Part shown: positions 1 through 64,000 of the stretch, piece by piece | Numbering within the stretch: position 1 is the first letter of the stretch | Layout: every line of letters begins with the position of its first letter | DNA from: Straminergon stramineum | Taxonomy: Eukaryota; Streptophyta; Bryopsida; Hypnales; Calliergonaceae | Length of the DNA stretch: 64,000 nt | Reading direction: 5' to 3' | Assembly: GCA_963920665.1 (NCBI GenBank) | Contig: OY987264.1 | Span: 24,098,906 to 24,162,905, forward strand | The notes under the pieces: model-generated | What the model was told of the DNA's origin: nothing | Seen by the model: only the letters and a program-made list of their open reading frames with translations | Database searches by the model: none | Translations under genes and position numbers: made by a program

Positions 1-3000
1 GAAACTGTGCACCGAAGCTGAATTCAATAGTAATATTGTGAAGAGCTTGTAATTCTTTCACAATAATGGTAGTCTGAAACATGAACTTCCTACAGAAAAG
101 GTTTCCACTAAACGTTTGCAAGGAACATGAACTTTGAAACAAGAAAACATCAGTTTCAACTCTTTGTTCACATCAACTTCACCTACAACAAGAAATCCTG
201 ACTTTCCACCTCATTCCCAAGAAGTACATGAATTGTTCATGTTCGTCCATGATTTTTAAGCTTCATTACTATTTGAATGGTAGGACTAGCATATGTAGGA
301 AGTCAATAAGACAGTACCTATACAAGCAAGTGCTGAGCGCATTCTCCAAGGACAGCATCCACCTCTTTCCTACTTCCGTTACCTGAACATGTTCTCTTTG
401 ATGTACTTGCAATGCCAATGACGCATCTCCCACCAACACATGCGCCATCCTGTAATTGAGCTTCAGCTAAACAAGGTGAAAGCCCCTCTAGGCATGTCTT
501 CCTTCGAAATGTGTTCGGTAGTGAACGCCTTCAATTTCTTACTACAACTCTTGATCTTCAAGGCACTTTATAGCTTAGCAACATGTACCTCTACATTTCG
601 AATGTGTGCATACTCTCTTTTCACATAGTAGGCTTCCATCACATTGGGAATGGTCTATATTTTTTTCACACTACATGGAAGGAAAAAGCACAATTGATTA
701 CAGAGGGTGCTCAGTAATGAACTACACTTTGAGATTATGTGGACTCCTCTCCCACATGAATAACTTCCTATACATGATAGACAAACTTTTGTGTACAAAC
801 TTACTAGCTTACCATTAGTGTTAAGTGAGGCCACACCAACCTTGTCATCGGCTAAAGTTGAAGTAGAAGACACTGAACAACCCCAAAAAATGTCCCCTCC
901 TAGTACAAAGGGAAGGAGTCTTGCATCCTTCGTTCCTGCATGCGCACTCATCACTTGAAAGGATGAGAAGCCAATATCAGTAGCCATTAGACTTCCCCTT
1001 ACATTAAGACATGCGTGTACATTTCAGTGACATTACTTCCTCTGGAAATAGTATGCACCCACTTCGCTCATTGTAGACTTCCACAATGTTTTCCTGAAAG
1101 GATAATCTATCTTCACATTATATATTGAAGCTCACAGGACTTACTACATGTGTTTATGCTTTTCTCTTCATTAGCTTTTAGCGTCATCAAGTGAACTGAA
1201 AATGTGTTATGACAATATTTTCAAGTAAGTGTTAATCGATTACAAACTAGAAATTGTGAACGACGAAGCCCAACATGAACAAAATGAACTTGCTCTCTCC
1301 TTTCAATGAATACGCTCATTAACATGTACATTTTTTGATTAGGTTCATACAAAAGCTAAAAGAAGGTGACTTGTCAATGTCATATGTAATGTCCTGCATA
1401 TCCACATAGAAATTTGTCAAATACTTCCGCGTCAAATACTCGCAGCCACAGGATTTGTTCTGTAGTCACTCTTGCTATTCCAGGCGTTTCTAGTGCAACC
1501 AATTCCGTTCTTTACATACATATGCTTCCCTTTGCAACGTCATAAAACTGCATAAAGGAACGGCACGCCCATTCTACTGTATTGTTAACAAGAAGAATAT
1601 GTCTCATCACTACCTTGTATAAAGCTCACCTGCCGAAGCTTATCTCCCGTTCCACTTCACTTCAAACTGTACATGCACCTTCATGGGTTACATGAATATG
1701 CGCGTTAGAAATGCTTACACGGTGTCTCCCTTTAGCTTCTTCATATAAAGTGCAATGTCGTTGCGCAGTGAAAGCATTGTGCTGTTGTGTTGTGGAATTC
1801 CAGTCCCTCTGACTTACTGTACATCTGCAAGTCAGAGAGCTCACAAATTACTTTCTGTACGATATGGCATGGACGACCTCCCAGTAATACAATTACGTCA
1901 CTTGCTAAAAACTTACACAAAAGCAACAGCAACAGCATTTGTATAGAATATTCAATGGACGCGCACCTCACAATAGACGAAGTCATAGATTATTGAAAAG
2001 CAGTTCATCTGAAGTGTAGAAGTGCTTACCAACTGATAACGCTGAATGACTTTCCCATGCTCTCTTCCAAAACATCATAAGAACACAATACATCCATTTC
2101 ATTCGTATGCACCAATTGCCTGAATTTCCGTCTTACCACATACATCATTCTCTTGTAGTTCTTCAAAGAAGACTGCTCTTCAAGTGTACTGAACTATCAT
2201 GACTAATGAGTCTCTACACATGCCATAGTTATTGAGGTCAATTCTAGAGGAGAACTTCTGTACAATTTTACTACATCTATGCACGACACAAATGAAAATG
2301 CTGTTCTGTCGCTTTCATTCCAGGTGCAACCCCTCCTATGTGAAAATGTACGAAGCTCACTTTTCATCCATTTCATAGAAAAGGAAGCACCAATTCAGTG
2401 AAGCTTCTGTATAGACTTTCATTCCTTGGAAGAAACAAAAAATTTAGCAACGACGATGAAACCTTTTTGTTGTTGGCTTCCTCCAGCGCCGTAACTCCGC
2501 TTCGTCAAATACAACTGCCACATATATTAGAAATAGTTGAATATTTTCAGAAATTCCATGAATTCTTCATTGCTATACATGAATGTCTGAAATCATGCTC
2601 CTTCAAATTGTATTGCCGCTTGCAATAGCAGTACAGACAGTGCTATCTTCCTCAGCCCTTCATTGTAGGTTAGTATTAAGCTACCAGTGTAGTCAAGCAA
2701 GAAGAAATACTATTGATACAACTCAAAATATAGTACTATGCAATCACCAAATTTTGTAGACAAGGAAAACTAGCCTCCCCACTTGGGAACCAGCTGTAGA
2801 AGGTTTGTTCATTTACCAAGAACTTTAGCGTGACATGCTATTACCTTCAAGAAGAATTGAGGCAACTTGTAGGTGCTGAAGCAAGGGTCTCCAGTTTCTA
2901 GTGTCTTCCATAAGCAACTGCTCCATTTCTACTGCTGAACATACTATATAAATCTCTGATCCAAATGACCGCTTCCTTCTCCTGCCAATGAAGAAACAAA

Positions 3001-6000
3001 CTATACTGAGCATCATCACTCATGACAAACTTTGTGTTCATATTCAATGAACTTCAAGGAATGCACCTTGAACTCGTTCCGCTGTCTGTGTCATTCAATT
3101 GATGCAACAAATAGTACACAACTTTTCTCAAAGCAATTGCAACAACTTCTTGCACTCGTAATGACGAAAATTTTGTCACATAGACGTCTTCTGCTGTCAA
3201 TGCGGCATGAGAGAGCAGTATGCATGATGTTCATCACATGCTTTTGATTACAATGGGAAGGTGACAACAATTCCTGCGTTCCGTGCTTTCTTAATTCATT
3301 ATGCTCTACTTGGCCTACCACTATGAAGTACAAGTAATAAGCAGTAAAAGAAGAACATACCACTAGTTTGCGGAACTATATCTTCGCCTTCTAGAAAAAA
3401 ATTCAGCACGATTGGAAACGGTGTTCTTCGTCACCTGTACAGCACCATCGAATTGTACACTGTTGTCAACAAAACAAAATATACTATCACCTCTTTGCCA
3501 TAAACGATTCCTTGTAGTCATCAACATCAATGAATCGTCGAAATGGGAGTGACTATATAATGACATTAGCTGTCCAATTGCACTACTGTCATGAAATACA
3601 ATGTCAAAAGCTCCTAAAGTCTTCCAATGTCCCACCTCCGCTTGGCACATTCTATGCACCTGTCGTCCTCCAAACACATACTACTGTCTGCATTGCCATA
3701 TGGGGCTACCAATGTCATGCTCTTGCAGTGCCATATCTATATGATGGAAAGAACTAACCGACACATGAAAGCGAAGAAGTGGTTGCTGTGAATGACAGTA
3801 TGGCATTCACATAACATTCGAGAATCACTATCAATGCTTGCTCATATATCTGCCTGCCCATAGGAAGAGGAAATTACAAACAACATCTTCCTAGTCCACC
3901 GTTTTCAAGTAACCATCACAATTCCATCCATGATGCTATATAGAATGTCACGCCTACACTAGAGCACTAAGTGCCTTTCCTGCCCTCCGAACATGACATT
4001 CATTCTACAGAAGCATAGCATTGTGTCCTCGAAACCTTGGAAGCATGTACGTGTCCTAGCTACTATGAATACACACACTGAACATGTTCTATACTCTCAA
4101 CATGCACACTTCATCATTATACACCCATTTGCATGCGATAATTGAATTTCATGCGTTTGTTAGGAATTACGTTGCTGAAGTCATATGACCTTTACACCAA
4201 CAAAAGAAGAATAAGACTATAATGAATTCCAGGAAGTTCACCCACCTGAGAACGTGCTAAGAAGAAAATGACGGTAGGATTGTTTTTGCATCACATTATA
4301 TTAACAATGTCCCCTGCCTCTAACTCCTTCAACTCTTAGGTTGTACTTCATGTGGCCAGTACTCTTCAACGGTTCCACCTGCACCTCATGCCAAGAACAC
4401 AAAGCATCAGAACTGTGCAAGTACTCCAAGAATCGACAATGACATGTACAAAATACAATCTTGGCATGCTTAATGAATTCTTCTTAATTCTAAATTGACA
4501 AGCGTACCCTCTACGGAGTGACATTGCTACAAAGGCTCTTCACTTCCCCACCCTCCATGAATATAGTAATTCCGCGTGAGGTCCACATTGTGCATGTCAG
4601 TACACATCCATACAATTTTTAGAGAGTGCCATTTCAGAAATAACAACTATTTTGCTACATGTACTGCTTTCGCACTCCCACTTCCTGGACAGCAAATACA
4701 ATTTCCAATGTCATAATCCTCGTCTACACTTTCTTTCAATAATAGAAATCTGTGAACTTTCCTTGCACTTCCACACTACAACTATCATGCACACCTTCTC
4801 TACAACAGATTGAAGACCTACTTCCACACATTCTGTAGTCCTTCTTAATTAAAGCAACTTGTTCACAACGCGAAACATCTCCTAGCACTACAAATTCAAG
4901 ACTGGCAAATTCTTTCCAGCGACATAGCTATATAGTTCTATAAGTTCTACATGTCCAAGAACTGGATCCCACACTACTACTAAACAACCGTCAACATAAG
5001 AACTATGAAGTGACATGTATGCATCCATTGAAATGATATTTTTCTATGATGTTCATTCGATTCTGTATATGAGATACGTACTTCGGATGTACCACAGCCT
5101 CTGATCACGGTATGGGAAACAAAGTCTTTTTCACCCCTTTCTCACATTAGCCCCTTTGCATATCCAACTTAGTTACTAGTTGTAACTGCACTATCCACTA
5201 CAAGTCTGCAGACATCAATGAACATGCATGACAACAAAGACGTCCATGTACACCTCATTCAATTCCATATACATACTTCACAACCTTCAGAGGTGCAGAA
5301 GTAGAAACTCTTCACCTATTTCCCTCCACTCACTAGTGGCACGAATGTTATACAATGACTATACAATGAAGACTGCGATTCATTAAGATATCAACTGACT
5401 AGTACGCATTCAATAGTGCTCCAAAATGTTGTGGACCTCCCAATTCTATTACTGGTAAGAAGGTCATAGCAAAAAAAACCCACTTCCACGCTTGCACAAG
5501 TCAACAAAAAATAATAATGAAGCTGTAGTGGATCTGGCCACCATGTAACAATGTCCTTCAGAAACGCCTAAGCAAAGGTCCAGCACTCCACTTTATGTTC
5601 ACCGTCATCTTCCACTTCTGATAGTGGCGCAGTTCGGGATAGCACCCTCTTCAAGCGTAAGCATTCGCGATTTCTGTCACTAGCTCCAGGAATGACAACA
5701 TGGTCTCCGTTGAATTGAAAGGAACAATTTGTCGTCCTAGAAGAAACTTGTACAACTTCGTACTCTCCAACAAAATCATGTCACCTACACCAATTGCCAT
5801 TCCCTACCCCCAAAAACAAAAATGAAGTGCCTGTGGGCTACCAAGTGCTCATGCTTTGAAAGTAAATGCTAATATTCAAGTATTGACTCAAGAATTGTAC
5901 ATTGTCATTGACTATTCAACACTTTTCTAGTACTGTAAAAGATAACTGCACCTCCTCTTGCTAAAACTATAGAACACGACAAGAGGTGGCAATGCAAGAA

Positions 6001-6386
6001 CTTATAGTTCTGGCCTTCAGTCCCCCTGAATGGATTCAAAGTCACTGTCCCTTCTGTGACCAACCTTATACATCGTTAGTATTGTTTGCATTCATGACAT
6101 GAAACAACAAGATAAGGACAAGCTTGTTCCTGCTGTACAGTCTTTGTAGTCTATGCTCCATAATGCGGTGCATGCTAGGAACTTGGATTGCATGCTTCGG
6201 ACAAGCACCTTCACAATATACATGTGAAACAAATACAATAGTACTTCTCTGTCATAGTACGTGCATACTTCAGAAGATTTGAATGCATGAGCACACATAC
6301 TTCCATTCTGACCAGTAGTAAAGGAAACAGAGACAACAACAAGTAACCATTCATATTGTAGACTACGGTACGAATATGTGCCATAC
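1..6386. other. Non-coding flank of the DNA-transposon region
   Basis: No convincing gene is visible. The open frames are at most about 110 codons, lack splice context and show no family resemblance. In lines I counted by hand the plus strand has about two to three times more C than G, and words such as acttcc, gtacatg and acatgaac recur. The texture continues up to the minus-strand gene that begins to read out at 6387, so this may be the 3' part or subterminal region of the same large element. No terminal repeat was found, and the left end of the element may lie outside the window. Confidence 0.4.
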
Positions 6387-9300
6387 CTTTCCACCTTTTC
6401 TATCGACCTTTTTGTTTCGTGACTTCAAATTCTTCCGTGCAGGCTGGATGATCTTCAGCGGGCTCTGTACTTTCTTCGGAAAAATCGGTGTCGACTCTTC
6501 CTCAACAAGTACTACTGTTGGCACTGAATTGGCGCCGACCTTCTGTTTCTTCAATGGCCAAGATTGTTTATCCAGCACTTCGTGAGGTTGGGCTCAAGGG
6601 CCCTGCACACCTCAATTCCCATTCAATACCGAACCCACTAATGAGTTTGTCTCTTTCATCCTCTCACAGCAATAATGTTGTGTATGATGAATATATGATG
6701 CAAACAACGTCTTCCGAGGAAGGTACATACAAGAGGCCAGTCTAGGGGCGGCATCTAAACTTCCCCCTTCTCTGTCATGCACATGATACAATATTATAGT
6801 AGGCAGCAGTACGGTACAACAGGATGAAGTGAAGAACTAATTCTTGCTTTGCACAAGTCTATGTGCTAAAAAACATTATTAGCAACAGAAGTTACAATGT
6901 AGAAGTGAAATGCACAGAACGTGCGGAAGTACTACTTCGTCCCCCTCTGCTGTGAAATTATAGACATGATGAAGTCCTTCTTTCGGTATTGGACAAAGCA
7001 CGGCTATAGAAGTAGCTAGGGCAACGTCAATTATTTTCATGCCTAATGTGGTTACCATTGTCATTCACGACATAACGACTGATGACTTATTTCTTGCTTG
7101 CAACAACGGAAGAATACTGCTGTGTAGTGTCAGTGGGCTCACCATCTCTACCTCAGGCTCTACCACATTTGTAGCCTGCAATATGCCCTCCATTTCTTCC
7201 TCATCGTCGGACATGTCTTCATCATCCCTCGAGTCGTTGTCTTCATCATCACAGGAGTCCGACTCGTCGCTGGAATCGTCATCCTTGCTATTGTTGTTGT
7301 CAGTTTGAATTGTTTTTTTGGCCCCCATTTCCTGAGAGCATAGTGGAATTGATACATCCTTCCCAGTGGCTGCAATTTCAAGACTGGATTCTGGGAACTC
7401 CTTCCCCGGTACATTACAAATAATCCCCTTCCACAATTCCAATTGCGGGGCCCAATTCGCCATGAACGTTTCAACTAGCTGCAATCGTTGGTCCAAACCT
7501 TTGCTTGCTACCACTACGGTAGTGTTCGCATTCGCGATGACACGTTGCCTTTTTCTTTTTGATGCTTCCTCTTGTAAAATCGCACATTGCTTTTCCACAG
7601 CTTCCTTCAGCTCCGCATCATAAGGTTCTTGTTTCAAATCTTATGCCTATCCAGGAGATGATAATGGACAATTCAGTTTCATGTACCTCGCCTCAAAATT
7701 CTGGAGTGAGCATGTACTACAAACATCCCGTAGTACTTGCACTCACAGCATATGTGGATGTCTGCTGGTTTGCCTTCAAGATTGCCACATGTGTTGTACC
7801 GAACCATGAAAGAAACCATTCTGCAATGACAGAGCTATACACATACAGAACCTGAGAACAATGCCTTCACAGTCATGGGCTGATTGCACAGAAGTGGAAG
7901 TGAAACAACACTTTCAGAAAATACCAATTGTAGAAGCATGATTTGCTCCAACGATTTCTTGGTTGTGTTCTTCGATGATCTCCCTCTAGCGATGGTTGCC
8001 ATTTGTGCTGATTTTTCCTTTCCCTCATCACTTTGCCGTCGTTGTACTAACACATCCTAGTAGTCTTTGGACAGATCGGAAGGTCTCGGTAAGCCTTTGT
8101 CTATCATCTGGTTAAGGCTATACCTGTACTGAATGAGTGTTGTACCTGCCTTCTTCTTCAAGTACCTGTCGCTCAGCCTGGAGGAGTCTCCGTAAATTTG
8201 ATAGTCGTGCATCAAACGTTGCAGGAGTCTGTCCTTTGCAGCACTTGTTTGACGCTCCCACCCCTCCGTTGGATCCATGTCCTTCACGAAGGATACTATG
8301 TCTGCATGAAATAATGTTGCCATTGTGCCTGAGGGTCGTCCACTTTTGTCCAACTGTAAAGGTCGGCGACCCATGGCTTCATCTGCCACTGACCCCGCCA
8401 CATTAGCAGAGGAAGGAGGAGGACTTGTGCCTTGCCTGCTTGTTACAGTGTAAGGCGGAACGGCCACAGGCGGTGATCTGGGACGGGCATATGCATCGGT
8501 AGGCAGTAGCGCGCGGTGGTCATACCTTGAATCTCCATAATACCGTTGATCTTGTTCATGTCGATGTCGCATGTCGAAATCTCTTCCGTGGCCATCATAA
8601 TACATCTCTACAGAGCAAACCAAGCGAATTGTATTGATTAGGTACATTGGTAATGTGCTAACACAATAACCTATTCAAACACTTGACGAAGTCATATCTT
8701 CTAAGCACTCTGCAAGGGACTACTGACCTCCATATATTGGACGTTGCAAGTCACATAGCGATTGTCGTGTGCACAAACTGTGGTCAAACAACACGACTAT
8801 TGACCTTTGCTTTAGACTTGCAACGTATGTATAGCAATTTAAAATTGGAAGACTGCCTTGGTTTTAGAGAACCTATGACCACTCGGGCAGCATGCTTTAC
8901 TCCAACAGTTACATGATTTACCTCGGCGATCAATGAAATCCTGGCGTCCTTCATAATGTCTGCTGCTACCACTATAGCTTCCCCCACGAGCATCAAAATC
9001 TGGTCCAACCTCATAACGCATAGGTGTCCATGGTCGTTGCAATGCACTACCGAATTGGGCCCCTGGAGTTGGTGTGTATGGAAAGCGATAGTCATCCCCC
9101 TATGGCAATGCTTGTCGTCAGACCGAGTGCGGTGGACGATAACCTCCTTCTGCCAGACGTGCAGCACCAACAATGTCTTCTTTCTGTTTCAATTCCTGCA
9201 TGTTGTGCTCATCTGGCTCTAGAAAAGTTGGTACAATCTCCAGTCCTGTAGTGGGCCCCTTTTCCTTCATGTTTGTTCGGTGTGGGGAGAACACTTCACA

Positions 9301-11158
9301 ATCCTCTTCCCCAGCATTCAAAGTTCGATTAGGTGATTGTGAAGCCTTCCGCTTTGAACCTGCTTTTTTCTTCATGTTCTTCTTCTGGTTTTTCGCTGGC
9401 CACGTGCCAAAACTCTTTGCAACCTAATGAAGGCAACACATCAAGGTCTTCGATGACATGAAACAAATGTAGCTGCACAAAAAGGGATAACAACAGTGGA
9501 TGTGTTCGTGAAGGTGCACCTTCACAAGTGCTAGAACTACTGCAACATTTTATTATGATGTTATTCCTCTATTTGTAAGTCAAGATAGGGAGAGGTTCAG
9601 GGTGTGACTTGAAATCACTCAGAGTGAAGATGTGCAAAGAACAATTTCTGCAAGTGGATACATATGTTGCATTCTACGCAAACAGAACAAGCATGTCACA
9701 ATACAACCGTTCACTCCAAAGCGGAATTCTGAATTCTTCACAACAATGGCATCCTGAACAGCAACGAGTCAGCAGTCTAGAATTGAATTGTCATTTTCTA
9801 GTAACAAAGTCTAGTATTCCTGAGAGAGTGCTTCCTCACGTGTATTTCTCTTCGTGAAGAGAACATGAGAGTCCTAGTTCGCGGTTTAGGGTCTGAAACA
9901 GACGTTGTACTAAAACGTGACATCAGGAAGACCTCAGTTCACAGAGGATGCGGGAATCTCTAGCTCGAAACAACAAAACATGTGTACAACCTCATGGTCT
10001 AGCAAAAGTTGTTATGGATCACTAGATGTAGACACATAAGACAAACTGTAATGAACGAGGTGTAACAAGTATATAGGCTTGTGGCTGTAGTGACATGGTC
10101 ACAATTTTTGTGCACCTCCAGGAAGGAAGTGACAACATCGTGATGGTCACGCACAAGAGTTTGAATGAAAAGAAGCCTAAATCTTGGCAAAAGCATTGTA
10201 AGAAAGTCGTGTGTTATGTACACCAAGTCATAGGAACTAGCAGACGTGTTTTCGACGAACACACGGTCAAAGCATACCCGGGAAAACACGAAGTCGTTCT
10301 GTGGCACCTGTGAACAAGCAAATTTGTCTTCGCTGCACTACTGGCTCGGACTAGCGTCTGACATCTCTCGTCTAACCAAACAGGATGGTCACTAGACAGA
10401 GAAGGCATACAATCTTGGATTACATTCACAGGTAGAAGATGCAATTGGGGCTTGCCTCTCAGGTGAATGAAATCCGCTACGGAAAAGCGCTTGTACGACA
10501 ATTGCTGCAACGTGACGTAAGCATTTCTACAATAATTAAACATGAATACCTAGAGAACCCTATAGTGCATTTATAATTGTGGCGAAAAGCCTATTCCATG
10601 AACCCTAAGGCGAATGTAGGGAAAGAAGGTGTTGGACTGTACACTATCTGTGCCTCCTCGGAACGCATAGTGACACCAATAGAAGAGGAATAATGAAATG
10701 CCTAACAAAGTCTGGCACGCCTAACGTATTCTATGATGCTGTTGCTGACAAGAATACTTCAAGAAATGCGCTCGTTTGCAGAATTCATAGGGTTTCGCAT
10801 TCTAGCATACCTGTGCGTCTACGGAATTGTAGTGAACACCTGACGTTCCGCTCCCTGCAGCTGCGGCAAGAAGATTGTTGCGCCGTGTCCTCCTCAAGGC
10901 AACAGAGTCTTCATTCCGTTGGGGTTCTTGTCGTCGTTGTCTCCGTTTTGCTCCGTTGCCTTTGTTGCGTACAACAGAAGTGACCTCTCTGGAGAAGAGC
11001 GGCCGCAGCGCTGCAACTTCTTTGAATCCGGCAGCAAGTAAGTGACTCTGCACTGCATCGTGCAACGCCTTCTTCGTGTTGTTTCGATGCTCTTTGTACG
11101 CAGTAATGGGAACATTGTCGTCAATCAAAGTTAATGAAGTCATCATACTTGGCGGCAT
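6387..11158 (-). pseudogene. Multi-exon gene of unknown family, divergent to the CACTA transposase gene, with in-frame stops
   Basis: I do not recognise the family. Coding-like exons on the minus strand are: 11158-10840 (starts MPPSMMTSLTL, basic end, donor GTGTTC); possibly about 10525-10315; 9423-8922 (acceptor ATTAG, donor GTAAAT; lysine-rich start resembling a nuclear localisation signal, then a Gly/Tyr/Arg-rich stretch); 8607-7925 (acceptor TGTAG, phase matches the preceding exon; helical region around WERQTSAAKDRLLQRLMHDY); about 7640-6880 (a KRKRQR cluster and a long Asp/Ser/Glu acidic tract); and about 6600-6387 (basic, donor GTATGG). In-frame stops interrupt these exons: TGA 9118-9120, TAG 9100-9102, TAG 8057-8059, and perhaps TGA 7065-7067. 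The frame stays open and protein-like on both sides of each. The mixed basic/acidic make-up and head-to-head position suggest a CACTA accessory protein (TNPA/ORF1-like role). That is inference; exon ends outside those named are uncertain. Confidence 0.5.
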
Positions 11159-12885
11159 AGTATGTGCAATTGCGATATCGAAATCCGTAGTCGCGCGAGT
11201 GCGATACTACAGTCGACAACTAAAGTGAGTTCGTCAATGATAATGGTAGCAGCTAGGCTATGCTACCACGTAGGACGTCACTGTACATGTACTATAGTAT
11301 CGTTTGAAATAGTAAATGCCATTTATACAGTGCCAGTGTATTTGTGGTCCTCCTAATCAAAAGTTCAGTTTGAAAGGGGAAAGTAATGCCTCTATTAAGT
11401 TGCTAAACGGCTATCTACAAACCTGTAACTCCCCCTAAATGAGGACCAGAACTGTACACGAAGAAACGGTTGCAGCACATGCGCTTCATGTTCAGAATGT
11501 GCGTGTTGCGAACGTGCTGTTCAAGGAAGCAGTTGTCAATGTCTGGAATAGAAGTTGAATCCTCTCTATGCATGTCCTGCAAGGACTATTATTCATTTTA
11601 GGTGCATGTGGTCAAATTGAAAATGTGGAATACCTCGCAGTAATAGAGGGTATTGTAACACCTGTATATATAAGGAAATTTAGGTGTTGGCCCATGGCGG
11701 AGGCGGAGGATGGATTTAAGGACATTAGAGAAGTCAGACGTGAAGCACAGTATTTGAATCGCGTATTTCGAAAAAGCCTTCCAATACCGCAAACTTGTAC
11801 AGCACTGCCTGAATTTGAAGAAATTGTGAGAAAACTATGGAGAATTTCAAGTTATAGGGGAACTTGTATATGATTGTATTAAACATATTGTAAGTTTTGC
11901 CTCATGACCAGAAAGAAAAAGGGAACGTATGAAGGTAACTTTAAAGGTGTAGTTTGGGTGAAGTACTTGTCATTGTCATTGACACCTAAGAAGTGAATGC
12001 AAGCTGCCATGACATTTTCAGTGAGTTCAGTGAGTTCACATCTTAGTAAGATTAGTGAACGGCAGCCCTCATGAAAATCGTCTATGAAAATGGGATACCG
12101 ACAAAGGTCGACATCTATAATTATTGTTGCCCAGGCTATGGAACATGAAGTCCATGTTCGTGCAACAACATGTTTCGAAGAGAACAACAGTATGTATACG
12201 GAAAGTAGAAAGATAGCAAACCATAGGGGAGCCAATGGGAAAACCATGACTATAGCACGAACGATTTCTTTCTTGCGTGCTGTAATTTTGAGTCGTTGTG
12301 TAAAGCAAGAATACACATTGAGTACGACGTACTAGTTCCTCAAATTTTGCCTTCTAAAGGAATTTAACCATACATATTCTGTAGTAGACAATATAGGTAG
12401 ACTTTGTATAGGTGTCATGAAAGGTGTTCAAATACAATTGAAGGGGAAGTACTAATTAATGGTGGACCCCATTCAAGCATTATAAAATTTTGAAGCCATA
12501 TCTTAGCGGATAGATATTTCTTTGCTTGCTTCGTGCATGTTGTTTGCACGTGAGTGCTACTTTCTATGTTTTCTACAAGAAGTCGTACTTTTAGACATGA
12601 ACAATAAGTAGGAATTTGGCACAGCACATGAATGAACATGTGAACAGGGATCAAGCATGATTTTATTAATTACAGATGTTGGTCCCAAAAGTAGAGGAAA
12701 GCAATTGAAATTGAAACTAGCAGTATATCATTTGCTATGTATGTCTACGACAAAGCATGGAAAGACGTGTTGTTCTTCAATCTTCAACTCTTATGAACAA
12801 AGAGAAAGTGTTGAAGTCATTTTTTTCCTGCCAAATTGTGTTGGATAACACGTTCTTGTACTATGTGCACACAAAGGCAGCTGCA
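11159..12885. promoter_or_regulatory. Divergent intergenic region between the accessory gene and the TNP2 gene
   Basis: About 1.7 kb separates the two opposed start codons (11158 minus, 12886 plus) and presumably holds both promoters and untranslated exons. A plausible acceptor (cacacaaag) precedes the TNP2 start. An open plus-strand stretch at about 11690-11873 (GFKDIREVRREAQYLNRVF ... ALPEFEEIVRKL) slightly resembles the start of the later DUF4216 exon and could be an exon remnant. No clear TATA element was settled on. Confidence 0.3.
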
Positions 12886-15285
12886 ATGTCGACAAGTAGA
12901 GGTTTGCATGTGCCAATGGAAGATTTAATATTTGAGACGGAAGTGAGGGTGGCTCGGGAAAGGCAATACATGTCGTTTCGTTGTCCTTGTACAAAATGCC
13001 ATGGAGGCAAAAGGTACAACATACAAGCCATACGGGAGCACCTTCGCCAAAACAAGCGAGATCCATTTCTAATGCATTCTATGTTAGGAGAAGACCCCGA
13101 AGGTGGATATCCAAAGGAAGGGATATGGGTGAACGCAGCTGGGGATACAATTCCAACGGAAAATGTTTTTGATGATTGTAGTGTGCAAACGGAGTACGCT
13201 GAGCACATGGATCCCTACCACGACATTCAGCAGCAGTTGTTTGATGCGTTTGACGAAGGGGACCGTCTACGTGAAAATATAGCTCAACGTGACGAAAGTA
13301 TCACTAAAGATGAACCCACGTTAGAGAAGATAGATGCATTCGATGACTTATACGAGCAAGCAACACGTCCTTTACATAGCAGTACTAATGTGAGTGTCAT
13401 ATCGGCGACCATTGTTTTGATAAACATGGTGGTCATACATGGCGTGAGCAATGCCTATGTAGACGAACTACTGAAGTACCTATCGATAGTGTTGCTTCCT
13501 ACTACCAACAGTCTTCCAGTTAATCACTATGAGGCGAAGAAACTAATCAAGAAATTAGGTCTAAATTACAACATCATACACACATGTCCTGATGGTTGTG
13601 TGTTGTACCTTGGGCCCAATGAGCATTTAAGTGAATGCCCCAACACGGCATGTGGCAAGCCTAGATATGTAGAAGGTTCAGAAGTCATTCCCAGAAGAGT
13701 GATACGTCACTTCCCTGTTATTCCGAGGTTGTTGCGGATGTATCGTTCTCCAGCAATAGCAGAGCTGCTTCGATTCCATGTAGAGCATCCAAATACAAAC
13801 AAGGATGTTATGAAATCTGTGGCCAATAGTCCTGCATGGAAGCATGTAGATACAAAAGTGGACCCTCATTTCGCAGAGGACATTCGAAACCTCAGATTTG
13901 GAATGTCTCTGGATGGGGTGAATTCTTTCACCCACAACAGTACTAGTCACTCAACTTGGCCAGTGTTGCTCCTCATTTACAACTTGCCTCCATATTTGGT
14001 CACGAAGAAGTTCTTCATACAACTCAGTATCCTTGTGTCCGGCAAACTGTCACCCACATGTGAGAACATAGATGTCTTCATATGACTAGTGATTGAAGAG
14101 TTTCAACAATTGTGGATTGGAGTGAGTGCCCAGGACTTTTCGAAGCCTATGGGGGCACGCCATTTTAAATTAAGAGGAATCTTGATGTGGACTATATCAG
14201 ATTACCCAGCATATGGATTGATTTCAAGTTTGTGCACTCATGGATATAAGGCGTGTACAGTGTGTGGCCCAGCAACTGATGCAAGATTGGCAAAATCATG
14301 AAACAAAGTCGACTCTGGAAAGAAAGCAAGGGGAAGGAAAATGGTGTATGGTGGTGGCCATAGGTGGACAAGGAAAGGGCATCCGTATCGGAGAGACCTT
14401 GAATTTGATGGCAAGGTTGAAAGAAGACTAGCTCCAACAAGGATGACTGCGGAGGAAGCAAGAAGATGTGGTGACAGCTGTGATGTATATATAGCTAACG
14501 GAGGTAGGAGAGGTGGAGAAAATGACCTAGTTCACTTGCATGGAGTGAAGCGCAAGAGTGCTCTGAACGACCTCTCATATTGGACGGTGAGAGTATAGCC
14601 CTTCTTCTACCACACTGCATGAACATGTCATTGGTCTTGTTAACAACAGCTTTGTAATGTGAAGCACATATCACGAATGCCTCCTCAATTTCCGTAGAAA
14701 ATATAGCTACACTACTTGTAGGTAATGTTGAAATAGGTACACTATTGTAATTAGAGAGGAGAAAAAAGTATTCATGTTCGTCAACAAATAATACATAAGG
14801 TACTCTGTGAACATATAGGACCTCTTGTGCTCTCTATGAAGCAAGAAATGTATTACACAGAACATGAGTGAAAAAGTACTGGACATGATGAAAAGCACAG
14901 ACAAGAAATGGTATATGTTAGTAGTATTGTCGAGAACAAGCTTCTTATGTTTTCATTCGTGGACTCTGTGGAAAGTGTTATGTCACGATGACACAAAGAG
15001 CATCAAGTCACATGTATAGAAGGAGAGCAATACGATTGAATAATGCGGCGTGTTCTTAGACAGAAAAGCATGATTGAAACCAGCCAAAATAGAAGCCTCT
15101 AAAAATTAGAGTTACGAAGTAGGAGTTAGATAAATGAAGAAGAATGTTGTTGAAATGCAAGAGCATCTGTATGAAGTGGTTTCTTTTATTGTTTGCAAAG
15201 GAGGGAATTGAAGACACAGAATATGACATGCATTTGACAGAGGAAAACATAAGGAGCTCCTAATCTGTGTGGTTTGTCTTTGTAG

Positions 15286-16453
15286 AAACTACTTATTCGT
15301 CACGTGCTAGATCCGATGCACTGTGAGAAAAACCTCTGTGAGAACATGACAAAAACCATATGGGGAACGAAGGACACAATAGGCAGCAGACAAGACATGG
15401 AGGCTACGAGCATCCAACAAGACCTGTGGCTACAACCTACTGAAAATGCTCGCAAAGACTTTCACATTCCCGAAGCTCCATACATTTTGAACGCTGCTGA
15501 GAGGACGATAGTTATGCAAATTATAAAGTCATTGAAAACTCCCACCAATTATGTTAGTGCCATTCACAAATGCCTGGAAGAGGGAAAGCTACGGTACTTG
15601 AAGTCCCATGATTTTCATGTGCTCATGCACCAGGTTTGCACCTTCACAATTTCCACGCATACTTCACAGAGAACAGTGAAGGGAGTTACAATATTAGTGG
15701 AGTATGTACATGTAAAGATACAAAGAGAGGGATGGAAATGTTTGAGGTAATGATCGACCATGGGAAGATGTTAGTGCTCTTTCAAACAATAAAATTCTTC
15801 ATTCTTCAAAACATATTTAATTTCATAGTGATATGAGCTATGTAGCTATGAGTTCCCGTTTGTTTGATAATTGAAATTGACATATTGCATACACACGTGT
15901 AGGTACTTCCGTTGGCATTGCGAAATGCATTGAGTGAAGAGGTTCGACAGGCTGTGATGAAAGTTAGTCGAGTATTTCAAAGATTGTGTAGAAGAGAAAT
16001 AAAGATTTCAGAAAGAGACGCGGACATGATTGATGCTGCTGACGCGTTGTGCTTGTTGGAAAAAGTTTTCCCACCTACCTTTATGGACATAATGTTGCAC
16101 TTGATGATTCATCTTGTGGAAGAATTGTACATTTGTGGACCCGTGCATTGTCGATGGATGTATCCCATTGAGAGGTATATGAAAACTTTGAAAGAATATG
16201 TGAGAACCTATTCCCACCCTGAAGCTAGCATGGCTGAGGGTTATGCTATGTTGGAAACCTTAGGGTATTGCACGGAATACTTGCAACGTTTTCAAGGGAC
16301 TTGTCGAAGAGTGTGGGATGACAAAGAAGAGCAACGCATGAATGATGAAGTAATGCAAGGAAGTGGTTGGAGAAGACCAATGTCAGACCAATTTTTGCAG
16401 TGGGCACACAATTTTGTGTTGTCCAACTCAGGGGACCTAGAGGAATGGAGACA
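15286..16453 (+). pseudogene. TNP2 gene, DUF4218-encoding exons
   Basis: Exon 15286-15633 begins after acceptor TTTGTAG and continues TNP2 as KLLIRHVLDPMHCEKNLCEN, matching the family pattern L-R-H-x-L-D-x-M-H-x-E-K-N. It ends HVLMHQ before GTTTGC. Exon 15903-16453 follows acceptor GTGTAG and gives VLPLALRNAL, the usual start of DUF4218, then LMIHLVEELYICGPVHCRWMYPIERY and EASMAEGYAM. These are hallmark segments of plant CACTA DUF4218. The 269-bp intron contains stop codons in all frames. No premature stop was seen inside these two exons. Confidence 0.85.
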
Positions 16454-16790
16454 GTGAGTGGGGAAGTGTTGTCTAGTTGTTTGATTGAAGGAACCTAATT
16501 GTACTAGGAGATGTACAATTTCTGTTAGGATATATAGAAGGCTTGCAGAAGCATTACACCATGTAGGATTCAGTTGTTGCTTTTGCCTAACAATCTCATG
16601 TTTTCTATTTCGGTCTCACTGAAAGTGAATGTCCTCATAGACCACATACAAGGTGATGTGAAAATGTTTGGAACATACCTTTGTTTGAGGCATGTTAGAT
16701 TGATGTGGACATGATCCATTGTCTCCTGTCAATAGTCCTGTTGTTAATACCGTGCAATGTGTTTTGCACTGTGAAATAGACAATATATAG

Positions 16791-17536
16791 AGGCCTATGA
16801 AGAAAGGATTGGAAAGCGTGCAGAATTCGCCCGCACCTACGGTCGTCAACATGGCCGCAGTAGCACAATCAAATACCCCGATGAATTTCAGAATCTGCCT
16901 GAATTTTCGGAGTGGTTGGAAGCAGCAGTTCAAAACGCTTGTAGTGGACCAAGAAAGCCATCAGTAGATGTCATTGAAGCCTCTAAGTTCCTAGAGAAAG
17001 TGGCTACATCTTATAGAGCCATGTATGCGCATGGAATGCATTTGCGGGTGAAAAGTGCTGAGGAGGACAAACTTACTTGTGACAGTGGGATTGCGGCGTC
17101 TATATACCTCTACAAAAAAGGGAGAGGTGTTCGTAAGCAAGGAAGTTGGGAAAGCGCAGAGTTTGTGGGGTGGATTCAAGAGATTCTAGAGTTGGACTAT
17201 CGAAGCCATTGTTGCGTTGTACTAGTTTGTGCATGGGTGCCAGCTAAGTTTGGTGCAACAAATGCAAATGTAGTGCGAGACAAGTATGGATTCACTATAG
17301 CTAATTTCTCAGTGCAAATGTCTTTGGGAGCTACTTCGTTTGCTTTTCCAACCCAATGCCAACAAGTTTTTTATTCTGATGATATTGAAAGAAGTCGAAG
17401 TAATGGAGGGGACTGGAAGGTTGTTTGTGGAACTGAAGTGAGAGGCCGACGTGGTGATTCCAATGTTACGAAGCCACACCTTGACATTCTAGCACCAGGC
17501 AGAGATTCCGACTTTGAGGGTTTGCAAATTCTATAG
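16791..17536 (+). pseudogene. TNP2 gene, DUF4216-like 3' exon
   Basis: The frame opens after an acceptor near tatatag (16790) as AYEERIGKRAEFARTYG and reaches the DUF4216-like core: ILELDYRSHCCVVLVCAW, then VVRDKYGFTIANFS, FPTQCQQVFYSDD and DWKVV. The hydrophobic-Asp-Tyr start, K-x-G-F and the QVFY-x-D segment are those of DUF4216, which usually accompanies TNP2 and DUF4218 in plant CACTA transposases. The domain's function is not established. The exon ends at TAG, possibly a decayed CAG because a GTATGA donor follows 15 bases later. Confidence 0.7.
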
Positions 17537-19422
17537 CCAACACAACGGGTATGACTTCCTATTTGTAGAATTAGCAAACCATTTTGGCATCACTAAGGGT
17601 ATTGCTATCATGTCTACTATTCGCAGCAGAGATAGATTATTGTTACAAATGCCTATTGTACAAGCTCATAAGGGAAGAAACCAATAGTGCTATTCAGAAA
17701 TTCCATGTGCTTCCTACGATATGTTGCATGTTTTTCATATTCATATTCATGATGTTTGGACAGGCGGCAGTAATTTGCAAAGACTGGAAGCGTCAACGCT
17801 GAATTTGCAAGAAGACGAGGTAGTCAATGTATGTTGAACATACTGAACTTTCTTCAAGACTCTTGAAATCATGAGCATCAGATTTTGCTCATGGAAAGTA
17901 AGCAACATACATTGAAGTGGAGAACAAGGTGCATCCGTGTACAAGAAAAGACGACAGGCTGCAATTAGGAATACTGTATGCAAGCGTGAGATCTTGTACT
18001 CAGAAAATGTTATGGGTGGGTGAATAAATATGTGCTAAGTCAGTGGCTACGTGACACAGATGGTGACATGTTCTTATGGGGACAAAGTTGTCTTTCCCGC
18101 TAGGAAGAATGAAAATGTTGAATATGAACATGAAGTTGTACTAAACCGACTTGCAGTTCTAAAAATGTCCCCAATGCACGTATTGTAGCCTTCCCTCCGT
18201 AACCATGGAAGTGCTCATTCAATTCTAAAGAAAGTACGTAAATTTCATTCAAATAAGTACATACTTGAGAGCAATTTGGTGAAACCAGTCAATGTGAAGC
18301 AAGATGTATTGAGTATAAGAACTTCGTCATGTCCTTAAAGTATTTTTTCATACTTCTACAACATACGAATACATTAGGTTCAAAGTGAGTCATGCACATA
18401 TTTAACAGAACAGAGCCCCAAGAAATAAGCGCTTCATACAAGAATACAAAAATTGACATGACTATGCTACCCCGCACATAGCATATATATATGAAAAATA
18501 GCACTATTTCCAATTGATAAACATGTGCATTTGCCAGCACATGAACTATACGTAGCCATTGAGCTGTCATATTTTCATTCCTCCTCGTATTTGATGTACA
18601 ACAGACCGCAATCAATGAAAAAGACAACTTCAATAAAGAACTGCGCTGTCAGTTGCTTCTGCAGAAGCAAAAAGGCATCCACGTTGTCTTCCACGTAGAC
18701 ATACACATCTCATTCTATAATGTACATAGCATGTTGGGAATCATATGTTTGGCCGAACAGAATGTTTGTTATTTTGAACATGAATCGAAAACATAAAACT
18801 GCAGGAGACAATGCAACGTTCAAGCCAATGCAACCTGTTATCATCCACATGGTGGTCAACACAAAATTCAAGCTTCCCTGTAGCAACCCTATGGAATTCT
18901 TTGTCTAACACGAAAACATTGGACAATTGTATGGATTTCAACGTCGTTTTCTTCTAGTGAGAGTAGTTGACAATTAGTGCATATTACTAAATTGTCAGTA
19001 ACTGCTTGTACATTAGGTAGTAAGTGGACTTGCCATATTTAGAATTCTGACAATCATAAGAAAAAGTCAGAACATAGTAAAGCTAGCATGAAATTGTAGA
19101 CTCTCAACAATAGAAATTGTACGTGCCACTTTGAAGGTTTTGTGCATGGATTTCTTAGGCCTTTTTTTGCACTTCATATAGGCTACCTAAGAATGAGCAA
19201 AGAAATTAGTAGTTGTCTTGTACTGATGATTCCTAGGAATTTAATTTTGTGAAAGACTTGTTTGGATTTTTTAAGTTCCTTCGAAGCCATGGGAGTTGAA
19301 TTATAATTTTCTTGTGTTTACATGGAAATAGAGAGCGAACACGTGAGAAGAAATAGAAGGCAACTAGACGGAAAAGTACCTTGTGACCAACAATTCTATA
19401 CGATTGACAGAAGAGAATTTGA
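17537..19422. other. Non-coding spacer between TNP2 and the DUF7869 gene
   Basis: Apart from a possible last TNP2 exon at about 17765-17819 (open as NLQRLEASTLNLQEDE, flanked by CAG and GTAGTC), I see no gene. The sequence is AT-rich, with the same gtac/catg texture as the rest of the left 22 kb. It may hold the promoter of the following ORF; no TATA box was fixed. Confidence 0.3.
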
Positions 19423-22400
19423 ATGGAAGCATTTGGGAGTCTAGTGGTGTTCAATGCCATTGGAAGTTCCGTGGTTGCAACAGAACAAAGGACCAGAGGG
19501 GAAAGATTGACACGTGTGGTACGAGCAAGACTTTTCCAAGAAGAAGACCATGTACCTAGCAATGAGGTATCGCACACTACGAATGGGATGGTGCAACTTT
19601 TGGGGAATGATGGAAATGTTGTGGGATTCGGTGTGGTGGATACAACCTTTGCATGTGGTGATGAACTTCATCAACTAAAGTTACGTCCATTTGAAGTTGC
19701 AGTTCGTGTTACACATGCCCTGAATGAAAGAGAATGGATTGGAGAGGTGGTGGGGAAGATGCTCATAGATTGCTTGGATAAGGTCATCAGGTGGCGTCGA
19801 TCTTCAATCCGTTGGGCACGCCCTTCGGAAGTGAGAACAACAGGCACTATTGGAAATGAAAGACAAAATTTTTCCTTTCCTCCTATTGCAGCACCGGAAT
19901 TTGATTTTCATGACGTGGAGGAGAGTCCTAGTGCTTCAAATGCGACCCTGCTAAGCCATGGTGAAAGAAGTACAGCTGAACGGAGTTCGCCTATGACACA
20001 AGAATCTGAAGCTAGTACTCATGATGTAACCGAATTACGAGGAATGCCTACACATGCATCGAAGAGGAGGTATTCAATGACAAATCGGAGGGCAAGGGTG
20101 AGAAGACCAAGAGAGCGAGGGGAGTCAACTGGTGAGAAAGTCACTTTTGAAAGTGTATTATGTGCGAAGGATAGAGGATCTTGTAAACACAATTGCTTAT
20201 GTGATGTTGACGCAAAATACATTTTGGATCAATGGTATATGGCATGGGGTCAGAAGTATGAAGCAAGGGCAACATGGATAATGCAGATGCTCAATGCCTT
20301 CTACACTCGCACTGAGGAGCACACAAGGGACAAGTATGTGACAAAATTAGATGGTAGAGTGGTTTGCAATGCTTGCTTCGCCGCAGCGTTGGGTTATTCT
20401 CAAAGGCGTTTTAAGCAGTTGAAGACATCGCATAATATATATGGTAGAGTGGCAGCTGTTCATGGAAACACATGTCAAGGGAGGGAAAGTGCGAAAATGT
20501 TAGTTGCTAGGGAAAGCCTTGATGTTTTTGTGAACAAAGCTGGATGTCAGCAACCCCATCGATCGATGCGAAGGAAGAAGGACAATACAGTGTTACCATT
20601 GATTTTGTTGCCTATGAATACAACCAAGTTGGATGTCTTTCGGTATGTGAACGAAGAAGTGAAGAAACTAGTGGATGGGACTGAATTGTCCATGAGCTCA
20701 TTTCGTCGTCTTTGGTGGAAGGAGTTCCCACATGTGCAGATTCCTCCATTCTCAAGATTCTCAAAGTGTTACCATTGTTGGGAGTATAAGTGTGGAATGG
20801 AATCCACCACAAATGTAGCAACGAAGGTGAAGATCAAAGAATTGTACATTGTGCACATTCAAATTCAAATGGAAGAGAGAAGAGATTATTGGTTGTTCAA
20901 GAGATCTGCGATGATCACTCCGGACATTTTCATGTGTTTGATTGTGGATGGTATGGATCAAAATACAACCATGATACCAAAGATGAGGCAATCTGTGAAG
21001 AATATTGAATCTCGATTTGTGAAGACTCATCTTTGTGGCATCCTAGTACATGGGATTGGACTATACGTGGATGTGTGGATAGATGCACACCACAAGCATG
21101 ATAGCAATCAAGTCATAACGTTAGTTGTGAATGTACTATGTGACGTGAAGCGCAGGAAAGGATCATTGCCACCGACATTGAGGATTCAAGCTGATTACAC
21201 CACAAGGGAGAACAAAAACATCTACATGTTTGGCATGTGTGCCGCACTAGTTGGGCTTGGTTTTTTCAAGGAAGTTCATCTTTGTTTTTTGATAGTGGGA
21301 CACACCCACAAGGACATTGATCAAAGATTCAGTGTAATTTCAAACGTCCTTAAGAGGAGAGACATAGATACACTGGAGGAGATGTTGCAGTTGGTGGAGA
21401 AAGGGACATCCTATACTAAGGCTTTTACAAGTGCTCGCAAGCTTGAACACGTTCGTGATTGGAAGGCATTTATCACACCTCATTTGCTACGGGGTGGGGA
21501 TCAATTGACAAGCATAACATTTCCACACCATATGAGGTTTTATGTGGAAAATGGGTTGGTCCGTGTGCAACACAAACATTTCAGTTCTGATGAGTGGGGC
21601 CCATCAAATGGACATTTGTGTTTGAACTCACTACCAAGTTTAACACAAAAACCAGACCTTGCCAAGGTGTTTGCAGCTGATCATAGAGAATTGAAAGCAT
21701 TAGACGAGTTCATTGCATATAAACAGAAGTTAATATTGAGAGGCGCGGACCGGATGAAGAACATGGAAGTTGTGGACAAAACAAATGCATTCAAGGATTA
21801 TCTTGAAGATTTTCCACAGCAAAATAGAAAAGGGGCCTGTGATTTACCGTTTTGGCCGAGCGATATATTGAACGAGAGCGAGGATGGCAATGTTGTTTCG
21901 AATGTGGAAGAAGAAGGTATAAATTCAAGTATCTCTGCAAATGCAGATGGAAACACAACAAGGACTATAGTTGTAGACTTGATAATGGCAACAATGCCTA
22001 ATCCAGAGAGGAGGGGGTATTTTGGACCGCGAAGGGATAGACCCCCACAAGAAGTATCCCAAAGAGTGACTGGAGGGAGGAATAGAGTCGGAAGTCATCA
22101 TACTGGAGTAGAAACAATACAAGATGCAAATGACGATCCTTTTCCTCCATTCAATCTAGAGAATGACATTGTCATAGGCCAGTTTGTGACACTAACTGTG
22201 CAGTTGAGGGAAATAAGAGGAGGAGTACCTTTCTACATAGGAAAGGTATTGGAATTTGGTCAGGGGAGGTGGGCCTCAAAGATGAAAGTCCTGTGGTATT
22301 GGCCTTCTTTGAGATCTGGAGTAGAAGAAGAAGCAGGTAGTAATAGAGTGAGGTACACAAATTGCATGGAATCCACATGGATACCGTCTGGGGAGAGGTT

Positions 22401-22623
22401 TGCTTGGATTGAAAAGGAAGCTGCTATATATTCATGGATGGATGTTCCTCATCGAGGTAGAATTGGTCACGTAGTAGTGTCCAATATTGTTGTGCACGGT
22501 GTACAAACGGAGGAGACAATGATCATTCCAATAGAGGCTAAACTGCATCTTGTGGAGTACATGGCAATGCAGATGGAGGACCTCGATAATGAACGTCTAC
22601 AAAATGATTTGAATATGTACTAG
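19423..22623 (+). CDS. Uninterrupted DUF7869-type protein, probable transposase-like (1066 aa)
   Basis: A single intron-free ORF ending in TAG. Residues about 1-130 are unassigned, and residues about 170-240 are Ser/Arg-rich and probably disordered. Next come a Cys-rich piece (CAKDRGSCKHNCLCDVDAK, about 247-265) and a helical region with VCNACFAAALGYSQ. The core (about 485-650) reads MCLIVDGMDQ, then LRIQADYTTRENKN, then FLIVGHTHKDIDQRFSVIS. From memory, these match the pattern of DUF7869 proteins in mosses, other early plants, oomycetes and animals (x-x-D-N-x-x-x-E-N-K-N and G-H-T-H-x-D-I-D-Q), which look like an RNase-H-fold transposase. Asn of the usual DN pair is Tyr here. The C-terminal part (VPFYIGKVLEFGQGRW then KMKVLWYWP) resembles a small SH3/BAH-like chromatin-reader segment. 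It is the only large ORF here without an internal stop, so it may be the youngest or a conserved component. Acid-triad assignment is inference. Confidence 0.75.
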   Translation: MEAFGSLVVFNAIGSSVVATEQRTRGERLTRVVRARLFQEEDHVPSNEVSHTTNGMVQLLGNDGNVVGFGVVDTTFACGDELHQLKLRPFEVAVRVTHALNEREWIGEVVGKMLIDCLDKVIRWRRSSIRWARPSEVRTTGTIGNERQNFSFPPIAAPEFDFHDVEESPSASNATLLSHGERSTAERSSPMTQESEASTHDVTELRGMPTHASKRRYSMTNRRARVRRPRERGESTGEKVTFESVLCAKDRGSCKHNCLCDVDAKYILDQWYMAWGQKYEARATWIMQMLNAFYTRTEEHTRDKYVTKLDGRVVCNACFAAALGYSQRRFKQLKTSHNIYGRVAAVHGNTCQGRESAKMLVARESLDVFVNKAGCQQPHRSMRRKKDNTVLPLILLPMNTTKLDVFRYVNEEVKKLVDGTELSMSSFRRLWWKEFPHVQIPPFSRFSKCYHCWEYKCGMESTTNVATKVKIKELYIVHIQIQMEERRDYWLFKRSAMITPDIFMCLIVDGMDQNTTMIPKMRQSVKNIESRFVKTHLCGILVHGIGLYVDVWIDAHHKHDSNQVITLVVNVLCDVKRRKGSLPPTLRIQADYTTRENKNIYMFGMCAALVGLGFFKEVHLCFLIVGHTHKDIDQRFSVISNVLKRRDIDTLEEMLQLVEKGTSYTKAFTSARKLEHVRDWKAFITPHLLRGGDQLTSITFPHHMRFYVENGLVRVQHKHFSSDEWGPSNGHLCLNSLPSLTQKPDLAKVFAADHRELKALDEFIAYKQKLILRGADRMKNMEVVDKTNAFKDYLEDFPQQNRKGACDLPFWPSDILNESEDGNVVSNVEEEGINSSISANADGNTTRTIVVDLIMATMPNPERRGYFGPRRDRPPQEVSQRVTGGRNRVGSHHTGVETIQDANDDPFPPFNLENDIVIGQFVTLTVQLREIRGGVPFYIGKVLEFGQGRWASKMKVLWYWPSLRSGVEEEAGSNRVRYTNCMESTWIPSGERFAWIEKEAAIYSWMDVPHRGRIGHVVVSNIVVHGVQTEETMIIPIEAKLHLVEYMAMQMEDLDNERLQNDLNMY

Positions 22624-24291
22624 AGAAGTACCATGTTATGTAGTGTGTTATAGACCTTCTAGTAGTAGGTGTGTAGAAGTACTTCAATGTGAAGTGCATA
22701 ATAATTAACATTATGAGTAGCGTGGATTGAAAAGTGTATGGGTTTTTTATGAAGTAATTGAAATTTTGGAGCAATTTGATGGTTATTCTTTGAACAATTT
22801 TTCCTGCAAAGAGTTAATGATATTTTGAAAAATTACCCCCCCCCCAATATTTGAAACTGTCTGTTTTATATGGCGTACGAGCCAAGTGCAATATCGCACC
22901 TTCTAAGTGCAAAAATGCCTAATTCTGTCTGTTAGGCCCAAAACGGCCCTCCGGACCCCCCCAAAATCCTCTAATGCGGAGATCTAAAGGTTCAAAGTTG
23001 GTGCTCATACGAGTTAGGAATATTCTCAAAAAATTTTAATGTCATCACACTTGTGAAATATATGCAAAATTGTATGATTGTAGGCATAGGTTTGGCAAAA
23101 ATTGCATACACTAGCATTTTTTCCATCAAAGAATTTTTCATTCAAATGACCTTTGATAAAAAATCTGAAGGATGGATACATAGATGTGCATTTACTTGAC
23201 CATAAGGAATGATCCTTGCAAGAATATAACAAAATCTCATAGTGTAGTGCCAAAAATTTAGTGACAATGTTCTGAGTATGGTTCACTATTTGGGTTAGCC
23301 TTCAAATTCTATGGAACTCATCCCTTTTGTTTTGGCTCTAACCAATTTTCGGAGATTCCCTACCACCCAAAATCTTTGACATGGAGAGCCCCAAAAGAGG
23401 AGAAATGGATGGAGATGGCTTTTGAGGTGACTTGCTATAGCCCTTGATCCATTTTACAGTGATTATGGATCCGTGCCCTCAGATTCGCCCCTCACCATTT
23501 GGACAAGATTAAAAAATTTCAGCCCTAGTGTAAATGCTTGTACCTATTGTGCCCTGAAATCAAACAAAACTACTTCTCCCCTAATAACTTTTTTTCCATA
23601 AATCACATGAGTTTGAAATTTTTTTACCCTTTGAAGATATTCCTTGGGCATACATCCTCTCAAATTTTCATGAACAAATATGCATTATTTTGCAAGTAGT
23701 GGCTTGACCATAATTGCTATGTTGCTAGAAAATCATTGTTTGGTCCTTTAGGGATTAAATTCAAATTGTAAAGAATTTTGGAAGCCTAGAGTTGGCTTGC
23801 ACCCATCTCCAACACATAGGGTCTTCCATAACTACTCATCCAAACACTAATTTGGCTCTCAAAACCAAACACATGGGGCATGACTGTGATGGCTAAAAGA
23901 CGGTTGGAAACCAAGAAACTAATGGTTACAAATTAGTCAAATCTCTATTGAATTTTCCAATACCTATACATTGGTCATGAGGTCTAGTTGGTTCTATCAT
24001 ACATCACCTCCTCCAACTACAATGCATCATATGAAGACAAAAAAACTCAATATTGTTGAATATACACACTACCCTTCTCCCTCACCAGGGATTGTATTGC
24101 ACAAGTTTTAGAAAAAGTGATTTACTTTGGGTTTTTTCTTCAAATAACCCCATCTGGGCATTTGTCCAAGCCTCCAACCCTATAAAGCTAAAATGCAATT
24201 GATGGAGACCAGAGGTCTGCCTAGAAGGGAGCCTACATTCTCACTATAGTAAAGAGCATTTGGACCATCTAGTTTGGGAGGTCCAAAAGTG
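22624..24291. other. Repeat-derived non-coding DNA with a poly-C tract
   Basis: Texture changes near 22.7-22.8 kb to the AT-rich repeat style of the rest of the window, so the right limit of the DNA-transposon region probably lies here. A run of ten C at about 22838-22847 stands out. Segment 23560-23760 is a diverged direct repeat of about 47200-47380 (shared words such as gaagatattcct and ggtcctttagg). No gene is visible. Confidence 0.45.
23780..24010. repeat. Arm of a diverged inverted repeat (partner about 47565-47790)
   Basis: The segment around ccaacacataggg ... gatggctaaaagacggttggaaaccaagaaact reappears in reverse complement at about 47565-47790 (agtttcttggtttccaaccatcttctagccatc). 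The arms are some 23.6 kb apart and probably belong to separate insertions of one family in opposite orientation, rather than to the ends of one element, because direct repeats of the same families also link the two sides. Confidence 0.55.
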
Positions 24292-25240
24292 TGAGCCCCC
24301 AATTTGTCACCAAGGACTCATTGGTTTTTTTTTTGGATTTTGTTATTTTGAGTATAGTTTTATATAGAAAGGCCCCCCAAAAGTGAAGAACCAAAATAGG
24401 CATGTTACATACTAATATAGCATTTAGTCTAAAACTAGAATATTATAGTTAGAATACCCAAAACCACTTGTACATAGGTAAGAACTAGACTAATCGTGAT
24501 AAATTGAAGAATTATGTGTTATTGGCACAACTGGCTCAAACTTTGCATGGGAGAAACATCTCTAGGCTAAAATTGATCGAGGAAATCCAAAGAGGTATTT
24601 AGGTCAATTCCGACGATAGGTTCCAGTTTCCCTATTCCATAGATGAAATAGCGAACTCCCAATTGTTGGCTTGCATTAGTTAAATATGCCAAGATAGAAT
24701 CGTAGAGGGATCTACGGCTGAAGGAGGGTGAAATTAGATTAAAATCACGCTTGGGACTCATGAGCCCCCAATTCATCACCAGAAACTTTTTATTTTATTT
24801 TATTTTTATTGTATTTTGTCATTTTGAGAGTAGTTTTATATAAAAAGCCCCCCAAAGAGTATAGAACCAAAATAGATATGTCACATACAAATATAGTATT
24901 TGATCTATAATTAGAATATTATAACTAGAATGCCCTAAATCAGAACTTGTTCATAGGTTAGAACCCTACTAATCGTGGTAAATTGGTAGATTATGTGTTT
25001 TAGGTACATGAGGCTAAAACTCTGTATAGGAAAGACATCTCGAGGTTAATATTGGTCAAGGGGACCCGAGTTAGGCATTTAGTTTAGTTCCCGGAGATAG
25101 GTTCGAGTTTCCCCATTCCATTGATGAAATAGCGGAATCCCAGTTATCGGCTTGCATGTGTTAAAAATATCAAGACGGGACCATGGAGGATTCTATGGTC
25201 AAAGGATGTTGATTTCAAGTTAAAATCACACCAAGGACTC
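24292..25240 (+). repeat. Tandem duplication of the first ~470 bp of repeat A
   Basis: The repeat start occurs twice, at 24292 (TGAGCCCCCAATTTG) and 24761 (TGAGCCCCCAATTCA), a period of 469 bp. The two units share ggccccccaaa / agccccccaaa, the actaatcgtg motif and the ccattcca-gatgaaatagcg motif, with many substitutions. Copies B and C have the segment once. Confidence 0.7.
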
Positions 25241-26020
25241 AACAGCAAAGTCAGTTTACTAAGATTCCCTCTAGTGTGAAAGATTCCTTGACCACTAATA
25301 GTTAAACAAGGGGGTGGATTTTATCCCCCCTAGGCCGATGTGTAGAGTAAGAATATGAGCTACACATGTGTTGTAGGATTCCATGAGAGGTTCCACAAAA
25401 AGTTTCAAAATTTTCTGATAGTCAAAAGATGCCTTTGCAGACGATCAACTACCCAAACATACGATGGGAATTTTCTAGGAATTACCTAGGTGACAATAAA
25501 ATCTCACTAAAAATCAAAATAGCTTTCATTATGTTCATAAGATGCCCCAACAAGTTTCAGGACATCTCAGTAGTCAAAAGTACTCGAACCTGCGAAATTC
25601 CCCGATAATCGATATAATTTAAAGTTTACAGCACAATTGACCAACAAAGCAAGAGCTTACAGAAGCGGAACGAGGTCAAAGATAGGTCTTTCATTACTCC
25701 CCCATATCTACTTAGGAGCCTAGGCTAGTTACTTTTATTAAAAAAGTCAAACTCCGAAAGTTGAGTTTTTACCCGGTTTTGGCGTTAAGTTGGCACTAGT
25801 TTTCGTTGAAATTTTGGAGTTAGGAAAAGGGGTGGAGACTTCAAATAGCCTAAAAATGGATTGTTGAAGCCAATGGCACAATCCATTTGTGATTTGAAGT
25901 TAATCTCCAAAAGTTAGGTTTAGGGACTATTGTAGAAAGTGGAAACCCTTGAGGATGAGGATGAAAATTCAAAGTGATAGGGTTACCTTAGATGAATGAG
26001 AGGAGGTGGGTGTCTGGGAA

Positions 26021-26040
26021 AGAGTATAAAAAGGCACCCC
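26021..26040 (+). promoter_or_regulatory. TATA box of repeat copy A
   Basis: gagtataaaaaggcacccc, followed by a pyrimidine-rich ttctcctctcaact start-site-like tract. The same box sits at the matching place in copies B (about 52768) and C (about 58264, minus strand), which supports it as the U3 promoter of a retroelement. Confidence 0.6.
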
Positions 26041-26363
26041 TTCTCCTCTCAACTCACCTCCATTTGTTGTATTTGGATCTATTGTGTCCAACTTATGTTG
26101 GAATTGTGGCATTTTAAGCCAAAGACCTTGGAATGGTGTTTTCGAGGTACTTTTGGAATGTTTTTGTTCTTTCTTTAGCTTCGTCTAGATCTTATGGGTC
26201 CCTTGCATTTAGAGTCTGTCGCCCTAGTCACCTTAGATCACTTTGAGTTTGGAGGGTGTGCTGCTATTAGCTTTCAAAAAGTTGTGGTTGCATTATCCTA
26301 TGAGGGAGTCATTTGCCTTCTTTCATATCTTGCCTTCATATTAATCGTAGAGCATCCCCCTAT

Positions 26364-27136
26364 AGGATGATTGCAAGAAACACTTCATGTTTTTGGCTCA
26401 TAAACCCAATTTCTGGTTGTAAGCCTAGCTGTAGCATGGACTATTATCAATTTCGTGTGTCATCAAGTGCTTGTGAATCTCAACCGTCGATTTAGATAGC
26501 CTATAGATCTAAACAATTGATTCAATACTATACAATACTATATAGTACTATAGACTACTATGAAGTATTATAGACTACTATGGAGTACTATAAAAGCCAT
26601 TGGGAGCATAAAATAATAGAAAAGGGGTCTATGGACTTTACATTTTTAGTAATTAAAAAAAATTTAAAAAATTCCCCCTAAAAAAATATTTTTGTAGACA
26701 AGCCTACTCTCACATTGCACCAAAAATTTCTTCAAGGAAAATTTTCTCTTGTCTGAAAAATGTGCGCAAACAACTATCACTTTGGCCCTATGTAGACACC
26801 TCATGCAAAGGTTTTTTGCAAAAAACTCTCCGTCTCTCATTGGAATGCGAGTACACCTCTAGCTTCTCCAATTTGTGGCTTCCATTTCGCATTTTTGGGT
26901 ACAACTTTGGACCCCAAACCCCCAAATGGCCAAGGTAGACATCCAATTGGGGGCACCTTAAGAATAATAAAGTAATTTTTAAAAAAAAATTAAAGAATGT
27001 GTGAAACTTTTATATGTACCTTCATTCCAAATTTCAAGACAAACGGACTTACGATGCAAAAGTTATGACAAAAAAAAACACTTGTTTCAAGGCAAGGGGA
27101 CAAAAAATAGGACAAGTATTTCCTTGCAATCATCCT
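26364..27136 (+). mobile_element. ~770-bp non-autonomous TIR element, copy 1
   Basis: Ends are inverted repeats: left AGGATGATTGCAAGAAACAC, right, in reverse complement, AGGATGATTGCAAGGAAATA. Copy 2 (48061-48822) shares the ends and most of the interior, including a tactata-rich stretch and the caaggggacaaaaaataggac motif. Copy B of the host repeat has the uninterrupted site at about 53095-53105 (caatcccccatatgattgg), so this is an insertion. The target duplication is short (2-3 bp, A/T-only) and unresolved, so the superfamily is undecided. Confidence 0.75.
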
Positions 27137-29263
27137 ATTTGACTTGGTGATGTCACTTTGGAGGGACTTTAGATCAAGTTTTTCATTGCGCTAACCCTTG
27201 GATTTTAAGTGTTCGTTGTCCCTCACATTTAGCTTTATGGCTAAGAAGTTGGGGCTAAGCATGTGTAAAGTTGTAGATCCCTCCAAGATGGCGAAGCTTT
27301 GAATCCTTGAGGGGTGGAAGAGTCTTAGATGTGTGTTAAAATCACTCCATGGGCAAACTTCAAACCCCCATGGTTTCCATATCCAAAGTTTAGTTCCGAA
27401 AATGTGTTTGGGAATGACCAAAATTTAACACCCAAAAGAAAATAGGAAATAGAAGTTTAAGTTGAGTATAAAGAATGACTGGCAAGAGTGAGTGAGAATA
27501 TCCTCAGTTGATCATACATACCCGCACATGCCACAACTCTGAGGTATAGCCCCCGCTTTTACTAATACAAAATTATAAAAAAAATATAGGAAAAGAGGGG
27601 GGCCCAACGACTGGCAAAACACCATAGCACCCTTCAAACACTCAACAATCACCAAAAGCACCGCTAGCAAGCAACCACGGCCAATAGGGTTGGGTACCGG
27701 CAGTGGAAGTACATCAAGGGAGTCAAGGGTTTTGGTAGGGAGGTGGAGGTGCTCCAAGGGAGTTGGGGTTTTAGTAGGGGAGTTGGGTTTTTAGTAGGGG
27801 AGTTGGGGTTTTCTCTAGGGAAATCGGGGTTCCATCTAGGAGAAGTCTTGGGGAGGGGTAGAACCAAGGTGCAACCAATGAAACCTAATCACCCCCCAAG
27901 ACAAGGATTGGAATGGGGAATCCAACTCCCCGTCCCCTACCAACACCAACAAGCGAAAAAGAAGGGATAGGAGCATCATATGAGGACTAACATGATAGAG
28001 GATGGAGTCCAAGAGAGGATTAGTGAGAAGAATAAGAAAAGGAAGGAAAACAACAAGGTTAACTAGGAGTGGCTTCATAGGTTGAGATAAGGGAAAAAAT
28101 GCCTTTCTTGAATTTTCAACCACATGATTAGAAGTAGGTGATGATTGAGATGCTAGACATAAGAGGTAATTCAAGGCGTAAGAGACAATGATGCAACCTT
28201 AATTTTGCCTAGAACCGTGGAACAAGGGTAGTTGGGCCACTTCAAGGACGGAAGAGGCATAGGGTAGAAAGAAAAGAAGACAAAGGAGAAGAAAAAAAGA
28301 GGGGTTAACCCACCATTGTATTACCCACTACTTTATTAAAGACGGCAACCAATTGCATCATCTCACGAGAGTTCATGGTGGAAGAAGTACCCCCGGGAGG
28401 CATGATCAATGACATTAGCATAGAGATATGAAACCAAGCCCCCTTGAGCTTCCCAACCTCCCTAATTATAAACTACTTGCCCTAGCCGAGGCCTATCCTC
28501 AAGTCAGACCATTAATATTAGAAGTTATGTCGTCTTCGAGTGCAAAACCTTAGAGAGGAAGTTCATAACTCTCAAAAAACCTAAGACACACCCAAATCAT
28601 AGTAAAAATGAGAAAATTATCACTAGATGAAGGTTATGATCAAATTGGATGAAAAGTAGTTAGACTTAAAATCTTGGAACGAATGGAGAGGATTAAAAAA
28701 GGACATTAATTGGAATCCACAATTAGAGGAAAAAGTCGATTCCAAATTGTAGATTAGAAGAAACTAGTGCATGAAGTTTTCAGTACCAACTAGCGGTAAA
28801 AGCCTTATCCATCAAGAACTTTTAGTAGGGAAGTTGGACCAACAAGTGTCTTACCAATATCGAAAGCTAGAATCAGGGGCAAAAAGAAGAGAAGTAGAAA
28901 ATTCCTTAAAAATAGAAAATCACCGGAATTTGACCCAAAACTTCAACACCAGAAAGACTAATAAAAAACTTAAAAGTTCGAGTAGAGTAAAGAAGATAGG
29001 ATTGTAGACTTGTAGAGTAAGATAAAGGGAGATTGTAAGGCCCCCTCGCTTTGAAAAAGACCAGAAATCCAAGAAGATACGAAAGGATGAAGTTTAGCAT
29101 AGGCTTGGATGAAATGTTTGTAGAAGTGTCCAATTGAGGCCAAACTCTATATTTAGGTAGAGACAAGCCTCTTAAACAACTCCAAGAAATTTCAAGTCAT
29201 ATTGAATTAAGGAACTAGACCTAAGTCATGGATGAAGCTTGATGAACCAACTAGTGGTCAAAC

Positions 29264-29625
29264 CATGGTTGTTCGGCCGAACAACTCGACAACACGACAA
29301 ACACGACGTCCAACACGTCTAGTAGACCCCCTTGTCCGTCTAATAAAGTCAACTTTAAGGTTGACTTTCTAATAAAACACTTTCTATTTCCAATCTTGAC
29401 ATATTTGAGTTTCATTTTATTGAAGTGTCTCAATTTAATAATCACTTATTACATTCTTAATTATGGATCATAAATAACATGAGATTTCAAATTATCTCTG
29501 CTGTTAGGATAAGGCTTTATTCGTCAAAATTGTCATGTATACACGACACTCATCTTGTACGACACACGACATCAGACGAACAACTCGACACCCAACCCCA
29601 AAATGTGTTCGACAGAACAACCCTG
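29264..29625 (+). mobile_element. 362-bp hAT-type MITE with 8-bp target duplication
   Basis: Left end CATGGTTGTTCGGCCGAAC and right end, in reverse complement, CAGGGTTGTTCTGTCGAAC form ~20-bp TIRs. Perfect 8-bp direct repeats GGTCAAAC lie at 29256-29263 and 29626-29633, the length typical of hAT elements. The empty site is visible in repeat copy B (GGTCAAAC once, 56890-56897, followed by ttcatcc). The interior is rich in cgaca/acgac words and has no ORF of note. Confidence 0.85.
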
Positions 29626-30000
29626 GGTCAAACTTCATCCGCCTATAACTTTGGCTAGGAGAGTCGGATAGGATCAAGTTTTACGTTTTTAGAAGGCAAA
29701 AGGAATCCTCTAGAGGGTTTTGAGGTCAGTTCCTCCTTTACTTGAGTTACATCCAAAACCACAGTGGCCCAATCCACACGGTCAATTATCATTGTGGTTG
29801 CAATAGAAGTTAGACTTTGGTGATTTTTGCACATTTGGGTACATTTAGGAAATTAGAAAAGATCCATTGCTTGGAAGGCACAATGGACCTTGCTCAAACA
29901 GCCCCGAATAGGAGTCATTTAGTCAAACCTCCAAGAACAAGGTTGTACTCGTGATTTACCAAGGGTGGGTAAATTGGCACTCACAATTCTCAAAGAGCCT

Positions 30001-31143
30001 AATGGCAACTAGCTCTAAAAGAGAAATACATACTTGGAGGGTCTCCTAGAGATTCTTGTTTTAACCCCTAAAGGACCATTGTTCCTTTGAGGGACAAAAT
30101 GGATTTTGAGTAGGTTTCTATGACCTCTATTCTTAGTGAAACTTTCTGAAACTTCTTTATTAGATAGAAAAACTTATTAGTTTCATAGGAATATACTTTT
30201 TATTTCAATTGGTGCCCAAGAGCAAAAGTTATGGTACAAAATGTCCAAGTTTCAACTCAGTGAATAGAAAAATAATCCACAAAATATTAAATTAAAATTG
30301 ATTTTTGATTCTTATAGATTATATTTTTGTCAACATGTGAAGCATTCATTCATTCCACTTGGATTAGTGATGTGAAAGTTACGAACAATCTTGTTTTGGG
30401 GGGAATACAAGCATCTTCTTGAAAAAATAACTTATAGGATTCATTTTATAATGCAATTCTTACAATTCTAAAAGAAAATTGTTTGACAAGGTTAAGTTTG
30501 CTTGCTAGAACAATCTCATTGTTGGTATTATTGGGTTTCAATCCCATCTTGGAGTTATATAATTGATTTAGTTTTTCTTATAATCTTGGATCTACTTCTA
30601 CTTAATAATTTTTTAAAGAATGAAAGTCAAGATTTTATTTTTGAATTTTATTTCTTAGAAATTCAATTCTTCAACACAAATTTAATCCAAAGTCCATAGT
30701 GCAAAAATTCAACAAAAGGTGATCAAAATCATTTGAAATTGTAGGCCAATGTTCAAAAAATCATTTTAAAAAAACCTTTGAATGCTAATATCTTCAAATC
30801 TGTATGGTCAAACTTCATGAAATTTTTATCACTTGGTCTCATACACACAAAATATAAGATCATAAGGTTTAATTAAATTTTTTTTTCTTGGATGAGCGCA
30901 ATAGAAAAGGTAGTTTTGGGTGGTTTTGGAAAAAAATAAATGGCCTTGGTCTTGCAAGGGTTAACCCCTAAAGTTCCTTGACTATGTTTTCACCAAAAAA
31001 GTTCGAAAACTGCCATTTTTAGCAAAAAAACAAATTTAAGAAAAAAACACATTTTTGAACACATGTAACCGTAGGATCTTGTATTAAGTTGTTTCGAAAA
31101 GATGTGGAAAAAATTTCAGAAATTTCCACCGTGTGGATTGGAA
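30001..31143. other. Non-coding repeat DNA flanking the 15.5-kb element (left side)
   Basis: AT-rich with no gene. Part of it (about 30960-31150, from ttaacccctaaag through gtaggatcttg) is paralogous to about 60290-60490. The 15.5-kb element inserted into that family. Segment 30420-30460 resembles 61470-61490 in reverse complement. Confidence 0.45.
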
Positions 31144-31153
31144 GATATTAACA
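31144..31153 (+). repeat. Target-site duplication, left copy
   Basis: GATATTAACA directly precedes the left terminal repeat. The identical 10 bp directly follow the right terminal repeat at 46624-46633. A perfect 10-bp match at both borders is in the 8-11 bp range of Mutator-superfamily insertions. Confidence 0.9.
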
Positions 31154-31196
31154 CAGTGGTGCTATTCTATGAGCATGCGAGCATGAGCCTATGAGC
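31154..31196 (+). repeat. Left terminal inverted repeat
   Basis: Starts CAGTGGTGCTATTCTATGAG and continues with a run of TGAGC/CGAGC units. It pairs with 46581-46623 over 43 bp with about eight mismatches, mostly transitions. GAGC units continue beyond the paired part to about 31225 and could serve as transposase-binding subrepeats (inference). Confidence 0.9.
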
Positions 31197-31614
31197 GTTG
31201 AGCAGGGATTTTGTGAGCGTTGAGCATCAGAATTTGAAAAAGTAGTTAAAAACTCAATAAAAGTAGTAAAAAACATACAATTCGAAGATTTCGGGCAAAA
31301 TCTTCTATTTTGTGTAAATTATTGGAACTATTTATGTAGACCTATTACTGTGGACTTATGACTGTGGATATATACTATTTGTATTAGAATTGTTATTTGG
31401 AATTTTGCCTACATTACTAAAAGTATACATTGTGAAGACAAAAAACTCAATTGTTGTAAAAGATGAACATGATGGAAATAAGGTAGTATATAAAATATTC
31501 CAATGGGTTACAATATTTGACAAAAGAGAACTTCATACTTCTGTAACTACAAGTGTAATTGTAGTCTAAAGTCTCTTAGTCTCAGATATGAACTACTCAG
31601 AGATTCTTGGACTT

Positions 31615-34600
31615 CTAGGGATTCTGGGGCCCCTCCTGTGAAACGTTGATGATACCGGCCTTAAGGAGGAGGCACTTCACTTCATTGAAGCTGAAGCTTG
31701 GAGAATGTATGAACTTGTCTTCCATCGGGTTCATCTTGCAGAAGTAACGAAATAAGTAATAAAGATGTTTGCAATTAACATACTGCTGGTGTCCACCAAT
31801 TGCTGAGACAGCCATGTCCACAAAATCAAGACAAGTGCACTCTGAGTACATGCCAAGGGTGATTTGATAAACTTTATGCATGGGCTCCATTCCAGATTGA
31901 AGGGAGATTATAGCTCCAAGTCCAGGAAAGGGGAGCATGGTAACTCCTAGAATCATTCCTTTCACATTCCCTGCACTCTCCCACTTATTGCGATGCTCTG
32001 CAGTAGGAGCATTTGCAATACGTCTAATGGGCTTGCTCCTTCGAGTTGTCGGATAGGTGTCCGCATGCAACGGGCTAGGGTGATCATAAAGGATTGCCTC
32101 GAATATGTTTGACATCGTGAATAATCGTCGAGGTGACATAGGTGGTCGCTCTTGGAGTTGAAAGCCAGCCTCTTGCAAAAGAACTGTTTCTTGGCGACTT
32201 AGACTAGTGCCTGTCAGTACTGGCCAAAAGTCTGGTACTTGAGGCCAATCAATCACCCAAGCACGTTTAGATCCTTGAACACAACGGTGAATATCATCTG
32301 GGCAGAACCAAAAATCTGTCACAATTTCCTTATTCCCGCCATATTGTTTCTTTCTACCGCGATATGTTGGAGTAGGAGTACCTTTACATCCCTTTGCAAT
32401 TTTGGCAACGTAGCGGATGTTTGATCCTCGTTGTTGAGCGTGACATTTGCAACTAGACTTGTAAGATAGTCTCGCAATATGCCATTGCGAAGTGTCACAG
32501 TCACTCTCCAATGTAGTTGTGACATGTGGTACGTTCTCAGAGTTACGGAGCTTATCAAATGTATCTGAGGCCTCTACATGTGTGTGTGTAGATCTGGTCA
32601 TGACACGTGGTTGAGAGAAGTTGACTTTGTCTGGCCGATGGGAGTCACCATCCGATCCAATGGGAAGGTCAAGCTTGCGCTTACTACTCCCAAAAATCTC
32701 TTCGCCTTCCAAGTGGGGAATACAAGTTCCAACATCCGTTGCTCCGGGAAGGACATTCAATGCTTCTGCGATTTTCTTTGGGTCACCACTACGCCTAGTG
32801 CCTCTTAACTTCAGCTCTTCTTTAGATGGTCCTGACCTTGATGTTTTGCCGTTGAGGAATGATGGATAATTCATCATTTGCATAAAGGCTCGAATGCAGT
32901 CATCACAAGTGGCGGCAAACAAATCATTACCTCGATTACCCGACTACTGCAACCATTTGTTATGGATTGTTTCGGATAAGTTACATGATGGCATGTCTGC
33001 CATTTCCTCAACACTCAAATCCTGCATGAGAAAACTATAGTGAGTCTTACAATGTAATTTGTGAAAATTCTTTGACTGTTAGAAATTTGGGGCTTTGAAG
33101 AGCTCTGCAAGTGAAGATCTCATTAGTAGGCAGTTAAGGCACCTCTCGGCCCCGAGAGGTAACTAACCCCTTCACAAGTTTGATCCAAAAATTGCCCTAG
33201 GCTTTGAAGAGTGCTACATTTTGGGATCTCTTGAACATGTGGTCGAACCACCTCTTAGCTAGAGCCTAGAGAGGAAAATGAACCCTTCACAAATTTGATC
33301 CCTATATCTCTCTATAGTAATAATTTATGAATAGAAAAATACATTCGTAATAAAAAGTGAATAATAAGGATAAAAGCATTAAAACTTAAAGAACATGGTT
33401 GAACATACCATTTGCATAAAACCTCCCCATTGGCGATATCGGAAATGCCAAAAAGCAAGCCACAACTCCAATTCCCCCATAGCATCTTCTGAGGCCGCAC
33501 CAAATGATAACCACCAAGATCGAATGGCCAAGTATCGTGTCTCTGCTTCCTCCATAGTGTTTGAGTCCTTGTATTGCTTGCACAGACGAGTATGTTGGTG
33601 TTGCATATCCGGTTTAATGAGCTTCTGTGTATGTTGATGCAGTGAGGTACTCCAATGCAAAAGACACGTTCGCTCACGATTCAGCATCTCATCTTTGGTA
33701 TTTCCCGTACCGTATACAATGCGAACGGCATTCCAATTCGCTTGTGCACTATCTGCCATAAAGCCCTTAAAGTTTGGATTCTCCACACCATTGCGTCTCA
33801 TAACATCATTTAGTGATTTCCACATGATGCATTGGACTTCTATATCTTCAGATTGCATGTCACAAACTGCAATTGTCATGACCTTCCTGCATCCAGTGTC
33901 ATACACATGGCAAGCCATGGTGGTCCAATCTTTTACCCGTTTTACATGGTCAAACCTGAGCCACGCATTCTCCAGATCTCCTCCGGGCTGCATGCGCTTC
34001 ACCAAGTCCACTCCACTACCAGGACCTTCTACCAACATCTTGAACAAGTATACCTTTTCTTTACCTTGTCCACGAAAAACGCTATCATGAATGTATTCAA
34101 ACTTTAAGTTTCGCTTCATATTCATAATGCTACCTATGAGACCACCTTTTCCAGTGCTACGAAATGAAGAAATAGTATTACGTATGTTTGGGGAACTTAA
34201 TCTCTGAAACCTATCCATCACATCATCTAGCGACTTTCCTTGCAACATCTCCTTAGGGCCATCACCATTGTATATAAGGTGGTTGTCTAGAAATTGCTTA
34301 CTAGCTGCAAGGGCAATGGCAGAGTTAGTAGCAGTAGGGGTTTTAGAAACCTCGTTTGCAATGAGCTCAGTAATAGTGTCCAGTGACTCTCTACAAGTTC
34401 TAGAAGCAACAGGGTGCATGTGGTTTCCTAAATGAATGCATGCTCTGGTCATGACCATAGTATCACTAAAAACATAGTATACTCTAGCATCACAGACACT
34501 AATGCAATGGGGTGGAGTTTTGCATATCTTGCAAAGAAGAGTGGAATCTTTTGGAGGGGTTGTGCCAATATAGAATGGGATAGTAGTATTACCACACCAC

Positions 34601-35568
34601 TCGGTCTCATTGTGCTTTAACGATCGTTTGAGGTAGTTACAGTTAGAGTTGTTGCATACTAAATGACCAGCACAAGACGATTTCCTGAACTTAAGACCAT
34701 CTTGGTTGTTGATATTAGATGTCATGGTTCTACACTAGGCATGACCGTCATAACGTTTGTCCATGCCATGAAGGTTTCTAGCAGAAGATGTTGAAGATGA
34801 AGCACTTAGAAAAGGCAACTCAAATACCACGTTTCCATTGAAGTTTGCCGGAAGGTATTGTACTTCCTTATGTGCGATTGAATCATAATCTATCGCAGCA
34901 ACTTCATTCCTGGACCCAGGAATAGATGCTAGCTTACGTAGACAACCAACTACGCTAGTTGTGGATGTAATAGTAGGATAGGATGGTGGGCGAGAGTAAG
35001 TGGACCTCGCATGACTACTAGAGGGAGTGTTGTACTGAGTAGAAGATGGCTTCAAGACATCTTCTATGACTCTATGATGAACTACTGCTTGCAAACTTGG
35101 TTTGCTTGGGGACTCTCCTTCCGACTCACTAGATATATCTATGATAGGGTCTAGAACTTCCTGCTTCACATGGACACATGGAACATGAGAATTTGTATTA
35201 GTGATAGGTTCACGTCCTATAGAATTATGAATATCCTGGTAAGCAAGAGGCATGTCAACCGTGGAATAGTCTGACTGCCAAAGTAAGATGTCATTGGAGC
35301 CTCCCATCGCATGAGAGGACAAACCATAAGCTCTATAACGCCCTAGATGAAGGTGCCAAACATGACCGTCCTGAACTTCTAACTTCAACATATGGATAGA
35401 CTCCTTCAACCGCCCAGAATCAGACATGACCTCTTCTTCAACGTATATACTGGATTGAAGAAATCCAAATCTAACATGGAGAAGGCGTGAAGATAGTATA
35501 GCAAACCCTCCTTCTCCAAGAGGGATGACAAGAGGAATTTCATGGCCATCTACTCGAATGGAAGCCAT
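31615..35568 (-). pseudogene. Mutator-like (MULE) transposase with SWIM zinc finger, two in-frame TAG stops
   Basis: Two exons: 35568-33409 (donor GTATGT after GFMQM) and 33021-31615 (acceptor ATGCAG), phase 0, giving 1188 codon positions before the final stop. The N-terminal 277 residues are Ser/Pro-rich with a VKQE sumoylation-like site. Then comes a Cys-rich GCM/WRKY-like binding region (SSCAGHLVCNNSNCNYL; LLCKICKTPPHC; IHLGNHMHPV). The transposase core follows: CHVYDTGCRKVMTIAVCDMQ and GFMADSAQANWNAV, the latter like the second catalytic Asp segment of MULE transposases. Near the C terminus CTC...NCKH fits a SWIM finger (CxC-Xn-CxH). TAG at 34737-34735 splits the first exon between GHA and CRTMTSN. 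TAG at 32946-32944 splits NKWLQ and SGNRGNDLF, where Gln is plausible. Downstream frame and spacing stay intact. It could be active only if the stops are read through, which I doubt. Confidence 0.8.
33141..33160. repeat. Palindrome copy inside the transposase-gene intron
   Basis: ACCTCTCGGCCCCGAGAGGT: 9-bp arms around a CC centre, a variant of the CTCTCGGCGCCGAGAG motif found around the methyltransferase gene. It lies in the 387-bp intron (33408-33022) of the minus-strand gene, so the motif is spread over the whole element and not confined to one gene. Confidence 0.85.
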
Positions 35569-38099
35569 TCAGGTAGAAATCAAAGATGTAGTGGGAATCC
35601 AAAAAAATATGAAGCGAATACTTAGAACCTAAAGACTGAATGTCTGAAATGGTTCCATAATAGAAAATATTAAGGCTCGAAGATATCCCATCCAAGTCAT
35701 TGAGAAAGATAGGACCGTAGGATTGTCTTTAATTGTTAGGGTTGAGGGCATTGTCAGTAGCCTCAAACTTTTATCGAATCTATAACGGTCACCCTTATCA
35801 TTAAGCAAGTTGATTGCCAATAATGTGAATCATTAATCTCACCTAACTCATTAAAGGGATCAATTCAAAATTCAAAAATCTTATCATTAGTGGGAAGGTG
35901 AGGGGTTAAATTAGATTCTTGGCGGTTTCTAGATCAAATGCAATAACACCCTTTCAAAAGATCTAAACCATCTTTCCACTCTCTAATTTATGACCCAGGG
36001 TTAGCGCAATCATTTTGTCCAAAAATGTACCAATGGACATGATTTTTGGAATAGGGTTGCACGTACCTTGAAGATGGTTTATTGATGTAGTGAGCAATTA
36101 GTGTAATTCTCGTAGTCACAGTGAATAAAGTAGAGGTTAGATACAAGTGTAACGGTAGAAATAGAAGCACTATAAGAATAATATAATGAATCATACTAAG
36201 TCTTTTTTCCCTTAGAGCCAACTTGCAATATGATGCATTGCTCTCATGCTTGCGGATAAAGAGATAAGCGATGGTAGTTATGGGGTTGCAAAGTCGATTA
36301 GGAAGAGGAAGAAGAGGGGAAAATTTCTATTCTCCTCGCAGAAGGAGTTGTAGCACTCTCGGAAGAGAGCATTAGCTATTTCATTGGCAACAGATGCATC
36401 CTTACAAAGACGCCCTTGCAACTTGAAGGGAACCGAAGAGAATGAAGTGGAGGAAGTAGAGAAGCGCAATTTTCAAAAGGTGCAACTAACCGTGGACAAG
36501 TCATTCCTTCTTTGCAACTCACAAACATTGGTCTACTTTTCCGTAAGCAAATCAATTCACACATGACCTTTTACATTGAGTAATTGATTTTTGAATTTGG
36601 ATATAGCACATTGTGAGTAAGGCCTTTGGAATTCAAAATATTATATGCATTTGAAAACAAGTTTTCAACACCAAAATTCACTAGTAAGAGAGATATTATG
36701 ATTGAGGAAATTCTAGATTCACCTCTTCTTTTACACTAAAGGGATCATTCCATTCTTTCCAAACATAGAATCTGGTAGGCTATTGAACCAAGTCTATAAA
36801 TGAGATGCATTAGTATAATGCGTTAAATAAGTCTTCTCAATGTTGTAATAGTCAACATCTGAGGCCAATGATTTTGTATTTGCTTATGTACCAAATGTGC
36901 ACATTTCAGGCCAATAATGTAGTTGTTTAGAATGCATAAACAATAAAAAACTGAAGAGGTTGTTCCTTTGAGTAACAAATGCTTTGAAGATCCACAAAGT
37001 CTAATGTGAGTAGAATTAGACACCTTTTTTTTGGTTTTCAGGACAATAGTTATGTGGTCTTTCTTTCAAAATGGTTTTGAGTTTTATGTCTTCTTCATTT
37101 TGGAGGCATCCATTTCTGGAGCCCAATTTGAGTATGTAATTTATATATGCAATTTTTATATGTGCTTGCTTTACACGATGGACTAAATAAGATTTTTGAA
37201 ACATGGTGGCAACAGTGTATAGGGCCATGATTACAATATGGCATTTAGTCCAAATTTATCCTTATTTTTTAAAAAAGGATTGGATTTGCATATTATTGTT
37301 TCAGGGAATTGGAAATTTAAATGCATATAACATAACACTGCCACCAACCTCTTGTGGGAATAAAGCAAAAATTAAAACCAGAGCAGCCCCTTCTTGAGTT
37401 GTACTCTGGGCATCTAATCTCTAAGGTAGGAAATTCAAAAAGTGCATATGCTCTAGAATTGCCCACCTTTGTAAATTTGTAGTATTTGAACATGCTATTT
37501 TTTCATTTGATCAATGATGTACAAATAATGTACATTTATAGAGGTAGGCGATTTTAGAGCCCTAAGCCATTTCAATTTTAAAAATTCAAAACTAATTCTA
37601 CAAAACTCCAAAAAATATGAAACGACTTGGGTAAGATGCCAATTCAGTTTGCCTTTGAAGAAAAACTTACTGAAAAATATTTCAAGAAGCTTTACCTCCA
37701 CAAATATTGGTTTCACCTCTTTGATGAGTGCTTTACGGCCCTCCTACCTTATGGATCCGTCATGTCGTTTTCTTGTGTTGTTGTCATTGTTTCCACGGCC
37801 AGGGAACTTGTGGCAGGTTGAATTGTAATATTTACTCTAGTAATGAAATTCCTTTTCATTTGTGTCAAAAATTAAAGAAGAGAAAAAAACAAGGATAGAG
37901 AGTTCTACCTCCTTGACTAAGTAATTGAATTTCACATACTTTAAGAGAGACCCATGATTGAAGCCATTAACTAGGTACTTTGAAAATTATACAGTTTTTG
38001 TGAAGTGCGGTATTATATACTATCTTCAAGAAAGCACTGACAATGAACTCTTGTACAGTCAGGGAGAAAACTTGTTGTCTTGGCTCATTAAAGTCGTAA
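35569..38099. promoter_or_regulatory. Intergenic region between the element's two divergent genes
   Basis: About 2.5 kb with no convincing gene; it must include the transposase promoter and part of the methyltransferase promoter. A short open stretch at 36384-36566 (basic/acidic, 60 codons) lacks support and could be an exon remnant. No palindrome copy was seen here. Confidence 0.4.
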
Positions 38100-38289
38100 G
38101 CAACAAACCCTAGTAAAGGAGTTTTCGCCCAACGACTGCGTGGATTCCGGTGTTTTGCTGTTTCACTTGTAAGTAGAAGACAGACATTTCTTTAAACCCT
38201 AAGTACTTTGCTCTCACACATTCCCAACGCTTTCCAGTTCCTAGTTCGTGTGTTAGTAATCTGTGGTGGTTTTTCAGGGTGAGACAGAA
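38100..38289 (+). promoter_or_regulatory. Probable 5' leader of the ParB-methyltransferase gene: teloboxes and a leader intron
   Basis: Two telobox motifs, AAACCCTAG (38105-38113) and AAACCCTAA (38194-38202), are typical of plant promoters and leaders of housekeeping and dividing-cell genes. A good intron (GTAAGT at 38169, TTTTTCAG ending 38277) lies just before an ATG at 38290. A tatata-like box sits near 38010. Confidence 0.45.
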
Positions 38290-38430
38290 ATGGGGAGGAG
38301 AAATCCATCGAGGAGGCTGGTTGCAGCAGGACGGGAAAGTGACGAAGATGGTAGTGGCAGCGACGACAAAGCTGGTGGTGCTGAAAACTCCAGCGCCATT
38401 CTATTAAATCTAGTAGGCGTGGGCGGCACT
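38290..38430 (+). CDS. Candidate first coding exon of the ParB-methyltransferase gene
   Basis: ATG at 38290 opens 47 codons (MGRRNPSRRLVAAGRESDED...) and ends in phase 0 at a consensus GTAAGT donor. The start is Arg-rich (possible nuclear signal), then acidic/Gly-rich. An acceptor at 41495-41496 (ccaagag) would join it in frame to VNLTPEIEL of the main ORF, skipping its first six codons and leaving a ~3.07-kb intron. Alternatively the main protein starts at ATG 41479 and this is a separate or untranslated exon. No transcript evidence is available. Confidence 0.4.
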
Positions 38431-38699
38431 GTAAGTTCCTCAATGATCTCAGTCGTTTCTACTTAATTCCAGGACCAGTACTTATATGAGTCTTGATTTA
38501 ATCAACAGACTTACGGAAAGAGAGTTGAACAGCAGACAGGCTAGGGTTTGTTATCTAATATCATTTCTCACCTACTTTCACTCCTCATTTTCTGGGAATT
38601 GGACTTCACTACTGTTAGGTACGGTGTGATTACTGTAGAGGTCTCGCCATAAACGGAATATTGAATCTTCGAGAAGACAATCTCATAAGTTCAGAAGCA

Positions 38700-39690
38700 C
38701 AACTTCGTTTAGCATAGAAGCTTTGGTTCTGTCTACTGTTATTTTGGACCAAAGTTAGGGTTTCGATCGTCTTCCAAATCTGGCCTAAGATTTTATACTG
38801 GATTCTCCAATTTGATCAGGATCGGTTTGCTCCAGTCTTTCTCTCGGCGCCGAGAGGAGCTGGACTCCTGTTGGACATGTGTGAAATTCACGTTCAATTT
38901 CAAAAAAAACCCTCAGTGATTTCGTTGTAACAGCTCGCCCATGTCGATCCAGTTCTCCAATCTTCATCGACAGTTTGAATCAATGAGAATGGGATTGGTA
39001 CTAGTGACTAGAAATCAACAAGTCCAGGGTAGAAGCTTTGGTTTTGTCTATTGTTTTTTTGGACCAGATTTAGGGTTTCGGAATTTTGGCATTTCGATTG
39101 TCTTCCAAATCTAGCCTTAGATTCTTTGCTAGATTCTCGATTTAGATCAGGATGGATTCACTCCAGTCTTTCTCTCGGTGCCGAGAGGAGCTGGACTCCT
39201 ATTGGACATGTGTGAAATTCACGTTCAATTTCAAAAAAAAACCTCAGTGATTTCGTTGTAACAGCTCGCCCATGTCAATCCAGTTCTCCAATCTTCATCG
39301 ACAGTTTGAATCAATGAGAATGGGATTGGTACTAGTGACTGGAAATCAACAAGTCCAGGGTAGAAGCTTTGGTTTTGTCTACTGTTTTTTTGGACCAGAT
39401 TTAGGGTTTCGGAATTTTGGCATTTCGATTGTCTTCCAAATCTGGCCTTAGATTCTTTGCTGGATTCTCGATTTAGATCAAGATGGATTCACTCCAGTCT
39501 TTCTCTCGGCGCCAAGAGGAGCTGGACCCTAGTTGCAAATCCATGGAGTTTATGTTTAATATTTAAAAAAAAACTCAGTGATTCCGTTGGAACAGGTCGC
39601 CCCTGTCGATCCAATACTCTAGTCTTCATCAACAGTTTGATTCAGTCACAACGGGATTTGTACTATTGACTAGAAATCAAGTATCCAGGA
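38700..39690 (+). repeat. Three tandem units of 331 bp, each with one palindrome and a telobox-like motif
   Basis: The word aagtccaggg recurs at 39020 and 39351, and the palindromes at 38841, 39172 and 39503: all intervals are exactly 331 bp. Units share agaagctttgg, ttggaccagatttagggtttcgg (a reversed telobox), the palindrome, gagctgga and tgaaattcacgttcaatttc. Units 2 and 3 are nearly identical and unit 1 is more diverged. A fourth, decayed unit may follow to about 39850. Confidence 0.9.
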
Positions 39691-41415
39691 TAGCAACTTT
39701 AGTTCTGTCTCCTGTTATTTTTGACTAGAGTTTGGGTTTCATAATTTTGGCATATCAATCGTCTTCCAAATCTAGCGCTGGATTCTTTTCTGGATTCTCC
39801 AATTTGATCAGGATCGATTCCCGTGAGACAGGCCTAGAGAAGACGATCTCATAAGTTGAAAAGAAAACCTGCAATTAAGTTTCGATCTTGCATAGCTCGA
39901 AGCACCATTCCTCTCAGTGCCGAGGAATACCTGTAAGCAAGGCGTGTTAGATTCCAATTTCTAGCATATCAGTAGTCCTCCAGCAACTGGAACGTGCTTT
40001 TAGAATTTGATCAAACACGAGTCCCTCCTTCGTTCCTCTCGGCGCCGAGAGTAGCTCCATCCCTGCTTGAAATTTTGGTATTCATCATGAATGTTGAGAA
40101 AATTACTGATTCCCGTGAGACAAATCACTGAGGTCGACCCAGTTCGTCAATCTTTCATGAAAATTTAATTTCACAGACCGGTCATTAAGTGATTTGACGA
40201 CAACGATTTGAACTATTCTGTCTCATTTGACTATGGAGACTTCTTCTATTGGGAGATTCTTGTTTACAGATTTGGAAGGTGGACAACATGCAATAATTTG
40301 CAACGTTCCATTTGCCTTTCCTTTGACACTGAGCAGAATCCACCTCCTTGAATAGTAGGTTCAACTGCATAGAATCCATTAACCCTCAATTTGTAGAACT
40401 CAATTTGGCTTACGGAGAGTTACAAGTTCTGCACATTTTTAAAAATTTCATCACACAAGTTTCTCTCTTTCATGCTCTCGGCGCCGAGAGAAAGACTTAG
40501 GTGGGGCAGTATTGACTTCCATTGTACCCAGTCTTGATTTCCATTGTAGATGATTGAGTTCCTAGATTAGTTGTATCTCATTGGTCAAAGATTCATTTAA
40601 TCTCAAAAACATTGTTGACTCTAGTTTTAGCATTCTCATGTGGTATTTTCCTCATGTTTCTATTTAAAAAATTTGAATACAACGATAAACTTCCTTTGGG
40701 GTTTGATCATACTATTGTTCTCACTCCATTGCCCTCGGCACCGAATGGAACAAGTTCATGGGAGTGCCTTGATCAATTTCTTCAATTGTTTGCTTTAGAT
40801 CACATACTGAGAATTTGACATTAAGGATTATTTCCCAATTACTCAAAGAAAGTAGACACATTAGTCAGGTTTCATCACGTGTTTCTTGACTGCACTTCCT
40901 TCCTCTCAGCGCTGAGAGAGGAACTTTGCTTCTTTATTTTTAATTAAACGATGCTTCAAGTAGCCCCTAGTAATTTAAAAATATATAGTGTTCAAATGTT
41001 ATCTAGTTCAGTCATTATCATATCCCTCTGTTTTTGCTATTGGGGTCAAGAGAGGTTCCTGGCCTTCTTAGTTGGCATCTAGAGATCCTTGAGCTTAACA
41101 CCAATATAATAAAACATATAAGAATAGACAAATACATCCCTTCAGTTTGAAATGGATAGTAGAGGAGTTTTATTAGTTTAATCATGTCATTGTCCTTTCT
41201 CCTTTGCTCTCGGCGCCGAGAGGATGCCATGGCTGTTGTAGTTTTGATCTTGTCTTTCTAATATAGATCATTCAGTTTAAATATTTCACTTCTAGAATTG
41301 GTTTCTTATTTTTCAAATCATTATTTTGTATGTTACTCTCGACTTCTAGGATAGTGAGTTGAATAATTGTTTTGATCATTTTGGGTTTCAAATCTCTTCC
41401 TCTCAGCGTCGAGAG
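38841..41415. repeat. Array of ten 16-bp palindromes, CTCTCGGCGCCGAGAG and variants
   Basis: Perfect copies: 38841-38856, 40036-40051, 40475-40490, 41207-41222. A perfectly symmetric variant, CTCTCAGCGCTGAGAG, is at 40903-40918. One-base variants: 39172-39187 and 39503-39518. More decayed copies: 39911-39926, 40732-40747, 41400-41415. Most changes are C-to-T or G-to-A at one of the motif's three CpGs. Flanks outside the 331-bp units are unrelated, so the motif itself is the repeated item. It lies directly upstream of, or in the first intron of, the ParB-methyltransferase gene. As RNA it would fold into a 6-bp stem with a GCGC loop. The binding protein is unknown. Confidence 0.9.
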
Positions 41416-41478
41416 GAGCTACCTCCTCTTGGAATTCATGGTGTTTATTGATGTGTTTTATTCACAATTTTATTTGTC

Positions 41479-44400
41479 ATGCAAAATCTCCAAGAGGTTA
41501 ATCTTACTCCAGAGATCGAGTTGCCATGTGTAACGGTTGAATCTCAAACCTCTGATCAACCAGTCATTGGAACGACTGAAGACATGGAGGATGACTGTTC
41601 AAAGGAAGATGTTATTGAGCCACTTGATAACTTCACCTCTGAAGATGCCTTTCGAAAATCTCAGAAAGTAAATTCTGTGGCTTCAATCTCCAATCTACAT
41701 ATGAAACCACTTGCAGTCTCTCGACTACGAATTTCTTTGTGTCGCCTTGTTCAAATGCCTATGGTACGGCCAGCATTGCAATCTGACTTGACTAGGCTAG
41801 CTGAGGAATACGTACACGGATATAGAGATGGGTCATATGTTTTCTATGTTTCAATTACTAATGAACAGGGAGAGGAAGAGCAAGTTACTGATAGTGACAA
41901 AGCTGCATGGGGACCTCTTTGGAATGAAGAGAATGAAATTTTCAATGGAATTTTGAGTGTTACCCCGAAGTTGCAACATCTTCAAAACTCCAAGTTCTTT
42001 GTATGTGATGGGAACCATCGCCTTCTTGCTTGGTCATCTTACATCGCTCGCCATCATGAGCATGATCGAAGTTGGCATGTTTCCGTGGATTCTATCATAT
42101 TGGAAACGAAGGGGCGGATTGGAGTGGTCATGCATGTCATGCATGACATTAACAAGTATGTGTGCATAGACTCTTTTTTCTAATTTGTTTTTAAGTTTTC
42201 TCTTAAATGTCTTATCCCCTAACAAATTGACTATTCTATTGTGACAGATACACCGAGAATTCCTTCATCAAAACAAGTTTGGTGCACACCTTATATAGGG
42301 TCCGCAAATATGGAGGCATGTCTTTGGATAAGTTTTCCGAACATCTCAGTGATTCAGAGATGTCACAATGCACTCAAAATCTGAGGAAGTCTTGGTACAT
42401 CATGTCGTTGGAGGTGTTCATAGCATTTATTTATCGGGTAAGTTTCTCCACCATCTTGAATTTTTCATTTCTTTATTATGATTGTTGCCTTATCTTACTT
42501 TCTCTATCAATTTATTTTTGCAGTATGAGATAGCTGCTGCAGCAGATATTGCTGTGAGGCTATATAAGGAAGATACACCATTGGAAGATCAATCAGAAGA
42601 GGGTGTTCTAGCAGCCATGAGACTAGGCACGAAAGAGAAGACAACTCAATTGACTAAAAAATTGGGGAAACTCATAGCTATGGCTAATCCAAGTTTGGGA
42701 AAAGAGTGGCTTCATGAGGTAAGTAACTATATTTATCTTACTCTTGAATCCTTGGTTTGATGAATAGTATTTTTATTCTAATTTCTGAATTGCTTGTGTG
42801 AAGATTGAGCGCCATTGGAGTACAAATTCTATTCCCGAGATGACTCTCGACAAGTTGCAGATGATTGCTACTTGCAATGTCAAGGCGGAGCACAAAGTCA
42901 AGTGGTTGCGTTGGTGGAACTCCTCTGTGCAAACAAGAGAGGCACGTCACTTTCCTATGAAGCCCGTGGGAGAATCTGATCTGAAGGCCTTCTTAGTGAA
43001 GGCATGTTGATATTCAGGGGTGAGTGATTGGAAATGAAAATGAAGGTTCATGCTATTAATTTATTTTCATTATTTTGATCAATGATATTGTATTGACTTG
43101 GATGTCCATGCTGATTGTTTTCCTAAACATCATCTTTATTGTGCAGATAGAAGATGTTGCAACAGAAATGTTTGACACTATCGTTAAAAAGGATAACCTA
43201 GTGTTGGCCATGGACTCGCCTCAAGAGCCTGAGGTTTTGTCTGAATACATCGAAGGCTGGAGGATACAACTTTGGGATCATGCTTTCCTTTCCAATTTTA
43301 AGGGGCACGACGTCTTCAAGAAATCAGATTTATTTCTGAAATACAAGGGCTCAGACCTCATGGTTAAGCGAGTTCTGTTCAGGTACCAATTCATTTGAAG
43401 TGCTTATAGTCTAGTCTAAATTCTTTCCATTTTTTCCAATCTTAAGAATTTCTTTATCTCCTAACCCCATTTCCATTTTTGTAGGTACTTCAAGTATGAA
43501 CTCCTTCCAAAGGCAGCTATCACTAAGCGAGACCTTCCTCCTTTCCTCGGTACTTGGTTGGATGTGTCCACTGAACATTGCATGTTCTCTCCTTCACAGT
43601 TGAGGTGGTGGACAAGTGCACACTTGAAATCTGGAGTGTGGTACCTCAAGTGCCCTCCGGAATTTACACCTCTTTCCGAAGAGTGTTTGAAGTGCTCGAT
43701 TGACTCTCAAGACGTTGTTCTTGAGTATGATGAGTTTTCTGGATTGGATGAAGATGCTAGATTGAAGGCTGTGAAGAAGAGGGAAGAGGCAGATAAGTGA
43801 ATTGCCATCAAGAATTCTGATGCTGTGGAGAAGGCGCTTCAAAGAATCACAAAGAAGACTGCTAGAGTTGCTAAGAAAGAAAAAGAGAAGAGCTCAATGA
43901 AGACAGCAAAGCAACCAGTAGCCGGCTCATCTGCAGTGGATTAGGGATCTCAATTCCAGACATCTGTTTCTAGAGGCATGAAGCGAGGGGCAGAGCATTT
44001 CGCACTTACCCAAGCTGGCCTGCTCCATGGACCGGTTCTTCTTGATGTAGTTCATGACAATGATATCTCTATTGACGAGTTCATTTGCAACTCGTCTTTG
44101 GCGGTTGTGCTTGCTGATCCTTTACCTCCATTGTACCATGACATTCTGAATTTCATAGACAAGGTGTGATCCTTCACTTGTTTTCTTGAATTCATGTATT
44201 CACTTCCAAATGTTTAAAGATTTTTCAATTATTTCTGACATTTTCCTTTATTGCAGCACACGGTGGATAAGGATCGATTCTATCGAGGCATTCGTTCTGA
44301 CAAGCCTCATGTAGACCTTATCATCGCCGACATGCCTGAAGAACTACTTGTACTTGATGTGTCTAACCCTCCTACTGCCGTTCCAAAGTGGAATCAACGC

Positions 44401-45642
44401 CCTGATAAGTGGCTTGAGTTACTTTTTGAATTTGCAGATGGACATTTACAAGATGATGGGGCACTACTAATTGTCCATCCTTATAGGGCCCAAGCCAAAG
44501 TTGACATTCGTAGCTATGCTGTACCTTATGGATTTAAATTACGGAAGGAATGGTGGGGGATGAACCACTTGCATCTGACTTCACCTTTCGATCTATCTTC
44601 CACAGTAAGTTCATCTTCTATCAAAAGTTTTTGGATTTATAGGGATTTTATTATAAATCACAATGGTAATGTATTCACCTTGGAATGCTTTGTTTTGCAG
44701 ACATTGCATTTTGGAATTCAATTGTGGGTGAGAAACTTGCCAGAGGTTGGACCTTCGAAGTTCACATTTCAACTTTGCCCAAAGCTAAAGGCACTTGGTG
44801 TGGATGTTGCACATGACGACATTCTTCAAAATTTCACCATCTCGGAGACATTGTCTATGAACAAGGGTATTCCTTGGAGAGGGGCCCGTGAGAAGGACCC
44901 TCAATTCATACAGATGTTCATTGAAGCATTATCCATTCCAGGTGACGTGGTTGTGGACTGTACAGCTTCAACTGGTAAGTCCTAAACGTGCCTTTACATT
45001 TTAATGAACCATATAATCCTTTCAATTTTTTCCTCTTCTTTGTTTATCTTTTAATTTCAACTCAATGTACGTTTCCAGGTGCTTCCATTCACGCCTGTAG
45101 GGTCCTAGATAGGCACATTGTTGCCTTGGAGGAGGACAAGGACATCTTTGATGCGATGCTTGCCCCTCTCATTCGTCAATTTCAAGTTGTTCCGGCAACA
45201 CCTGCAACCAACACATTGCCCTCAGATGATCCGGATGAAGAAGATGTTGCAGTTCACCATGTTGTCAAAAAATCCAGATTCAGTAAGTAAGTCCTTGAAT
45301 TTCTTCTTTCTCTTCAGTTTCAAGCATTTGCATATCTCAAAACTTTTCTAATTCTACATTTGTTTTTGCAGCATGATATATACTAAGGCTAGACACCGGC
45401 CGTTCTATTCCTTGCCCGGTTTTTTCCCAAGTCCGGAGAAACACTACATACTACCCCCCTATGCTGAGGCGTTAGCTGTTGATTATACATCCCAAGGATA
45501 TATCCCTACACGAGATATGACTAGTACTTTGGATCCTAGGGTATTGCAATTTCTAGACATGGCAGCTCTAGAAGTAGATGAGAAGACATTGTGCACTAAT
45601 AGTAGTGCTCATTCTCAGTCAATGTCTTCTTCATCTACTTGA
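41479..45642 (+). pseudogene. ParB-like / beta-class DNA methyltransferase-like fusion gene, two in-frame stops
   Basis: Ten exons with matching phases: 41479-42155, 42248-42437, 42524-42718, 42804-43001, 43147-43382, 43485-44163, 44257-44604, 44701-44974, 45079-45286 and 45372-45642, giving about 1091 residues. Introns are 85-145 bp; the fourth starts GC. Residues about 84-185 are ParB/Srx-like (LVQMPMVRP ... FVCDGNHRLLAW, DGNHR at 177-181). Residues about 730-1000 have beta-class N4/N6 methyltransferase order: VDLIIADMPEE (motif IV place, about 750), WLELLFEFA, DDGALLIVHPY, then FIEALSIPGDVVVDCTASTG|AS (motif I place, about 925-935) and VALEEDKDIFDAMLAPL. Both signature motifs are altered (DMPE for DPPY; TASTG for FxGxG), so catalysis is doubtful. 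TGA 43798-43800 and TAG 43942-43944 interrupt a Lys-rich, coiled-coil-like linker whose frame continues. The domain order is known from phage and bacterial proteins. Confidence 0.8.
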
Positions 45643-46580
45643 TGTTTTTTTGAGCAAGATCATTCTTGTTTGATTCAATTTTCATCTTCAACTCCTCACT
45701 TTTTGAATTTCAATTGCATTATGAGGATAGTGAAGCTACTATTTCATTATCCCAAACTCCCTATTTCTAATGTAATGTTCAAGTTGTGATTTTGTATGTG
45801 GTATCTAGGTTGTTGTCTCCATCCTTTCATAATTGCTTTTTTCGAAATTACACTTTATTTAGTGCCCAAGACTTAGAAATTCAGATAGTTTTGTTGTCTT
45901 GAATTTATTTTGGATTGATGAATGTTCTCTTGCATTGTGAGACCTCTCAGGGCCGAGAGGAGAATCCAATCATCCAATGCTTGCATAATTATTTCCAAAT
46001 TGGCAAAGAAGTTTCTATTTTTTAAATTGTTATTGGAAAAAGCAAATCCCTTGGGTATCTTGGAAGCCAAAATCTGAAATTTTAAATGTTACACCCCTTA
46101 ACTAATACTATGTGGGATCCAATAATGTACTTCTTAGGCCTTTTGAATATTTTTTAAAATTACTAATACTATCACATTGAATTCAATGTGTTTACCAATT
46201 TTACCGCCATGTCTCTCAATATTATTTCTATTTTCTCTTTACCATTTTTTACTATTTTATACATTTCTATATTTCTTGTATCCTATTGGAAGATATTACT
46301 CTAATTCTAAATCCTAAATTACCATCCATATTTTTAATTATATAGAAACTAAGCCTAAAGTGTAGCTATATATATAAACTCAGATTTCTTAAATGTGTTC
46401 TATAAAGTATAAATGTCATGAAGTTTGTCAAAATTCAGACATAAAATGTCTATTAGGGATTACTCTCAACTTGGATTTACAAAAATGGAACATTATTAAA
46501 GATTTTCTTTTCATCTTTTGTATTCTCCAAAAAGCCACGATTATAGGACCAACCCTAAATTTCACCCCAAAAAAATGTAT
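45643..46580 (+). other. 3' flank inside the transposon, with one palindrome copy
   Basis: Non-coding. Palindrome variant CTCTCAGGGCCGAGAG at 45944-45959, about 300 bp past the stop codon, perhaps in the 3' untranslated region or just beyond. The remainder is AT-rich and runs to the right terminal repeat. Confidence 0.6.
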
Positions 46581-46623
46581 GCTCACAAGCTCACGCTCAC
46601 AAGCTCACAGAATAGCAACCCTG
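46581..46623 (-). repeat. Right terminal inverted repeat
   Basis: Read on the minus strand it starts CAGGGTTGCTATTCTGTGAG and continues in TGAGC units, pairing with the left terminal repeat. A run of A (46568-46575) lies just inside. Confidence 0.9.
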
Positions 46624-46633
46624 GATATTAACA
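46624..46633 (+). repeat. Target-site duplication, right copy
   Basis: GATATTAACA, identical to 31144-31153, immediately outside the right terminal repeat. Confidence 0.9.
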
Positions 46634-48060
46634 TTTGAAGTGACAAAAATCAGTTTTTTAACCCTGCAAAAAACCGGGCAGCAACACTTCAGAAGGTAAC
46701 ATTTGTATGAAAAAATATCCAAAATGGTGGTGCATATTTGGATTCATTCTTCAAGGCAAGTTGGCTATGTTCTTGAAAAATTTCAAATCATTTGGAATTG
46801 CACAACATATAGGAAAAAAATAGTAAGTAGAAAGAAGTAGCGAATAATTCAAAATACGAAATTGTCAAAATTTTAATTATGGAATTGAAAAATGACAATC
46901 CCAATGGTTGTAATGTTGTAATAAACAATCTACATCCTATGATTTTATTTTTTTCAAAAAATATGAAAAATTGAGTTAAATAAAGGACTTCAAAGTTTAT
47001 TTTAGAGGAGAGATTCCTTAACTACCCGCAAACTAAAATTCCTCATAACTTTCATCACATTGATCAAAATGGATTGATTCAAAGCTTTCCTTATATATGT
47101 AAATCTAGAAAACCAATTTCAAATTTTCATTTTTGAAAAAAGTGATTTTTTCAGATCTACTCGAGCTGCCCGAGTTGAGAAATAAACAACATTTTGCATC
47201 ATAACTTTTTACTTGTATACTCAAATGAAATGAAATTTTTCATGCATGGAAGATATTCCTCGTCCACACCTTGTCAAAAAATTTCAGCCTAAATGAGTCA
47301 AATCTCCGCTCACATGTACCTGCCCCAAAAAGTTATGTTGCCAAAAACACAAGGTTGGTCCTTTAGGGGTTAATCAAGAAGAGAGCTTGCAATGCTATAA
47401 CTAGTGCAAGGTTGTAATGAGTTGTGCATGATAGAAGTTATCGAGCCTAGTTAACTAGAATGAGAAGTTCAACATCTACCACCTAGACTCATTGGTTGAG
47501 AGTAGGCTGAAGAAAAGGTTTGGTGGAAAAGGTGCAGGGTCTGATAGAACCACCTAGTACTAGCCAAGCCCCATAGACAATATATAGGTAATGGGAAATT
47601 CAATAGAGAGATGACTCATAATTAACCACTAGTTTCTTGGTTTCCAACCATCTTCTAGCCATCATTGTTATGGCTGATGCTTTTTGTTCTAAGAGCCAAA
47701 TTAGTTTGTAGATGACCAATGATGGAAGAATTTATGTGTTGGGGATAGGTGTAGGCCAACTTTTGGCTTATAAAATTCATAACAATTTGAATTTAAGGAA
47801 AAAAGTTATAAAAATTTGACAACACCCATCATTTCTATCTCTCTATATGGCAAAAAATTAACATTGCCTTCTACTACTCTAGATTATGCATAGAATGCTT
47901 AAGTGGTTGGTAGTGGGTGGTTCTACCATACATGTGCTAAATGTTTTCTTCATCTAGGGGCTAATAGGAAGCTCCCTATGAGTATTCCCTCTGATAGACC
48001 TTCCAGTCCCCTCCAATTGTTGGAAGTCTGACCACTCAATGGCAACTTGGCTCTTACTCT

Positions 48061-48822
48061 AGGGTGATTGCAAGAAACTCTTCACATTTTTGGCTCAAAA
48101 ACAAGATTTCTAACTGTAGGACTACTAGTATTGTGGACTACTATCAATTCTATGTGTTAGCATGCGCTTGCGAATCTCAACCATCGATTTAGAGGCGCCT
48201 GCACATCTAAACCGTTGATTTAGTACTATGCAATATTATGTAGTACTATAGGCTACTATGAAGTACTATAGAAGCCACTAGGAGTAGAAAATAGCAAAAA
48301 AGGGGTCTATGGACCTTTTCATTCTTAATAATTTAAAAAAAATTCAAAAAATTGCATAAAAAAGCCATTTTGCTAGAAAAGATTGCACTCGCTTAGCACA
48401 AAAAATTCATTTAGGAGAAAATTTCCCTTTTCATAGACTTCACGCAAAGGAAGGTCACTTTGGCCCCATGTGGGCAATTGACATGTTACTATATCATAAA
48501 AACTCATCATTAGTCCTTATAATGTTAGTAGACCTCCAACTTGTCCAATTTGTAGCTTTGAATTCCAATTTTTGGATTAGAAATAGGATTACCCCCCCCC
48601 CCTTCCAATGGCCAAGGTAGACACCCCATCAGGGGCACGTTAAAAATAATAAAATAACTTTTTAAAATTTGAAAAAATTACACAACATTTGAAACTAATG
48701 TATGTACCTTCATTCCAAATTTCATGCCAAACAGACAAATGATGCAAAAATTATGAACCAAAAACCACTTGCTCGAGGGCAAGGGGACAAAAAATAGGAC
48801 AAGTGTTTCTTGCAATCACCCT
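48061..48822 (+). mobile_element. ~760-bp non-autonomous TIR element, copy 2
   Basis: Left end AGGGTGATTGCAAGAAACTC; right end in reverse complement AGGGTGATTGCAAGAAACAC. The interior matches copy 1 (26364-27136) in order, including the ctactatgaagtactata run and the ggggtctatgga motif. No transposase ORF. A poly-C run sits near 48593. Flanking duplication unresolved. Confidence 0.75.
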
Positions 48823-50029
48823 CTAGGTATTAAGTGTTTGGGGTCATAGAAATCTATTTCATAAATTTGAAAATTTAAAGAAGCATAGGAAGTTAAAAAT
48901 GATTGACATTCACCCAATAAAATTCAAATAAATCATTGTATACTTATTTTAATGAATATTCAAACAAAAAAAATCTACTGATGCTTGCATTTGACCATCT
49001 CAACCAACCTTGTTAAGGGTATAAATAAGATTTGAAAAGGGTAATCTTTCAAGTCAATGCATTTGGATTTGGAATTAATTGGAAAGGAATATAAAAAGGA
49101 GGGTCTAGGTGCCATCTCTCCAAAAAAAAAAAATTGGAGTTCAAAATATAAAAGGCCCATCTACCTTCAATTGTTGACCATCTTATACTTTAGAGACTTC
49201 AAAAAATGTAAAGATTTGATGCAATTGGCAATATGAAACATGATTGAAATAAAACTAAAATGAAATGTAATTGACCAATCTTTTGATGCAACCATATTAA
49301 ATGCTATTTGCAACAAAGAAATAACTTTAAAGATTTACTAATCTCAACCACATTCATGTCTTAATTTATTATTAAGCTAGAGCATTATGAATCTTCTCAC
49401 TTGTGCAAAATATATTACAAAATGTCATTTCTCTAGGTAATTTAGAGATTGATCTCTCACCATGGGTGGGTGGTTAGAGATCCTCATAAAACTAGTCTTG
49501 TTAATAAGTATATATCTATGTTCTTACTGGGAGTTCATTGTGGAAGTTTTGTAACAAGAAAATACTAAAATGTTTACCTTGACATTCTTAGATGTGTCCA
49601 AGTTTCAACACACTTGTCTACATGTAGGAGTTGTTTAACTCCAGTGCATTGTATAGTACACTTGTCTTCCAAGTGTAATTGTCTAACTTGTGCATAAATC
49701 CATTGTTTGAAGATATCTATCTCCAAACACTCTTAATGCAATTGTCAAGCAAATGGAGTTATATTCTTATAGTGTACAAATCCACCATTTGAAGATATCT
49801 CCAAGCAATCTTTGTTTGTACATTAGTACACATTTCATTATAAATTAGTTCATCCATAAAGGTTCCAACACTTCCAATTATTGAAAAAATTTAGAATTTG
49901 TCGAATCTTGTTATGGAAGATCAAAGATGAAAAAATTTCTATTAAAAGAGTGCATTGTCATAGTGCATCATGTGATTTATAGATCTCATTGATTGTGGTT
50001 TGTGAGTGGATATTTGCCCACCTTTGGCA

Positions 50030-50700
50030 AACATACGAGCACAATCATGTTCTTGTATTTGGGGGGAGAATTCTACTCTAATGGGTGCCTAACGTCGGTC
50101 CACTGTGCATTCCAAGCAATGGATCTTCTCTAAACCTCCTAAGTCCTATAATTCACTACGACCCCAAAACTAGCCTAAGTGTAGGATTACCACCTTGATC
50201 CCTTAACTATTGTGGCCTCCTTGTAAAATAAAAGTGGGCTAAATCTACTACTACTAGTTTTCAAATTAGTTTACGCCATTTCTAAAAACCTCAAATGCTT
50301 GGGAATTCGATGTTCTTACAAGGAGCTATGGCCAGATGAAGTTTAGCCCTTATAGAGGCTACCTAAACTTCATCCATCCCTTTCGACCCTCTTCCCAACT
50401 CAAATGACTTAGATTTTTGGACACTACTCCTACCCTATGAACTAGTATGCAATGATCCAAGTTTGGGCATGGACGGATGAATTTCACCCTACTTCATCCA
50501 TGTTGAATGCCAAACTTCATCCACTCATAACTTCTTCATTATGAATCGGTTTGGGGCGTATTTTATACCTATGGAATCCACTTCACGTCTACTCTATGAC
50601 TCTATTTCTATCTCTGACCTGAATTCTGGTTTTAAGGGTGCTACCCACTCCTTGGCCTCGGCCCTATTATATGGTTGTGGAAACGAGCAAGCTAAATGGA
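50030..50700 (-). repeat. Antisense fragment of the long LTR-like repeat (3' part)
   Basis: Read on the minus strand, phrases such as ggatgaagtttgg, cataact and ggaaggcacaatgga-like words appear in an order similar to 29100-29950 and 56560-57180. The match is diverged and its limits are approximate. Confidence 0.45.
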
Positions 50701-52759
50701 AGGAGGAGCGTTAGTGTCATACCTTGGCTTAGGGTTCCTCATCTAGGTGCTCAAGACTCCCTTTCAACACGTCCTTCGCCGCCATGTCACCTTCGTAGGG
50801 TTGGATGAATGTTTTGATGAATTTCATAGGTTGAATCACTTGAATGAGAATACACTTGGCAGGCCTAACTAACCATCTTTTCTATCTCCTCCTTGCCTCC
50901 CCTTTCTTCTACCATTTGTTCCATGTGGAGTAAGGAGGTTGGCTGGCCACCTATTTCTAAGCCTCAAAGGGATGATTAATGGCCACTAGCCTACTCTCGT
51001 ACAATAACCCCACTAGCCTAGGATTAATGACCACTACCACTAACTCCTAATCAATACCCATGCTCCTCTAACTACTCATAATGGTGGGAGACCTTCCCCA
51101 AACCTCCTATTAGTTCCCATTCTTCCTCCTCCTACTTCACTTGTGTTGTGGTGGTGGTAGAAGCGGCTCTATAGAGAGAGAGAGAGAGTCTGTGAAGTTG
51201 TTTAGTTCTATTCTAATCTATTTGCTAACATCTACTCCATTCTCCTCCCTCTAGTCTACTTTATTTGCTAACCTATACTCCATTCTACTTCCCCCTAATT
51301 TTCCCCTCTTTTGGTGTTGTAATTATTTCCCTGCCTAGCCCTAGAATTTTAGACCCATTGTGTTGGACCCCAACTGAACCTTGGAACCTCCTCAAGTTGG
51401 ACCCTGATTGAATCCTGGAATCTCACCGAGCTGGACTACTGATGTTGGGATTGCTGGTACTCGGTTGCCGGTGTTTGGTTGCCGATGAGTGAGCCTCTAA
51501 TTTGTCACTAAGGGGTCACTTTTTTCATTTATTTATTTACTTAGTTATTTCATATTTTGTCATTTTAAATGTACTTTTATATACAAAAAGCCCCCCAAAG
51601 AGTGTAGAACCAAAATAGGAGTGTCACATTCCAATATAGTATTTGGTCTATTTTTAGAATATTATAGCTAGAATGGTCCAACGACGAGTTGTAAATAGGT
51701 TAGAACCCAACTAATCGTGGCAAATTGGTCAATTCTATGTAATGGGCGTATTAGGCTCAAAATTCCACATGGAACGGACATCTCTAAGCTAGATTTGGTT
51801 GCGGGAATCTTGGTAAGGCATCGAAATTAGTTCCTAGATATAGGTTCTAGTTTCCCCATTCCACTGACAAAATAGTAAAACCCCAAATTGTTGGCTTGTA
51901 GATGTACAAAATACCAAGATGGGACCGTGGAGGAATCTAAGGTCCAAGGAGGGTGATTTGGGGTTAAACCCATGCTCGGAAAGCAATGGCAAAATAGGTT
52001 TGCCAAGATTCCCCCCCGGTATGGAAGATTCTCCAACCACCGATAATTAAACGAGGGGGTGGAAATTGTCCCCCCTAGGCCGATGTGTAGAATAAAAATA
52101 TGAGCCTACACATGTGTCGTGGGATTCCATGGGAGGTTCCACGACAAGTTTCGGAATTTCCTGATAGTCAAAAGATGTCTTCCTGGACGGTCAACTACCC
52201 AAACCTGTGATGGAAAATTCCTAGAAATTCCCCAAGTGGCGGTAAATTCTCACAAAAAATCATCATATTTTCCTTTATGTTACTAAGATGCTCGAACAAG
52301 TTTCACAACATTCCGATAGTTAAAAGTACTTGAACCTATAGCATTCCTTGACAATTAACGGAAATTAAAGTCCACAACGGGTTTCCTTAGTGGAGTGGGA
52401 GCATATGGACGCGGAATGGAGCCCAAGATAGGTCTTTTTTCACTCCCCCACATCTACTTAGGAGCCTAGGCTAGCTACTTTTGCTAGAAAAGTCAACCCC
52501 CCAAAGTTGGGATTTTCCCCGGGTTTTGGCGTTAAGTTGGCGCTAGGTTTCATCGTAATTTTAAAGATAGAAAAGGGGGAGGGGGATTCCTTTGAACCAA
52601 AAATGGACTTCTGAAGCCAATGGCTTATTCCGTTTATGACTCAAAGTTAATCTCCAAAAGTTAGCTTAGTGGTCCAACATAGGATAAAAGCCTTGAGTTT
52701 TGGATGAAAATCCAAGAAGATAAGGTTAATTTAGATGAATGAGGAGAGGTGGGTGCCCG

Positions 52760-52780
52760 GGAAAGAGTATAAAAGGGCAC
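52760..52780 (+). promoter_or_regulatory. TATA box of repeat copy B
   Basis: agagtataaaagggcacccc, about 1.28 kb from the repeat start, as in copy A (about 1.26 kb from its internal start), followed by the same ttctcctctc tract. Confidence 0.6.
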
Positions 52781-53283
52781 CCCTTCTCCTCTCTCACCAC
52801 CCCCTTTTTGTGTAATTGGGTCCGTTGGGTCCAATTTATATTGGAAATTGTGGCATTTTAGCCACAAGCCTGCAATGGTGTTTTTTGGGCACTTTGGGCC
52901 ATTATTGTTGTTTTTCGAGCTTACGAGGTCTTTATGGGTCCCTTGCCTTTTGAGTGAGCGTAGTACTAACTCTTCCAAGCGTGAGCTTAGGAACTTGCTA
53001 ACTTACCACGTTACTAGAAGTTGTGTGTGCTTACCCTTGAGAGCCCCTTTGGATCACTCTCCTTGCTTGACATGTACTAATCCTAAAGCAATCCCCCATA
53101 TGATTGGTGATGCCACTTTGGGGGGCCTTTAGTCCAAGTCATTTATGTTACTAACCCGTGTCGCTAACCCCTTAAGTGTCAAAGGTCCCTTCCTCTTCTT
53201 TTGTCTATGTTTCTAACATTGACATGGTAGTCCTTAGTGAGAGACACAAGGGTGTGAGGGTAGTATGTCTTGCTCGTACGGTG

Positions 53284-53455
53284 AAACTTTGAACTCCGGT
53301 AGGATAAAGAAGTCCTAATGGTATGTTAAAAAGGGAAACAACGGCGAAGCTTTGAACCCCCTTGGGGTGAAAAGTCTTAGCGGTGTGTTAAAAGGGGAAA
53401 CAATGGCAAAGCTATAAACCCCCTTGGGATAAAAAATCTTAGTGGTGCGTTAAAA
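53284..53455 (+). repeat. Three ~62-bp tandem units inside copy B
   Basis: Each unit reads roughly gcgaagctttgaaccccc-ttggggt-aaaagtctta-cggtgtgttaaaa (53284, 53343, 53406). Copy A has one such unit (about 27292); copy C has about three on the minus strand (57680-57520). A variable-number block within the repeat family. Confidence 0.65.
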
Positions 53456-53749
53456 CCACCTCACAAGAGAACCATGAAATCACGTGGTCCCTCTCCCCAC
53501 AAGGATTAGTTCCTAAAACACATTAGGAAGAAACCAAGGTTTAGGTTCCAAAAATTAGGAACTAGAAGTCAAGATGAACATGTAGGATAACGAGGAGAGA
53601 ATAGGAAGATGGCCCTTGCCCCCATGAGTTGAAGTCACCCCATGCAAGTTTTAGGCGTGACTTTCCCAAGTCTTTAGGAGTTAGCACAACATGTAAACTA
53701 GGACAAGACACACACAATTCCCAGCCCAGCCCACCAGTGGGGAAAGGGA

Positions 53750-54260
53750 GCCCAGTTAGAAAGAAAGAGTACTACGCAACAGTCAAGGAAGTTGGAAGGG
53801 TCCGTAATTAAAAAGAACATGGGGTCCATAATTAAAAAAGGGACGGGGAAGGGAGTCCAACGAAGAGGAAGCCTAGCGGAGGAAGGGGAGTCAAGTGGGG
53901 AAGGGGGGTCCAAGGAGAAAGAAAGAGTATAGTCTAGCAATCAAGAGGCCAGGAGGGTCCCGTAATTTAAAGGGGCAGAGGGTCTATAATTAGAAAACAG
54001 AGGATCCTGAAATTAAATAAAAAAAATGGAGAGGGGAGTCCAACAGAGAGGGGAGCCCAATAGGGAAAGGGGAGTTCAACGGAGAAAGGGAGGTTCAATG
54101 GGGAAGGGGAGTCTAGTGAGAAAGAAAGAATATAGTCCAGCAATCAAGAGGCTAGGAGGGTCTCATACTTAAAAAAGGGACAGAGAGGGGATCCAACAGA
54201 GAAGGAAGTCCAACGAGGAATAGGAGTCCAGTTAGAAAGAAAAAGGCTAGTCTAGAGGCA
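53750..54260 (+). repeat. Purine-rich tandem block, period about 110-200 bp
   Basis: The phrase gaaagaaagagta-tagtc-agcaatcaagagg recurs at about 53757, 53917, 54120 and 54234, separated by ggggaagggg-agtccaac units. The strand is strongly G/A-rich. Spacing is irregular because the inner units vary in number. Confidence 0.65.
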
Positions 54261-54659
54261 AAAGAGATCGACAATAGACTACACTCACATTAAACCACCT
54301 CGCGGGCGGGAAATCCAACTCTTGGTTGTCGAGTAGAGAGGCCTTGCCTTGTGAAAAAGGCGAGGCTTCTAGCTGCAACTAGATGTGGCCCAAATAATGG
54401 AAGATTCCGTGGTCATATAAAGTCACAAACATAATAATAAACCCCCAGATGATGCCATATGAACCAAAATACTATTACATTTCCATACACCCCTTAAAAG
54501 ATGTCATGGAGTCTCAATATACATCATGTGTGGTAAAAAATAGTAAAAAAAAGTCATATCCTTCATAAACTCCCATTGAAGAAGTGTCTAATAGATGAAT
54601 GAGTGCCACGTCCGCTCTACAACTTCAAACTAAGAGTGTGATATGTCCTTGGATAGCAA

Positions 54660-55400
54660 ACAAAAAGTTTTACAACCACTTCAAAATTCACTCAAAACTA
54701 AGATATTGTTCGACTTTTATGGTCGGTCAAAGTTCACCCTTCCCAACTTAAAGGCAACTTACCTATACTTCACTCTCAAGCCCATAACTTTCACATACTA
54801 AGTTCAAATGAAGAAAATAAACCCATTTTGAAAAAATAACATGAATATCTACAACCTCTCCAAGGTTCACTCAAATCTAAATTACTATCCACATTTCATA
54901 GCCTTTTAAAGTTCACTCTCTTGAAAATCCGAAAGTATCTCTTCACTCTTTCACTCTCAAGCCCATAATTTTCACATACTAGCTTCAAATCGAGAAAATA
55001 AACCCATTTTGGAAATATAAAAAAAATACCTACAACCTCCCCAAGTTTCACTCAAATCTAAAATATTTTACACCTTTTATAGACTAGCAAAGTTCACTTT
55101 CTTCAAAACCAAAAGTATCTCTTCACCCTTTCACTCTCAAGCCCACAACTTTCACATACTAAGTCTAAATCAAGAAATAAACCCATTTTGAAAAGATAAC
55201 ATGGATATCTACAACTTCCTCAAGGTTCACTCAAATTTAAAGTATTTTCCACCTTTTATAGACTACAAAAGCTCATTCTCTTGAAAGTTTAAGGCAACTC
55301 CATAATACTTCATTCTCAAACTCATAACTTACACATACTAACTCCAAACTTAGTGAGTGATAGCTTTTTGGAAACACAAAAATAAGATACACAAGCTCTC
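54660..55400 (+). repeat. 180-bp tandem repeat, about four units
   Basis: gcccataactttcacatac recurs at about 54781, 54962, 55142 and 55322 (period 180-181 bp), with aaataaacccattttg and ctacaacct-caaggttcactcaaat at constant offsets. It lies within the interior of repeat copy B. Unit length resembles plant centromeric satellites, but the array is far too short to argue that. Confidence 0.8.
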
Positions 55401-57235
55401 AAAATTTCATTACCAAATTCTCCATGTACAATGTGCAATATCCTCCAAAAGTCACGGGTCTCCTAAGCAAACAATGAGGAGGAAGAAGATGATCCTCAAC
55501 CTCAACCTCCATGCCATCCACCTAAGCTAGTGGATTTTGACCATGAAGATGCCATATGGGCCATAATACACCCATGGGTCACCTTCTATCCTCGATAAAT
55601 CTATCCACATCATCTACGAGGACTTCTAATCCATTAAAAATAATAAAGAAAGGTAAAACAAGCTTTACCTTTTGTTTTTTACAACTTCAAACAAATAAAT
55701 TAAAATATTAGAACATCTTCAAGTATAGAAATTAAAGAAGTAAATGTTTGTCAAATAGAGGTAAAAAAAAGAGTTCAAGTGGGGTATGACCCCATTTGTT
55801 TCTTGAGACTCTAGAAAAAAAACACTCTAATTTAACAAACAATTACGTATTTTCACATAATGAACGCATTTACAATGTGACACCGTCACCCATAACTCTC
55901 ACCGTGATAACAAAAGTTAGCTGAGGAGAAGGGGGTGGGGTGAAGATGGCGGAAGGCCGGAAGAATGAGGCAAAATGACAAGGGGGAGCCAACTTGAAGG
56001 AAAAGGGGAAAGGTAGGTAGGATAGGGCAAAATCCTCAAGACTTACTTGCCCTTAGATTAGAAGTAGGTAATCACGACAAGATTAAGTGTGAGATGTAAG
56101 TATAGGAAGTAAGGCTTAGGATACAAGAAGTAGCTCAATCTTGGAGGATGGTAGAACACGTCGTTTAAGTTAGCTTGGTAGGTAGGAGCAAGGGTAGTTG
56201 GGCCACCTTAGAGTGTGGGAAGAAAGAAAAGAAATAGGAGAAAGAAATCAACAATTAAATCCTTGTACCAATTTATTTTATGATTAAAATGGTGGTTTGT
56301 TGTCTCACAGCCCAAGAGTTCATGGCAAAGGAGGTAGAGCTTCCGGTGGGCGCGACCAACGACTCAAGTTCCAAGGTATGAGTTAACCCTTTCCAACCCT
56401 TCCCTAGGTCTCCAATTGGAAATTGGTAGCTTGGCCGAGGCCTACCCCTAGGTCAGACCCTTAGGAATGTAGGTCAGTTCATTTACAGGGACTTAAGTGT
56501 AAAGAACAAGGCCATGGATTTCCAAAACCCTAAGGCATGCCCAAATTGGGTGAAAATTGAGAAAGTTATTGCCGGATGAAGTTTAGGATCAAATTGGATG
56601 AAGAATAGCTAGACTCCGAGTTTGATAAAGAATTAAATAAATCAGGAGGAGGCCCCCAATTAGGGTCCAAGGCCGAAGAGAAAAGTCAATTCTGAGTTAT
56701 AGGTTAAGAGAAATTAACGGATGAAGTTTGGATAAGGCTTGGATGAAAATTCAATAGAAGTCCCCGACCAGGGTTCAACTCCAGATCTGGATACGATCAA
56801 TTCTTGTGAACCATCCCTCTAAATTTAGGATCCTTCTGAATTGGGGAACTAAGTGTAATAGATGGATGAAGTTTGAGTAACCGAGTAGCGGTCAAACTTC
56901 ATCCACCCATAACTTTGGCTAGAAAGGTCGGATAGAGTCGAGTCTTATGTTTTTAGAAATGGCACGAGATGAACTATAGGGTTTCTAGGATAGTTCTGCC
57001 CTTGTATAGGTTCCGTCCAAATTATTCAGCAGGCCCTCCATCTAGTAGGCCCGAACTTTGGAAGTAGTTTAAGCGAATCTTACAATTTGGGGTCACTAAG
57101 GCACTTAGTGAAAATATCCATTTCTTGGAAGGCACAATGGACCACGCTTAGAAACCCAAAGGTAGGAGTCACTTAGTCGAAATCCAGAAGCTGGTTGTGT
57201 TCGCGAATTACTAAGGGTGGGTAATTTGGCATTCA

Positions 57236-59690
57236 TATGATGTTAGGCCGTCGATGTAGGGCTAGTATTGGGCTACCAATGTTGCTACAAGGGGAGGTCT
57301 CAGTGGTGCTCGGCACTAGTCTCCCCCTCTTATTGTAAAAATTGACCTCAAAAACTTGTTCTTCCAAATGTTGATGCAAAAAATAAAAAATGATGAACAT
57401 GGGACTTAGGGAGCACACCTACACTTAATGGCTAGAACCTAGGACTGAGCTTTGGGCACTAAACTTTGACTTGTTCCCAAAATGTCTTGGGAACTACATT
57501 TTGGAGATGAACACCATATAGGGTCAAAACTCTACCATCGATTTGGATTTAACACCAAATCTAAGATTTGGAGGACCTACGGATTTAAGGCTCCACCATT
57601 CAATGAGATTTTTAACACACAATCTAAGACTCTAAGGACCTAGGGGTCCAAAGCTTCACCATCCTAGCAGGACCCACAATGACACAATTAAGGTAAGACA
57701 AGGTTAGCACTCTATAGGGACCTATGACACTCTCACTACCTCGTGGCAAGGGTTAGTATAGCAAAGTTAGTAAGCACTCAAAGCAAGCTAGAGGCCCCCC
57801 AAAGCAACATCACCAAGGTATAGTGGGGGGTTGGCTCTAAGATTAGTACAATAAACCAAGGACCTCAAAAAACTCCTCAAAACGGGACAAGATACAACAG
57901 CAAAAGGCATGATGCCCTCTCCTAAGTCGGTAGAACTAAGAGCTCAAGATTTGAGCTAAATCAAGACAAAACGACCACTAAAGAAAATAAGACTTAGAAT
58001 AACAAAACAAGGAGATATAAGGTGCAAAAGGAACCCCAAGACCTCTACAACTTGCAACAAAACTAACAAAAGGGAGCAAAAAAGTAACAAGATTAGCAAA
58101 GGGAGAAAAGAAGGCAAAAGATTAACAAAAAGAAGCAAAAAGATCAATAAGAAGACGAACAGTTCCAAGGCTTTTGGTAAAATGCCAAAAGTTCCAACAA
58201 AGTGGACCCAATAGACCCAATACAAAAATGGGAGTGAAATGAGAGGAAAAGGGCACCTTTTATAGGTGGATGTGAGTGTGGATGAGTACCTTCATTCCCC
58301 TCAAAGTTACAAGCTGTGAACTCTAAACCCATGGATGAAAACCCTGAAACCCTAGATCTCCTTTGAGATTTTTACCTACTTATGGTGTTGACAAACCCTA
58401 GATTGCCTTGGGATTTCTACCTACACTAGGGCTTTGACATCCAAACTCTCCACCACTCACAAGTTGAGAACCCTATCACCAAGAAGGGAACTTCTAACCC
58501 TAATCTTCATGAGATCTACATTCTTAATTAACTGTTGACTTCTACGTTCCTATGCTGATCCACTTCCTAACTTTTGGAGTTTAACTTCGATTGACAAATA
58601 GATTGCATCATTGGCTCTAGAAGGCCATTTTGGAGGCAAGGGAACCAACCAACCTTTTTTTCTCTGCAAAAATTCATCGAAAACCAATGCCATCCCTTAT
58701 CAAAAAATGATTAAAAATCTAGCTTGCAAGTGTTGCCTTTTTTTAACAAGGTGATTAGCTAGGGCAATTCGTAAGGTCGAAGGGGGTAAGAAAAGACCTT
58801 ACATGGACTTTGTTTTGAATTCGTACGCTCCCGAGACACTAGTCAACTCATCGCTCATACTGCCACATCGTTTAATTTGGAGGGAATCTTTTAATTTGGG
58901 CACCTTTTGCTATCGAAATGTTGTGAAACTTGTTGGAGCACATTATTAACATAAAAAACCTACCCTAGTTTTTAGTGAGATTTTACTGCCCTCCGAGGAA
59001 TTTCCACGAATTTTTTATAGTAGATTTCGGCAGTTGACCATCCGGAAAGGATATTTCTACAAGTCAGGAAATTCCGAGACTTTTTATGTGACCTCTTAGG
59101 GAGTCTCACAATAGTTGTATAAGCTCATATTCTTACTTTGCACATGTAAGGATGGAGGGATAAATCCCATCCTCCACTAATTACATAGAAAATAGGAAAT
59201 CTTGGTGAATGGACTTTACTTTTGATCCCCTAGTATACTCTAGACCCTAGATCCACGCTCGAAACTTGTAGATTACTCCACAAGCTAGTCTTGGTATCTT
59301 AATTCCTGCAATGCTAACAATTGGGCTCTATGGTTTCAATGGGAAAATGGGAAAATAGAGACCTACCTTGGGACCTCACAAGGCTTCTCTTGGCACAATT
59401 CCTAGCGAGTTGGGGCTACTACTTAGAAGGCTAGGGCATCATTGGGCAACTACATTCAAACTTACTAACTTCTACCGTTTGTGGTTCTAACCTATGTATA
59501 GTTGGGCATCTAAGCGATAACTAGACCTAAAACTCTAAATGAGGCCCAAAACCTAATTTGGTATGTCACAAGTCACAACCTATATTGGCCTTAAACTCTA
59601 TTCTCGGCTTTTTACACCTAATTACCTATTAAACTATGAAAAGCAGAAAAAAGAAAAACTATGAGTCCCAAGTGACAAACTGGGAGCTCA
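57236..59690 (-). mobile_element. LTR-like long repeat, copy C, inverted and partial
   Basis: On the minus strand it starts TGAGCTCCCAGTTTGTCAC at 59690 and contains the TATA box (cctataaaaggtgccc around 58264), 1.43 kb from the start, then the gaagctttgga units. It breaks off near 57236 against copy B in opposite orientation. The hydrophobic frame at 58225-57956 (minus) is low-complexity Leu/Phe sequence from this repeat, not a gene. Confidence 0.6.
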
Positions 59691-62600
59691 CATGGTTGGA
59701 AAAAAAATTAAACTTTTCATATAGATATTTACCTTCATAAAGATTTCATTTTTCACATTTATATATTTCACTTTGATGCTCAAAACCTTAGATTGACTTT
59801 TAAGGATTTTTTAATTCATATTTTTTAGTTTTTCTTCATGTGCATTTTATGCAAATTTGTGAGGAGAAAAACTCTTCAAACTATTAATAAAATCACAAAG
59901 TAGTTGTGGCAAATTGGCATAAATTTTCTAATGAGAATTTTTGTGCAAAGGTATGTCAATTGATGCAAAACTAATGCAAATCAAGTGCTTCATGCACATG
60001 GTAGTGCATGCCAAGAATTGGTACATTGTAGTGTGGAATTATTCTTTTGCAAATTTTCAAATTTGATAAAAGATACATTGTAAAGTAATCAAATTGAAAA
60101 CTCATGAATTTCTTAATTTCATTCATTAAATTTGTAAATATGCTACAATGTATAAAAATTTAAATTTGAAGTTAATTGAAATGAAATGAACACTTTTAAT
60201 AATATTTTTTATTATTTATCAACTACCAACAATTCAATTACTTTTTAGGAAAATGGGTTCACTCCACTAGTTGAACTATGCAAGCCCTCTTCCCTCCTAG
60301 TTAAATTCTAAAGGAACACTGTCTTTTTTTCTTCAAAAACACTAAAAAATGGCATTTCTACTACGAAGTGCAAAGCCCTTAAAAATTGTTTTTTGGGCAT
60401 TATTAATCATAGGATCTTGCACTAGACTACTGGTGTAAACTAAAACTACAAAAAAATTTGACTATATACATTGCAAGATATAAGTCTCAATTTACACCAA
60501 ATCTGATGGCTAAATCTTTGAAGGTTTTGATTGGCTAAAATCAATAAGCCCTTTAGAAGATTGTTTTCATAACATTCAATAGCATTCTTTGTGATTGCCT
60601 TGTCTCTAAAATAGAGGGTGTGGAATATTCCACGTCCAATATCTTTCATGTCCACTTCCTTTCCTATGCTCATCACATTGAGCCTCCACCTATCCACTTC
60701 GCTACGAATGAAGTACTATTGGATGTAGAATATTCTACACCATCTGTTCTAGTGTCACATTAGTGATAGTACATGCCATTGAATGTTATGTTATACTATG
60801 AAACGAGAATTCACAAGTCTCTAAGAAGGCTTTATGACATGAAGCTCATTTTTTTTCTATGTGGCAACAATAGTTCTCAAATTTTGAGGCCCTTAGAATC
60901 TGATAGTCAAGCCTCCTTTAGAACGGTGGTTCTGATTGAAATTGTGGGTCTTTTTCTTGAACATTGTTATTTTTCAATATTTTTTTGCCATTTCATGTCC
61001 CATTGGCAATTTATACTAATCTAAAAGTCATACTCCAAAGAAAGACTTTTCAATGGAAAAAGAGAGGGATTGAAGAGGGAAACTTTGCAATTTTCCACAC
61101 CATTTGTTTTAGGTTTAAATCTGGATTAAGCATTTAAAATGAAAAGAAACATTTTTTTTACACCTTGAGTGATTAGGTTATAAGACTTTGAATTTTCTTA
61201 ACATAAAATATTTTCATTTCACATTTTGATTAAATTTTTTTTATGTTGAAGAATTGAGTTGAAATTTTAGGAAAAAATTCAAATTAAATAGACTTGATTT
61301 TTGCATTTCAAAAAATTGTTAAATAGTTGTAGGTATAAGATAGAAGGAAAATCTATCATTATCAATAGCCCTAAGATTGAATTGAAATACACTCATTTCA
61401 CTAGTGAGATTGTTCTAGGAAGTGAACTAAACCTTGTGGATTTTTTTGGAGGATTGTGAAAATTGAGTCAAAAAATGAATCCTATGAGATGTATTTTTTT
61501 TATAGATGCTCTAATTACTCGAAAAACAAGATTCTCCATAACTTTCTCATTACTAGTCCAAATAGAATTAATCAAATATTTCCATACATACAAAGATATT
61601 TTCTAAGAAAGAAAAACAATAAAATGTTTTTTCATTTTTTTCATTTTTTTTGGTACTACGTGATGAACTTCATTTTGGACTTTAGGGTTCATAACTTTTA
61701 CTCTAGGCACTTGTTGAAATAAAAATCATATTTCTAGAAGTTCAATGTGTTTTTCTATCATCAAAAAAAGTTTAAAAAAACTAAGCTAAAAATTGAGATC
61801 ATAAGACATGTATGAACCTTCAAGTATCCCATGAGGGGACTAGGCACTACTAGGATGATTTATGGGTGAATGTGATCTAAATAGTGTGAATATTTGGATA
61901 CAAATTAAATGAAAGTTGGATGCAAATCCAATGAAGGTATTACTTTAGTGGAAACCCATTAAAGTGATTAAACAAACTTCTGAAGTGTTATATTTGCCTA
62001 AGTTTGAATTAAAGTTCAATGTCATACTTTATTTTTTGGCTCATTTAGGATTTAGAAAATATGGAATTAGTAGTATTTGCAAAAGCCAAACTTTACTTTT
62101 AGAGCCAATATTTGAGTTGAGTAGGTGCATCAACAATTAGGCCTTACTAGCAACTTCAAATTGCAATGAATCATCACACTCATGTCAAGGATGAACGCTT
62201 ACTCATCATATTCTAAGTTTTCATCCTAAATGTTGGATGAAATAATTGGATGATATTTCTCTAGGATGAAAACTTGAAGAATTTTTGGTGACAAGAGTAC
62301 TAATAGGGGATTTGTGACACTGTGTACTTAATACAAGAATGGTGTGACTGTGATGCTCTATCTTAGGTAAATAATAATATTGATATTAGAGAAATTAAAC
62401 TCATTTTGGGGGCAAGGATTGAAACTTTTTACAATTAATTGATTGTCAGTGAGGTCGACTGGTTGGGGGATTCTAAGGGTGGGTTTGTTTCGGTTCGAAA
62501 GGGAGGAAGTCGGGTTGGAAGGGGGGCAATGGCGAAAGGAGGGGTTCGTTCAAAAGGGTCGGGGTTTGACTAGCCGGGGGGTTTGAGGTGAAGGTTGGAC

Positions 62601-63770
62601 CCAATCGGACTTCTTTGAATTTTTATATTTTTATTACTTTTTACTAATTTGTGAATAAATTTTTTTTTAGTTTGCTTGCATATCAAGTCATGAGTTGGAG
62701 TCCTATGAAATAGATTAGGCTTACATAGGTTAGATTTACATAGTGTAAACTTATGTAGATTAGACTTACTTACATAGCATAGACTTACATAGCTTTGACA
62801 TCTTACATTATCTAAACTAGGTGAGATTTTTTTGCAATAAAACCCCCAAAGATCCTTTTTTTAGAAATGCTAATTTACTAAGTTAGGTGCAAGGATTTTG
62901 TTTCTTGGCATTCCAACTCATTTTCAAACATGTTGTATAATGTGAATGAGAATGTCTTGAAGTGTGAATGTGGTTGTAGATAGAATGTGGACTTTCGAAA
63001 CCAAAATCGATGAGGAGTCAATGCCATAGTCTGTGTCCAAAGGACAGAGCCAATAATAGATAATAGATTAACAAATTTTGCCTCCTCTCCATGATGTCAT
63101 GCTAACTTAACAGTCCTGAAGGGTTCAACATTTAGGAGAGCTCCAGAGAAGAATGGCACCTTCTCCTTCTCTATTTAGCACAGACTAGGCCATTTGGCCA
63201 ACTGTTCTGTTGGATTCTAAATTAGCTTAGCTCCACCTAATAAACTGCATTTCAGTTAACTTAGTAACTGTCCGACTTATGAGAAGAAAATACAGTCAGT
63301 CTTTCGCCGTTGAAATGAATTCAACGTGTACCAAAAAAGGAAAAGAAATACAGTGGAAACAACTCCAAAGCATCTCCTTATTCTTTCTTTTTCTTTTTCT
63401 TTTTCTTTCCCCTTTAAAATGGAATTCCACAGAATTATTTTCCCAGATTGCTCGAGTGTAATACCAAAACTAAGCTTATAAACCAGTTCTATAATCTATA
63501 TCCTCCGGTTTAGGTATGGAATATTTTACATAGTAGTCTGTGGTGTCCAGTAGTGTCGTGTATGTGCTGGGGGATCGTTTGAAACTGAATTTTAATAGTC
63601 AGTGGAACCTCCTAGACTCTGGGATCCCCCATTTGCTCCGAATATGCTGCTCCTGCCTGCGCTTCTCTATACAGATGAAATGAAGGCCAAATTCATCCAC
63701 TAACTAAACTTAGGTCATAAACTGAAATGAAATGAAATGCCATGCCGGAGGTAAGGTCATAATATAAGGC
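59691..63770. other. Gene-free AT-rich repeat DNA
   Basis: No gene found. Segment 60290-60490 is paralogous to the left flank of the 15.5-kb transposon and appears to hold the uninterrupted site near 60470-60485 (attgcaagatata). A G-rich patch at about 62500-62590 and a ttttctttttc polypyrimidine tract at about 63381-63410 stand out. Confidence 0.4.
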
Positions 63771-64000
63771 CAGGGTGGATCCCTTGCTCGTCCCCCTAAG
63801 TCAATCCAGGGGTGCATGTAAAAAAAAGAAACTATTTTTGTGATTCATTAATTTATCCTTTGAACCTCTCTGATAGTAGCTAATTTGGGGCCTCTGATTT
63901 GCAAATATGAATTCAAAATTTGCAAAATTTACCATGCGTGACAAATGAAAAATTTCAGGTTTTTCCCTTGGGCACGAGCAAGGGGGTCAATCCACCCCTG
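63771..64000 (+). mobile_element. Short TIR element (MITE-like) ending at the window edge
   Basis: Left end CAGGGTGGATCCCTTGCTCG; right end in reverse complement CAGGGGTGGATTGACCCCC followed by TTGCTCGTGCCC. The ends pair with a gap of about five bases. No coding content in about 230 bp. The target duplication cannot be seen because the right flank lies outside the window. The CAGGG start would suit a hAT-like MITE (inference). Confidence 0.55.

Follow-up and report, generated by a model that had tools for sequence, protein, structure and literature searches.

The closest described counterparts of the locus analysed here are Mutator-like elements (MULEs) that carry a further gene beside the transposase, above all the VANDAL elements of Arabidopsis. 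According to the VANDAL papers, VANC proteins bind motif arrays in the noncoding parts of their own VANDAL family and induce the loss of methylation there; these arrays grew by tandem repeats, the VANC21 motif is the 9-mer YAGTATTAY arrayed in one orientation, and degeneration of the terminal inverted repeats (TIRs) is common among VANDALs (PMC5735166, PMC10398659). As for MULEs at large, a MULE paper describes a SWIM finger transposase in many groups, a target site duplication (TSD) of 8-11 bp, and a second ORF in some groups (PMC6446971); the word "methyltransferase" has no occurrence in that paper. In the same source, maize MuDR (mudrA/mudrB) and other second-ORF MULEs offer the likeness of a transposase, an 8-11 bp TSD and a second ORF (PMC6446971).

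The moss element described below resembles VANDALs in combining a MULE transposase with an extra element-specific gene (a comparison made with the description of VANC) and in having accumulated, partly by tandem repeats, a short noncoding motif whose variants differ between subfamilies. Conversely, its motif is a 16-bp dyad, unlike the 9-mer in one orientation described for VANC21, its cargo protein is ParB/methyltransferase-like, unlike that of the VANC system, and its TIRs are recognisable, unlike those of many VANDALs in the same descriptions. The two genes of MuDR are convergent, whereas the genes here diverge. The cargo itself is, in our assumption, akin to bacterial and phage ParB-methyltransferase fusions, in which a ParB-like motif (DGNHRxxA) precedes a methyltransferase that has its motif IV ahead of motif I.

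The window, that is, the whole 64-kb stretch of DNA analysed, contains a Mutator-like element of 15,470 bp (31154-46623) with TIRs, a TSD and two divergent genes. The left TIR (31154..31196, + strand) begins with CAGTGGTGCTATTCT and contains GAGC-type sub-repeats, the right TIR (46581..46623, - strand) terminates with AGAATAGCAACCCTG, and both recur in other copies. The two arms of 43 nt are identical at 35/43 positions without gaps, and their local score of 54 compares with a maximum of 49 among 2000 random pairs of window segments. As read from the sequence, the TSD copies GATATTAACA at 31144..31153 and 46624..46633 are identical (10/10). The TIRs and the perfect 10-bp duplication that the sequence-only reading had proposed are thus borne out, and the divergent pair that it had recognised, a transposase and a ParB-like/methyltransferase-like gene, could be modelled as two multi-exon genes between the TIRs. 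That reading had also called the element complete, which holds for its structure and not for its coding capacity, because both frames are broken in the window copy: the transposase has in-frame TAG codons at 34735-34737 and 32944-32946 (codons 278 and 746), and the frame of the cargo gene is interrupted by stops at codons 604 and 652. A few further open frames of 100-150 aa also lie inside the element.

The transposase gene occupies 31615..35568 on the - strand, with exons 35568-33409 and 33021-31615, one intron and 1188 codons; the splice borders of both gene models were picked by hand from the sequence and cross-checked against other copies. Its product displays a DDE-type core and a C-terminal SWIM-like CxC...CxH, intact by eye in 9/11 copies, and the Pfam scan returned no SWIM match for the window piece or for P0004. 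A model of a relative finds its best solved match in the IS256-family ISCth4 transposase (PDB 6xgx), which supports the earlier assignment to the MULEs and points to a DDE transposase of the Mutator/IS256 group. The TSDs, 10/10 in the window and 10/10 in an element of a second group, fall within the 8-11 bp of MULEs, and the TIRs are shared, with 27-35/43 identical positions across nine elements.

The distribution of the family was traced in the window's own genome (326 Mb, 59 contigs). Ten further copies proved collinear with the element of the window across both genes; their main blocks are 88-97% identical, some copies carry insertions, and in the intergenic array parts are absent or have diverged. 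Nine elements read at both ends, the window included, have the same TIRs, both genes and the same gene order, in sizes of 13.1-16.5 kb. The TSD is a perfect 9-10 bp in six of the nine (window, C3a, C1a, C5a, C11a, C7a) and imperfect in C9a (9/10) and C6a (7/10); C3b, although both of its ends were read, has no TSD, which counts against the explanation favoured below, and C8a and C9b, with one end absent from the stretch read, were left out of the TSD count. The several full-length copies with shared TIRs, duplications of about 10 bp and a constant gene order that the sequence-only reading had called for are therefore present, with perfect duplications in 6/9. DNA of the cargo gene has at least 46 matches in the genome (best 40 of 288 candidates), and DNA of the transposase at least 41, merged to 36 loci (best 40 of 539 candidates). 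A divergent cargo gene lies within 15 kb at 33 of the 36 transposase loci listed, and a further pair, the transposase at C5:18274311 with the cargo at C5:18281570, raises this to 34/36 listed loci from the best 40 of 539 candidates, in agreement with the claim that the cargo gene is part of the element; the transposase loci without a paired cargo among the 36 listed are C3:18413202 and C8:23027349, and five cargo loci lack a transposase among the matches listed. For more distant transposases, comparison of their loci (best 59 of 1262 candidates) with loci of the ParB-like part (best 40 of 2169 candidates) gives only two divergently adjacent pairs and, from the same lists, a third pair within 25 kb in another arrangement.

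All 11 copies of subfamily 1 that were read have broken frames, which also counts against the favoured explanation. Transposase stops are shared at codon 639 in 5/11 copies and at codon 746 in 4/11, and stops common to several copies suggest either defective lineages mobilised in trans or recurrent deamination. A second group comprises at least 14 loci with 65-68% DNA identity to the window cargo gene over its first 2.4 kb; compared with C4x (L033+L032), these loci fall into several lineages with identities of roughly 95%, 78-81% and 69%, and those among the linkage loci listed have the same divergent gene arrangement. C4x, the sole second-group element read end to end, has the TSD CTAAATGCCC (10/10), a similar TIR, a transposase with 75-79% amino acid identity, and a full cargo gene that includes the methyltransferase part, a part that was read through in one second-group cargo gene and in one diverged copy (L031).

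New in this analysis is a repeated 16-bp palindrome, CTCTCGGCGCCGAGAG, between the two genes; neither the palindrome array nor the broken frames appeared in the earlier reading. At up to three mismatches, the palindrome occurs 10 times in the 64-kb window against 0.02 expected, and all ten sites lie inside the element. Eight of them, with at most two mismatches, form an array at 38841..41415 (starts at 38841, 39172, 39503, 40036, 40475, 40903, 41207 and 41400), which falls in the 2.6 kb directly upstream of the cargo gene; one site with one mismatch lies within the transposase intron (33143..33158), one with two mismatches lies between the cargo gene and the right end (45944..45959), and none of the ten is in the TIRs. 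The first three sites of the array sit one each in three 331-bp tandem repeat units (38761..39722, + strand). Perfect 16-bp dyads account for 5/10 window sites, one of which is doubly substituted and still symmetric (CTCTCAGCGCTGAGAG), and at sites whose flanks have dropped to a similarity of 21-35 of 80 the palindrome still retains 13-16 of 16 positions.

The palindromes extend through the family, with 4-12 per copy in the 11 subfamily-1 copies. The 12-bp core CTCGGCGCCGAG, at up to two mismatches, is present in 11/11 subfamily-1 elements and in 12/12 second-group intergenic regions, where 46 hits (1-6 per region) compare with 0.1 on average across 30 shuffles; the same core is absent from 48 kb of DNA flanking the element in the window. 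Between the window and the 12 second-group regions, alignment of the intergenic DNA is limited to two short patches. At up to one mismatch, the bases adjacent to the core are T..A in 55/65 subfamily-1 cores and C..G in 20/21 second-group cores; the change between the groups thus affects both half-sites, and a symmetry that survives such substitution suggests a DNA-binding protein that acts as a dimer. Genome-wide, exact CTCTCGGCGCCGAGAG occurs 32 times in 326 Mb, with none for the reversed control, and CCTCGGCGCCGAGG occurs 16 times, with none for its control; 16/32 and 7/16 of these sites, respectively, have a listed cargo gene within 8 kb. The motif is accordingly, as in VANDALs, element-specific and concentrated in noncoding DNA, in part through tandem repetition, with half of the exact genomic CTCTCGGCGCCGAGAG sites outside the listed elements. 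Of these outlying CTCTCGGCGCCGAGAG sites, one has a more distant relative of the transposase nearby and the other 15 are unplaced, which counts against the favoured explanation, and nine CCTCGGCGCCGAGG sites are likewise unplaced. A search with array DNA gives 19 loci (19/19 candidates scored), and by its coordinates each of them lies directly beside a cargo gene of subfamily 1. The second-group elements C4x, C10x and C10y have just 1-3 cores, all or mostly degenerate, a further count against the favoured explanation; C4x and C10x have a 30-bp repeat array instead.

The explanation that we favour assigns the reading of these sites to the cargo protein, the likelier candidate of the element's two proteins because most window sites are placed just ahead of the gene that encodes it and the TIRs contain none. 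In the alternative that survives best, the transposase or a host factor would bind the palindromes, which would leave the cargo protein another role, for example, that of a second MULE protein assisting transposition. The site within the intron of the transposase gene and the one close to the right end fit such an arrangement, as do the second ORFs described from several MULE groups (PMC6446971); sites bound by a transposase would be expected at the element ends, whereas eight of ten are concentrated upstream of the cargo gene, and we consider this alternative unlikely.

The cargo gene (41479..45642, + strand) has 10 exons, 1091 codons and a GC-AG intron 4, and its product is divided into a ParB-like N-terminal region (about codons 60-225), a conserved middle region (codons 226-600), a lysine-rich linker (codons 600-690) and an N6/N4 methyltransferase-like region (about codons 725-975). 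When the spliced protein of the window (1001 aa, without the last exon) serves as query, the sole homologue found among 8000 candidates scored is the Ceratodon purpureus protein P0001 (M758_1G295400), with 31% identity across 92% of the query; a search with P0001 retrieves a second Ceratodon purpureus protein, P0002 (KC19_7G101700), and both are annotated as ordinary hypothetical proteins. P0001 and P0002 pass the PF01555 (N6_N4_Mtase) cutoff of 26.7 bits, at 30.4 and 35 bits, and the separate exon pieces of the window give no PF01555 match in Pfam; the methyltransferase likeness put forward earlier is thus supported through the moss homologues. The ParB assignment fares less evenly: the pattern LCRL...VRPAL...DGNHRLLAW presumably resembles ParB-type domains, GxxR-like motif included, whereas Pfam scans of the window piece, of P0001 and of two copies yield no ParB match even at E values of up to 10. 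The PDB profile search gave no ParB chain, the sequence search gave no phage matches to the ParB-like part, and the phage-protein matches concern the methyltransferase part of the cargo only. On these grounds, the putative homology to ParB is a resemblance of motifs only.

Beta-class methyltransferases have motif IV ahead of motif I, and the canonical motif IV is DPPY. The methyltransferase-like region of the cargo has motif IV before motif I, an order that fits the beta class. In another alternative explanation, the cargo protein would be an active N6-adenine or N4-cytosine methyltransferase and would mark the DNA of its own element, either at the termini or at the palindromes, as a means of timing transposition or resisting silencing. 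The passage of the moss homologues above the PF01555 cutoff is in its favour, together with the retention of ALEED, which we take to be motif II, in 11/11 copies and of the presumably motif-I-like VVDCTASTGA. in most of them, and with the purifying selection on the methyltransferase part (window vs C4x, pN 0.257, pS 0.686). The catalytic motif IV argues in the opposite direction: in place of (D/N/S)PP(Y/F/W), the 11 subfamily-1 copies have DMPE or variants, none aromatic at the fourth residue, and the second-group copy C4x (L032) has DVPK, unlike the DTPF and DQPY of Ceratodon, which are nearer to the canonical form, and the DIPY of a viral-contig methyltransferase. Because motif IV is degenerate, DNA methylation by the cargo protein appears doubtful, and the probability of a self-marking enzyme is, in our judgement, low.

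Both genes have been under purifying selection between the groups, strongly so for the cargo. Over 1050 codons, the cargo gene of the window and that of C4x differ by pN 0.228 and pS 0.742 (synonymous sites saturated), and the transposase, over 1180 codons, by pN 0.118 and pS 0.503 with an omega of 0.154. Within subfamily 1, pN/pS is lower for shared than for private changes, at 0.44 vs 0.62 in the cargo gene (Fisher p 0.047, borderline) and at 0.41 vs 0.70 in the transposase (p 0.001), which is read as both proteins having been maintained while the family moved and the copies having decayed afterwards. The strength of selection between the groups thus identifies the cargo as a gene of the element; the reading as a captured host gene and passive passenger, which could appeal to the tendency of MULEs to acquire host gene fragments noted in the MULE paper (PMC6446971), is disfavoured and highly improbable, since the cargo combines low pN with saturated synonymous divergence in two groups, accompanies the transposase at nearly all of the listed loci, and stands beside a palindrome array that is also maintained.

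That this is a two-gene Mutator-like family with a cargo gene of its own is, in our opinion, nearly certain. In the explanation that we favour, the transposase would mobilise the element, and the ParB-like/methyltransferase-like fusion would be a long-standing, selected component of it. The cargo protein, most likely as a dimer, would act on the dyad sites clustered between the genes and, through them, would control the expression or the chromatin state of the element itself; the probable mode would be a family-specific countering of host silencing, as VANC does for VANDAL elements. The cargo protein as the palindrome binder, its dimerisation, and an outcome of anti-silencing, as opposed to self-regulation of some other kind, are inferred. 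An action of the cargo protein on the palindromes for self-regulation or anti-silencing is a tentative proposal, rated by us somewhat short of an even chance, and the element, its own gene and the palindrome mechanism, taken jointly, stand at about even. VANC is proposed as the nearest working parallel for such self-specific regulation, with different domains. It is possible, in a more speculative extension, that a MULE lineage co-opted a prokaryote-type ParB-methyltransferase fusion as a self-recognition factor on 16-bp palindromes to counter silencing, which would be a second, independent VANC-like invention built on other protein domains, in which the protein and its sites would have changed together from one subfamily to another. 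The methyltransferase domain of the fusion might, in turn, have a use unrelated to the palindromes.

A cargo class of the ParB-methyltransferase-like type in transposons was not found in the literature searched and, as far as that literature goes, this gene adds one. If the favoured explanation is true, sequence-specific self-recognition by DNA transposons would not be peculiar to the VANDALs of Arabidopsis, and a prokaryote-type DNA-modification fusion would have been recruited for self-recognition in another plant lineage. Since the sites and the gene are defined, it would then be possible to test directly how a transposon locates its own kind and un-silences no other.

Between the window element and a related element of the second group, read end to end across the stretches L032 and L033, the cargo gene, which codes for the ParB-like and methyltransferase-like parts, is far more diverged at synonymous sites than the transposase gene (pS of 0.74 vs. 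0.50); both values come from the same two elements, and the difference suggests that modules were exchanged between lineages. Within subfamily 1, intron 4 of the cargo gene carries a GC donor (window 43002-43003) in 10 of the 11 copies, the window element included, and a GT donor in the remaining one.

In two second-group copies, the region between the transposase and the cargo gene contains a 30-bp tandem repeat (L033 8434-8702, L036 1490-1606), which includes a dyad of its own, GCCGATTNAGAAATCTGATCGGC, and in both copies the palindromes are few; two other second-group stretches, L034 and L035, hold 2-4 units of the repeat.

The window also harbors remains of a CACTA-type element on the + strand (12721-16457), comprising a piece or pieces of Transposase_21/Tnp2 (E 1.4e-24) and of DUF4218 (E 1.2e-32), and, on the same strand, an uninterrupted 1066-aa ORF (19423-22623) with a DUF7869 domain (E 1.7e-49), possibly another mobile-element gene.

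Across the 326-Mb genome, the ParB-like part recurs at many additional, more diverged loci, and among the best 40 of 2169 candidates two divergently adjoin more distant transposases. Moreover, 15 exact CTCTCGGCGCCGAGAG sites, the subfamily-1 palindrome, and 9 CCTCGGCGCCGAGG sites lie away from every cargo-gene or transposase locus listed from the genome searches; they could mark additional subfamilies or solo arrays, or they could be sites of the host.
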